DNA of 36,366 nucleotides, from positions 1-36,366 of IMG/VR virus record IMGVR_UViG_3300009183_000029; one strand, written 5' to 3'. Below are positions 1 to 36,366 of the stretch, one piece after another. The stretch is from a virus. The notes under the pieces were generated by a model. It was given only the letters and a program-made list of their open reading frames with translations, was not told the DNA's origin and did not search any database. Position numbers and translations under genes: made by a program. How positions within the stretch are numbered: the stretch's first letter is position 1; each line of letters begins with the position of its first letter.

Positions 1-123
1 TAATAATCCAAGTATCAGTATTGGTTATCGTGTAATCAGCAGTCTTGGTCAGCACAGTCGATAAAGGAACATAGTCTGTATTGGCTACAGCAGCACTAAT
101 TGCCGTTCCATTGCCCTTTAAAA
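1..123. repeat. Terminal direct repeat, left copy
   Basis: These 123 bases are identical to 36244-36366. A coding frame runs uninterrupted through the repeat in both copies, and the two frames agree. The simplest reading is that a circular or circularly permuted genome was assembled with its overlap left on both ends. A true packaged direct terminal repeat is possible but less likely, because the repeat lies inside a structural gene. The unit length after removing one copy is 36,243 bp. Confidence 0.95.
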
Positions 124-1246
124 CGCCTGTAACGCTTGTCGATAAGGTCAGTGTGGGAGTAGCCCCACCGCTAGATGTCCCAGCCAAGCCATTAGAACTA
201 GAAACAGAAATAGACGTAACATAAGTTCCTGCCGGTTGTTTACCATTGAACGTAGACCAATCTGCACTACTCAAAGCACCACGATTTGTTGCCGAAGCAG
301 TTGGCACTTGTAAAGTAATAACTGGTGTTGTTGTTCCAGTAGCTACTGTAGAACTTAAATCAGTACCAGTTGTGCCCAATGTCAAGGCTGCAACAGACGT
401 AACTGTGCCTTGTGGATTAGCGGCTGTAGTTATTGTAATTACTCGACCGTAAGTGTCAATCGTCACCACGGGAATTAAAGTAGCTGAACCAGTTGTCCCT
501 GCCGTAGCAATGCCACTAGCAAGGTCTATAACAGGTGTTACACCACCTGTAGAAGTAATCCTGCCAGTAGTCCCTGAAACTGAGTTAACGTACGTTCCAG
601 CAGGCTGCTTGTTGTTAAACGTTGTCCAGTCAGTTGATGTGAGATAACCGTTAACCGATGTTGTGGCTGCCGCCATCGAGATAACTGGAGTTGTGCCGCC
701 TGACGATACAACTGGAGCTGTACCAGTTACAGCAGTAACAGTACCGCCTGAACCTGTGGCTGAAAGCGTACCTGACGTAAAACTGACACCTGTACCAATA
801 GTGACATTACTAAAGCCACCAGACCCGTTGCCATACAGGATGGACGAATTGGTGGTTAAGGCACCCGGTGGTACTTCAGGAACCAACTGCAACGCTTGAA
901 GCTGCTTCCAGACTTCGGCCAGTTCAGACTGAACCTCACTCACATTCGTGCTGGAGGCCAGTGCTTCTAACTGCTTTTGTATTTCGGCAATCTGAGACTC
1001 TTGAGATGATCCAGCAGCATAGGCCGCAAAGCCAGAAGGTGTGGGGTCAATAAAACTTAGATCAATTTCTTGAACTGGTGGCCCAACCTGCAAGTCCTCG
1101 AGAGACGTTGGGTTGGAACCACTGCCTGTCAATACAAATAGATTCAGCAGGAACCTATACCACTCACGCGAGATAGTCCCTGTGCGCTCATCAATAAGAG
1201 CAACACGGGGAGCAGGAATGCTGGTGATATTAAGTGTGGTTGCCAT
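1..1246 (-). CDS. Tail needle/fibre-like protein, N-terminal part (gene continues across the junction)
   Basis: The ATG at 1246 overlaps the stop of the gp10-like gene (TAATG), and the frame is open to base 1. It continues in frame through the overlap to the stop at 35990, giving 499 residues in all. The start (MATTLNITSIPAPRVALIDE) is followed by an EWYRFLLNLF segment. A likely coiled coil spans about residues 80-120, then a Gly/Ser/Thr-rich beta region holds two units of the kind xxGxLTSxDWxTFNxKQPAGTYV, a repeat seen in phage fibre and needle proteins. In P22 the gene after gp10 is the tail needle gp26, so position suggests a plug or needle. The repeats would equally fit a fibre. Its own adsorption role is inferred, not shown. 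Confidence 0.8.
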   Translation of the reverse strand, partial: MATTLNITSIPAPRVALIDERTGTISREWYRFLLNLFVLTGSGSNPTSLEDLQVGPPVQEIDLSFIDPTPSGFAAYAAGSSQESQIAEIQKQLEALASSTNVSEVQSELAEVWKQLQALQLVPEVPPGALTTNSSILYGNGSGGFSNVTIGTGVSFTSGTLSATGSGGTVTAVTGTAPVVSSGGTTPVISMAAATTSVNGYLTSTDWTTFNNKQPAGTYVNSVSGTTGRITSTGGVTPVIDLASGIATAGTTGSATLIPVVTIDTYGRVITITTAANPQGTVTSVAALTLGTTGTDLSSTVATGTTTPVITLQVPTASATNRGALSSADWSTFNGKQPAGTYVTSISVSSSNGLAGTSSGGATPTLTLSTSVTGVLKGNGTAISAAVANTDYVPLSTVLTKTADYTITNTDTWII

Positions 1247-2688
1247 TATGAGTTCGTTGGACTAACGATAAGGTCTGCACCCAATAAGGCAATCTTGACT
1301 GGATCAGTGCCTGATACTTCATACACCCGGTCACGCAGCTTCATAGTCATACCAAGTCTACGCCACAGGGTACGGAAGCCATACTGACCAATTTTACCCA
1401 TTGACTTCCAATGCTCATTGCTCCAAGTGTGACCACCATCGTCTGACCAACGCAGCATCACAGATGGATCAGAACCCTGACCATCATTTAAACCGACACC
1501 AGTTTGGGCATCAAGTTGTAGGCTATGCTGTGAAGTACGCTTCAAGTTGTTCTGACCTGTGGGCAGCGCACGCCATGATCTCAACCATTTCTGCGGTTGA
1601 CTATTATCAGCATACACATCCAAGTCATACGAGTAGATGTTGCCATTGGCAAAGTCACCCACGATGGTCGTGTAGCCAAAGTTGCATTGGCAGTTGGAAC
1701 GGTGACGAGTGAACGCACCATTCTCAAAACCAGCACGTTCATGCCAGACCTGAGTGGACACATCGTAGACCCATGTAGCATTTGCACTTGGGAAAATCAG
1801 TACATAGAAGGCGTGTCCTTCTTGCTGATAGGTGTACCCAATGGCGTCTGAGATGTCGGTGTACTGCTGAATCGCATACTCGATGGCATGAGTAGAAACC
1901 CTAACACCCGTGTACCCGTTGTTCTTGTACACGATGCCATAACCACGAGGGTCAGCACCAAGCCAGAACAGGGCATTGTCCAGTTTGGCTACCGAGTAAG
2001 GGGCAGCACAGCCGATCTCGTTGTAAGCACCTTGGATACGGGCAAAGGGGAAACTAGCCAGTCCAGCGTCATACCAGACCTCAATGGTGTCTGTACCGAA
2101 CACCCAGAGTTCACGGTGGTCAACAGCGACAGCGACTACGCCATCGGGTGAACCTTCTGCACTGGCAAAATCCAATGGGTCAACAGACAGACCATCCAGC
2201 AGGCTTGTGACCCAAAGACGCTGACTGTTAGGCTCATTGAAAGTGAAGTAGCCATCTAAATATTGAACAGTCACAGCACCTGGGAAGTCTGGGTCGGTGA
2301 TCTGTGCAAATACGTTGGTGACTTCGTTGTAGATGTAGCTTGGGCCGTTACAGGCAAAGAATAACTGAGTGCCATTGTCTGCAATTGACACGGGGCCAGT
2401 ACCAGACACATTGCCCAACTTGATTGGTGTTCCTGTCAAACTGGTGAGTTTGAATACCTCTGTACCCGACACCACATAGAAGTCGTTGCCGTTGGTCTGG
2501 TGTGACCACAGAGCACGGATGGGGCCAACACCTACCGATTGAAGGAACTTGAGGCCTGGTGCTCTATTAAAGAAGCCAGCCTCTTTACCACCTTCAGGAA
2601 TGGCTTCAGGGAATAGGTTGACGCAACGGTTGTCAGCAGCGTTGACGCTACGGGCTACATAAGAGGAACCCAGAAAAGGGGTCTTCAT
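1246..2688 (-). CDS. Packaged DNA stabilisation protein, P22 gp10-like tail hub
   Basis: The protein is 480 aa, against about 472 for P22 gp10. It begins MKTPFLGSSYVARSVNAADN and continues with a CVNLFPE element, a start I recognise from gp10/phage stabilisation proteins. The body is a series of short beta segments with WVFGTDTIEVWYD and NNGYTGVRVSTHAIEYA elements, consistent with a beta-propeller-like tail hub. In P22, gp10 binds the gp4 ring below the portal and, with the needle, keeps packaged DNA inside. Its neighbours fit: the gp4-like gene is immediately upstream (stop and start meet at 2688) and the needle-like gene immediately downstream (TAATG overlap). Family assignment is by remembered motif and gene order. 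Confidence 0.88.
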   Translation of the reverse strand: MKTPFLGSSYVARSVNAADNRCVNLFPEAIPEGGKEAGFFNRAPGLKFLQSVGVGPIRALWSHQTNGNDFYVVSGTEVFKLTSLTGTPIKLGNVSGTGPVSIADNGTQLFFACNGPSYIYNEVTNVFAQITDPDFPGAVTVQYLDGYFTFNEPNSQRLWVTSLLDGLSVDPLDFASAEGSPDGVVAVAVDHRELWVFGTDTIEVWYDAGLASFPFARIQGAYNEIGCAAPYSVAKLDNALFWLGADPRGYGIVYKNNGYTGVRVSTHAIEYAIQQYTDISDAIGYTYQQEGHAFYVLIFPSANATWVYDVSTQVWHERAGFENGAFTRHRSNCQCNFGYTTIVGDFANGNIYSYDLDVYADNSQPQKWLRSWRALPTGQNNLKRTSQHSLQLDAQTGVGLNDGQGSDPSVMLRWSDDGGHTWSNEHWKSMGKIGQYGFRTLWRRLGMTMKLRDRVYEVSGTDPVKIALLGADLIVSPTNS

Positions 2689-3401
2689 TAGTAATTTCCT
2701 GCATATACATTGAACCGCTGACGAGTGGCAACCAGTGCGTAGGGCAGCGACATCACATCATCTGGGTTGTTCTGACGCTTCAGAGTGCGCTTGGATGCCA
2801 TTGCAATTCGCTGCACCTGTGGGCTTGGTTCTACACCAAACTCAGCAGCAATCTCGCAGGCCAAGTTGTACTTAAACGCACGCAGATAACCCGGTGGGAA
2901 TGACAACATGGTTGCCAGCGTAGCGGGTTGATCCAATTCAGCAACTGAAATAATGTGCCATTCCAATTCCCGAGTGGGTTTCGGATAGACGGTCATGGTG
3001 GCGTTGGGGTACTCCATGTTCACCCAGCAAACTTGAGGGTAAGTGGAGGTAACAGTTTTTACTGCAATGCCATCATATTGCTGCTGATTGATGAATTTGA
3101 TACCAAAAGACACATTTGTGCTTGGGTCACGGTAGTATGTTGCATCGTCAAAAGCTACAGGACGATTGCCAACAAATGTACCCGATGGGCCAACAGTCTG
3201 GGTAATGATGCCAGCTTGCCATGTAAATACTTGATCTTGAGTATTGAAAACAGACAAACGCTCAGTTGACCATGAGTCGATCATCTGGTTTAGGGCGGTA
3301 AGCGCATCCTGAGAAGTCTCGGCAGAGGGAATTTCCCCTTCAGCCAACATACCGATGAGGCGTAATGCGCCGTTTATCTGGTCGCCCGCTGAAACTGCCA
3401 T
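2688..3401 (-). CDS. Tail accessory factor, P22 gp4-like head completion protein
   Basis: The protein is 237 aa, longer than P22 gp4 (about 166). The start MAVSAGDQINGALRLIGMLA and the following SAETSQDALTALNQMIDSWS segment match the helical N-terminus of the gp4 family. The LSFPPGYLRAFKYNLA helix and a basic MASKRTLKRQNN segment are also typical. The family forms a ring of subunits on the portal, closing the channel after packaging and carrying gp10. The gene sits between head genes and the gp10-like gene, as in P22. The middle part (about 85-160) is a beta insert that may explain the extra length. Confidence 0.85.
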   Translation of the reverse strand: MAVSAGDQINGALRLIGMLAEGEIPSAETSQDALTALNQMIDSWSTERLSVFNTQDQVFTWQAGIITQTVGPSGTFVGNRPVAFDDATYYRDPSTNVSFGIKFINQQQYDGIAVKTVTSTYPQVCWVNMEYPNATMTVYPKPTRELEWHIISVAELDQPATLATMLSFPPGYLRAFKYNLACEIAAEFGVEPSPQVQRIAMASKRTLKRQNNPDDVMSLPYALVATRQRFNVYAGNY

Positions 3402-3403
3402 GA

Positions 3404-3601
3404 TTAAACTCCTTCGGTCACGACCTTGCGTGTGTACTTGCGCTTAACTTCCAATGCGTTTACGGGAGCCACCTCGACTGGTTCAGCAGTAGGCGTGTCC
3501 AGAGTATAACGCACCCATCCATTCTTTTCATCATTCTCTGCCTCAAGTTCCATGTTTGCAACTTTAGTGCCGTAGATGAAGTGTTTTAAATAGATAGTCA
3601 T
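3404..3601 (-). CDS. Small hypothetical protein in the head-tail operon
   Basis: This is a 65-aa protein with an ATG start and a 2-bp gap to the gp4-like gene. The N-terminal half contains hydrophobic/beta stretches, and an acidic middle (ELEAENDEKNGW) is followed by a basic tail (VKRKYTRKVV). A Lys/Arg tail after a short beta unit is common in small phage head-region proteins, but I do not recognise a family. It lies directly downstream of a strong terminator hairpin (3606-3627), so it is read through from upstream or has its own start signal. Confidence 0.6.
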   Translation of the reverse strand: MTIYLKHFIYGTKVANMELEAENDEKNGWVRYTLDTPTAEPVEVAPVNALEVKRKYTRKVVTEGV

Positions 3602-3605
3602 AATG

Positions 3606-3627
3606 AAAAAGAGGGCCGAAGCCCTCT
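3606..3627 (-). terminator. Intrinsic terminator after the 78-aa gene
   Basis: On the minus strand a perfect 7-bp stem (AGAGGGC / GCCCTCT, plus coordinates 3610-3616 and 3621-3627) closes on a TTCG tetraloop and runs straight into five Ts (3610-3606). The C(UUCG)G loop is exceptionally stable. It begins three bases after the stop of the gene at 3631. Confidence 0.88.
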
Positions 3628-3630
3628 ATG

Positions 3631-3867
3631 TTAACCGATGAGCCAGTTCACGCCATTGCAAAACACTGGAACAATATAAGCACCACCAGCCGCTACAGTA
3701 GCACCAATGCCAGCGGTGTAAGCAGCATTAGAATCACTAACAGCAGCACGAGTGCCAGCCAGAGCAACAGACGCTGTTGGCAAAGTGCCAACCGTGTACA
3801 GTTTGAACTGGGCGTTATCGAACGAAGGGTCAGCGTATGCAACGCCAACTGCTTTTGTATTTGCCAT
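3631..3867 (-). CDS. Small beta-rich structural/decoration-like protein
   Basis: The protein is 78 aa, starting at ATG 3867 with an AGGACAA ribosome site just upstream. It is rich in Ala, Thr, Val and Gly, with a C-terminal IVPVFCNGVNWLIG strand of a kind I associate with phage head-fibre or decoration proteins. It has no catalytic motif and no membrane segment. It is flanked on both sides by stem-loops (3887-3900 upstream, 3606-3627 downstream), so it may be transcribed or processed as its own unit. Head decoration or fibre is an inference from position after the coat gene and from composition. Confidence 0.65.
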   Translation of the reverse strand: MANTKAVGVAYADPSFDNAQFKLYTVGTLPTASVALAGTRAAVSDSNAAYTAGIGATVAAGGAYIVPVFCNGVNWLIG

Positions 3868-3886
3868 GAGTTGTCCTTAGTTAAAC

Positions 3887-3900
3887 GGGGCCGAAGCCCC
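3887..3900 (-). terminator. Stem-loop between two decoration-like genes
   Basis: On the minus strand a GGGGC / GCCCC stem (3896-3900 and 3887-3891) closes on a TTCG tetraloop and is followed by GTTTAA. The T run is short, so it may be a weak terminator or attenuator, or a 3-prime-end stabiliser. It lies between the stop at 3909 and the next start at 3867. Confidence 0.65.
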
Positions 3901-3908
3901 ATTGAGAT

Positions 3909-4301
3909 TTAGGCCAAACGGTATGCAGACCAAGCACCATCGCCTGTCTTGACTGCACGCCATGTGGATGACACCAAAGCCAACACAGTGACAACGCCGA
4001 CCAAAGTCCAACCTGTACCAGCAACAACGGTAGCAGTATTAGTGCCACCGATGTTGATGATGCTGAAGTCAAACGAGCTGTTTACTTTGGCGCTGGAAAC
4101 CAGAGCTTCAGTCAGAGCAACTGTAGGCAGGGTGATGTTGGCAACTGCGCCAGAGTAAGTCACGATACCGTTTGTGAGTTCAGCAGCGGTCAATACAGCA
4201 GCAGCAGTCTTGGCGACTGGAGTAGCTTGCACAGACATATTGACTTCAGCCAAATTACCGTCACCGACTTGATAACCACCAGAACCATTAGGGATAGCCA
4301 T
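3909..4301 (-). CDS. Beta-rich structural protein downstream of coat
   Basis: The protein is 130 aa. It begins MAIPNGSGGYQVGDGN and is dominated by Thr/Val/Ala beta segments, with a glycine-rich SIINIGGTNTATVVAGTGWT turn and a GDGAWSAYRLA end. This pattern is usual in phage head decoration or fibre-type trimer proteins. It follows the coat gene after a strong terminator hairpin and carries a good AAAGGAATTT ribosome site before ATG 4301. No exact family is recognised. Decoration of the capsid is inferred from position and composition. Confidence 0.65.
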   Translation of the reverse strand: MAIPNGSGGYQVGDGNLAEVNMSVQATPVAKTAAAVLTAAELTNGIVTYSGAVANITLPTVALTEALVSSAKVNSSFDFSIINIGGTNTATVVAGTGWTLVGVVTVLALVSSTWRAVKTGDGAWSAYRLA

Positions 4302-4327
4302 GATAAATTCCTTTTAAATATGAAACG

Positions 4328-4359
4328 AAAAATGGGTGTGAAATAACTTCACACCCATT
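4328..4359 (-). terminator. Intrinsic terminator after the coat gene
   Basis: On the minus strand a perfect 12-bp stem (AATGGGTGTGAA and its complement, plus coordinates 4331-4342 and 4348-4359) with a 5-base loop runs into TTTTT (4332-4328). It starts four bases after the coat stop codon. It is the strongest terminator seen in the structural region. Confidence 0.9.
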
Positions 4360-4363
4360 CTAA

Positions 4364-5575
4364 TTAACCCCAGATACGAGCAGCCATTGCGGGGCGAATT
4401 GCTGAATAACCGTACAGGACATCGATCCGGCAAGGCATGCGATCATTATTAATATCATATTGACGCACGATACGCAAAGAGATACCGTTATGCACTTGAC
4501 GCGAAGCCATGTCAACGCCTTGAGGCAGCAACAAGTCAGCAGTTGCAAAGGTGATTGCATCTTTGTGGTAAACCAAGTTCTGTGCAAACTGGCTAGAAGC
4601 AGCGCCGAGGAACGTAACAGTCTTGCCAGCAACAGGGAAACTGTCAATGGTAGCCAGTGCGTGAGCAGCGGTGTACATAGCAGGAGACACAGTAACAGTC
4701 CATGCACCACCCACAGCAGTAGCATCAGCCACAGCGGTGAATTGTTGCAACGAACCAGTGGTTTCGCGGGTCTGTGGGTTGACTGCGTAGCAATCAGCCA
4801 CAGTGAACACGTCACCAGCTTTGATGGTTGTAGTCACAGAGGCTTGAGTCAAGCCAAGAGTAACGGAACCTTGCGAAGTGATGGTAGCGGTCACAGTGGT
4901 GGCAGCGGAAGCATCGCGTGAACCAGTGGTGTGCTGCTTGATCGACTGAGACATATTGATCTCGTCAAAGCCCAACACGCCAGTACCCATCATGCCGTTG
5001 CGGAACTGCTTGCTGATAGTGTCTGTTGGATTGAACAGACCCTTCATACCTTCGACCAAGCCAGCGTTAGCAGCAGGATTGACGGTAGCGTAACGTGGAG
5101 ACATACCAGCAGCCGACTCATTGAGTTTTTGTTGAGCTTGCAACAGAACCAAAGATGTCGAAGGAGTAGTACCAGGAGTACCGACAGATTGGTAAATGCT
5201 CTTGTAAGCATTTGCAACGTCAGCATCAATGCTGGAAGCCAACTGGCTGATACGAGGCTTGAGCACACGTTCTGCGAAGTCATCCAATTGCATGGTCAGT
5301 TCAGCAGAGCTGAAGTTGACACCGATATGCTTTTGGTTGGACACCGACAAAGTGGTGTACTGTTCGTTGTCATCTTGCACTTGCAGAGCAGCGCCATCAG
5401 TAACGAGAGCACGGTCAGGCAAGCGAATACGCAGCGTAGAACCGATTTTAGCGCCTTCAACAGCGAAACTGTCATCATACTGACGGTTTACGTTGCGGGT
5501 AAGCACAAGGTTGTTTTCCAAGATTTCCAGCGATTTGCGGGTAATCATGTCAATGGTTAGGATCGAATTGGACAT
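4364..5575 (-). CDS. Major capsid (coat) protein, P22 coat family
   Basis: The protein is 403 aa, against 430 for P22 gp5. The N-terminus (MSNSILTIDMITRKSLEILE), the FAVEGAKIGSTLRIRLPDR element and the ERVLKPRISQLASSIDADVA helix are typical of the P22 coat branch of the HK97 fold. Residues from about 215 to 340 are Thr/Val-rich and look like the inserted domain of that family. The order is scaffold then coat, as in P22. A clear AAGGAAC ribosome site precedes ATG 5575, and a strong terminator follows the stop. P22 coat folding is known to use GroEL/ES, and this phage carries its own GroES-like gene (15036-15281). Confidence 0.93.
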   Translation of the reverse strand: MSNSILTIDMITRKSLEILENNLVLTRNVNRQYDDSFAVEGAKIGSTLRIRLPDRALVTDGAALQVQDDNEQYTTLSVSNQKHIGVNFSSAELTMQLDDFAERVLKPRISQLASSIDADVANAYKSIYQSVGTPGTTPSTSLVLLQAQQKLNESAAGMSPRYATVNPAANAGLVEGMKGLFNPTDTISKQFRNGMMGTGVLGFDEINMSQSIKQHTTGSRDASAATTVTATITSQGSVTLGLTQASVTTTIKAGDVFTVADCYAVNPQTRETTGSLQQFTAVADATAVGGAWTVTVSPAMYTAAHALATIDSFPVAGKTVTFLGAASSQFAQNLVYHKDAITFATADLLLPQGVDMASRQVHNGISLRIVRQYDINNDRMPCRIDVLYGYSAIRPAMAARIWG

Positions 5576-5599
5576 AAATGTTCCTTAAGAAGTATAAAA

Positions 5600-6343
5600 C
5601 TAGCGGTTACGTTGTGCTTCTAGCTTTTTCATCTGTCTAGCACGATCAGCAGCAATCCAGTCTGACGTACTCATGGTCTTCGTTGAACGAGGATCAGTTG
5701 TATCGAAAGCTGCACCACTGGCTCCACGGGCAGTAACAGGCGCAATAGGCGCAGAAGCATTGGACGTTTTCTTCACTGGGGGATTGTCAGCTAATTTAGC
5801 TTCAATCTTCCCAATCTCTTTTGCCTGCGAGTAAGGTGTCAAACGGGCAATTCGATCTGCTTCTTTGGGATTGGTTCCGAGGTAGTAAGCTACATCAGGG
5901 CCAACATCAGAGTTTTGGATCGTCTCAGCCATCACGTTAGTAATAGTCAGCTTTGGGTTGTAAGCGACTTGTTCAAAGTCATCATACTTACCTCGGGCCT
6001 CCTCCTCACGTTCGTGATAACTGTCAAGAATGTCGCTTTGTTGCTTTTGACGTTCACGTTGCTCGATTAATTTGACAGCCCGTGCTTCGGCGTAAGCCTC
6101 AACGGAATCAAACTGATCGACTGGCGGGACATCAACAGGTGTTGCGGGTGCAACTTGACGTTCTCGTTCCCATTTGCGTTGCTCTCGGGCAAGGCGTTTG
6201 CCTATGGCAGCATCAAGTTCCTCTTGCGAGAATGACTTGGGCGCTGTTTCTGGCGTCTCCGGCGTTGAAACTACAACTTCAGGTGAGGCCGTCTCAACCG
6301 ATGTCGGCACGGGTAGTGACTCCGCTAATACTTCTTCTGACAT
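5600..6343 (-). CDS. Scaffolding protein
   Basis: The protein is 247 aa, highly charged, and low in aromatic residues. It has a Pro/Glu/Thr-rich N-terminus (about 1-40), a FSQEELDAAIGKRLAREQRK helix common to phage scaffolds, and an Arg/Glu-rich helical middle (AVKLIEQRERQKQQ). The short basic C-terminal helix (ADRARQMKKLEAQRNR) is the kind that contacts coat in P22. It lies directly upstream of the coat gene. The likely role is to direct procapsid assembly and then leave the shell. The ribosome site sits in a small stem-loop (6347-6360). Confidence 0.85.
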   Translation of the reverse strand: MSEEVLAESLPVPTSVETASPEVVVSTPETPETAPKSFSQEELDAAIGKRLAREQRKWERERQVAPATPVDVPPVDQFDSVEAYAEARAVKLIEQRERQKQQSDILDSYHEREEEARGKYDDFEQVAYNPKLTITNVMAETIQNSDVGPDVAYYLGTNPKEADRIARLTPYSQAKEIGKIEAKLADNPPVKKTSNASAPIAPVTARGASGAAFDTTDPRSTKTMSTSDWIAADRARQMKKLEAQRNR

Positions 6344-6346
6344 TTT

Positions 6347-6360
6347 GAATCCTTCGATTC
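6347..6360 (-). promoter_or_regulatory. Stem-loop enclosing the scaffold ribosome-binding site
   Basis: On the minus strand GAATC (6360-6356), GAAG and GATTC (6351-6347) form a 5-bp hairpin. The AAGGA Shine-Dalgarno sequence spans the loop and the 3-prime arm, six bases before ATG 6343. A second imperfect inverted repeat (CCAGCG / CACTGG) lies just upstream. Translation control of scaffold is possible; in P22 scaffold synthesis is autoregulated. The stem is short, so this is tentative. Confidence 0.4.
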
Positions 6361-6400
6361 CCCAGTGAACCTCGCTGGTACGGTTTGTTTGATTGTATTA

Positions 6401-6604
6401 CTATTTATCTGCCAAAGCAGTAGTTGTAACTTCTCTGAGTGTCAGCATTAAAACAGGCCACAGCATCACCGCATACTTACCGTACACGGGTGGAAGGAAG
6501 CCCGAGATAAAGCCACTGTTAGCCTCGATTATAGTTAATAGAGCACCTACTAGGGCAACCCAGTAGGTTTTGGAATGAAGGCGTTGGAGGATTAGGGTTA
6601 GCAT
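6401..6604 (-). CDS. Small two-TM membrane protein, possible holin or antiholin
   Basis: The start at ATG 6604 (67 aa) is chosen because AAAGGA lies seven bases upstream; an earlier TTG at 6622 has no such site. Two hydrophobic segments are visible: about residues 13-33 (TYWVALVGALLTIIEANSGF) and 43-60 (KYAVMLWPVLMLTLREV). Size and topology match small class II holins. It lies between the receptor-binding genes and scaffold, far from the lysozyme gene, where a second holin-like gene (30060-30581) already exists. It could be an antiholin or an unrelated membrane protein. Confidence 0.6.
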   Translation of the reverse strand: MLTLILQRLHSKTYWVALVGALLTIIEANSGFISGFLPPVYGKYAVMLWPVLMLTLREVTTTALADK

Positions 6605-6717
6605 TTGGATTCCTTTGGACAATGATGTAAAACCATAAGCACATGACCTAACCAGCCGATATGCTCACCACATTTCTGACAGCAGTAACTTGAGTACTGT
6701 TGGAGTATTAGGTTCAT
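6598..6717 (-). CDS. 39-aa cysteine-rich mini-protein
   Basis: An ATG at 6717, five bases past the preceding stop, opens a 39-aa frame ending at 6598. Its stop overlaps the start region of the next gene. It holds a CCQKCGEH cluster near residues 12-19 and an HHC at about 31-33, so a small zinc-binding knuckle is possible. Its ribosome site is weak (GGTAAG). Tight coupling to both neighbours argues for translation, perhaps as a coupling peptide. No family is recognised. Confidence 0.45.
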   Translation of the reverse strand: MNLILQQYSSYCCQKCGEHIGWLGHVLMVLHHCPKESKC

Positions 6718-6721
6718 GGTG

Positions 6722-7966
6722 TTACTTACCAATCCAGCCAGTATTACCTGTACCAGATTCTTTGACATAAAAAGTTGTATTAGCACCACCATTAGTTCGA
6801 CTATATAAACAACCCACGGCGCCAACCACCACTCCTTCTGGACTACCTGTACCAGAAGTCCAGCGTGTCGATACAGTACCCGTAGACACAAAAGAAGTGG
6901 CTGCTATAGCATTTGCGGATACTGTAAAAAGAAAATTACCGGGAAGATTTTCTTGGTAATAGGGATTACCACCAACATTTGAAACAGTTACCGGAGCATA
7001 TGTTAGCGTGTCATATCCAGCAAGATCAACACATTGAATTATAGAAGTGTATTGTTGTGATCCTAAAACAATAGACGAACCAGTTGGTTTAATAAATTGA
7101 CAAAGTTGAAAAGTTATTTTATATGCCGTGCCAACAGTAGCCACATAGACACAATTTGTCTTCATAGCAGTTTGACCAATCCATCTGCAATTAATAAATA
7201 AGCAGTCTACTGGAACAGTATTTAATCCAGATGTGGTAGATTTAATAATCACTTCGTATGTAACGCCACCAATAGTCGTTGGTTCAAAAGTACATCCGTC
7301 AAATGTCATTCCTGATCCACCATCAAGAATTAATAACGATGGAGCAAAGATAAGTCCGTTATATAGATGATTGCATGTAAATTTGTTTTGAGAACCTTTG
7401 AAGCTAATTAAACAAGCCTGAGACGCCTCATACATAAGACTATTAGAAACAAAAACATCGTAACAATCAAATAAAAATAACCCATACTGCCCGCCCACTA
7501 GATTCAATCTGTTAAATGTACTATAGGTCGCTTGTAAAGCGTAAATATTATATAAAGTATTATTTCCAGAAGTAACATTGTCAATTAAGCAATTTGAAAC
7601 AGCTCCTTGATTAGCCGAAACAAGATTGATACCAATGGCAGCTTTTGAATTCCCCTCAACGTTTAAATCTTTAATTTGCACGTTTGACCAATACCCACTT
7701 GGATAGTTAATACAAGTCATTCCAACGGTGTTAGCCGATAAAACTGTAGCATTGCATCCATCACCTTGTATAGTTTGATTAGACATTGGTGTAAGTTCAG
7801 AATCTAGCCGATAAGTTCCTTGTGGAATGTATATGTGTCTTCCGGTAGCTAAAGCTAAATTAATAGCCGTAGAACTATTTGCCATCCCCGTTGGGTCTGC
7901 GCCATAATCTAATACATTAATGGGTGCGCCATTAATCATTGAAAAAGAAACTTTAGTAAGAGACAT
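6722..7966 (-). CDS. Beta-helix receptor-binding protein (pectate-lyase-like)
   Basis: The protein is 414 aa. After a short N-terminus, NVLDYGADPTG (about residues 18-28) opens a right-handed beta-helix of the pectate lyase 3 type. Asn/Gly-rich turns follow through residue 330 or so (GDGCNATVLS, NCLIDNVTSGNN, FDGCTFEPT). The C-terminus (FYVKESGTGNTGWIGK) is a tail common to many phage fibre proteins. It lacks the head-binding domain seen at 8806-10848, so it may attach through another protein or form a second spike. Polysaccharide binding or cleavage is inferred; no catalytic pair was assigned. The coding sequence is AT-richer than its neighbours, suggesting transfer. Confidence 0.75.
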   Translation of the reverse strand: MSLTKVSFSMINGAPINVLDYGADPTGMANSSTAINLALATGRHIYIPQGTYRLDSELTPMSNQTIQGDGCNATVLSANTVGMTCINYPSGYWSNVQIKDLNVEGNSKAAIGINLVSANQGAVSNCLIDNVTSGNNTLYNIYALQATYSTFNRLNLVGGQYGLFLFDCYDVFVSNSLMYEASQACLISFKGSQNKFTCNHLYNGLIFAPSLLILDGGSGMTFDGCTFEPTTIGGVTYEVIIKSTTSGLNTVPVDCLFINCRWIGQTAMKTNCVYVATVGTAYKITFQLCQFIKPTGSSIVLGSQQYTSIIQCVDLAGYDTLTYAPVTVSNVGGNPYYQENLPGNFLFTVSANAIAATSFVSTGTVSTRWTSGTGSPEGVVVGAVGCLYSRTNGGANTTFYVKESGTGNTGWIGK

Positions 7967-7975
7967 TTTTAATCC

Positions 7976-8806
7976 TTAAACACTATATGTCATATTAAAA
8001 GCATAAGAATATGAATTTAACCACACAATACTTCCACCAATTGTTGATGCAATGTAACCATTAGTTCCACCAGCAGCACCAAAGAACATATACATAACAC
8101 CTGTTGCGGCTTGCTCTCTACAAGTACCACTAGGCCCTAAAGAACCAGCAGCAAGCGTAAAAGGTAAGCCGTTAATTACCATGCGGCCACCGGCAGTTCC
8201 AACAGTAGTTAATGTCACAGACCCCTGAAGAAATACTTCTTTGCCAATTCTGGTGTATCTTCCACTAGATGTGTATGCGGTAAGCGACCCTGAATCACCA
8301 CTAGCAACAGGTGCCCAAGTCCCCTCCTCATACCAGTTCAGCAGTTGCGAAGTCATTCCTGCTGCTGGGGTGTTGGCGGTGAAGTTGATGCCTTTAGCCG
8401 CTGTGCTTGGAATGATGTTACCCACAGCAACCGTTACATCACCAGCAGAAGCAATCCTCATTCGTTCAGCATTGTTGATGCTAAATACAATTGGATACGC
8501 GCCAGTGTAATAAAAATTTATTGCATACGGTACAGATAAACCACCAGCTGAACTATCAATACCAAAATAAAATGTACCGCCAGTGTTTGAATATGTTGAT
8601 CTAGCGCTTACTGTACCCTGATTACTTATCACATAACCTGGAGAACCAAATGATGCAGTATAACTACGAGCAGATACATCTTTACCTGTAGTTAGATTAT
8701 CTACACTTACTTGTTTGGTAACTCCACTTTGAACAATCGGCAAAGTTTCCGTACCCGCCAAAGGCGTGGTAGCAGAGGTTAATGCTGATATTTTAGTATT
8801 CGACAT
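7976..8806 (-). CDS. Tail fibre-like protein with C-terminal beta-sandwich
   Basis: The protein is 276 aa. The N-terminus MSNTKISALTSATTPLAGTE followed by LPIVQSGVTKQVSVDNL is a recurrent start of phage fibre proteins. The middle is beta-rich with an INNAERMRIASAGDVTVAVG segment. The last 110 residues (about 165-276, GRYTRIGKEVFLQGSV onward) resemble in layout the C-terminal domain of the tailspike just upstream, a probable receptor-binding jelly roll. The start codon overlaps the tailspike stop (TAATG), so the two are made together. The receptor is unknown. Confidence 0.7.
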   Translation of the reverse strand: MSNTKISALTSATTPLAGTETLPIVQSGVTKQVSVDNLTTGKDVSARSYTASFGSPGYVISNQGTVSARSTYSNTGGTFYFGIDSSAGGLSVPYAINFYYTGAYPIVFSINNAERMRIASAGDVTVAVGNIIPSTAAKGINFTANTPAAGMTSQLLNWYEEGTWAPVASGDSGSLTAYTSSGRYTRIGKEVFLQGSVTLTTVGTAGGRMVINGLPFTLAAGSLGPSGTCREQAATGVMYMFFGAAGGTNGYIASTIGGSIVWLNSYSYAFNMTYSV

Positions 8807-10848
8807 TAGTTAACAGCAAGGTAGGTTGCAGAAATATAAAACTCTGAATTGGTTTGAACTTGTGGTGAAAGATTTGTTGCAGTACCCGCAGTATAGTATT
8901 CAAGATAAATTTTATTATCGCTAGAAATAATACGACCCTGTACTGCTGTAGCTGCACCAGAAGCAAGAAAAGCAGCTCGAACAGAAACAGAAGCCCTAGA
9001 ACTAGAATTGCTATCTGTTGAATATGGAAGATTGCCAATTACGCAAGTGCCGACTGGGGAACTAACTCCTGAAACAATTAGAAGACCAGTTACAGTTACA
9101 AGCCTACCCACCTTAACCCAACCCAAAGTATTAAATGAGGAATTTAAAGTTACAGTGCCACTTGTTCCGCAAGTTATAGTAGCAGTAATAATACCCTCAT
9201 CATAAAACTTCAATGGAACTGAACCGCCACCAAGGTATGAACCATAAGGTTGCTTCCAAGCAACTTGACCTTGAACAATTGTTGTGTTGGTTCCAGCATC
9301 AGTAACAATGACGCCAACGTCATGGGCAATGCCAATAATTTGCGTTCTGACAGCACCAGACTGGACAGTGATGCCAGCTATGTCACCACCGATAACACGA
9401 CAATCAGTTGCACCAGTTCTAAACACTGCATAGAAAGATGATGGTGTTGGAGAACCAGTACCAGTAAAACAATCAGTCAATGTAATTAAAGTACCAGAAA
9501 TATCAAAATCAATTGATGTATTTACCTCTGTGTACAAACCATTAATGTTGTCGCCAACTGCTCCACCAGAAGCAAACACACCTACAACATCGCCCTCAAC
9601 AGTGCCGCCAATAAATTTATTTCGGTTTGTGTTGCCAAGGTAAATGCCATGTCCCGTTGAAGTAAGAATTCCTTCAACTATAGGTGTAAACCAAGTGTTA
9701 TCAGCAGTATCTTCACCGGCAGAACGTCGTTCACAAGAAATACCCGTTGTAGGCGTAAGTACACTAGAAACACGTTCTGAATTAGAAACTGTAATCCAAA
9801 AATTGTTACATACTGCAAATTGTGTTCGGTGACCAATAACACAATTCCAAACTTTAACGGAAGCAGAACCATGATGCGCTGCCCTCCAATATAAAGCCGT
9901 TGTTGTAGATGCGTTACCATTAATCCAAATGGGGTTATCTGATGTACCAAAATGAACATCAAAAATATATGAACTAGAAGCACCACCATCAATAGACACG
10001 CAATTACCAGCATTGGTAAAATTAAGAATAACTTTTCCATCAGCGTACACACGCATTCCAGCCGTTGAGATAACCCAATTTGTATCTAATGTATATGAAC
10101 CTGCTGGAATTAAAATACCCAAACCATTTGCAGCGGCGTAGGTAGTAGCTGTGGCAAATGCCGTATAGTTTGCAGATGCTGTCGCAGAAGGATCAGCCCC
10201 AAAATCCAACACACTCACACTCTCACGCAGCTTAGTCTGCACTGTGGTGGCTACGGCTCCTGTGCCTGCTGGTGTGTAGGTTACCAGGGAGGCATCGGTC
10301 ACACCAGTTGATAATGTCTGGGCAGTGGTAAACTTGACCAGTGCGCCCACATGGAGGCCAGAGGTAAATGTGACTACGGTGGAACTGGTTTCCACATAGC
10401 TGTATGTTGCCCCGTCAATTTGGTTTACACCGTCAACAAAGACACTGAGGTTGTTTGTACCGGGCTGGTACTGCATCGTAGTCAGCGTAAACACGGTCTG
10501 ACTGGCTGTGGCTGTCTGCACCTCAGTCTCGGTCAAGAAGTTGACAAAGTTACTATTGATACCCACGATATTGTCGTAAGTGCCAATCAGCACATCGGTG
10601 GAAGTCTTCAGAACAAACTTGTACTGCAATCCGTCAGTCAGCCAAATTTCACCACCGGGAACACGACCACCCGAATCAAGAATAATAGGGTTGGAGTGGG
10701 CTGTTACCCCAGAACCACTCGTGTAAGTAGCCTGTGGGGTTGTTGTACCAGCCACATAGCTGTACATCTTGCCACCCGAGAGAGGGTTGCCATTGTTGTC
10801 GAAGAATTGACCAGCGACACCGCCGACAGGGGAAAGAAGAACAGCCAT
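8806..10848 (-). CDS. Tailspike protein with P22-like head-binding domain and beta-helix
   Basis: The protein is 680 aa, against 666 for P22 gp9. Residues 1-100 (AGQFFDNNGNPLSGGKMYSY, ILDSGGRVPGGEIWL, YKFVLKTS) match the head-binding fold of the P22 tailspike type. A linker with a VFVDGVNQIDG motif follows. From SVLDFGADPSATA (about 212-224) a pectate-lyase-3 beta-helix runs to about residue 540, and a C-terminal beta-sandwich (about 560-680, GWVKVGRLVTVTGLL) likely binds receptor or aids trimer formation. It should attach to the portal vertex and recognise, perhaps cleave, surface polysaccharide. Active-site residues were not assigned. Confidence 0.85.
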   Translation of the reverse strand: MAVLLSPVGGVAGQFFDNNGNPLSGGKMYSYVAGTTTPQATYTSGSGVTAHSNPIILDSGGRVPGGEIWLTDGLQYKFVLKTSTDVLIGTYDNIVGINSNFVNFLTETEVQTATASQTVFTLTTMQYQPGTNNLSVFVDGVNQIDGATYSYVETSSTVVTFTSGLHVGALVKFTTAQTLSTGVTDASLVTYTPAGTGAVATTVQTKLRESVSVLDFGADPSATASANYTAFATATTYAAANGLGILIPAGSYTLDTNWVISTAGMRVYADGKVILNFTNAGNCVSIDGGASSSYIFDVHFGTSDNPIWINGNASTTTALYWRAAHHGSASVKVWNCVIGHRTQFAVCNNFWITVSNSERVSSVLTPTTGISCERRSAGEDTADNTWFTPIVEGILTSTGHGIYLGNTNRNKFIGGTVEGDVVGVFASGGAVGDNINGLYTEVNTSIDFDISGTLITLTDCFTGTGSPTPSSFYAVFRTGATDCRVIGGDIAGITVQSGAVRTQIIGIAHDVGVIVTDAGTNTTIVQGQVAWKQPYGSYLGGGSVPLKFYDEGIITATITCGTSGTVTLNSSFNTLGWVKVGRLVTVTGLLIVSGVSSPVGTCVIGNLPYSTDSNSSSRASVSVRAAFLASGAATAVQGRIISSDNKIYLEYYTAGTATNLSPQVQTNSEFYISATYLAVN

Positions 10849-10861
10849 TTATTGCTCCAGA

Positions 10862-11131
10862 TTAGTCGTAAACAACCGTAAACTCAGCAGAAGTGCCACC
10901 AAGTACGATATACAGACCCTTATTGAAAAAGATTCCTGCTGGAAAACTCAGGTACTGAGAGCCAGCCGCTACGGTGATTGTATTGGAAATCTTACCGTTG
11001 CTGGTACTTCCAGCGCCTGTATCGTAAACAGTCAAAGTGCCACTGGCACTAGCCGATACAAATATTCCGAACAGTTTGCCAGCGCCGACCTTGACTTGGG
11101 TGGTAGCTGCGAGTTGTGAGTAGTTTGCCAT
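10862..11131 (-). CDS. Small beta-rich virion protein
   Basis: The protein is 89 aa, starting MANYSQLAATTQVKVGAGKL, with alternating Thr/Val/Gly strands and a GIFFNKGLYIVLGGTSAEFTV C-terminal half. This is typical of small phage head-fibre or capsid decoration domains. It is packed two bases from its upstream neighbour and just before the tailspike gene. No enzymatic motif is present. The role is inferred from composition and position only. Confidence 0.6.
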   Translation of the reverse strand: MANYSQLAATTQVKVGAGKLFGIFVSASASGTLTVYDTGAGSTSNGKISNTITVAAGSQYLSFPAGIFFNKGLYIVLGGTSAEFTVVYD

Positions 11132-11133
11132 GA

Positions 11134-11874
11134 TTAATCCGTAAAGTTTTTAACGAGTACGCCAATCGCTATGATGGCGATTCCAAGTCCCGCACCACTT
11201 GATTTGCATTGCCATTGAACGTCTGTTTTCTCAGGGTATCCAACTGGATACGGGCGAGTAACACTGAAGTCATTTAGAAATGGAATTGTCAACGTAATGT
11301 TATTGACACCTGTGGAGTTAGTCAGCAATGCTCTAAAAGTTGCATAAACACCAGACGTAACAGAAGTTGATGAGAACGCATCAAACTGAGTCCAGTAGGC
11401 TGTATATCCAGCAGGGACTGTGTACACCGACATATTGGTGCGACCACTACCAATTAAAACTTGAGCGTAAACAACAGCGCCAGCATCTTTGACGTAGATA
11501 GTACCTACCGCATTACCAACAGTTGTCACCACACTGTTGATGCGAAGGAAGTCTTTAGTCGTTGTAACAGCAACAGTGCCTGTCAAGGTAACTGTTTCGC
11601 TGATACGACCATACTTGGCATCCAAACCATCAATGCGAATGGTTACTGCTGTATCAGAGGCTGAACTGCTTGTCACCAGCATAGTCGAAGCCACTGTGGG
11701 GAAAGCGTAGGCAGTATTATTTTCCCAAGCAGCAATAAACCCCGAACTCGGGGTTGCTGTGGAATAACCAAAGACATTGACTACTTCATGTCCAGGAATC
11801 TGACCTCGGGCAACTTGTAAGTCAAATACCTCGTTCTTGCCGTACTGTGTCTGGGAAACAAATGGAGTGCTCAT
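11134..11874 (-). CDS. Beta-sandwich structural protein of unknown role
   Basis: The protein is 246 aa. It contains a VARGQIPGHEVVNVFGY segment early, then many Thr/Ser/Val strands (ISETVTLTGTVAVTTT, YTVPAGYTAYW) and a C-terminal hydrophobic stretch (GLGIAIIAIGVLVKN). Comparable beta proteins are, from memory, frequent in environmental podo- and myovirus virions. It lies between the HNH gene and the small 89-aa beta protein, ahead of the tailspike. A capsid fibre or tail decoration role is an inference. Confidence 0.6.
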   Translation of the reverse strand: MSTPFVSQTQYGKNEVFDLQVARGQIPGHEVVNVFGYSTATPSSGFIAAWENNTAYAFPTVASTMLVTSSSASDTAVTIRIDGLDAKYGRISETVTLTGTVAVTTTKDFLRINSVVTTVGNAVGTIYVKDAGAVVYAQVLIGSGRTNMSVYTVPAGYTAYWTQFDAFSSTSVTSGVYATFRALLTNSTGVNNITLTIPFLNDFSVTRPYPVGYPEKTDVQWQCKSSGAGLGIAIIAIGVLVKNFTD

Positions 11875-11883
11875 GCTGTGTCC

Positions 11884-12483
11884 TTAGGATAAATGATAAT
11901 GATTTCGTTTTATACGATTTTCAGCTTTTGGAAGAACTTGCAAATTTGTTGGTACGTGTAAACCTGACACAAGTTTGCCGCGCAATGGGATTATATGATC
12001 CACTTCCCAAATAAACCCAAAAATACAAGTTCGTAATTTAGCCAAACTGTATGCCTCTTTCATGATCCAACGGTCATCTGAAGTCAACCATTTTGGTACT
12101 CGTTTGGCTCGTCTGGCAACACTTGCAACTGCTCGTGCAGTGTATGCAGCGGGATTCTTTTTAATATACCGGAGTGTTTTGGCTCTAACTTTTTCAGGAT
12201 TTGCTTTTACCCATGCTTTGGCGTCTTTACGCACTTTATCTTTATTGGCTTCTTGCCAACGCTTGACGCGAACATTGTGAACATCACGGTTACAGTCAAT
12301 CCATTTTTTCATGGACTCCGAATGTTTCTCAGGATTTGCAATACGCCATGCAATTGATTGGGCAATAGTACATTGAATACATTTGGCCCCTGTAGTGTAC
12401 CGATCAGAAAAATGGCCGTATTTACACGGTTTACCCGTGTTGTATATTTTTAATCCTAGCGATTTGGCTTCTGCGCGTTTCAT
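11884..12483 (-). CDS. HNH endonuclease, possible mobile (homing-type) gene
   Basis: The protein is 199 aa. An N-terminal zinc site is visible as CKYGH (C20, H24) and CIQC (C35, C38). The middle is basic and helical, with repeated KAWVKANPEKVRAKT-type segments. The HNH core is WEVDHIIPLRG, then GLHVPTNLQVLPKAENRIKRN at about residues 158-195, with the metal-binding DH pair and the N and N/H positions in place. Such freestanding HNH enzymes are common between phage structural genes and often spread by homing. Its start overlaps the previous stop (ATGA), so an insertion, if it was one, is neatly coupled. Confidence 0.88.
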   Translation of the reverse strand: MKRAEAKSLGLKIYNTGKPCKYGHFSDRYTTGAKCIQCTIAQSIAWRIANPEKHSESMKKWIDCNRDVHNVRVKRWQEANKDKVRKDAKAWVKANPEKVRAKTLRYIKKNPAAYTARAVASVARRAKRVPKWLTSDDRWIMKEAYSLAKLRTCIFGFIWEVDHIIPLRGKLVSGLHVPTNLQVLPKAENRIKRNHYHLS

Positions 12484-12842
12484 GCAAGGAATTTAAGTTT
12501 ATACAATGTCGATAAATAAAGTTCAACAATGCCATCAATCAGGTTCTGCAATGGGGTATCCGTTTTCGGGGCTACCTCATAGCGACACGCTTCAATTTCC
12601 TCAAGTTGACCCTGAAGAAACTCAACGACATTGGTGGTCTTTTTGGCAGACATCAAAGTGATCGGGCCAATCAACCCATTACGCCCTTGGTACGCTTCAG
12701 CAAACCCATCAGCCAGTTCCACGATCTCATCATAAAAGGCATTCAGGGCAACGTGCTTGGCGTAACTGCGGGTATTGAGATGAACGGAATGGGTGACATC
12801 CCGTGCCAAGAACAACATCCCTACGAAATCAGCGCATTTCAT
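12480..12842 (-). CDS. Ferritin-like/DUF5856-type helical protein
   Basis: The protein is 120 aa and almost entirely helical. A His-rich helix near residues 18-50 (VHLNTRSYAKHVALNAFYDE) is followed by ELADGFAEAYQGRNG. The spacing of H, H, E/D and E residues recalls the four-helix Dps/ferritin-like arrangement of the DUF5856 family found in phage head operons. It overlaps the portal stop (12839-12842) and the HNH start. Whether it binds metal or enters the virion is unknown; the family call is from memory. Confidence 0.55.
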   Translation of the reverse strand: MKCADFVGMLFLARDVTHSVHLNTRSYAKHVALNAFYDEIVELADGFAEAYQGRNGLIGPITLMSAKKTTNVVEFLQGQLEEIEACRYEVAPKTDTPLQNLIDGIVELYLSTLYKLKFLA

Positions 12843-15043
12843 TGTGGCATCTCCTGTGGTTGCATCTGTTCAGGTTGACCTTGTGGTGGCATACCTTGTG
12901 GCATTTCACCCATGTCTTCCTGTGGTGATTCACGTCCGGGCATTTCATTGACCAGATCACCCGATGTAATCATCGAATGTACTGTGCCCATAACAATGTC
13001 CTGAATCTGCTCAGGAGACATAGAGGCTTGGACAGCAGTCAAACGCTTGGTTTCAGCATCAAATGCCTTGACCTGAGAGTCAAATTCCTTGATCTCAATA
13101 TCTCGCATCTCCATTGACTTGCTGACATTCTGAAGCATGGTATGCATTTGTTCCATCTCTTTACCCATTGCTTCCATCTGCTGATTGGCAGCTTGGAGAG
13201 CTGGATCATCTTGGTCAGCCATGAGTTTGGGGTCAATGGTCTTGGCAAAACGTGCAGCCATCTCTTGAGCACCGGGCCAGTCCATGTTCTTGATAAACAA
13301 GTCACCAGCGACTGCCCAGAGTTGAGGATTACCCTGCAATAACTGGCTCATGGCTTCCAGAGACTCTTGGCGCTTGGTCATGTAACCGGGGCCAGTAGTG
13401 ACGCAGACATCGTACTTGCCAACACCGAGGTTATAGATTTTCTCAATCACGATACCGTCTTGATTGACAATCTTGTTGACTGGTTCCGCTTGGTCTGGGT
13501 TGGTCTTCACCATTGTTGATGTACCGTCTTCACCAATGATCCGAGCGACACGTTCTGTATCGTAAATCTTAGGGATCAGGTCAACACACTGACGAGTGAT
13601 GTAGCGCACAGCACGGGCCAGATTGTCAACGAAGTGGTATGTGCCTGTGTCGCCCTGCTTCTCACGGGCAAGAATGGCACGACCTGAGCGTTCATTGCTT
13701 GTGGCTCCAAGGCTTGAGTCGTACTGACCCGTGGTGCTCTTGATGTCATCAGAGGCTCCAGCCTTGGCCTGAAGCAGTCCAGAAGACGCCATAGGGGGCT
13801 GCGCACGCTGTGGCAAGGGCAGAGTAGCACCAGACCCATCGGTAACGTCTGGGTTGACTTCCAGATAAGGCCAGTTGGTCGTATTGGCTGTCTTCCACTG
13901 ATTCTCGTAGCCTTCAAACTGACCACCGTAGCCAATAAACGGGGCTTTAGGTGCCAGTGCCAGCATTTCAGCTTCTTGGCTTACCCAGTAGTTGTACATC
14001 CGTTGGGCATCTTTGGCGTTACGAACCAAGCCTGAAACGAACAGTTTCCCGTCCACCTCGAACTCGTTTCCAACCACACGCACCACCGGAATCCACTTAC
14101 CGTCCCAATCGCGTTCCTCAAGCATCTCGTAGCCATTGGTTTTGCACCATTTGACCTTTTTCACGTTTACATCACGGGTGCGCTTGGCTTTTCCGTAGAT
14201 TTGCTTGAGTTGTTTGTCTTCGGGAGAGTCTGCCACGGCTGTAATGTTGCCCGTGTACAGGTTCAGCTTCTGGGTGGTGTGCTCAAAGTAGAAATACTCA
14301 GCAATCCGCACTGTATCCTCGTTCACCCACTGTGCCAGCGACTGGTCGCCAACGCCAAGCGAGTTCAGTGACGAAATAGGCACTGCATCGGGGAACATAC
14401 GGGAGTAATCAGCCTTCAACACGTCTTCAGTGATGAAACACCAAGCAGCATCAGAGCCGCACGGGTCTTGGATCATCGGGTCCATGTAAACGCTGAAAGA
14501 ATTGCGAATCCGACCAATCTTGATGTCCTGGTCAAAGGAATCATCGTTGCAATACTCGGTCAGGAGACGAATGTATCCCTCTCCGTATGCCACTTGGTTC
14601 TCGCAAGCAGTATCATAAGCCACATCAGCATCGGAGATGTACTCAATATGACGAACCATGCCATCAAAAATCTCAGCAACTGCAACATCAGCTTTGTCAT
14701 CGGCAGGGATTACCTTCCCACTGGGCCGGTTCTGACGCTGGTCGTTGGTAACTTGTCGAACGTGCTGCGGCAGCTTGTTGATAGTGAGACAAGGGCGTGC
14801 ATTGATCGTTTGACCCTGCACAGCACCACGGGTAGCCAAGACATCAGCAGGCCACTGCCAATGGTTATCAGGAGAGCCTGCAAAGAATCGCAGGTCATCC
14901 AACTCATCTTCACGCGACTCGGACAGCGCGGAGATTGCCATCGTCAATCGTGACCGCATGGTGGTCAGAATATCGGCCTTATCACCCGATTTCACGCTAC
15001 CAGCAGCTACAGCCGCCACATCGTACATTGAAGAATTACTCAT
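12839..15043 (-). CDS. Portal protein, P22 gp1-like
   Basis: The protein is 734 aa (P22 portal: 725). ATG 15043 is preferred over an upstream TTG at 15055 because GGAA lies about seven bases upstream and the start overlaps the GroES-like stop (ATGAGTAA). It shows the early RFFAGSPDNHWQWP segment, RPCLTINKLPQHVRQVTNDQ, and YGEGYIRLLTEY, which I recognise from P22-type portals. It has a wing/crown region and a long helical Gln/Met-rich C-terminal barrel (about 610-734). The dodecameric ring forms the packaging vertex, binds TerL during packaging and later the gp4-like ring. Confidence 0.93.
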   Translation of the reverse strand: MSNSSMYDVAAVAAGSVKSGDKADILTTMRSRLTMAISALSESREDELDDLRFFAGSPDNHWQWPADVLATRGAVQGQTINARPCLTINKLPQHVRQVTNDQRQNRPSGKVIPADDKADVAVAEIFDGMVRHIEYISDADVAYDTACENQVAYGEGYIRLLTEYCNDDSFDQDIKIGRIRNSFSVYMDPMIQDPCGSDAAWCFITEDVLKADYSRMFPDAVPISSLNSLGVGDQSLAQWVNEDTVRIAEYFYFEHTTQKLNLYTGNITAVADSPEDKQLKQIYGKAKRTRDVNVKKVKWCKTNGYEMLEERDWDGKWIPVVRVVGNEFEVDGKLFVSGLVRNAKDAQRMYNYWVSQEAEMLALAPKAPFIGYGGQFEGYENQWKTANTTNWPYLEVNPDVTDGSGATLPLPQRAQPPMASSGLLQAKAGASDDIKSTTGQYDSSLGATSNERSGRAILAREKQGDTGTYHFVDNLARAVRYITRQCVDLIPKIYDTERVARIIGEDGTSTMVKTNPDQAEPVNKIVNQDGIVIEKIYNLGVGKYDVCVTTGPGYMTKRQESLEAMSQLLQGNPQLWAVAGDLFIKNMDWPGAQEMAARFAKTIDPKLMADQDDPALQAANQQMEAMGKEMEQMHTMLQNVSKSMEMRDIEIKEFDSQVKAFDAETKRLTAVQASMSPEQIQDIVMGTVHSMITSGDLVNEMPGRESPQEDMGEMPQGMPPQGQPEQMQPQEMPQ

Positions 15044-15281
15044 TGAAGATTCCAATCACGTCTTTTTCACGCATCATTAGGTAGTCTTCACCCTCATGAG
15101 TGACCTTCTGACCCGAGTGCTCACCGAATAATACATTGTCACCGACAATAACGTCAGTGGCCTTCTTACCAGCAGCCATGATGATGCCTGAGAACATTTT
15201 ACTCTGAGGCAACAGGATTAGTCCTTGTTTTTCTACATTCTGCTTAATAAGGATGCAATCACCCAGTGGAACAAGGTTCAT
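15036..15281 (-). CDS. Phage-encoded GroES-like co-chaperonin (Cpn10)
   Basis: The protein is 81 aa, against about 97 for E. coli GroES. It starts LVPLGDCILIKQ (beta strand of the Cpn10 barrel) and has a shortened mobile loop about residues 17-29 with LIL in place of the IVL tripeptide that docks on GroEL. It continues GIIMAAGKK, VIVGDNVLFGEHSGQKV and EGEDYLMMREKDVIGI, which follow the GroES core closely. It likely caps the host GroEL to fold a phage protein; the coat protein is the best candidate, since P22 coat is a known GroEL/ES client. ATGA and ATGAGTAA overlaps tie it to its neighbours. Confidence 0.88.
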   Translation of the reverse strand: MNLVPLGDCILIKQNVEKQGLILLPQSKMFSGIIMAAGKKATDVIVGDNVLFGEHSGQKVTHEGEDYLMMREKDVIGIFNE

Positions 15282-15421
15282 TTTTTCTTAGATGTTGGTT
15301 TGGCGGCTTCGCGCTTGACTGAATAGGCAATTGCCACGGCCTGCTTGACAGGCTTGCCGGACTTCACTTCAGTGGCAACATTTTTACGAAAAGCAGCAGG
15401 GCTGGCAGATTTCTTGAGCAT
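15278..15421 (-). CDS. Small basic protein between TerL and GroES-like genes
   Basis: ATG 15421 overlaps the TerL stop (TAATG), giving 47 aa; a longer frame starting at 15529 would lie inside TerL and is not favoured. The sequence is Lys/Ala-rich, with SASPAAFRKNVATEVKSGKP and QAVAIAYSVKR, ending KPTSKKK. Short proteins with this SxxAFxxNVxxExxxGKPxKQAxAIAYSVKR shape recur in phage head operons. The function is unknown; DNA or RNA contact is suggested by charge only. Confidence 0.7.
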   Translation of the reverse strand: MLKKSASPAAFRKNVATEVKSGKPVKQAVAIAYSVKREAAKPTSKKK

Positions 15422-16947
15422 TATGACCCCATCCATGAAGTTGTAGCGCCGCCGGACTGCGCATTTACACGGCGTGTAGTTGAAGAATTGTACTCCCGAT
15501 GAGCCACCGGGAACGCAAATGTAACGCAAAGAGCATCAGCAGCATCGGGCGAGGCCAGCCCACGAGCCTTCATCTCCTTTTTACTCTCCAGCAAAATAGA
15601 CCCGCTAGAGTTCGTTTTCCGCATAGGGCCAGTCAGATCAGCCTTCAGTTGTCGGTCAGTCGGTATGCTGGCAGTCTTGAGCCAGTCCTTCATCGCACCC
15701 CACATCTCAGCTCGTTTGTTCTGATACATCACAGGACTCTTGGCCTTCCATCCGAAGTTCACCCCACGCACCTTGTAACGCTGTTCAGTTAGCCTGTCAA
15801 GTATCCCATAGCCCAGACCACCCTCATCAATCACGGTCAGCGTAGGCTTGTACTCCTCTATGGCATCAATGACGTGACCCACCACGCTCATGGTGTCCTC
15901 ACCCTTGAACCGTTTGATCGCCACGATGTCACGCCCCTGACGCACCAGTATCACCGTGCTGTCCATGCCCCCACGGGCCGGGTCAACACCGATAACCACA
16001 GGAGCAGTCAAGTCCTTGTACTTCGGACGCTTAAACGCATCCTCAACGGTGACAGGCGAGATGAATTGGTCTTCACCAGCACTTGGAAACTCACCGTACA
16101 CCTCAACCCGCGCCTGCATTGAGTCTTCACCATACTCAGCAATGATTTGGTCGTACACCGACTTATCCGTATCTTCCACCGTCCGAGCGTCAACAATCTT
16201 GGAATTCCAAAACTCACGCTTGGCATGGAAACATTCAAAGAAGTAACCCTCATTACGCCGTGGATTGCTAAAGGCAAACCAGTAACGGTTGGGCGTATTC
16301 TCCGTAAAAAATCCAGCCCCCACTTGCCAGATTGGGTCAGGAATACCCGATGACTCATCAAAAATAAGCATCATTCCGTCTTGATTGTGGACACCAGCAT
16401 AAGAATCTGGATTCTCAGCCGACCACAATTTGCCTTCAGCCGCCCAGTACCGAGTACCTTTTTTCAGGTCACGCTCAACCGCCTCAGTCAGCCATTGCGC
16501 TGGCATCAGCTTGGTCGCACTAACTTCCCACCAATGCGAATTAATTAGCATGGCTGTCCATTTAGTTAACTCAGCCCATGTCACTGACCGCAACTGGTTC
16601 TCACTGTTGGCAGACACCACCACAGAGCCACCTATACGGGTCGTGAGCATCCATAAAACCAACCATGATACCAATGCACTCTTTCCGATCCCCCGCCCAC
16701 TGGAGACCGCCAAACGCACCGTATCGTAATCAATCAAACCCTTTTGGCTCTTAATGTGATTCGAAATATCCCGCAACACTTCACGCTGCCATTTTCTTGG
16801 CCCTTTAAATTTTTCAAGTGGCGTATTCTTTTTGCCCCAAGGAAAAGCAAACAAAACAAAAGCCTCTGGATCGTCAGCTATGGAGGGACTCCACAACTCA
16901 ACCATGAGTTTTTGTTCTTCTTCGGAGGTGTAGATGGGTAATTGCAT
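15421..16947 (-). CDS. Terminase large subunit
   Basis: The protein is 508 aa. The Walker A-like site is SSGRGIGKS (82-90) and Walker B is MMLIFDES (191-198, D196/E197). The nuclease domain begins VIGVDPARGG (D321), continues VIDEGGLGYG (D373) and ends with SPDAADAL near residue 480, giving the three acidic residues of the RNase H-like fold. It pumps DNA into the procapsid through the portal and cuts the concatemer. Its start overlaps the stop of the ART-like gene (TAATG), so the two proteins are made together. TerS is upstream beyond that gene and a structured spacer. Confidence 0.95.
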   Translation of the reverse strand: MQLPIYTSEEEQKLMVELWSPSIADDPEAFVLFAFPWGKKNTPLEKFKGPRKWQREVLRDISNHIKSQKGLIDYDTVRLAVSSGRGIGKSALVSWLVLWMLTTRIGGSVVVSANSENQLRSVTWAELTKWTAMLINSHWWEVSATKLMPAQWLTEAVERDLKKGTRYWAAEGKLWSAENPDSYAGVHNQDGMMLIFDESSGIPDPIWQVGAGFFTENTPNRYWFAFSNPRRNEGYFFECFHAKREFWNSKIVDARTVEDTDKSVYDQIIAEYGEDSMQARVEVYGEFPSAGEDQFISPVTVEDAFKRPKYKDLTAPVVIGVDPARGGMDSTVILVRQGRDIVAIKRFKGEDTMSVVGHVIDAIEEYKPTLTVIDEGGLGYGILDRLTEQRYKVRGVNFGWKAKSPVMYQNKRAEMWGAMKDWLKTASIPTDRQLKADLTGPMRKTNSSGSILLESKKEMKARGLASPDAADALCVTFAFPVAHREYNSSTTRRVNAQSGGATTSWMGS

Positions 16948-18371
16948 TAACGGCGTCTCGCAAATTTCAACATTTGATTTCTCATATCTTCATCAGACAA
17001 AGCGGTCAATGGTAATGCACCAGCCAAGATGTCAGGCGAGTTTCTTTGGAATGGATCAAAAGCGGCATAACGGGAACGAAGATTAGATGGATTAGTAATA
17101 ACACTTTCCAATCCTTCCATATCTCGACCCGCATAACCCGCCTCAGTCAACGCTTGAGTAGTGCGTTGTTTCCATTCTGGCACGCTGAAATTTGGATTTT
17201 GCGCCAGCATTTCTTGACGTACACCCTCTGAAATGTTCTGTGCTACATCATCACTTGCCAACTGCCCTCGACTCATCAAGGGCAAAACACGCGCATTGTC
17301 ACCAGCATATTTTTCAGCATACCTAGAACTAGGACTGACATAAACACCAGCCCCAAGTTTTCCTCGTGGTGACGGTTGGAACGCACCAAAATCCACATCA
17401 GTGGCGTGATACATCGGTGCATTGGGGTTAAACCCCATAGCCCCCGCCCTCTCCATAGGCGTATTACCAGCCGCCAGTCCCAAACCACCCTGCTCTACAG
17501 GCAGGGCTGCATTGCGTTGGGCGGTATCTAGGGCGGCTTGTCTTGGATAGATGAAAGGCTCTGCCTTGTTAAACGAACGCTGCATTTGCGGAGACACCAT
17601 ATTTACTGACGAATTTTCATCCATCAAATTAAACACATCCTCCAGTTTTGCATTGGGCTGATTGGGTGGCCTACGACCCAAACGATACGCTGTTTTTGCC
17701 GCCGCCTTAGATGAAACTTGACCTTGCATCTGAGGAAAGTCTTGTAATACTTGAGATTGCAAACTTTCCCCAATGCCTTGACCTCTAAAGGATTCCGGCA
17801 CTTCTAAACTCATGACAGAAGCACCAGTTTTAGGCCTCACCAATACATCAATGGAGCCACCACTTGTTGGATCGGTATAACGCACTCGCTCCGCACCAGC
17901 ACCAAAAATATCAGAAGCATCACGTTTCAGTACCTCAAACTTAGGCAACGTCTTAGAACCTTGCTCCATCATTCCCGGCATCATCCCCTGCTTTGCCATG
18001 TACTGTTCTATCTTTGGGGCTATGGCTTTACCGCCAGACATTAAGGCTTGTCTTGCTATTCTTGACTGTGCCAAGGCTTGCATAATGGGAGCCATTGCTG
18101 CGGCTGTCCCCAACGCATAGGCTGGTTCAGCCACTTGCTTGATACCCGCAAGATCAGGGTGCATCACACTAAAACCCATCTCATCTGGGGCTGTACCTAG
18201 TAACCCCATAGCAGCGGCATACGTCCTTGGGTCGGGCAGCGTATTGACATCATTTGATCTGCCAGCTTGAAGCGCCCTTGTTCTTGCAACTTGACGCTGC
18301 AACATGGGGTTTCCAAAGAATGCACCGTTAAGTGAATTCAGGTCTTGGGGGGCGAGTTTGTTTGTAGCCAT
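16947..18371 (-). CDS. Polyvalent-type protein: GNAT-like plus ADP-ribosyltransferase-like domains
   Basis: The protein is 474 aa. Residues 1-140 are Ala/Met-rich and helical, with no recognised fold. Residues about 172-232 look like a GNAT acetyltransferase core, with acetyl-CoA loop FRGQGIG (195-201) and a following KTAYRLG. Residues about 318-442 fit the ART-PolyVal kind of ADP-ribosyltransferase: YHAT (321-324), GKLGAGVYVSPS (337-348, Y344), a GYAG turn, E422 in LESVITNP, and AAFDP. H322, Y344 and E422 are the candidate catalytic set. Such domains occur in proteins of mobile elements thought to enter the host with DNA. A gene between TerS and TerL is unusual. The ribosome site is weak, but TAATG couples it to TerL. 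Activity and target are unknown. Confidence 0.7.
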   Translation of the reverse strand: MATNKLAPQDLNSLNGAFFGNPMLQRQVARTRALQAGRSNDVNTLPDPRTYAAAMGLLGTAPDEMGFSVMHPDLAGIKQVAEPAYALGTAAAMAPIMQALAQSRIARQALMSGGKAIAPKIEQYMAKQGMMPGMMEQGSKTLPKFEVLKRDASDIFGAGAERVRYTDPTSGGSIDVLVRPKTGASVMSLEVPESFRGQGIGESLQSQVLQDFPQMQGQVSSKAAAKTAYRLGRRPPNQPNAKLEDVFNLMDENSSVNMVSPQMQRSFNKAEPFIYPRQAALDTAQRNAALPVEQGGLGLAAGNTPMERAGAMGFNPNAPMYHATDVDFGAFQPSPRGKLGAGVYVSPSSRYAEKYAGDNARVLPLMSRGQLASDDVAQNISEGVRQEMLAQNPNFSVPEWKQRTTQALTEAGYAGRDMEGLESVITNPSNLRSRYAAFDPFQRNSPDILAGALPLTALSDEDMRNQMLKFARRR

Positions 18372-18479
18372 GTTTCATTATCGGTGATTAAGCGAAAACG
18401 TTTTTTAAAAAAATATCTTCAAAAAAATTATCTTTAAAAAAATTTAATATAAATTTGTTCGCGGGAGCACCGTAACCAA

Positions 18480-18497
18480 GGCCCTGTCGGTAGGGCC
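18480..18497. repeat. GGCCCT hairpin beside a C8 tract
   Basis: GGCCCT (18480-18485), a six-base loop GTCGGT and AGGGCC (18492-18497) form a perfect 6-bp stem. It is followed at once by CCA and eight Cs (18501-18508) and then GCGG. On the minus strand this is a G8 run leading into a GC stem. It is not followed by a T run in either direction, so it is not a terminator. It could mark a terminase recognition or cut region. Confidence 0.6.
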
Positions 18498-18543
18498 CCA
18501 CCCCCCCCGCGGCTGGAATTTGGAGGGATGGACGATGGCTGGC

Positions 18544-18590
18544 GCTATCAAGTTAGGAGTGGATAACTTGCTGACTATTGTTTTGATAGC
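18544..18590. repeat. Two overlapping, mutually exclusive inverted repeats
   Basis: The outer pair is GCTATCAA (18544-18551) with TTGATAGC (18583-18590). The inner pair is CAAGTTA (18549-18555) with TAACTTG (18564-18570). They share CAA (18549-18551), so in RNA only one full stem can form at a time; as DNA they could be protein-binding dyads. They overlap the predicted start of the leftward transcript. A TerS-binding site, operator or leader switch are all possible. Confidence 0.6.
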
Positions 18591-18605
18591 AACAAATGGC
18601 GTCAA
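18577..18605 (-). promoter_or_regulatory. Candidate sigma70-like promoter toward TerL
   Basis: On the minus strand TTGACG (18605-18600), a 17-base spacer and AACAAT (18582-18577) resemble -35 and -10 boxes (5/6 and 4/6 matches). Transcription would start near 18570 and read through the spacer into the ART-like, TerL and portal genes, with a leader of about 200 bases. The -10 box is weak, so this is tentative. Confidence 0.4.
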
Positions 18606-18661
18606 ACCTCAAAACCCTTATTAACATAATGAACACTGTATAAAGTAAACGTACGTTTTTG

Positions 18662-19129
18662 CTACTTTGCCACCACATCTGTCACATCCACCCGATCCAG
18701 CAATACCCGTGCTTGAGCCTGTTCCAACGCATCGATGACGCTGATACGTTTCTCCAGCACAGTGACATCCAGCTTGTCGCCGTATGTCTTTGGCTTGAGC
18801 TTAGATGTCACCCATTTACGCGCGTCAACCTGTAGCCGTTTCTGTTGCGCCCAAGCGCCAGCAAGCGCAGGGTTTAAATGGCCCGGAAAGGGCTCATCAG
18901 CCAATTCAATAATCTCCTCTGCCAATCGGTCTGCACGCTGCTCTACAGCCCTCTGATAGGCCTCCTCAAGCCTTGCATCAGCCTTAATCATTCTCCATGC
19001 CTGAACATAGCTTGGCATCCCCTGATTCTCCAACGCACGACTCAGGCTAGAGCCAGCAGCAATGTTGTCCAAGATGACAGGCCATACCTCTGCTTGGTTG
19101 TATTCAGGTGGTCTTCCCATTTTCTTCAT
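18662..19129 (-). CDS. Terminase small subunit, Sf6-type
   Basis: The protein is 155 aa (Sf6 gp1: about 140). GRPPEYNQAEVWPVILDNIA opens an N-terminal helix-turn-helix (about residues 5-55, with SLSRALENQGMPSYVQAWRM). A helical oligomerisation segment follows (EAYQRAVEQRADRLAEEIIE), then AQQKRLQVDARKWVTSKLKPKTYGDK, a signature I recognise from this family. It binds the packaging site and hands DNA to TerL. AAAGGACAG precedes ATG 19129. Unusually, an ART-like gene and a 290-bp spacer separate it from TerL. Confidence 0.9.
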   Translation of the reverse strand: MKKMGRPPEYNQAEVWPVILDNIAAGSSLSRALENQGMPSYVQAWRMIKADARLEEAYQRAVEQRADRLAEEIIELADEPFPGHLNPALAGAWAQQKRLQVDARKWVTSKLKPKTYGDKLDVTVLEKRISVIDALEQAQARVLLDRVDVTDVVAK

Positions 19130-19197
19130 ATCTGTCCTTTATATCGAAATTAGCATATCAATCGAGTTTTTAATGCGCGCGTATAGGTTTCTCATGT

Positions 19198-19216
19198 TTA
19201 TGCGTAAAACGCATAA
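19198..19216. repeat. 8-bp inverted repeat upstream of TerS
   Basis: TTATGCGT (19198-19205), AAA and ACGCATAA (19209-19216) form a perfect 19-base dyad about 70 bases before the TerS start. No T run follows on either strand, so an operator-like site is more likely than a terminator. The rest of 19130-19245 shows only a TATAAA-like element just before the TerS ribosome site. Confidence 0.55.
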
Positions 19217-19245
19217 CCCCTCCCATTTCACCCATTCCCATAACC

Positions 19246-19377
19246 TCACCCCCGACCAATCCACCATTCCTTAATAACTTGCCAAACCCACCAAATCCCA
19301 AAGAACGTCACTGGCACTACCCACAACCCTGTGACGATCCAAAGCACGCCAATTAAAAACTCAGATTCAGTACGCAT
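19246..19377 (-). CDS. 43-aa single-TM protein
   Basis: ATG 19377 overlaps the last codons of the DUF3310 gene, and the frame runs 43 codons to a TGA at 19246. A strongly hydrophobic, Trp-rich stretch (LIGVLWIVTGLWVVPVTFFG, about residues 8-27, then IWWVWQVI) indicates a membrane segment. The short tail (KEWWIGRG) is basic. Overlap with a real gene and a clean membrane pattern support it. The function is unknown; the inner membrane is the expected site. Confidence 0.6.
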   Translation of the reverse strand: MRTESEFLIGVLWIVTGLWVVPVTFFGIWWVWQVIKEWWIGRG

Positions 19378-19642
19378 CTCTGACCTCCACCCTTTTTACC
19401 AATTTCTGTATTGCCGCCTCACGCACGTCCAACACCTCAACCAGCTTCTGCAAATAATGACCCGCCTTACCCGCTTCCTGTTTCGCCGTATCCTTTGCAC
19501 CCATCCTCATGATGTACTTCAAAGCATTTCCACGGTAGTACCCAATCTGCTGCTCGATGGGCCATGTATCCACCACATCCCAAGGCTCAACCCCCATCTC
19601 TTTGTAATGCTGACCACCGACCTGTTTTTCATTTGCTTTCAT
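19367..19642 (-). CDS. DUF3310 family protein (T7 gp1.7-like region)
   Basis: The protein is 91 aa. The DUF3310 signature is clear: GGQHYKEMGVEPWDV (8-22), then IGYYRGNALKYIMR (33-46) and a helical KAGHYLQKLVEVL. The family includes T7 gp1.7, reported as a nucleotide kinase, and is common in phage replication regions. It follows the TACCC repeat array and precedes a small membrane protein, in the leftward replication-to-packaging unit. Whether this short form has kinase activity cannot be read from the sequence. Confidence 0.85.
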   Translation of the reverse strand: MKANEKQVGGQHYKEMGVEPWDVVDTWPIEQQIGYYRGNALKYIMRMGAKDTAKQEAGKAGHYLQKLVEVLDVREAAIQKLVKRVEVRDAY

Positions 19643-19688
19643 ATTTCACTTTCTTAAATATTCACTACCTAATTACCTCAACTACATC

Positions 19689-19802
19689 TCTACCCTTCTA
19701 CCCTCACCCTAAAGGTGTGAGGGTAAGGGAGGGTAGATTTTGATGTGTTTTTGTCACTTTTTTACCCTTACCCAAAACTACCCAAAAGGGTAAAGTAGGG
19801 TA
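19689..19802. repeat. TACCC iteron-like array in two dyads; candidate replication origin
   Basis: Nine TACCC units lie in 112 bp. Forward copies start at 19691, 19699, 19763, 19769 and 19779; reverse copies occupy 19721-19725, 19731-19735, 19788-19792 and 19798-19802. Most extend to T[CT]TACCCT. Block A is a nested palindrome: TCTACCCT (19689-19696) pairs with 19730-19737, and TACCCTCAC (19699-19707) pairs with 19717-19725. Block B is symmetric about 19785.5 as TACCC-N5-TACCC-AAAA-GGGTA-N5-GGGTA. Several neighbours are exactly 10 bp apart, one helical turn. A T-rich stretch separates the blocks. It lies between the 70-aa gene and DUF3310, about 280 bp downstream of the primase-helicase gene. 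An origin, initiator-binding site or operator is inferred. Confidence 0.75.
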
Positions 19803-19806
19803 GAAC

Positions 19807-20019
19807 TTATGCAATTCTCCAAATCCTTAAGCCGTCATTTATTGACCTAGCAATAAACTTTTTGCCCAAAGATTTGCCGTGCATTTTTGATGCTTGATGC
19901 AAATTCCCCTTCATTTTTTCATTGGCGGCAAAAATACTCTGACCGATTTCCATTGTTCCAAACGGATATTTGTGTCTCTTATTGACTGGAAATGGCACAG
20001 AATCTTCAATTAAATACAT
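19807..20019 (-). CDS. 70-aa basic protein of the replication region
   Basis: The protein is 70 aa, starting at ATG 20019 with an AGGAAC ribosome site. It shows a YPFGTMEIGQSIF segment (18-30), then a basic helix-turn stretch (NLHQASKMHGKSLGKKFIAR) and a final INDGLRIWRIA strand. Proteins of this shape (short acidic start, YPFxxMxxGxSFF, basic middle, RVWRI end) are frequent in phage and plasmid replication regions and look like small DNA-binding domains. It sits between two extra TACCC copies and the main array, so it is a candidate array-binding factor (inference). Confidence 0.7.
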   Translation of the reverse strand: MYLIEDSVPFPVNKRHKYPFGTMEIGQSIFAANEKMKGNLHQASKMHGKSLGKKFIARSINDGLRIWRIA

Positions 20020-20047
20020 ACTTTTTGTTCCTGTAAAAAGCCCATTT

Positions 20048-20071
20048 TACCCTCATTGCACCAATTTACCC
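20048..20071. repeat. Two outlying TACCC units
   Basis: TTTACCCT occurs at 20046-20053 and again at 20065-20072, in the same orientation and 19 bp apart, in the gap between the primase-helicase stop and the 70-aa gene. They match the consensus of the main array at 19689-19802. If the array binds a protein, these may be auxiliary sites. Confidence 0.55.
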
Positions 20072-20079
20072 TGCAACAT

Positions 20080-22089
20080 TTAAATCGTATTCTTACGCAT
20101 CAACATAGCACTGGAATGCACCAAATCCACCAAAATCCAGCCATGTTCAAACACCTGAATGACCTCACCTTGAAGCAATAAACCGACCATATCTTGTCTT
20201 GATGGTGTCAACATATTGACAATGGTGCGCTCTGCAAACCCATCAATTGCCAGTTTTGACTTCAAAGCTGACCTGCTAACGTAGGGCAAATCACCCCGAA
20301 TTTCAGCGCCTGATGACCACCAAGCATTCTCAAACAACTTACGATGACCATCCAACTTACTGGTTTTCTTTGCTTCTACTGGTGCATCTGATTGCACAAC
20401 GACCGCTGAAGTGACCGCCACACCATCCTCATCAAACCAACCGGGGATGGCAACACTGTGTAAATTCACATAGATTGGCTGTGCCATTTCTGCGTCTTTT
20501 GACTTCCGCTGCACGATTTCCATTGGTTTATCGTCCTTGCTGGCAACGATACTGATCTCAATATCTAGCGCCCCACGCCATGCTGACGATCCACGGGCAC
20601 GATGTTGGGCCTCATCTGATACGCCTGTATGGTGTACCAAAACCACTGAGCACCTAAATTCCATCATGAGTGCGTTGCAGCTATCCAGCATGGTCTTTGC
20701 ATCTTGGGCGCTGTTTTCATCGCCAGATAAGAAACGGTGCAGTGTATCGACCACGATCACGCATGGAGTGATGCTACTTTGCTTAATGGAATTGCTGACC
20801 CGCTGATAACCTTCTGGTGTGTTCAGGTCGCAGCCATCCTTGGACAGCCACATATTGAGCTTGCCAGCTTGATTGTGGTGCTTCCATGCGGCTACCCTTC
20901 CGCGCAGACCGTGATGACCCTCGCCTGCTAAATACACTACGTTGCCTGCTTTCACCTTATTGCCCAACCAATCGGCGGTACTTGAGGCCATGCGCAGACA
21001 CCAATCCAAGACTACAAAAGTCTTACCACCCCCACTTGGGCCATGAACCATGATGAGGGCTTGCTCTTGTAACCAGCCTTTGACCAGCCATGCTATGGGG
21101 CTGGGCTGTGAACAAAAGTCATCTGCTGGGATTAGCCAGTCATTCTTTGGTGGTGAGAGTAAAGCGGCAAGGTTGTTACCCGCTTGGGCGTAATCGTTGG
21201 CATCGCCGGGGATGGGTGGCATGACCATTCGTGCCCCATATTTAGCGCTGGCTTGCTCGGCATATCGCTGGCCCACGCCTGATGCGTCATTGTCTGCCAC
21301 GATAACAATCTCTTGCTCTGCCCCATGTAATTCGCGCATGATCTGGGTGACTGGAACTAAATTACTGGCTGAGTAGGCAATCACGCAGGGACGTTGGGTG
21401 GTTTCATGGATGGTGGCGGCAGTGGCAAAGCCTTCAGCTATATACATTACGCCAGGCTCATCTAATGAGCCTAACATCCAAAACTTTCCGCCTGTCGCCC
21501 CGCCTGAGTGGTAGAGCTTGCCACCGTCTTTGTCTATGTACTGAATGCTGGCTAGTTTGGAATCATTCCCATAAAGTGGAACCATCAAACGCCCATCGCC
21601 CGTAGTGCGTGCGCCGTGGGTGGCAATGCCCTTACGTTTAAGGTATAAATGGTCTGGGTAAGCCACGCCACCTTCAACCCAAATAGTCTCAACGGTGGTG
21701 GCGGCAACTTCATGTTTGCGCTCCAACTCTGCATCGCGCAAAGTCTTGGCCTCGGATAAGCGCCTTGCATAGTGCATTTCCTCCACACTAGTAAGCGTGC
21801 GTCCTATGTCTGCCCGAAATGTTTGCTCCATTCCCATTCTCCAGCAACCAAAGCGTCCAGCCGGGATGCCATCGGCAAATATTAAGTACCAACCCGGCTT
21901 ATCGCCATGGCCCGGCGTGCCTTTTGTGCCTGACTTAAACCGATGTATTTTGCCATCCATATGAATCGTATCTGGTGGGTCAATACCTGATGCCGCCATC
22001 GCGTCACGAAGTTGAGATTCAGGGGAAGCAATAATGCGCTCGGCTGGTGGCGACCACGGGCCACCAAGAATATTAGAGAGATTCGCCAT
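20080..22089 (-). CDS. Toprim primase fused to RepA-like helicase
   Basis: The protein is 669 aa. The N-terminal part (about 45-200) resembles the primase accessory region of phage/plasmid primases. A Toprim domain follows, with E219-G220 in MYIAEGFATA and the DND pair (D266, D268) in VIVADNDASG. An AAA_25/RepA-like ATPase comes next: GPSGGGKT (350-357), VIVVDTL (444-450) and VLVHHTG (483-489). The last 90 residues look like a winged-helix end. The protein should unwind DNA and lay primers at the fork. Its start overlaps the HTH gene by 17 bp, so repressor and replication protein share one transcript. It is unusual that it lies opposite to the recombination operon. Confidence 0.9.
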   Translation of the reverse strand: MANLSNILGGPWSPPAERIIASPESQLRDAMAASGIDPPDTIHMDGKIHRFKSGTKGTPGHGDKPGWYLIFADGIPAGRFGCWRMGMEQTFRADIGRTLTSVEEMHYARRLSEAKTLRDAELERKHEVAATTVETIWVEGGVAYPDHLYLKRKGIATHGARTTGDGRLMVPLYGNDSKLASIQYIDKDGGKLYHSGGATGGKFWMLGSLDEPGVMYIAEGFATAATIHETTQRPCVIAYSASNLVPVTQIMRELHGAEQEIVIVADNDASGVGQRYAEQASAKYGARMVMPPIPGDANDYAQAGNNLAALLSPPKNDWLIPADDFCSQPSPIAWLVKGWLQEQALIMVHGPSGGGKTFVVLDWCLRMASSTADWLGNKVKAGNVVYLAGEGHHGLRGRVAAWKHHNQAGKLNMWLSKDGCDLNTPEGYQRVSNSIKQSSITPCVIVVDTLHRFLSGDENSAQDAKTMLDSCNALMMEFRCSVVLVHHTGVSDEAQHRARGSSAWRGALDIEISIVASKDDKPMEIVQRKSKDAEMAQPIYVNLHSVAIPGWFDEDGVAVTSAVVVQSDAPVEAKKTSKLDGHRKLFENAWWSSGAEIRGDLPYVSRSALKSKLAIDGFAERTIVNMLTPSRQDMVGLLLQGEVIQVFEHGWILVDLVHSSAMLMRKNTI

Positions 22090-22267
22090 GAACTATTGCC
22101 CGACTAGTTAAGTATTCACTAAGTGCAACCATCACCTTATAGGTGGGGTTGGCGTTTTCGTTGTCCCGTATCTCACGGATCGTGTTGTAGTGTAGTCCTG
22201 TGGCCTCGGCTACTTTGACTGGGCTTCGATCCTCCAAGGCGTTGCGTATAGCAAAGAGAGTCATCAT
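22073..22267 (-). CDS. Small HTH regulator, Cro/CI-type
   Basis: The start at ATG 22267 (64 aa) is chosen over an upstream ATG at 22360 because AAGGAA lies at the right distance and the longer form would read through the promoter region. VKVAEATGLHYNTIREIRDN (about 17-36) is a helix-turn-helix and PTYKVMVALSEYL a closing helix. It is the first gene leftward of the divergent control region, so it likely represses the rightward early promoter and perhaps its own. No integrase was found, so a role in classic lysogeny is uncertain. Confidence 0.8.
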   Translation of the reverse strand: MMTLFAIRNALEDRSPVKVAEATGLHYNTIREIRDNENANPTYKVMVALSEYLTSRAIVHGESL

Positions 22268-22295
22268 TTTTTTATTCCTTTGTGTAAATAATTTA

Positions 22296-22323
22296 TTGCA
22301 ATGTGTGAATTCTATATTAGAAT
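22296..22323 (+). promoter_or_regulatory. Early rightward promoter
   Basis: TTGCAA (22296-22301), a 16-base spacer and TAGAAT (22318-22323) form a plausible sigma70 promoter (4/6 and 5/6 matches), with a start expected near 22330. It precedes the early operon. The -35 lies in the palindrome ATTGCAAT (22295-22302), and the -10 lies in another dyad, which suggests repression at this site. Confidence 0.55.
22309..22323. promoter_or_regulatory. Operator-like dyad over the -10 box
   Basis: ATTCTA (22309-22314), TAT and TAGAAT (22318-22323) form a perfect 15-base dyad overlapping the putative -10. The size suits a small Cro-like dimer such as the product at 22073-22267. Binding is inferred. Confidence 0.5.
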
Positions 22324-22329
22324 AGCACC

Positions 22330-22360
22330 ATGCACCGAACTGATCTCCAGACGGGTGCAT
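22330..22360. repeat. Inverted repeat at the start of the early transcript
   Basis: ATGCACC (22330-22336) and GGTGCAT (22354-22360) are perfect 7-bp arms 17 bases apart, just at the predicted transcription start and before the AAGG ribosome site of the first early gene. It could be a second operator or a leader hairpin. Confidence 0.55.
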
Positions 22361-22377
22361 ATAAAAGGTAAATCATT

Positions 22378-22560
22378 ATGAAGACAATGGCAGACTTAGA
22401 AACCGAAAGCACTGAAGGCTTTGGCAATCCAGTGCTGACACTAAAGCAGCAAAATGAAGTAGATGCTCTGACTGCTCTTCGCAGAGCCCACGAAGCCTTA
22501 CACACTCCAGTGTGTACTGTAGAAGATGAAGAAGAGGAGGATGAAGAAGATGGCAATTAA
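22378..22560 (+). CDS. First early gene: small acidic protein
   Basis: The protein is 60 aa, starting at ATG 22378 with AAAGG upstream. The middle is helical (LKQQNEVDALTALRRAHEAL) and the last 16 residues are almost all Asp/Glu (VEDEEEEDEEDGN). A very acidic tail is common in small phage proteins that mimic DNA or bind host proteins, but I do not recognise a family. Its end overlaps the next start by 11 bp, and the GAGGAGG coding for its tail acts as the ribosome site of that gene. Confidence 0.65.
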   Translation: MKTMADLETESTEGFGNPVLTLKQQNEVDALTALRRAHEALHTPVCTVEDEEEEDEEDGN

Positions 22561-23227
22561 TCTAAAGAGTACAGGCGGTCTATCCGCTAATGGTGTCAAG
22601 CTGCTGGTGTACGGGCAAGCTGGCGCTGGTAAAACTTCACTTATTAAGACACTTCCAACCCCTTTGGTATTGTCGGCTGAAGGTGGTTTGCTTTCAATCC
22701 AAGATGCGAACCTTCCTTACATTGAAGTCACTAGCATGGCTACTTTGATGGAGGCTTACCAGTGGCTGACGGAAAGTGAAGAAGCGAAGCATTTTGAAAG
22801 CATCGCACTTGATAGCATTTCCGAGATCGGTGAAGTGGTGTTGAATTCTGAAAAGAAATCAAACAAAGACCCACGCGCTGCTTATGGTGCTATGCAAGAA
22901 CAGATGTCTGATTTGATTCGCGCTTTTCGTGATTTACCCGGTAAGCACGTTTACATGACCGCCAAGTGTGAGAAATCACAAGACGAGTCAGGCCGCATTC
23001 TTTATGCACCTTCAATGCCGGGTAACAAGACAGGGCAAGCATTGCCTTACTTCTTTGATGAGGTCTTGGCGCTTCGTGTCGAGAAGGATGCTGAAGGCGT
23101 GACCCAACGTGCGCTGATGTGTGATAGTGATGGTCTATGGCTTGCCAAAGACCGTAGCGGAAAGCTATCACCTTGGGAAGCACCAAATCTTGGCGACATC
23201 ATTGCAAAGATTGCGAGTAAATCATGA
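22550..23227 (+). CDS. AAA_24 ATPase, Sak4-like recombinase
   Basis: ATG 22550 is chosen because GAGGAGG lies upstream; 225 aa. VYGQAGAGKTS (20-30) is the Walker A site, FESIALDSISE (82-92, D88) the Walker B. A YGAMQEQMSDLIRAFRDLP helix and the KHVYMTAKCEK strand follow the RecA-like core of phage AAA_24/Sak4 proteins. These are single-strand annealing or RecA-like recombinases working with a phage SSB, which is encoded three genes on (23815-24291). The protein probably repairs or recombines replicating phage DNA. Confidence 0.85.
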   Translation: MAINLKSTGGLSANGVKLLVYGQAGAGKTSLIKTLPTPLVLSAEGGLLSIQDANLPYIEVTSMATLMEAYQWLTESEEAKHFESIALDSISEIGEVVLNSEKKSNKDPRAAYGAMQEQMSDLIRAFRDLPGKHVYMTAKCEKSQDESGRILYAPSMPGNKTGQALPYFFDEVLALRVEKDAEGVTQRALMCDSDGLWLAKDRSGKLSPWEAPNLGDIIAKIASKS

Positions 23228-23439
23228 TGTATCAACCAGCATTTCCAAGTGAACACATGGCAACTTCACACCGTTCTGGCATGGCGTTGCGAGATTACTT
23301 TGCAGCTCAAGTGGCAACTTGGTTTCTTACTGATTGGGCAGTTGCAGAGTTGTTAGAAGACCCCGCTACTTCTTGTCGGTTAGCTGCCGAGGACGCTTAC
23401 AAGATGGCTGACGCAATGTTGGAGGCACGCAAATCATGA
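23224..23439 (+). CDS. Small early protein with GMALRDYFAA motif
   Basis: The protein is 71 aa, joined to the recombinase gene by an ATGA overlap. GMALRDYFAAQVATWFL (about 19-35) and a helical AAEDAYKMADAMLEARKS end are a pattern common in small phage early proteins (GMxLRDYFAA...). No function is assigned to these. It is translationally coupled to the next gene as well (ATGA). Confidence 0.7.
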   Translation: MMYQPAFPSEHMATSHRSGMALRDYFAAQVATWFLTDWAVAELLEDPATSCRLAAEDAYKMADAMLEARKS

Positions 23440-23810
23440 GCCTTGCAAAACAATGGGCCGAGGCCAAAGAAGTTGAAACGAGAGCAATCCGTTTACGCCG
23501 CGACATTGAAGACGAAATGATCGCGTTTTACAAAATCTCTAATCAGAATGAGGGAACTCAGAATGAAGATGATGGCACTTATAAGATCAAAATTGTTAGT
23601 CGTGTTACTCGCAAAGTTGACGCTGACAAAGTACAAGAACTTGCAGCAGAGTTTGGACTTACTGAGTACCTTTCCAAATTGTTTCGATGGACACCAGAAA
23701 TCAATGCAACCGCATGGAAATCTGTTGACGAATCAATTACACGTCCATTGATGGACGCAATTACCGCGACACCCGGTCGCCCTTCTTTTTCAATCACTAT
23801 CAAGGAATAA
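23436..23810 (+). CDS. Early hypothetical protein between recombinase and SSB
   Basis: The protein is 124 aa. It begins with a charged helix (LAKQWAEAKEVETRAIRLRR), then a short beta section (DGTYKIKIVSRVTRKVDADK), then helices with LFRWTPEINATAWKSVDE and an end PGRPSFSITIKE. Similar proteins often sit beside phage AAA_24/SSB pairs, so a role in the same recombination complex is likely from context. I know of no defined activity. It is joined by ATGA to the upstream gene and lies four bases from the SSB start. Confidence 0.65.
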   Translation: MSLAKQWAEAKEVETRAIRLRRDIEDEMIAFYKISNQNEGTQNEDDGTYKIKIVSRVTRKVDADKVQELAAEFGLTEYLSKLFRWTPEINATAWKSVDESITRPLMDAITATPGRPSFSITIKE

Positions 23811-23814
23811 CATC

Positions 23815-24291
23815 ATGGCTTCATTAGACTTTTCATTCTCCGCAACTGATCTTCCAGTTTCCACCTCCAGCTTTGAGCCACTTCCCGCTGGTTGGTACAC
23901 CGCATCAATCACAGGTGCAGAAATTAAGAACACCAAGGCTGGCACTGGTCAATACATTGCCGTGAAATACACCATTACGGGCCCATCCTTCCAAGGACGC
24001 ATTGTGTTTGGCAACTTGAATATCAAGAACCCCAATGTCAAGGCCGAAGAAATTGGTCGCCAGCAGTTGGGTGAGATCATGCGTGCCATCAATCTTGCTA
24101 AAGTTACCGACACCGATCAATTAATTGGAGGCAACTTAGGCATCAAATTGGATGTGAAACGTAGCGAGGAATACGGAAACAGCAACGAGGTCAAAGGCTT
24201 TAAAACCATTGGTGTCGGATCATCCGTCATGCCAACTACCGCTCCAGGTGCACCTGCCAAAGCTGCACCACCTTGGGGAAGCAAGAAGTAA
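23815..24291 (+). CDS. DUF669-type single-stranded DNA-binding protein
   Basis: The protein is 158 aa. FEPLPAGWYTASITGAEIKN (about 21-40), YIAVKYTITGPSFQGRIVFGNLNI and the helical RQQLGEIMRAINLAKV follow the DUF669 family. NSNEVKGFKTIGVG closes the fold, and the tail ends PPWGSKK. DUF669 proteins act as SSB-like partners of phage annealases. AAGGAATAAC precedes ATG 23815. A 100-bp gap follows before the nuclease gene, with no clear terminator. Confidence 0.8.
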   Translation: MASLDFSFSATDLPVSTSSFEPLPAGWYTASITGAEIKNTKAGTGQYIAVKYTITGPSFQGRIVFGNLNIKNPNVKAEEIGRQQLGEIMRAINLAKVTDTDQLIGGNLGIKLDVKRSEEYGNSNEVKGFKTIGVGSSVMPTTAPGAPAKAAPPWGSKK

Positions 24292-24391
24292 TCTAGTTTT
24301 TGGGGGAAAGCGGATGCTGGTTAGTTGATGTACACAGCGACTATAAAGAAACACCAGTGCAGCGAGTACCCCATCTTTTTAAGAACAAGAT

Positions 24392-25417
24392 ATGAACATT
24401 CCAGAACCAATCAACACCATCGCCAATCTAATAGATCAGGCGCATGAGGAACGCAAAGAATTGCCTAGGGGCCACCTTGGTGCTTCCATGCTTGGCGATC
24501 CATGTGATCGCAAATTGTGGCTTTCCTTTCGCTGGGCGGTGCAGGAGCAATTCAAAGGTCGCATCTTGCGCTTGTTTCGCCGGGGCCACAATGAGGAATC
24601 CACCATTGTGAGTGACCTTCGCGCTATTGGGATTGACATCCGTAGTACGACAGGACAACAGAGCCGGGTTGACTTTGGTTCTCACGTTTCGGGGTCGTTG
24701 GATGGCATCATAGAATGTGGCGTGCCCGAAGCGCCAAAAACACGCCATGTGGCTGAGTTTAAAACTCATTCTAAGAAATCGTTTGACGATGTAGAGAAAA
24801 ATGGCGTGCAGAAGTCCAAGCCATTGCACTATGTCCAGATGCAAGTATATATGCACGGGACACGAATTGACCGGGCTTTGTATCTGGCAGTTTGCAAAGA
24901 CGATGACCGCATTTATACCGAGCGTGTGAAGTACGACAAAGAAGTTGCAACCAAGGCCATTGAACGCGCCCACCGCATTACATTGTCTGACCGTATGCCT
25001 GAGCCACTGAGCACACGCGCCGATTGGTTTGAATGCAAGTTCTGTTCAGCCCATGAGTTCTGCCACAAAACTCAAACTACCGAGCACGTCAATTGCCGTA
25101 CTTGCGCCCACGCCACGCCGTTAAGTGATTCAACGTGGCACTGTGCCAAGTGGGATGACCTGATACCAACAGAAGCCCAGCATAACGGTTGCGAGAGCCA
25201 TGTTCTACACCCAGACTTAGTACCGTGGAAACGTTTAGATGGCCCTGACCAGTGGACTGCCATTTACGAAATTGAAGGCCAAAAAGTAGCCAATGGAGCA
25301 CCAGCCGAGGGTGTGTACGGAAGTGCTGAATTATTAGCCAATGCCTCTGCGTGTGTTAGCGGTGATGAACAACTTAATAATCTGCGCGTGCAGTTTGATG
25401 GTCGGATCGTAGGATGA
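24392..25417 (+). CDS. PD-(D/E)XK nuclease with AddB/Cas4-type Fe-S cysteines and extra Zn site
   Basis: The protein is 341 aa. Nuclease core: D104 in GSLDGI, E122-F-K124 in VAEFKTHS, and a conserved Q in YVQMQVYMH (about 149). C38 (GDPCDRKLW) plus C215, C218 and C224 (CKFCSAHEFC) give exactly the C-Xn-C-X2-C-X5-C set that holds a 4Fe-4S cluster in AddB and Cas4. After it comes a second cysteine set, CRTCAH (C235, C238), C251 and C267, probably a zinc knuckle. The likely role is an exonuclease making single strands for the Sak4-like protein. It overlaps the helicase start (ATGA). Confidence 0.88.
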   Translation: MNIPEPINTIANLIDQAHEERKELPRGHLGASMLGDPCDRKLWLSFRWAVQEQFKGRILRLFRRGHNEESTIVSDLRAIGIDIRSTTGQQSRVDFGSHVSGSLDGIIECGVPEAPKTRHVAEFKTHSKKSFDDVEKNGVQKSKPLHYVQMQVYMHGTRIDRALYLAVCKDDDRIYTERVKYDKEVATKAIERAHRITLSDRMPEPLSTRADWFECKFCSAHEFCHKTQTTEHVNCRTCAHATPLSDSTWHCAKWDDLIPTEAQHNGCESHVLHPDLVPWKRLDGPDQWTAIYEIEGQKVANGAPAEGVYGSAELLANASACVSGDEQLNNLRVQFDGRIVG

Positions 25418-27006
25418 AACTTCGTGATTACCAACAACGCGCTATTGACCAGCTTTACGCTTGGTTTGAGGCTGGCAATCAAGGCAACCCTTGTCTTGTT
25501 TTGCCCACCGGGTCAGGCAAGTCTCATATTGTGGCGGCACTATGCAAAGATGCTTTGCAGAATTGGCCTGATACCCAAGTCTTGATGCTGACCCATGTGA
25601 AAGAATTGATTGAACAGAACGCTCAAAAGATGCGTGAGCATTGGCCTGGTGCTCCTATGGGCATTTACAGCGCCAGCATTGGTAAGCGTCAATTAGGTGA
25701 GCCGATCACCTTTGCAGGCATTCAGTCTGTGCGTACCAAGTCAAAAGAGTTGGGCCACATTGACCTTTGCATTATTGATGAATGCCACTTGGTGTCTCAC
25801 AAAAATGAGGGTGGTTATCGCACCTTGCTGGCTGAGTTGCTGCTGATTAATCCAGCCATGCGTGTCATTGGTTTAACGGCGACACCTTATCGTTTGGGAC
25901 ACGGCCTGATAACCGATAAGCCTGCGCTGTTTGATGCGCTCTTGGAGCCTGTAAGCATTGAGGAATTGATCTTTAAAGGCCACCTTGCAACGTTGCGATC
26001 CAAAGTCACGAAGTCCAAGCTAGACACCTCTGGCGTGCATAAGCGTGGGGGGGAGTTTATTGAATCGGAGTTGCAGGCAGCGGTCGACAATGATGATCTC
26101 AATAGCGCCGTAGTGCGTGAGGTCATTAAGTTGTCAGGAAATCGCAAGGCTTGGTTATTCTTTTGCACTGGCGTAAAGCACGCCCAACACGTTGCTGAGG
26201 TGCTGAATGATTACGGTGTGATTGCTGATTGTGTGACCGGGGAAACACCAAAGAAAGAACGGGCACAAATGCTGGCTGACTTTAAGGCTGGAAAGATTCG
26301 GGCACTCACAAATGCCAATGTATTGACCACCGGGTTTGATTACCCAGACATTGATTTGATTGCCATGCTGCGTCCCACCATGAGCGCCAGCCTTTACGTT
26401 CAAATGGCTGGTCGTGGCCTTCGCCCTAAGAGCCATACCGATCATTGTATGGTGTTGGATTTTGCTGGCGTTGTGCAAACACATGGGCCAATAACCAACG
26501 TGCAACCACCCAAGAAGGGCAGTTCAGGTGATGGTGAAGCACCAGTCAAAGTATGCGAAACGTGCGGTGAATTGTGCGCCATTTCTATGCAAACCTGCCC
26601 TGCTTGCGGCGCTGCTTTCCCTGAGCCAGTAGCCAAATCCATGTCTTTGCGACACGATGACATCATGGGTTTAGAAGGGCTTGATTTGGACGTGACTTCA
26701 TGGAGTTGGCGCAAGCATTTAAGCCGCGCAAGTGGGAAAGAAATGTTGGCCTGTACTTATTATGGCGGCCTTAGTGATCCACCCATCACAGAATATTTGG
26801 CAGTGGCGCATGATGGTTATGCAGGAGACAAATCCATGCGCTTATTATCTACGATGGCCTCAAGTGCCAAAGTGCCAATGCAACTCACATCAAATGAAAT
26901 GCTGACCGACATTGCAGATTTAATGAATCTTGGAACACCGCCTTGCAGTATTGAATACAAAAAAGACGGTAAATTTTTTAGAATTTTAAAAAGGACATGG
27001 GAATGA
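25414..27006 (+). CDS. SF2 DEAD/DEAH-type helicase with C-terminal zinc ribbon
   Basis: The protein is 530 aa. Motifs in order: Q-like MKLRDYQQRAIDQL, motif I LPTGSGKS (30-37), II DECH (122-125), III TATPYR (155-160), V TNANVLTTGFDYPDID (299-314) and VI QMAGRGLRPK (330-339). A zinc ribbon follows (C381, C384, C395, C398). It resembles phage/UvsW- or RecQ-like ATP-dependent helicases that remodel branched DNA. Coupled by ATGA to the Fe-S nuclease before it, it probably works with it in replication or recombination. Residues from about 405 to 530 are an unassigned C-terminal domain. Confidence 0.92.
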   Translation: MKLRDYQQRAIDQLYAWFEAGNQGNPCLVLPTGSGKSHIVAALCKDALQNWPDTQVLMLTHVKELIEQNAQKMREHWPGAPMGIYSASIGKRQLGEPITFAGIQSVRTKSKELGHIDLCIIDECHLVSHKNEGGYRTLLAELLLINPAMRVIGLTATPYRLGHGLITDKPALFDALLEPVSIEELIFKGHLATLRSKVTKSKLDTSGVHKRGGEFIESELQAAVDNDDLNSAVVREVIKLSGNRKAWLFFCTGVKHAQHVAEVLNDYGVIADCVTGETPKKERAQMLADFKAGKIRALTNANVLTTGFDYPDIDLIAMLRPTMSASLYVQMAGRGLRPKSHTDHCMVLDFAGVVQTHGPITNVQPPKKGSSGDGEAPVKVCETCGELCAISMQTCPACGAAFPEPVAKSMSLRHDDIMGLEGLDLDVTSWSWRKHLSRASGKEMLACTYYGGLSDPPITEYLAVAHDGYAGDKSMRLLSTMASSAKVPMQLTSNEMLTDIADLMNLGTPPCSIEYKKDGKFFRILKRTWE

Positions 27007-27182
27007 GACACCCCGAACCCGAGATCGTCACGATCTACAAAGCAGGCCCACCAAAGTGCTGCCACACCTGTGAGCATTATGGCAATGATGGCCTATGCGT
27101 CACCTTCTTTATGGAACCGCCAGCAGAGTTTGCCGCCGCTGTGGATTTATGCCCAAGCTGGGAAATTGAATGTCCGTTTTAA
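27003..27182 (+). CDS. Small cysteine-rich protein
   Basis: ATG 27003 overlaps the helicase TGA (ATGA), giving 59 aa; an ATG at 26997 is also possible. KCCHTCEHYGNDGLC (C-x2-C, H and C) and DLCPSWE give a likely zinc site. The CxTCxH start and later single cysteines resemble the second cysteine set of the nuclease at 24392-25417. No function is known. It overlaps the following gene by 13 bp. Confidence 0.7.
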   Translation: MRHPEPEIVTIYKAGPPKCCHTCEHYGNDGLCVTFFMEPPAEFAAAVDLCPSWEIECPF

Positions 27183-27487
27183 AAGTGCGCCCCATCGGGC
27201 AAAGAATACGTCAATGCCTGGCAGTGATTGACACCAACCAAGCCCCCATGACTGCTAGGGAAGTTTGGAATAACTTGGAAGGTGTCTCAATTGAGAATTC
27301 CAGCAAGTATTGTTTGCGATCTGTAGGCTTGGGCTTGATGACCGTAAATAGAGAAATTTATCCAATGGTTTTTCAATGCCAGCCAAATTGGAAGGCATTA
27401 TTAGAGCAACGCATCACCACGAAAACGCATGTTGTGCCAAACATTTACAAGCCGCGCATTAATAGTGTCTGGAGTTTGGCTTTATGA
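27170..27487 (+). CDS. Possible winged-helix early protein
   Basis: The protein is 105 aa. RIRQCLAVIDTNQAPMTARE and VWNNLEGVSIENSSKYCLRS (about 12-55) read like the helices of a winged-helix DNA-binding fold. The C-terminal part is basic and has a W near residue 73. It is coupled to the VRR-NUC gene by ATGA. A regulatory or DNA-processing role is inferred from fold and context; no family is recognised. Confidence 0.65.
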   Translation: MSVLKVRPIGQRIRQCLAVIDTNQAPMTAREVWNNLEGVSIENSSKYCLRSVGLGLMTVNREIYPMVFQCQPNWKALLEQRITTKTHVVPNIYKPRINSVWSLAL

Positions 27488-27852
27488 AAACCGAGATACC
27501 CACCGAGCACCATGAACAAGCCATGACCGTCCAATGGTTTCGCAGATCGTGGCCAGGCGTTATCATTTTTGCTATTCCCAATGGTGGCGTGAGAGACATT
27601 CGCACGGCCACCAAGTTAAAAATTGAAGGTGTCATGCGTGGTGTGCCTGATTTGTTCATCCCAGAGTGGCGTCTGTGGGTGGAAATGAAGCGCATCAAAG
27701 GCGGCGTGTTAAGTGACGATCAAAAAAGTTTTATAAAGTATCTGAAAAGTGTTAATTATGAGGTTATAGTTGCAACAGGCGCCGAAAATGCGAAGTTGCA
27801 AATAAGCGCCTTTGTTAACCAAATGAAAGAAAACAATGACCAAAGAAATTAA
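27484..27852 (+). CDS. VRR-NUC domain nuclease
   Basis: The protein is 122 aa. The stand-alone VRR-NUC fold is clear: E11-Q12 in the first helix, IPNGG (31-35), RGVPDLFIP (52-60, D56), WVEMKR (65-70, E67-x-K69) and a Q at 80. These are the metal-binding and catalytic positions of the PD-(D/E)XK clan. Stand-alone members cut branched DNA such as Holliday junctions or flaps, so this is the likely resolvase of the phage. It starts on ATGA from the previous gene and overlaps the next by 17 bp. Confidence 0.9.
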   Translation: MKTEIPTEHHEQAMTVQWFRRSWPGVIIFAIPNGGVRDIRTATKLKIEGVMRGVPDLFIPEWRLWVEMKRIKGGVLSDDQKSFIKYLKSVNYEVIVATGAENAKLQISAFVNQMKENNDQRN

Positions 27853-27979
27853 AGACAAAGGCATCACGATTCGAGTGCCGTCCAGTATTTTGATTGCCTT
27901 AAAAGCCGAGGCAGCCGCGAATACTCGCACAATGGCAGCGCAAGTGCTTCACATTCTTAAACAGACTTTGGGAAAATAA
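27836..27979 (+). CDS. Small ribbon-helix-helix (Arc-like) protein
   Basis: The ATG at 27836 lies inside the end of the VRR-NUC gene and gives 47 aa to TAA 27979. The sequence KGITIRVPSSILIALKAEAA, then NTRTMAAQVLHILKQTL, matches the beta-strand, helix, helix layout of Arc/MetJ-type dimeric DNA-binding proteins. The ribosome site is weak, so translation may depend on coupling. It may be a repressor of an early or middle promoter such as the one at 29550. Confidence 0.75.
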   Translation: MTKEIKDKGITIRVPSSILIALKAEAAANTRTMAAQVLHILKQTLGK

Positions 27980-27980
27980 G

Positions 27981-28172
27981 ATGTTCGACAAGATAATAGA
28001 AATTTTCCGTGCACCAAGTGCCGAAGTGTTGGCTTTGCGTGAACTAGAGCAAGCTGAACGCAGCCTGTTAGAAGCCCAGACAAGCCAAGAATATTCAAAA
28101 CGCATGGCTGAGTATCACAATGATCGCATCAAGCGTTTAACCACTTATTTGCACCGTGGAGAAATCAAATGA
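27981..28172 (+). CDS. Small helical early protein
   Basis: The protein is 63 aa, starting one base after the RHH gene. LALRELEQAERSLLEAQTSQ and EYSKRMAEYHNDRIKRLTTY form one long amphipathic, probably coiled-coil helix. This small-protein type (EVLALRELEEAxRxLLxAQ...) is widespread in phage early regions with no known role. It is joined to the next gene by ATGA. Confidence 0.7.
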   Translation: MFDKIIEIFRAPSAEVLALRELEQAERSLLEAQTSQEYSKRMAEYHNDRIKRLTTYLHRGEIK

Positions 28173-28462
28173 TTGCCCAAGATAAAACCAAATTAACTAT
28201 TACTGAACGCACTCGCAAAGTGCTACGAGTTAATCAACATAATCCTGCACATGCTTTGGCTCCAATGTCTGACAAGAACCCAAAGCGATATGTAAGTGGT
28301 GGTGCAATTCTGATGCCTAAGTTGCCGGGCGCTGCTACGGTTAATCAAGATAGCATTTGGAATCGCAATACATACCGCACTGGCGATGGTGAGATATTTC
28401 AACAAATGCGTCCAGGGGCTGAAGATGCTATGAAGCTGCCAAGCCGGGGGTTTTCGACATGA
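28169..28462 (+). CDS. Early hypothetical protein
   Basis: The protein is 97 aa with no helix-turn-helix, membrane segment or cysteine motif. It is rich in Asn, Pro and basic residues (TERTRKVLRVNQHNPAHALA), with a NRNTYRTGDGEIFQQMRPG end. I recognise no family. ATGA overlaps on both sides place it firmly in the operon. Confidence 0.65.
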   Translation: MIAQDKTKLTITERTRKVLRVNQHNPAHALAPMSDKNPKRYVSGGAILMPKLPGAATVNQDSIWNRNTYRTGDGEIFQQMRPGAEDAMKLPSRGFST

Positions 28463-28782
28463 GTTATACACCACAAACCACTTGGGCCAACGGGGTTCAT
28501 CCATTAGCGCCTGAGTTAATGCGTAAAAAGACAGTAGTGACAATAAAGAAGCCCAAGATCGTTGCATCACGCCCTCAAAGAATCCTTGATGCGCTTGAAG
28601 CGCATGGCACTTTGACATCTTGCCAACTGTCGGAAGTATTAGATTTGCCAAAAGTGCATGTCAGAAACTCACTCAAAATGTTGAATAAATATAAAACAAA
28701 ACGAGTATTAGTCGAGTCAAGACTGAGGCTCAAAAGTAGCGGCATGCAGAATTTCTATACTTTGATTCCGTATTTGCAATGA
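28459..28782 (+). CDS. Winged-helix DNA-binding protein
   Basis: The protein is 107 aa. A basic N-terminal arm (RKKTVVTIKKPKIVASRPQR) leads into a winged helix: RILDALEAHGTLTSCQLSEV (about 40-59), LPKVHVRNSLKMLNKY, then a basic wing (KTKRVLVESRLRLK). A small transcription or replication regulator of the early region is likely. It starts on ATGA from the previous gene. Confidence 0.75.
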   Translation: MSYTPQTTWANGVHPLAPELMRKKTVVTIKKPKIVASRPQRILDALEAHGTLTSCQLSEVLDLPKVHVRNSLKMLNKYKTKRVLVESRLRLKSSGMQNFYTLIPYLQ

Positions 28783-28793
28783 CTGGAGGCGAT

Positions 28794-28901
28794 ATGAAAA
28801 TACATTTTTGCGGAACTGGCTGGGGGTGTCGGCTATGGGGCATCAGCTACAAAGACCATTGGTTTATTGGCTTGAGTATTAGAGATCGGAGTTTGAAATG
28901 A
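28794..28901 (+). CDS. 35-aa mini-protein
   Basis: ATG 28794 has a strong CTGGAGG site upstream and opens a 35-aa frame that ends in ATGA with the next gene. The sequence is Trp/Cys/Gly-rich (FCGTGWGCRLWGISYKDHWF). A good ribosome site and exact coupling support expression. The function is unknown. Confidence 0.6.
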   Translation: MKIHFCGTGWGCRLWGISYKDHWFIGLSIRDRSLK

Positions 28902-29083
28902 CTAAAGACGAAGCATTGAAGCTGGCGCTTGATGCGTTGGAAAATATCTATGATGGATTTGTAACGTCACCGAGAGTGCAATACAGGGCAATCACCGCAA
29001 TCAAAGAAGCCCTAGCGCAACCTTTATGTCCACCCTGCAACAATCATTGTGACCAAGGACGAAACTGTCCTGCTAGAAAATAA
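28898..29083 (+). CDS. Small early protein with Cys-rich tail
   Basis: The protein is 61 aa. TKDEALKLALDALENIYDGF and AITAIKEALAQ are a helical pair seen in many small phage proteins; the end CPPCNNHCDQGRNCPARK holds four cysteines that may bind zinc. The ATGA start and TAATG end couple it to both neighbours. No activity is known for this type. Confidence 0.7.
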   Translation: MTKDEALKLALDALENIYDGFVTSPRVQYRAITAIKEALAQPLCPPCNNHCDQGRNCPARK

Positions 29084-29541
29084 TGAGAAAAGAAACTTAT
29101 TCGATGTGGGATGCCATGCTTGCAAGTCCCACTGAACCGATGACAGTTAAGCAACGAATTCATCAATTGACAAGAATGTGGTCTGGCCTGGCTGCTCTTG
29201 AGACAGCAATAGAGCCAACCAAGGATGATTGGGCCGTATGTTCTGACGCAGTTAATTTGATGGAAACTTTGATTAAGCATGGGCATATCGTAGACACCAA
29301 TAATTTATTGTTTGACGCAATGAAAGCATTGGCAGAAGCTGGACAGCGTAGCTTTGCGGGTAAACCCATCCGTTTAGACGGTGCTGGCATTCAGGCAGTG
29401 CGTGGTTTGCTTGAAGATTACTCGATGGTGCTGGAATCATTACCAGCTAGAACCATGATTCACTGTCACCGACTGACTGAAAAGCGACTTCAAGGCATCC
29501 TGAAAGGCCATAAACAAGCCCATGATGTAGTTATTTCGTAA
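29083..29541 (+). CDS. Early protein of a family seen in Burkholderiales phages
   Basis: The protein is 152 aa, with its start overlapping the previous stop (TAATG). From memory it matches a helical family of Burkholderiales phages and prophages: HQLTRMWSGLAALETA, DDWAVCSDAVNLMETLI, IRLDGAGIQAVRGLLEDY, and LPARTMIHCHRLTEKRLQ. No function is established. It is the last gene of the coupled early set; a new promoter follows. The family link is the main, still weak, hint for a betaproteobacterial host. Confidence 0.7.
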   Translation: MRKETYSMWDAMLASPTEPMTVKQRIHQLTRMWSGLAALETAIEPTKDDWAVCSDAVNLMETLIKHGHIVDTNNLLFDAMKALAEAGQRSFAGKPIRLDGAGIQAVRGLLEDYSMVLESLPARTMIHCHRLTEKRLQGILKGHKQAHDVVIS

Positions 29542-29549
29542 AAAAATGT

Positions 29550-29577
29550 TTTACAGTGTGTTTTTATGTTCTATAAT
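29550..29577 (+). promoter_or_regulatory. Strong promoter for the distal small genes
   Basis: TTTACA (29550-29555), a 16-base spacer and a perfect TATAAT (29572-29577) form the best sigma70-type promoter in the window. It is followed by a dyad and by the gene at 29611. It lies about 9 bases after the stop of the early operon's last coupled gene. Confidence 0.7.
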
Positions 29578-29595
29578 TAATCATCGCAATTAATT
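29575..29595. repeat. Dyad directly downstream of the -10 box
   Basis: AATTAAT (29575-29581), a 7-base gap and ATTAATT (29589-29595) are a perfect inverted repeat, overlapping the -10 and the expected start. A repressor such as the RHH or winged-helix protein could act here (inference). Confidence 0.55.
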
Positions 29596-29610
29596 AAACA
29601 GGACAACACA

Positions 29611-29802
29611 ATGAGCAAACGCGCAGTACATCTCACAGTAGGCATGAAAGATGGTTGCAAAACCAGTACCAAACATCTGGGTGCATATATGGGATTGGCT
29701 TATCAAGACTTTCAATCAATGCCAGAAGATCGCAAATGTACAAAATGTTTAAACAGCAAATTATTTGCTTTTGTTCATCGTGTAGCGCAACAAAATGCTT
29801 AA
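29611..29802 (+). CDS. Small basic cysteine-containing protein with its own promoter
   Basis: The protein is 63 aa, starting at ATG 29611 with CAGGA seven bases upstream. AVHLTVGMKDGCKTSTKHLG and a RKCTKCLNSKLFAF C-x2-C unit are visible, with basic charge overall; a small zinc-binding protein is possible. Having a near-consensus promoter of its own suggests strong expression soon after infection. No family is recognised. Confidence 0.7.
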   Translation: MSKRAVHLTVGMKDGCKTSTKHLGAYMGLAYQDFQSMPEDRKCTKCLNSKLFAFVHRVAQQNA

Positions 29803-29956
29803 CCCCTTCATCTTAAGCGCCCTCCGGGGCGTCATATCTGAAGTTGATTTGCTTGATTGCCTTCAGGCGCTGGCAAATCACTTTCCCGCCAATGAAAAGA
29901 TCGGGGATGCTTTACTGGATTGCATCCTGATTCTTGATGACCATTTAAACAACTGA
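29795..29956 (+). CDS. 53-aa acidic helical protein
   Basis: ATG 29795 overlaps the end of the previous gene and opens 53 aa to TGA 29956. It is acidic and leucine-rich (VISEVDLLDCLQALANHF, GDALLDCILILDDHLNN). A C(UCCG)G-capped stem-loop (29818-29831) lies in its coding sequence. The function is unknown; coupling supports expression. Confidence 0.55.
   Translation: MLNPFILSALRGVISEVDLLDCLQALANHFPANEKIGDALLDCILILDDHLNN
29818..29831 (+). repeat. UNCG-capped stem-loop inside a small gene
   Basis: CGCCC (29818-29822), TCCG and GGGCG (29827-29831) form a perfect stem with an exceptionally stable UNCG loop in the plus-strand RNA. No T run follows, so it is not a terminator. It might slow translation or protect the RNA. 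Confidence 0.45.
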
Positions 29957-29966
29957 AAGACACGAC

Positions 29967-30059
29967 ATGAAAACAATTATCAACCTTGCAGTCACTTTGG
30001 CTTTCATGGCCTTCACCTTGGCCTTGATGCTGTCTTACTTTGACGTGCTAGTGAAGTGA
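29967..30059 (+). CDS. 30-aa single-TM peptide
   Basis: ATG 29967 opens a 30-aa frame, MKTIINLAVTLAFMAFTLAL then MLSYFDVLVK, which is essentially one membrane helix. It ends exactly where the holin gene of the opposite strand ends, with no base between. It could be a small membrane-active or lysis-timing peptide, or noise; its weak ribosome site (AAAGACACGAC) lowers confidence. Confidence 0.45.
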   Translation: MKTIINLAVTLAFMAFTLALMLSYFDVLVK

Positions 30060-30581
30060 TTATTTAGCGGCCAGCAATTCATTTTTAATGGCGCTGCCAT
30101 TGGTGGTGCCGTACCAGTAAGACAAAACCAGCATCGCCACGGCATCCATAAGGCCAAGGACACGCCCCACAATTATCTCGGGCGTCTTGTCAGGGTAGCC
30201 ATAAAAAAGAACCGCAATCTCTGTGCCGATAGTGAGTACAAGCAGAACAAGCGACAACCAAAAAAGCATCTTTTGAGTGCCGCCTGACACACTGGCTTGT
30301 CTTGCTGAATCACGATCTTTGAAGCTGAGTTCAGCGTAACGAAACCCACGCTCTTTTTCATTATTTTGATATTCCAGTTCAAGTTCTTTCAGCTTGCCTA
30401 ATTGTTCAGGTGTGACTTGGCCCGACTGGATAATCTCGCTGATTTTGTCTTTGGTGGCATCCGACAAGCCTAACAATTCCCCAACAGATGCCACAGCAAC
30501 TGCACCCATAGGGCCAAACAGTGCGGAAGCAACTGTTGGGGCAACTGTCTTGAGGGTAGCCAACCAATCCATTATTGCCAA
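30060..30581 (-). CDS. Holin, GTA_holin_3TM-like
   Basis: The protein is 173 aa. A hydrophobic/amphipathic N-terminus (VAPTVASALFGPMGAVAVAS), a soluble helical middle and two strong membrane segments (MLFWLSLVLLVLTIGTEIAV about 104-123, and a second about 138-158, LMDAVAMLVLSYWYG) match the three-segment holin type found in GTA and phage lysis cassettes. It opens the inner membrane for the lysozyme encoded just upstream, with which it overlaps by 10 bp. It is the last gene of the leftward late unit and abuts the early operon end to end. Confidence 0.75.
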   Translation of the reverse strand: MAIMDWLATLKTVAPTVASALFGPMGAVAVASVGELLGLSDATKDKISEIIQSGQVTPEQLGKLKELELEYQNNEKERGFRYAELSFKDRDSARQASVSGGTQKMLFWLSLVLLVLTIGTEIAVLFYGYPDKTPEIIVGRVLGLMDAVAMLVLSYWYGTTNGSAIKNELLAAK

Positions 30582-30997
30582 ACTCCTGTACGCATTTGCT
30601 TTGCCAGGCGCTCACATCGTTCCGGAGTCTGACTGTGCCATTTACTCAGGATCATATTCTCAGCAGCTTTGTCGTAGTTGCCACCCTGTACTAAGGACAT
30701 GGTGTTTTTGAAACCAGCTAACCCATCTGTACCGAGTTGAAAAGCCATATTGATAAGGACTGCAAGACGAACTGAATCCAGTTGTTCTACCCAAGGGAAC
30801 ATTCCGAATACTTCCTTGGTCTTGCGCTGAATGTCATTGTTCAGTAAGTAGGCCGATTCATCTGGGGTGATGCCGCCATTGCGGCGCTTGTCAATGAGTC
30901 TACCGACACCAATAGTTAAGTAGCCAAGACTATCAGGATAAGCCGATAAGACTTCCCCCTCATCTCTGCGAAGTTGCTCGTTAAGGCTTGTAACCAT
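30572..30997 (-). CDS. Endolysin, GH24 (T4-type) lysozyme
   Basis: The protein is 141 aa. The catalytic set is clear: E13 in RRDEGEV, D22 in AYPDSLG and T28 in YLTIGVGR, with the 8- and 5-residue spacing of T4 lysozyme E11/D20/T26. LINMAFQLGTDGLAGF and SKWHSQTPERCERLAKQMR complete the GH24 fold. It has no signal peptide, so it depends on the holin for export. It cleaves the glycan chain of peptidoglycan. It overlaps both neighbours in the lysis cassette. No Rz/Rz1 spanin pair was found nearby. Confidence 0.95.
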   Translation of the reverse strand: MVTSLNEQLRRDEGEVLSAYPDSLGYLTIGVGRLIDKRRNGGITPDESAYLLNNDIQRKTKEVFGMFPWVEQLDSVRLAVLINMAFQLGTDGLAGFKNTMSLVQGGNYDKAAENMILSKWHSQTPERCERLAKQMRTGVWQ

Positions 30998-31229
30998 GAT
31001 TCGTAGCCCATCCTAGTATCATATAACCAAGAGCCACAACACCTGACCAAATTAAACTGGTAAGGGTTTTCTCAATGACTTTTTTACGAAACTCAATCCT
31101 TTGAACTTCTGCCTGAATTGCCAATTTGACCCACCGCTGTTCCTCCTCTGACAACCCAGTGTCAGTGCTTCTGATTCGGATGGCTGCTGCAATTTCAGCA
31201 GCAAATTCAGCACGTTCTTCTGGGGTCAT
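30981..31229 (-). CDS. Small membrane-anchored protein of the lysis region
   Basis: A start at ATG 31229 gives 82 aa; a TTG at 31241 is the alternative, and neither has a good ribosome site. A charged helical N-terminal part (EERAEFAAEIAAAIRIR, EEEQRWVKLAIQAEVQR) is followed by one membrane segment (SLIWSGVVALGYMILGW, about 58-74). This layout is common in small proteins next to phage lysozymes, sometimes called holin accessory proteins. It overlaps the lysozyme gene by 17 bp. The function is unproven. Confidence 0.65.
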   Translation of the reverse strand: MTPEERAEFAAEIAAAIRIRSTDTGLSEEEQRWVKLAIQAEVQRIEFRKKVIEKTLTSLIWSGVVALGYMILGWATNHGYKP

Positions 31230-31271
31230 GATGTGGGTCAATTAGTGATTTTTGATATTTTAGACTATTAT

Positions 31272-33104
31272 TTACGGGGCCAGTGCATTAGTTGATTTAC
31301 CTTTTGGAGTAAGGGCATTAAAGTTTAATGATTCTGCCACTTGTTTTTCCATAGCTTTAGTTTTGGCTACGTCTGCCAATTTACCAGCCAAGGGAATTTG
31401 CAATTTACTTAATTGATCTAAGCTACGAATTAAAGCCGATGAAGTGTTGGAATAATTGACCGCACCGGGTTGTTTCACCAACGCATCTTGGATGGAGTCA
31501 CGCAAATCAATTAATTGATCTCGACCAGTTTTGCCAAACAAATAAGTCAATTTGTCTTCGCGATCCAGCGCGTTAATGGCTGTGTTCAACTTTGGAAAAG
31601 ACAATTGACCGCTTGCATTCTTGGTAATTTGATCTTTCAGATGCTGAATTGTCTGGCCTTGAATTTCAGCCCATGCTTGTTGACCTTGTGGGCCTGCACG
31701 CTTTAAAACCTTGCCCACAGTTTGCATTTCTTCCATGCTACCGTCCAACACAATGTGGTCAAACACATCTGCCAAAGCAACTTTACGATCAGCATAGCCA
31801 GCTTTAGTACCAAGCAATGAAGCCACACGGCTGCTGTCTTCAAAATCTTTTGCTAATTGTTTTCTAGCCATCCGAGCATCACGGTATAGGTCGCCGCCAG
31901 CACCTTCAGTGGTCTGGTCAATTAATGACTTCATGGCCTTGGAATGAACAGCGTTAGGTGTACCCGGCTGCGTGTTTTTACCAATATCCTGATAAATGTC
32001 TTCCAGCGCACGAACAGACATTGTTCCCTTTTTCTCAGGATCATTTAAAGCAATTTGCTCAGCTACAGAATCCAAGATTGGCGCAAGTTTTGCCCTGACA
32101 GTAGGTGATTGTTTACTAATGTATTCAGTGATTCCCGTATACGGCACTTCTTGCAAGGTTTCACCAGCATTGTCAGCCAAAGCATATTTAGACTTCATTG
32201 CTTGGTATTTTTTGTCGTACTCATCCACCAATGCTTTGTCAACAATGCTGCCCACCTTCTTGTAGGCCGAAGGGTCAGCATATTCAGCACCCGTTTCTTG
32301 AGACATCTGCTCAAACTTGTTTAAGATGGCTGATTTTTGAGTTTCTTTGGCTTGGAGCAATGGTGCGCCAGCGCCAGCAGGGTAGTTTTTGGCGGTTTCT
32401 GCTTCAAATTGCTGAGTAGCCAAATCTTTAGTTTGTTCCCCTTTGGTCAGAGGAATTCCCAAGCGTTGTGCGCGTTCTTGACGTAACAAAGCCGCCTGAG
32501 TTTCAGCTGCACCCATGCCAACCATGTCTGGTTCAGATTTAGTCATGGCTTTCGCCAAGACATTTTGAACTGGCGCAACAATACGTTGAGCCACTGGTCG
32601 CAATTGATTGATTGCTGCTGGTGCTAAAGCACTAATTGCCGCACCGGGTCCGCTTAAAACTGGCGGCAACGATTCCATCATTTTGCCAGCACCTTCAACT
32701 ATCTCAGGCCCAGTTTGAGTGCGAGGTTGATAAAATTGTTGTGCAGCCCAATTAGCCGCAGATTCTCCAGCGGCTTTGCCTTGTGGTGTACCTTGACCGC
32801 CTACAGCCTCACCATACATACGAGCCAAAGGTGTAGCTACCATACGACCCAAACCACCAGCAATAATGGCTGGAGTTTCCACTACACCCATTAAACGATC
32901 TTGCAATGTCATAGGTGCTGGTTGTGCAGCAATTACTCCTTCTGCACCCGGTATTTGCGCTTGAGCACCTAACCCAATTTTGGCGTAAAACTCTGGTTTG
33001 GGAATATCAGAATAAAATTTCTGGTGCAAAGCATCAGCCAATTTCACATCAGGAATATCCGCATACTGTGGATATTGAGTACGGATTTCAGCCATTGTTG
33101 CCAT
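31272..33104 (-). CDS. Ejection (DNA transfer) protein, P22 gp16-like position
   Basis: The protein is 610 aa. The N-terminal block IRTQYPQYADIPDVKLADAL, then HQKFYSDIPKPEFYAKIG (about 7-44) is a signature of podovirus ejection proteins. Ala/Gly-rich segments (about 60-170) could insert in membrane, and the rest is long, charged and helical. No lytic transglycosylase motif was seen. Such proteins leave the capsid first and help form a channel across the envelope. It is the third of three adjacent genes in gp7-gp20-gp16 order, joined to the previous one by TAATG. Confidence 0.82.
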   Translation of the reverse strand: MATMAEIRTQYPQYADIPDVKLADALHQKFYSDIPKPEFYAKIGLGAQAQIPGAEGVIAAQPAPMTLQDRLMGVVETPAIIAGGLGRMVATPLARMYGEAVGGQGTPQGKAAGESAANWAAQQFYQPRTQTGPEIVEGAGKMMESLPPVLSGPGAAISALAPAAINQLRPVAQRIVAPVQNVLAKAMTKSEPDMVGMGAAETQAALLRQERAQRLGIPLTKGEQTKDLATQQFEAETAKNYPAGAGAPLLQAKETQKSAILNKFEQMSQETGAEYADPSAYKKVGSIVDKALVDEYDKKYQAMKSKYALADNAGETLQEVPYTGITEYISKQSPTVRAKLAPILDSVAEQIALNDPEKKGTMSVRALEDIYQDIGKNTQPGTPNAVHSKAMKSLIDQTTEGAGGDLYRDARMARKQLAKDFEDSSRVASLLGTKAGYADRKVALADVFDHIVLDGSMEEMQTVGKVLKRAGPQGQQAWAEIQGQTIQHLKDQITKNASGQLSFPKLNTAINALDREDKLTYLFGKTGRDQLIDLRDSIQDALVKQPGAVNYSNTSSALIRSLDQLSKLQIPLAGKLADVAKTKAMEKQVAESLNFNALTPKGKSTNALAP

Positions 33105-34384
33105 TATCTAAGTCCTAAAGGATCAGTTGCCGTTGTAGCACTGTCACCAGTGTTGATATGTTTAGCACCGGGCCCAGCTTGCACTTTCATGGCTTCAATT
33201 GCTGTTTTGCGAGTTTTTGCTTTGGCATCAATCACAGCTTGTGTATCTCCGGGTTTTGGAAAATACATTTTTTCAGCCGTAATAAATTCCGAAGGGGCAA
33301 TAGAAGCGCCAGATTCTTTACGCAGTTGAGCAGTAATAAAGTTAATACGAGCCTGAGCAACTTGTTGCTGTTCTGGACTCAAGCCACCCATAATTTCAGG
33401 CAACGCATTAAAAAGTGAACCAGTCGCGCCTTGCAACTTATCACCAATTAGAGGAACCATACCAGCTAATCCACCGACTGCACCACTAATGACACCTGTG
33501 TTTTTCTCGCCCTTACCTTCTAAGTCATTCAAGGTTTTATTAGCTTCTTGCATACGCATACCGTATGCAGTAGCGTTTCCTTGACTTTCAGTCAGAGCTT
33601 TATCACCCGAAGCAGGCCCACCCGGAATAGGTTCAACACTGCCACCAGCCACAACACGATACCCGGTAGGTACTTTGCCTTGAGCCAAAAGATCAATTGC
33701 TCTTTGGTTGGTTAGATTTTGACCACGCATTGTTACGCCTTGACCAGCTTTAGCGGTGGCGGCTACACTTTCCTGACCAGCTTTAGCAGTGGCTGCTCCA
33801 ATATCTTGACCACGCTCGGTAGTCAATCGACCCAAACGGGCTGATTCTGCTGTAGACAATTCACCTGCTGTTGCGCCCGATGCGGCAAGTACAGATTTAC
33901 GCTGTTCGTACGGCATAGCTAATAATTCTTGATGCCGTACAGATGCTTGGTTTTTTTCAGCAGATGTGAACAAATTAGAACCCATCGTATCTTCAAGATG
34001 AGCAGTCAGTTGAGCATCTGAGGGGTTTTGACTAATATCACGTCTAGCCTGAGCAATCATTTTTTGTTTAGCGGTGGCAATTTCAGCTTGAGTCTTTTTA
34101 CCAGTTAAACCTAAATTTGCAGTTTCGGCATTATTTTTCTGTATCTTTAATGCCTCCATTGGATCAATTGCCCAATGTTGAGGATTGACACCTTCTGGCG
34201 CAGGACTAGCACGAAGGGCATTTTGTGACTCAACCCCACGTTGATACTCTTGCATCTTCATTTGATTTAACTGATTAGCTTGTTGACTCTGTTGCAACTG
34301 CTGCATCTGAGCATACTGAGCAAATGGGTCAGGTGGTGCTTTGAACTGGACACCTTGAGCGATTAGAGCATTGAGATCAGCCAT
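33104..34384 (-). CDS. Ejection (DNA transfer) protein, P22 gp20-like position
   Basis: The protein is 426 aa. The N-terminus is Gln-rich (FAQYAQMQQLQQSQQANQLN). A helical middle has 11-residue repeats (GQDIGAATAKA, GQESVAATAKA) about 185-207. A hydrophobic Gly/Val segment (GAVGGLAGMVPLIGDKLQG, about 300) may cross or enter membrane. The end has ARINFITAQLRKESGASIAP, which I recognise from phage injection proteins. It should be packaged in the head and ejected with DNA. Genes on both sides are also ejection proteins. Confidence 0.78.
   Translation of the reverse strand: MADLNALIAQGVQFKAPPDPFAQYAQMQQLQQSQQANQLNQMKMQEYQRGVESQNALRASPAPEGVNPQHWAIDPMEALKIQKNNAETANLGLTGKKTQAEIATAKQKMIAQARRDISQNPSDAQLTAHLEDTMGSNLFTSAEKNQASVRHQELLAMPYEQRKSVLAASGATAGELSTAESARLGRLTTERGQDIGAATAKAGQESVAATAKAGQGVTMRGQNLTNQRAIDLLAQGKVPTGYRVVAGGSVEPIPGGPASGDKALTESQGNATAYGMRMQEANKTLNDLEGKGEKNTGVISGAVGGLAGMVPLIGDKLQGATGSLFNALPEIMGGLSPEQQQVAQARINFITAQLRKESGASIAPSEFITAEKMYFPKPGDTQAVIDAKAKTRKTAIEAMKVQAGPGAKHINTGDSATTATDPLGLR
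33741..33806. repeat. 33-bp in-frame tandem repeat in the gp20-like gene
   Basis: Two 33-bp units (starting 33741 and 33774) encode near-identical 11-residue blocks ending AATAKA; partial units flank them. An 11-residue period fits a right-handed hendecad coiled coil. Copy number may vary between related phages. Confidence 0.65.
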
Positions 34385-34410
34385 GATTAATATCCGTTAA
34401 TGTTAATAGT

Positions 34411-35181
34411 TTAACCATAGGTAGCTGGTACGAATTCTTGTAACAATGGTTGGTAAAGTGATTGATTTGACCCACCACCTCCCGCATTCGGTTGACGCGC
34501 TAACCAGTTATTAAAATTAGTTTGTTGGTTGTAGGCACTTGCACCACTCGTCAGTGCATTGTTCATAGTATTACCTGCACCTAGTTGACCAGCAGCAATA
34601 GCTTGACCACTTTGAGTAATGGCATTACCACCAGCAGTACCGTATGCACCAGCAGCAGAACCTTGGTTACTAGCAGCAGACTGACCCGATGCCATCAAGT
34701 TACCAAGTGGTTGCAGTTGATTTGTTCGATTGGTTTGATAACGATTGAAAGCATTCTGGTATTCTTGAGAACCCATATTCTGTCCATACTCGGTAGCAGC
34801 CTTCATAGCACCACCTGAGATCAGACCACCTCGAGCAGCGGCACTACGATCCAAACCTTTCAGACCCTCAGACAAACGGAAAGCGTAGCCGGGGTCTTGT
34901 TGAAAGTCCTGCATACTGAAGTCTTTTGAGTATTTACCATATCCGGCAGCGCCAGCGTTACCACCAAGACCCATCAACTCCATTAATCGGTTCTGACCTG
35001 TCAATCCAGCTTGACGGTATGGTTCTTGCAGTTCCATCTGCTGGTCAAACATTTGTTTTTGTAATGCAGCAGATTGATTAGCTGCATCTGCTTGAGTTGA
35101 TGCAGCAGATTTAGCACCACTTGATGCGATAAGACCACCCGCAAGGCCAGCGCCCGCAACTGCAACCATTCCCCAAGTCAT
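34411..35181 (-). CDS. Ejection (DNA transfer) protein, P22 gp7-like position
   Basis: The protein is 256 aa. It begins with a Gly/Ala membrane-like segment (VAVAGAGLAGGLIASSGAKS), then a Gln-rich helix (QKQMFDQQMELQEPYRQAGL) and FSMQDFQQDPGYAFRLSEGL, a pattern I recognise in phage DNA transfer proteins. GGLISGGAMKAATEYGQ and a long Gln/Ser/Ala tail follow. It is likely ejected with DNA to form part of the trans-envelope conduit. The first of the three ejection genes; its start overlaps the cupin-like stop (ATGA). Confidence 0.82.
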   Translation of the reverse strand: MTWGMVAVAGAGLAGGLIASSGAKSAASTQADAANQSAALQKQMFDQQMELQEPYRQAGLTGQNRLMELMGLGGNAGAAGYGKYSKDFSMQDFQQDPGYAFRLSEGLKGLDRSAAARGGLISGGAMKAATEYGQNMGSQEYQNAFNRYQTNRTNQLQPLGNLMASGQSAASNQGSAAGAYGTAGGNAITQSGQAIAAGQLGAGNTMNNALTSGASAYNQQTNFNNWLARQPNAGGGGSNQSLYQPLLQEFVPATYG

Positions 35182-35651
35182 AATATTTCTCCTTGTACTT
35201 TAAATGGCTCTAATGCCACGAGTGATTCAAAATCTTCGTAACTTTTGGCTATCACGTAATTTTCAATTTTATCTAAATCAGTTTCATCAGTTGCATGAAT
35301 AGTAGTCCATATCGTATCTTCTAATGCGTATACTGCACGCTTCGTACCTGGTTCTGATACAAAGGTGTGAGGTGCTTCAAAAGACACGGGGCCAAATTCT
35401 GTCGCAACATGGACACGGCCTTTACTGATAATATTCAAATGAGCGTGTTTATGGATTTTACCGATTATTAATGTGCCTTTGGGGATCATCATTTCACGGG
35501 CATAATTACCTGGGGCAAAAATATGCCGCAATGTGCAATCCTCAAGAGTGCTCGGCAGTCCCAACATATGATCTTGTAGAGCCATAACCCCTGATCGAAA
35601 TGTGACGTTCTCAGCAGCAACATTAAACTCAGGACCATAAGTGACTTGCAT
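35178..35651 (-). CDS. Cupin-like virion-region protein
   Basis: The protein is 157 aa. HKHAHLNIISKGRVHVAT (about 67-84) fits the first cupin motif with its histidines, and FEAPHTFVSEPGTKRAVYAL, then WTTIHATDE, fit the second. A double-stranded beta-helix with a possible metal site is therefore likely. Related proteins occur in phage structural regions with no clear role; a virion-associated binding domain is as likely as an enzyme. It is tightly packed between the 111-aa beta protein and the gp7-like gene. Confidence 0.65.
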   Translation of the reverse strand: MQVTYGPEFNVAAENVTFRSGVMALQDHMLGLPSTLEDCTLRHIFAPGNYAREMMIPKGTLIIGKIHKHAHLNIISKGRVHVATEFGPVSFEAPHTFVSEPGTKRAVYALEDTIWTTIHATDETDLDKIENYVIAKSYEDFESLVALEPFKVQGEIL

Positions 35652-35986
35652 TAGCTAACCTCACGCCCACTAGCACGAATATTGATCGAAGTGGCAGTAC
35701 CAGCAATCGTGCTGATAAACCCACTGGACATAAGCACCTGACCTACCAGTTCAGGAAAGGTGTACACCTCGGCTGGCTGAAGCGTCTTGGTCTTGGTAAT
35801 CAAGTTCTGATTGCCAGCAGTGTCAGCAGCAGTCACCAAGTTCACTGAGATCGTGGCAGCACTGGCGCTGTAGTTGGTCGCTGTGAACTTGTCGATAATA
35901 GTAGTGACGCCAGTAGCTGTGTACTGGGTAACTTGGGTGGCCTCTGCAATCTTGGCAGGGATAAGGACTTTGACGGTGACTGTCAT
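35651..35986 (-). CDS. Small beta-sandwich virion-region protein
   Basis: The protein is 111 aa. TVKVLIPAKIAEATQVTQYT and TATNYSASAATISVNLVTAA suggest an Ig-like or jelly-roll fold; the end SINIRASGREVS is a last strand. No catalytic motif is present. It lies directly after the needle/fibre gene and meets the cupin-like gene at a shared base, so a tail or head accessory role is likely but not shown. Confidence 0.65.
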   Translation of the reverse strand: MTVTVKVLIPAKIAEATQVTQYTATGVTTIIDKFTATNYSASAATISVNLVTAADTAGNQNLITKTKTLQPAEVYTFPELVGQVLMSSGFISTIAGTATSINIRASGREVS

Positions 35987-35989
35987 GGG

Positions 35990-36366
35990 TTACTCCAGAA
36001 GAAGAATGTTATTAGGTGCTTGAGCCATAATGACCCAGTTGGTTCCGTCAGACACCATTGTCGCCCAATTGCCGATAACTGGCAACAAAATGGCAGTCCC
36101 AGCAGTAACACTGTCGATGGGGGCAATATTGCTGGTGGCTGAGTTAACTGATTGAAGTTGCAGATTCTTGACAGTCACTGATCGACCAGGCCACAAAGAT
36201 GCAGCAGGGAACGTCAGAGTCATGGCTGAACCAGACTTGTTATTAATAATCCAAGTATCAGTATTGGTTATCGTGTAATCAGCAGTCTTGGTCAGCACAG
36301 TCGATAAAGGAACATAGTCTGTATTGGCTACAGCAGCACTAATTGCCGTTCCATTGCCCTTTAAAA
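35990..36366 (-). CDS. Tail needle/fibre-like protein, C-terminal part (gene continues from 1-1246)
   Basis: This is the end of the 499-aa frame that starts at ATG 1246. The frame is open to the window edge; a GTG at 36298 is not a real start. The segment has TADYTITNTDTWIINNKSGS and GNWATMVSDGTNWVIMAQAP, a beta end like those that cap phage fibres. The four bases ATGG at 35986 begin the next gene just past its stop. Confidence 0.8.
   Translation of the reverse strand, partial: LKGNGTAISAAVANTDYVPLSTVLTKTADYTITNTDTWIINNKSGSAMTLTFPAASLWPGRSVTVKNLQLQSVNSATSNIAPIDSVTAGTAILLPVIGNWATMVSDGTNWVIMAQAPNNILLLE
36244..36366. repeat. Terminal direct repeat, right copy
   Basis: This is an exact copy of bases 1-123. 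See the left copy: it marks closure of a circular assembly of about 36,243 bp. Confidence 0.95.

Follow-up and report, generated by a model that had tools for sequence, protein, structure and literature searches.

An optional slot between the terminase genes of a P22-like phage holds a candidate virion-loaded effector with a predicted ADP-ribosyltransferase fold

What role does a protein with two enzyme-like domains play when its gene is inserted between the two terminase genes of a phage? This question is raised by gene X in a 36,366-nucleotide stretch of viral DNA (IMG/VR record IMGVR_UViG_3300009183_000029, positions 1 to 36,366; hereafter the window), for which a sequence-only reading had proposed a GNAT domain followed by an ADP-ribosyltransferase (ART) domain. 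The open reading frame named in that reading was recovered with exactly the same boundaries (Table 1), and it lies in the packaging operon as claimed, with an Sf6-type TerS upstream and TerL downstream; the claimed TAATG coupling to TerL was read at the junction itself (...GTTAATGCAA...). With this TerS-X-TerL order, X has the late or virion gene context that is characteristic of polyvalent proteins. TerL follows X directly, and no immunity-like small ORF lies between them in the window. A PHROGs search using X returned no match (best E 0.24), and PADLOC returned none for six X-type proteins.

Table 1. Positions in the window of gene X, its segments and the packaging and ejection genes
Feature	Coordinates	Strand	Remarks
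P22-like portal protein	12839..15055	minus	
TerL (terminase large subunit)	15421..16947	minus	PHROG 2, 6.2e-44; TAATG overlap with X
Gene X, tag + N-module + GNAT-like + ART-fold protein, 474 aa	16947..18371	minus	ATG start
X, C-terminal tail, aa 446-474	16950..17036	minus	low model confidence
X, ART-fold domain (predicted), aa 285-445, with H322, Y344, E422, RSRYAAFDP	17037..17519	minus	
X, GNAT-like module, aa 141-262	17586..17951	minus	
X, N-module, aa 18-112, conserved leader	18036..18320	minus	AF2 helices 48-57 and 74-111
X, N-terminal peptide tag NKLAPQDLNSL, aa 4-14	18330..18362	minus	
TerS, Sf6 type	18662..19129	minus	Pfam Sf6_terminase 3e-26; PHROG 1482 terminase small subunit 1.9e-30
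ej610, third protein of ejection cluster, 610 aa	31272..33104	minus	
ej610, C-terminal tag NALTPKGKSTNALAP, aa 596-610	31275..31319	minus	
Second protein of ejection cluster, 426 aa	33104..34384	minus	
DNA ejection protein, 256 aa	34411..35181	minus	PHROG 598, 1.9e-37

X is one filling of an optional cargo slot in a P22-like phage. Scans covered the best 80 loci of 201, 215, 490 and 472 relatives, and L001-L005 and L007 were dropped as duplicates before counting. A TerS of the window type was present in 24 of the best 80 of the 472 TerL-relative loci, and in these phages, whose TerL is 76-86% identical, the slot was occupied in 17 and empty in 7; 57 of 83 loci, in which no window-type TerS was detected, were left out of this count. 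The slot is also empty in the isolate DSL-LC05, where TerS overlaps TerL.

The leader of X, termed the N-module, was found in more than 200 uncultivated-phage stretches, where it is followed by mutually unrelated domains (ART, PBECR5 nuclease, GNAT and others of no recognised family), and other leaders, in turn, precede these ART and GNAT modules. Between the window and locus L065, TerL is 73% and the N-module 61% identical, and nothing downstream of the module is significantly similar; in relatives, a predicted PBECR5 nuclease replaces the whole domain. At Pfam E<=1e-3, the 50 short members carry ART (9), PBECR5 (4) or LPD23 (2), and 28 of the 34 long members carry an SLT transglycosylase. 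A constant N-terminus with variable C-terminal domains, as in MuF toxins, is thus found here; a MuF origin of the module has no Pfam support (no MuF family at E<=0.001 in these 50 and 34 members), although a remote relationship is conceivable. In isolated phages (50,697 records), the N-module had no significant match (best E 7), the GNAT-like module had no match, and the ART domain was matched in 3 records. When identical proteins were counted once and L011-L013 left out, 161 of 189 distinct X-type proteins were located within three same-strand genes of a packaging, portal, ejection or head gene, and the other 28 had no such neighbour; 23 cases adjoin ejection genes. Alignment A8, used with AF2, was checked column by column and omits L191 and the short L195 and L197, the latter two being left out, as short, of the later alignments as well.

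Most slot occupants of the window clade start or end with the motif N-x-L-x-P-x(n)-N-x-L, which is also located at the C-end of all 7 homologues of ej610, the large ejection protein, in one of them as a variant. Among 342 ORFs of 7 genomes, 15 motif matches were identified against 0.27 expected, 14 of which are in X-type or ej610 proteins and one in the second ejection protein. The pattern was defined after the window and the slot occupants had been viewed, and the independent set consists of 8 further records; their 387 ORFs gave 9 matches against a shuffle mean of 0.24, all in ejection-cluster genes and 4 of them internal, in the second ejection protein (G020 gave none). In the isolate DSL-LC05, a DNA transfer protein of 651 aa carries the tag at residue 630. 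The tag is at the N-end in most cargo and at the C-end in ejection proteins, and it is also found on large ejection proteins that have no detected similarity to ej610. In an unsupervised comparison of termini, an ejection protein ranked top in 4 of 12 head/tail comparisons within the TerL group of the window (6 genomes) and in 1 of 16 within other TerL groups (8 genomes), and a shared tag could not be shown outside the window's group. A likeness between the tails of an ejection protein (...GLLSIEDLDREQRNLLGIE) and a cargo protein (...GLLADEEQRKKLYELMPSLLGQ) in the TerL_b group was discarded as unremarkable among all termini. A literature search of titles and abstract openings, which did not extend to preprints and most subscription journals, found no such shared peptide in podophages.

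It is conceivable that this motif is not a loading tag, and that it serves as a site for proteolytic maturation, terminase binding or the like, or was spread by recombination with no function. The evidence comes from sequence, and the motif is short; however, its position at the N-end of cargo and the C-end of ejection proteins, together with its occurrence on ejection proteins unlike ej610, points to reuse of a docking peptide, and we regard the explanations without loading as rather unlikely. A plausible but still tentative extension is that the motif, carried C-terminally by large ejection proteins and at one end or the other by cargo, constitutes a general virion-loading code, and that the TerS-TerL slot would swap injected effectors (ART, GNAT, LPD23/zincin-like and unknown folds) while leaving the particle untouched.

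Gene X probably encodes an effector that is loaded into the virion and ejected; we infer its loading from sequence comparison, and loading is the likelier because the tag is common to X and the ejection proteins. X would be made late, along with TerS and TerL, and its N-terminal tag, perhaps together with the N-module, would dock it at the procapsid site of the large ejection protein, from which it would leave the virion together with the DNA. Once in the host cell, the ART domain may move ADP-ribose from NAD onto a host macromolecule, and the GNAT-like domain may acetylate the same or another target, or act as a recognition domain.

Alternatively, X could be a late intracellular enzyme that stays unpackaged and acts in the producing cell, either by modifying host proteins or by keeping out superinfecting phages. 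The late-operon position and the TAATG coupling fit this equally well, and T4 ModA and ModB are described, in the available portions of PMC9503650 and PMC5512222, as ARTs made during infection and not carried in. For none of these phages did we find virion proteomics or an assay, and the accessible part of the paper on the ART-bearing isolate OANV2 (L012) mentions no mass spectrometry, SDS-PAGE or LC-MS. Such an enzyme is nevertheless unlikely, as it leaves unexplained why X and the ejection proteins in particular have a terminal peptide in common, and why some N-module proteins carry an SLT transglycosylase or are encoded beside ejection genes.

The identity of the ART region was approached through profiles and models. 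The motifs that had been pointed out (FRGQGIG, YHAT, GAGVYVSPS and AAFDP) are all present in X, and residues 322, 344 and 422 are indeed H, Y and E. The suggested check against ART-PolyVal (PF18760) had a divided outcome, with the window protein at 22.1 bits (E 2.7e-4), under the curated cut-off of 31.2 bits, but with two relatives above it (L043, 39.2 bits; ctTUS972 protein P0008, 65.5 bits). The AF2 model of the ART domain alone had a mean pLDDT of 89, and its top PDB match was 9k3a_B (Foldseek E 5.3e-3, probability 1.00), aligned by VIA at Z 8.4 over 121 residues with an rmsd of 3.5 A. Almost all subsequent VIA rows were ARTs, including PARPs, MbcT, Tpt1 and diphtheria toxin, at a middling Z of 4.8-5.4 over about 73-116 residues. 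Because this list is so nearly uniform, the Z itself being middling, aa 285-445 of X is predicted to have an ADP-ribosyltransferase fold, which bears out the structural part of the earlier proposal. A cagL-like adhesin, another candidate for this region, was discarded, as the only phmmer PDB matches (E 0.1 or worse) were due to chance.

The H322-Y344-E422 triad appears conserved in sequence: in alignment A10 of 29 ART relatives, H is present in 29, Y in 21 (F or W in 5 of those without it) and E in 20. E422 is missing in the other 9, and a second count puts its absence at 34 of 64, so that some members may be inactive; the closest ART relatives of the window retain all three residues. Polyvalent ARTs of the Tox-ART-HYD2 type have an H-Y-D active site with D in strand 5, according to the available text of PMC5512222. 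The proposed polyvalent-type ART accordingly stands as a relationship, through the relatives above the cut-off and the predicted fold, but not in its third residue, which is E in the window. We likewise infer catalysis by X. X might instead be an internal head protein or an accessory component of the ejectosome, with its ART and GNAT folds as structural remnants and the cargo exchanged by neutral recombination; the nearest solved ART-like domain sits in a pre-ejectosome, and some members of the ART family have lost the E. This is slightly less probable than an unpackaged enzyme, given that the closest ART relatives retain the complete triad, that a structural role sits poorly with the exchange of the entire domain for a predicted PBECR5 nuclease, and that the phages with empty slots, DSL-LC05 among them, do without X.

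For the region ahead of the ART, the proposal is borne out to the extent of a GNAT-like fold. FRGQGIG, the putative acetyl-CoA loop, is present, and GNAT entries dominate the VIA list for aa 141-250, a small region with middling Z values of 5.6-7.5, but the score against Acetyltransf_CG (17.8 bits, E 3.8e-3) is under the cut-off of 30. Viral loci yielded 20 relatives of this segment, which are 70-83% identical to it. The full X model also aligned with the viral polymerase domain 5muz over the GNAT-like region (Z 6.9, middling). At least two disparate domains, GNAT-like and ART-fold, are thus found in one polypeptide, the former being small and its matches middling. The view that this pairing is unusual is not supported by published work on phages: in the parts available, one phage GNAT family is reported typically to neighbour the ART (Iyer et al. 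2017, PMC5512222) and ART genes are reported to lie close to those for terminase and portal (Iyer et al. 2022, PMC9503650). That both domain calls are due to chance is very improbable: the window protein is under the Pfam cut-offs, PDB sequence searches with X gave no significant match, to 9k3a_B or otherwise, and Foldseek with the X models found none in the PDB at E<=0.001, but relatives exceed the cut-off, the model is confident and the VIA list is dominated by ARTs.

Phages that inject effectors along with their DNA are known from a few cases, and to our knowledge the detail on how particles choose the proteins they carry comes mainly from T4. If the general loading code is correct, P22-like phages would possess a natural plug-in protein delivery system. 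The same peptide on an ejection protein and on swappable cargo makes the loading question accessible to a direct reporter test; the tag and slot together allow injected effectors to be found even where their fold is unfamiliar, and the tag is possibly a compact one for loading proteins into P22-like particles.

The best reading of X is a polymorphic, virion-loaded effector comparable to the MuF toxins and to T4 Alt. It resembles phage polyvalent proteins, as described in the available portions of PMC5512222, in uniting enzyme domains of several different kinds in a single late-gene protein, in its ART with a GNAT neighbour, in the PBECR and LPD domains of its relatives and in predicted co-injection with DNA; in contrast to them, X-type proteins are mostly small, have a constant N-module missed by Pfam and PHROGs, and show an ejection-protein terminal peptide and a demonstrable occupied or empty slot. 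With MuF polymorphic toxins (Jamet et al. 2017, PMC5576092), which have a head-associated N-terminal domain and are encoded in the DNA-packaging module, usually by one gene per phage, they share a constant N-terminal part and interchangeable C-terminal domains. However, no MuF domain was detected in 84 N-module members, X-type genes are positioned before TerL, between TerL and portal, or adjoining ejection genes, whereas MuF toxin genes lie just downstream of the portal gene (PMC5576092), X-type cargo also occurs behind other leaders, and the window has no small immunity-like ORF. T4 Alt, likewise an ART, is taken into the head and then ejected, and a peptide of 10 residues at the N-terminus of T4 IPIII, a capsid targeting sequence, is enough for head loading (both from the available text of PMC9026906); the ART of X belongs to a different family from Alt, and the tag is also found at the C-end of ejection proteins. 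The closest solved fold is chain B of 9k3a, by its PDB title a cyanophage A4 pre-ejectosome, an ejection assembly; a similar domain is therefore present in a phage-particle assembly, although chain B is a large ejectosome subunit with no significant sequence match to X, and a literature search for the structure paper returned none naming cyanophage A4. What most distinguishes the X type is that leaders stay constant as cargo is swapped, that the slot can be empty and that a terminal tag is present.

The window, a virus record of 36,366 bases, carries genes for a P22-like portal, a major head protein and DNA ejection. The ORF of interest (gene X), which the sequence-only reading had placed between TerS and TerL with a TAATG junction, was confirmed exactly; its coordinates, strand, length and flanking genes are given in the table. 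The same reading had proposed ART and GNAT domains; matches to both Pfam profiles were found, but they lie below the curated cut-offs (ART-PolyVal, 22.1 bits against 31.2; Acetyltransf_CG, 17.8 bits against 30), and therefore the sequence alone can at most suggest either domain.

Coordinates of gene X and of features in the window and in relative loci
Record	Feature	Coordinates	Strand	Remarks
Window	gene X	16947-18371	minus	474 aa; TerS upstream, TerL downstream, TAATG at junction
Window	TerS-X gap	18372-18661		~290 bases; A/T-rich runs, C-run beside GC-rich blocks; may serve in regulation or recombination
Window	ORF	11884-12483		199 aa; presumably resembles an HNH endonuclease
L083	X, first ORF	7959-8549		196 aa
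L083	X, second ORF	8546-9904		452 aa; overlaps the first by four bases
L292	tagged slot occupant	3928-5001		LPD23, 45.7 bits; resembles metallopeptidase polyvalent proteins; HELQH presumably a zincin-like motif
L315	162-aa gene, TerL-portal interval	2575-3063		starts NSLAPKSINAL, remainder low-complexity; perhaps a bare tagged protein
L344	ejection-region protein, RIDLTGMAN- end	5533-7392		
L346	ejection-region protein, RIDLTGMAN- end	7156-9039		
L356	ejection-region protein, RIDLTGMAN- end	1291-3327		

The AlphaFold2 model of full-length X (45 rows; mean pLDDT 77.9, pTM 0.45, domains individually confident) comprises the helices of the N-module (the leader of X), an alpha/beta domain at approximately residues 145-230 and a second domain at approximately 275-445. 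In a VIA-align search, known GNATs fell on residues 141-250 (Z 5.6-7.5). For the ART domain modelled in isolation (mean pLDDT 89, pTM 0.79), the best solved match was chain B of the cyanophage A4 pre-ejectosome (Foldseek E 5.3e-3, probability 1.00; VIA Z 8.4, 121 residues, 3.5 A). The second VIA row was the anti-CRISPR protein 6kyf, which we take to be the ART AcrIF11, and nearly all other rows were ARTs, including PARPs, MbcT, Tpt1 and diphtheria toxin (Z 4.8-5.4). Foldseek returned no match for this domain at E ≤ 0.001; therefore, the assignment leans on the uniformity of the VIA list together with conservation of H (29 of 29 alignment rows), Y (21 of 29) and E (20 of 29). A motif-anchored count found E in 30 of 64 distinct ARTs, indicating its loss in part of the family. 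The window ART carries H-Y-E, whereas the active site of the polyvalent ARTs is given as H-Y-D in the published description (Iyer et al., 2017; PMC5512222).

The N-module is a constant leader to which different cargo is attached. Nine loci were recovered when viral contigs were scanned with the whole of X; eight match solely within its first ~145 residues, five of these through one identical protein, and the ninth up to residue 202. A profile of the N-module detected 201 related stretches in viral contigs (215 with a broader alignment) and one, on an Armatimonadetes MAG contig, in 84,980 prokaryote species genomes; none of 50,697 phage records matched significantly (best E 7). Each of the 10 records searched holds one copy. 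The set contains 115 distinct proteins, or 84 at 90% identity, with the module near the start in 50 and further inside in 34. At E ≤ 1e-3, Pfam identified ART-PolyVal (9), PBECR5 nuclease (4), LPD23 (2) and DUF3990 (1) in the former; for 28 of the 34 long proteins it reported an SLT transglycosylase, a type of domain characteristic of internal virion proteins that are ejected. In long members such as those of L008, L076 and L088 this domain is N-terminal, and the gene often lies between TerL and portal. GNAT-like segments also occur as cargo, several cargo types match no known family, and the cargo of L015 and L019 is read here as ParB-like, although Pfam did not match ParB in it. X of the relative locus L083 is divided between two ORFs, through a frameshift or because the gene is naturally split; its second ORF shares 95% identity with the C-terminal part of X in the relative locus L065.

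The ART and GNAT modules, for their part, also follow other N-termini ('RATPxxNPxxGLLAD', 'PTPRNxxxGLxxD...SPERTQQMQG'), as seen among 20 GNAT relatives and the best 80 of at least 490 ART relatives. Most possible combinations of N-module (N), GNAT (G) and ART (A) were observed among 189 distinct X-type proteins: N 96, A 59, NA 17, G 10, NG 4, NGA 2 and GA 1. Of the 189, 161 have a gene for terminase, portal, ejection or head within three same-strand genes; the other 28 include loci truncated at contig ends and loci whose neighbours lay outside seed coverage. The placements were X-(small)-TerL (63), TerL-X-portal (33), ejection-X (23), X-portal (15), TerS-X-TerL (11), TerL-X (9), near gp4/gp10/coat (4) and other (3).

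A TerL search unselected for X gave 472 loci, and among the best 80 (76-86% identical to the window TerL), 24 have a window-type TerS upstream, with the slot occupied in 17 (ORF length 190 aa or more) and empty in 7. Occupants include the N-module with an unknown 540-aa domain, an ART (L263), a GNAT-bearing protein (L241) and proteins of unknown fold; the 540-aa domain of L024 lies behind a different leader in L262 and L261, in the same slot. In the phage isolate DSL-LC05 (TerL 75% identical), TerS overlaps TerL and the slot is empty. The window and L065 have 73% identity in TerL and 61% in the N-module, and outside the N-module their X proteins show no significant similarity. X is therefore optional and replaceable.

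A short terminal peptide (tag) is common to this cargo and to ejection proteins. The tag of X starts at residue 4 (NKLAPQDLNSL), and the sole other window ORF of at least 60 aa matching N-x-L-x-[PQ]-x(2-5)-N-x-[LM] is the gene for the third, 610-aa protein of the ejection cluster, which carries it at its extreme C-terminus (NALTPKGKSTNALAP). Homologues of this 610-aa protein occur in 6 of 16 related records, and the tag or a close variant ends all seven proteins, the window's included; that of G016 ends NQLATPSRSKNSMAP, outside the strict pattern, and those of G003 and G004 carry 10 extra residues. Across 342 called ORFs of seven genomes, 15 matches were found, whereas 200 shuffles averaged 0.27 (at most 2); X-type or 610-aa proteins account for 14 of them and the second ejection protein of G011 for the other. 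Slot occupants carry it at or near an end in 14 of 18 loci (17 plus the window), which partly served to define the pattern (N.L[ATI][PQ].{2,9}N.[LM], located no more than 30 residues from an end or a plausible internal start). Five of the remaining 3,077 ORFs in the TerL loci (best 80 of 472) match: further slot occupants in L261, L279 and L292, the L315 gene and the window's own 610-aa protein.

An independent check used records that had not contributed to the pattern, namely DSL-LC05 and 7 of the 10 records without a 610-aa homologue (G015, G023 and G024 excluded). Their 387 ORFs gave nine matches (shuffle mean 0.24, maximum 2), and every one is in a gene assigned to the ejection cluster because it adjoins homologues of the 256-aa and 426-aa ejection proteins of the window; G020 had none among its ORFs. 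Four are internal to the second ejection protein (two each in G012 and G013), and five lie 2-9 residues from the C-end of the third (DSL-LC05, G014, G017, G019, G022), in which no similarity to the window's 610-aa protein was detected. The same peptide thus ends such large third ejection proteins in five records.

The 24-26 terminal residues of X were also compared with every other terminus in the same genome. An ejection protein ranked first in 4 of 12 comparisons in six genomes of the window's TerL group (both ends of G003, the tail of G011, the head of G016; for the window head it came third) and just once, with a weak score, in 16 comparisons in eight genomes of other phage groups (G002 head), where a shared tag was not demonstrable. 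Each X group has its own recurrent C-terminal tail across differing cargo (e.g., ...DEEKRKEIxSLLE; ...YxDPFxDTIxDTTR; ...GGxxERxxxDNRRYL), which may represent a group-specific tag. A second recurrent C-terminal peptide, RIDLTGMANK or RIDLTGMANPD, was observed in ejection-region proteins of two phage groups.

Most likely, X would be produced late, loaded into the procapsid through its tag, and perhaps the N-module too, at the site of the large ejection protein, and ejected along with the DNA, whereupon its predicted ART domain would modify a host molecule. Injection has been proposed for polyvalent proteins (PMC5512222), ARTs carried in virions and encoded near terminase genes have been suggested in print (PMC9503650), and the ART-GNAT neighbourhood is likewise already published; as far as literature searches go, the N-module family, this clade's occupied or empty cargo slot and a peptide common to cargo and ejection proteins are new. 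According to PMC9026906, T4 Alt is an ART that is packaged and ejected and the first 10 residues of T4 IPIII suffice for head loading, providing precedents for the packaged, ejected ART and the peptide-driven loading proposed for X. The MuF proteins, in which a constant head domain is joined to variable toxins (PMC5576092), are a precedent for the N-module with its swapped cargo.

Follow-up and report, generated by a model that had tools for sequence, protein, structure and literature searches.

A repeat array behind a phage primase-helicase gene as a candidate replication origin whose repeat word covaries with the helicase C-terminus

In phage P4, a single protein, alpha, contains a primase, a helicase, and a C-terminal origin-binding domain, and the system has short iterons and the sites ori and crr. 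In the plasmid RSF1010, the iterons are read by a separate protein, RepC. In lambdoid phages, the specificities of the O protein and of the ori iterons vary together, with iterons that lie inside the O gene and an initiator that is not a helicase. In SaPI and PICI elements, the origin directly follows the 3' end of the initiator gene, and its iterons form two sets with an AT-rich region between them. The initiator is a helicase that in some cases also carries a fused primase, and iterons differ from one element to another (PMC6092414; PMC7581432). The downstream repeats of SaPI Rep and SCCmec Cch2 are read by C-terminal domains, and for the helicase Cch2, these are short direct repeats in a putative origin just behind its gene, to which the C-terminal domain binds specifically (PMC7581432). 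PMC6092414 also mentions P4 alpha with its cognate site, and in Vibrio PLE, a RepA_N protein that is not a helicase binds the iterons (PMC7145576).

The array described here lies in a 36.4-kb IMG/VR virus contig, which was analyzed at its full length of 36,366 nucleotides (hereafter, the window). An initial annotation had proposed an iteron-like array and candidate origin or initiator site at this position, a reading supported by the conserved layout, the changing repeat word, and the DnaA boxes found among relatives. From these sequence comparisons, we consider it very probable that the array is a phage replication origin and that its iterons are bound by a C-terminal winged helix of the primase-helicase encoded next to it. 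The nearby genes on the array's side are all on the minus strand (Table 1). The primase-helicase gave Pfam matches to AAA_25 (4.6e-35) and Toprim (Toprim_3, 1.2e-11) only, matched RepA (Protein Data Bank entry 1g8y) at 2.9e-6, and corresponds to phrog_2249, DNA primase. By reading, the window has large late-gene ORFs. By eye, an ORF at 11884-12483 resembles HNH-type homing endonucleases, as does one at 1293-1958 of a related locus, L002, both within phage gene clusters.

Table 1. Coordinates of the array, its parts, and neighboring genes in the window
Feature	Position	Strand	Remarks
Right iteron block (block A)	19689..19737	-	Two GGGTA sites each side of hairpin core; pattern search
Imperfect hairpin core of right block	19703..19722	.	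CTCACCC-TAAA-GGTGTGAG on + strand, one bulged base; read from sequence
AT-rich spacer between iteron blocks	19738..19760	.	17/23 A/T; candidate melting region
Left iteron block (block B)	19761..19804	-	Five sites, dyad arrangement; pattern search
Two extra iteron copies, TTTACCCT	20046-20053 and 20065-20072	-	Between primase stop and 70-aa gene
70-aa DUF7303-like gene	19807..20019	-	Pfam DUF7303 E 1.5e-4, below curated cut-off
Primase-helicase, 669 aa	20080..22089	-	Toprim primase + AAA_25/RepA-type helicase + predicted C-terminal winged helix; proposed initiator
Predicted C-terminal winged-helix domain, residues 566-669	20080..20394	-	Proposed iteron-binding domain, from structure prediction
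Proposed recognition helix and flanks, residues 618-628	20206..20238	-	Segment best predicting iteron
Small HTH (Cro-like) regulator	22073..22360	-	phrog_18104 transcriptional regulator, 3.7e-8
91-aa DUF3310 protein	19367-19642	-	Array precedes gene
Sf6-type terminase small subunit	18662-19129	-	Gene 560 bp from array

Within the window, the repeats are strongly clustered. A pattern search recovered the nine TACCC units in 112 bp (19691-19802) that had been claimed, at 19691, 19699, 19763, 19769, and 19779 on the plus strand and at 19721, 19731, 19788, and 19798 on the minus strand, together with two outlying sites at 20048 and 20067 (both plus). This is the window's maximum density of TACCC/GGGTA, compared with at most five per 112 bp in 300 dinucleotide shuffles, and GGGTA was the most densely clustered 5-mer when the whole window was scanned. 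All eight copies of the longer word T[CT]TACCCT in the window fall within 19689-20072; shuffles hold 1.4 on average. The background rate assumed in the initial annotation, one TACCC per about 512 bp, is approximate only, as the window holds 69 copies in total and shuffles hold 43. A search for a spaced TACCC pattern in the window's own IMG/VR record returned no match.

The symmetry described for the two blocks was partly borne out. The arrangement TACCC-N5-TACCC-AAAA-GGGTA-N5-GGGTA in block B is exact in the window, with an additional TACCC at 19763, but this symmetry is not conserved, since one site is degenerate in the relatives L002 and L081. The nested palindrome claimed for block A was found as a dyad with a hairpin core, and this layout is kept in L002 and L081 and also in the nearest relative, L001, where GACCC replaces TACCC. 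The spacer between the blocks is identical in L002 and L081, which also carry a GGGTA pair equivalent to the two outlying copies. We dropped the proposed 10-bp helical phasing as a conserved feature because spacing varies among relatives (5, 7, 8, 9, and 10 bp).

Arrays of this kind are widespread among relatives of the primase-helicase. Searching with the primase yielded 80 IMG/VR loci, and two further scans, a genome scan, and an annotated phage collection brought the set to more than 200 loci; in a plasmid collection, matches to the primase were only partial and distant. About 120 dereplicated relatives have the same Toprim and RepA-type primase-helicase and a similarly laid-out array just 3' of the gene. 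In the 700 bp that follow the primase stop on its 3' side, 160 of 210 loci had a 6-mer repeated at least six times within 260 bp, compared with 47 of 1,820 control windows. Most relatives have an array that starts 0-80 bp past the primase stop, and most of those displayed have two iteron sets. The window, L002, L081, and L003 have a small gene separating the array from the primase. The origin reading thereby passes the check set for it in the initial annotation: relatives that share these genes also have an array in the corresponding position, similarly built but with a different word, and frequently with DnaA boxes alongside.

The repeat word itself differs by lineage, so TACCC as such is not conserved. 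Words observed include GGGTA, GGGTC, GGGGGC, GGTAAC, GGAACG, GGGACA, GGTACA, and GGTTCA, among others, and the copies inside one array carry the same word. We assigned about 27 iteron classes from a motif list; a cruder automatic clustering that merges some of them gave 19. In L001, whose primase is 95% identical to the window's overall and 98% identical over residues 30-540, GACCC stands for TACCC at nearly every site. Among isolates, arrays adjoining an annotated primase were found in Salicola phage CGphi29 (GGGACA), Idiomarinaceae phage 1N2-2 (GGTACA), and Alteromonas phages PB15 and XX1924 (GGTTCA).

Two groups of relatives depart from this pattern. In a clade whose C-terminus is altered in the region of the helix (PYLTKSVMREYAVANG...), comprising several of L148-L187, no array was found next to the primase (L148-L159, L166-L168, L179, L181, L186, and L187), which fits a joint loss of helix and array. 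In L215-L219, L123-L125, L126-L127, and L236, the C-terminal domain looks unrelated to that of the window, and an array is present with new words (GGGTAC, ACCCCC, CTAACA, and TGATGC); these loci show an apparent replacement of the whole recognition module.

The small gene next to the array in the window, which encodes a 70-aa protein, is found with the TACCC array in L002 and L081, where the protein is 80% identical. An ORF resembling this DUF7303-like gene also lies between primase and array in L003, at about 8060-8290. In the window (19807-20072), iteron copies flank the gene, as if it had been dropped into the origin region. Sequence comparison suggests that it is an optional passenger between primase and array.

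Differences in the repeat word were associated with a short segment of the primase-helicase C-terminus. In pairwise comparisons among relatives, residues 618-628 predicted repeat class with an AUC of 0.97-0.99, a value that, like all AUC and pair figures given here, measures strength of association rather than independent trials, as sequence pairs share ancestry. In a sliding-window analysis, AUC stayed near 0.5 over most of the protein and reached 0.97 for residues 613-648; the best single columns for predicting the iteron were 626, 628, 624, 618, 625, and 619. We also compared dereplicated pairs with at least 85% identity over residues 30-540 (the N-part). The iteron was common to 0 of 150 such pairs when residues 604-635 were less than 30% identical and to 97% of 123 such pairs when they were at least 85% identical. 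None of 2,000 permutations confined to close-relative clusters matched the observed value. Iteron class changed 51 times on the N-part tree and 37 times on the C-terminal tree, where the minimum for 27 classes is 26. The primase-helicase was one of three binders proposed at the outset, and the covariation of its C-terminal domain with the repeat favors it as the probable reader.

Structure prediction places these residues on a plausible DNA-binding element. An AlphaFold2 prediction for residues 566-669, made with 63 sequences, had a mean pLDDT of 88.5 and a pTM of 0.77, with secondary-structure elements in the order H-E-H-H-H-E-E-H, which we read as a predicted winged helix. The best covarying residues fall on the predicted helix at 620-627, a recognition helix that would enter the major groove. 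A Foldseek search of this domain against solved structures gave no match below 0.001; weak matches included CRP-family regulators, CggR, SelB, RuvB, and helicase entries, some of them winged-helix DNA-binding proteins. A sequence search of the Protein Data Bank with the domain recovered no close solved relative, and a Pfam search gave nothing consistent. A relation to P4 alpha was seen neither as a Protein Data Bank sequence match nor among the 50 structural matches listed; any relation would be a distant one.

These observations suggest a model in which the primase-helicase would bind the iterons through its C-terminal winged-helix domain. The helicase, probably hexameric, would assemble as rings on the two iteron blocks, and once bound, it could open the AT-rich spacer between them, then load and prime, with host DnaA assisting in some relatives. 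Binding, spacer melting, helicase loading, and a replication start at the array are all steps that we infer.

DnaA boxes are consistent with an origin function. The density of perfect boxes (TTATCCACA) was 1.16 per kb in the 500 bp that follow the primase and 0.015 per kb in the remainder of those loci, an enrichment of about 77-fold beside the arrays. Since only 35 of 117 arrays, belonging to several classes, have a perfect box, and a search for the exact box in the window found none, DnaA is not a universal part of the system. Cumulative GC skew, which had been suggested as a check, was uninformative as origin evidence: its minimum lies near 22 kb, away from the array, and follows gene orientation. 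It coincides with a divergent gene switch near 22.37 kb.

Covariation indicates recognition, not purpose, and the array could instead be an operator through which the primase-helicase C-terminus regulates its own operon or the downstream genes, with replication starting elsewhere. The two extra sites precede the 70-aa gene, and the array precedes the DUF3310 gene, as this explanation would have it. We regard it as unlikely, as DnaA boxes are concentrated beside the arrays, the array lies 3' and not 5' of the operon to be regulated, and a search for a promoter-like site at the array found none. The combination of iterons with a helicase also fits initiation better.

A second alternative is that recombination moves the array and the 3' end of the gene as one unit, without any binding. 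Because the two adjoin, linkage must contribute to the association, and the iteron is in fact predicted to some degree by synonymous sites near the array (AUC 0.66-0.85 across comparisons). Between the window and L001, residues 561-640 differ at synonymous sites as well as in protein sequence. This patch (20150-20410 in the window) has 62-80% DNA identity between flanks of 90-95%, and it has the appearance of a recombined segment that takes in the recognition helix. The association nevertheless goes beyond linkage: amino acids 618-628 are far stronger predictors of the iteron than the synonymous sites of that segment, and they also outperform residues 641-665, which are nearer to the array. 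Among pairs whose N-part identity is 0.80 or higher, AUC was 0.987 for residues 618-628, 0.897 for residues 641-665, and 0.712 for synonymous sites of codons 600-640. In the comparison with L001, the tract for residues 641-660 is 90% identical at the DNA level, although the helix and the array on either side of it both differ. Distant primases with similar helices also have the same iteron, as seen in eight out of eight pairs with N-part identity of 0.55-0.65 and identity of 0.70-0.85 over residues 604-635. Exchange without binding is therefore very unlikely to account for the pattern.

The dyads could also pair as RNA, giving the primase transcript a terminator or hairpins at its 3' end. A hairpin occupies the equivalent position at the center of the right block in many loci, with a conserved TTTA or TATA loop and stems that are variable but complementary. 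Perfect stems of at least 8 bp, with iteron dyads counted among them, were found in 63 of 119 array regions, compared with 0.05 per 330 bp elsewhere. One weak terminator-like match lies in block B, but such matches were no more common than in shuffles, and there was no Rfam match. Many iterons are direct repeats without a partner, and pairing alone does not demand one word across all copies of a locus. An RNA structure would account neither for the DnaA boxes nor for the way the repeat word covaries with a protein helix, and we judge it less probable still. The right-block hairpin itself is a candidate priming site, cruciform, or RNA end.

That the array is instead bound by the small HTH protein or the 70-aa protein, the other two binders first proposed and both encoded by adjacent genes, is extremely improbable, given that the iteron cannot be predicted from HTH identity (AUC 0.47-0.65 over all pairs, 0.579 at N-part identity of at least 0.80) and that L001 has an array directly after the primase with no 70-aa gene between them, which excludes the 70-aa protein as a required binder. 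The HTH protein is near-identical in the window and L001, where the iterons differ, and unlike in the window and L002, where the iteron is the same. Its gene overlaps the primase start and is swapped freely among close relatives, independently of primase and iteron. A packaging site was considered, as the gene for the terminase small subunit is close by, and was not favored because it is the primase C-terminus that the array follows. A TIGR array was considered because of the TIGR-Tas locus present in CGphi29 (PMC12045711) and was likewise not favored, as the arrays are without the described edge, loop, and spacer layout.

The origin reading yields a predicted replication origin, together with its reading domain, in a widespread group of environmental phages as well as in the isolates CGphi29, 1N2-2, PB15, and XX1924, for which we found no earlier origin description in the open-access literature searched. 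The roughly 27 natural helix-iteron classes on one scaffold would amount to dozens of natural lock-and-key pairs. With them, it becomes directly testable how an initiator can change in step with the many copies of its site without loss of function. One tentative possibility, which we hold with somewhat less than even confidence, is that origin recognition is under diversifying selection, with the recognition helix and all iteron copies changing in concert and the recognition module even replaceable outright by an unrelated C-terminal domain and a new iteron. If so, related phages and satellites sharing a cell could not fire, titrate, or parasitize each other's origins.

The comparison with known systems shows both shared and distinct features. 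A generic iteron origin has iterons, DnaA boxes, and an AT-rich stretch; the window has the iterons, and DnaA boxes are present in some relatives. The arrays resemble the O/ori pairs of lambdoid phages in that initiator and iteron specificity change together, but here the array lies outside the gene and the proposed initiator is a helicase. The helicase part is homologous to RSF1010 RepA (1g8y), whereas the iteron reader here appears to be fused to the helicase. P4 alpha joins primase, helicase, and origin-binding domain in one protein; here, a Toprim primase and a helicase share one protein with a predicted C-terminal winged helix, for which covariation suggests a role in origin binding, and the iterons are likewise short. 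The P4 alpha helicase belongs to a different family from the RepA-type helicase here, and unlike P4, with its two distant sites ori and crr, the window has one iteron region, where all TYTACCCT sites fall within 19689-20072. SCCmec Cch2 differs in having only three AAGTG iterons, a separate polymerase-primase, and another helicase family (PMC7581432).

The closest likeness in layout is to the SaPI and PICI origins. Here, too, the array is 3' of the proposed initiator gene and two blocks flank a spacer, which at 23 bp and 74% A/T is short and moderately AT-rich. In SaPIs and PICIs, the initiator C-terminal domain binds the iterons; here, strong covariation and the winged-helix prediction make the C-terminal domain a candidate for such a role. 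Where SaPI Rep families have DUF927, or D5_N/Primase_Cterm, this protein has a RecA-fold helicase of the RepA type (AAA_25) with a Toprim primase. In contrast to the SaPI and PICI satellites, it is encoded by a tailed phage with its own terminase, its relatives often have DnaA boxes, and about 27 iteron classes occur on one protein scaffold. We therefore set the system apart from both SaPI/PICI and P4 because the helicase family differs and, for PICIs, also because it is not a satellite. In 2018, the layout was said to be common to PICIs and "no other known bacterial replicon" (PMC6092414); within the scope of open-access papers, our reading would extend the PICI-type layout to tailed phages with a different helicase. 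The best explanation, judged from sequence, is that the array works like the Rep-ori pairs of SaPIs and PICIs and the alpha-ori pair of P4, with another helicase family and in a tailed phage.
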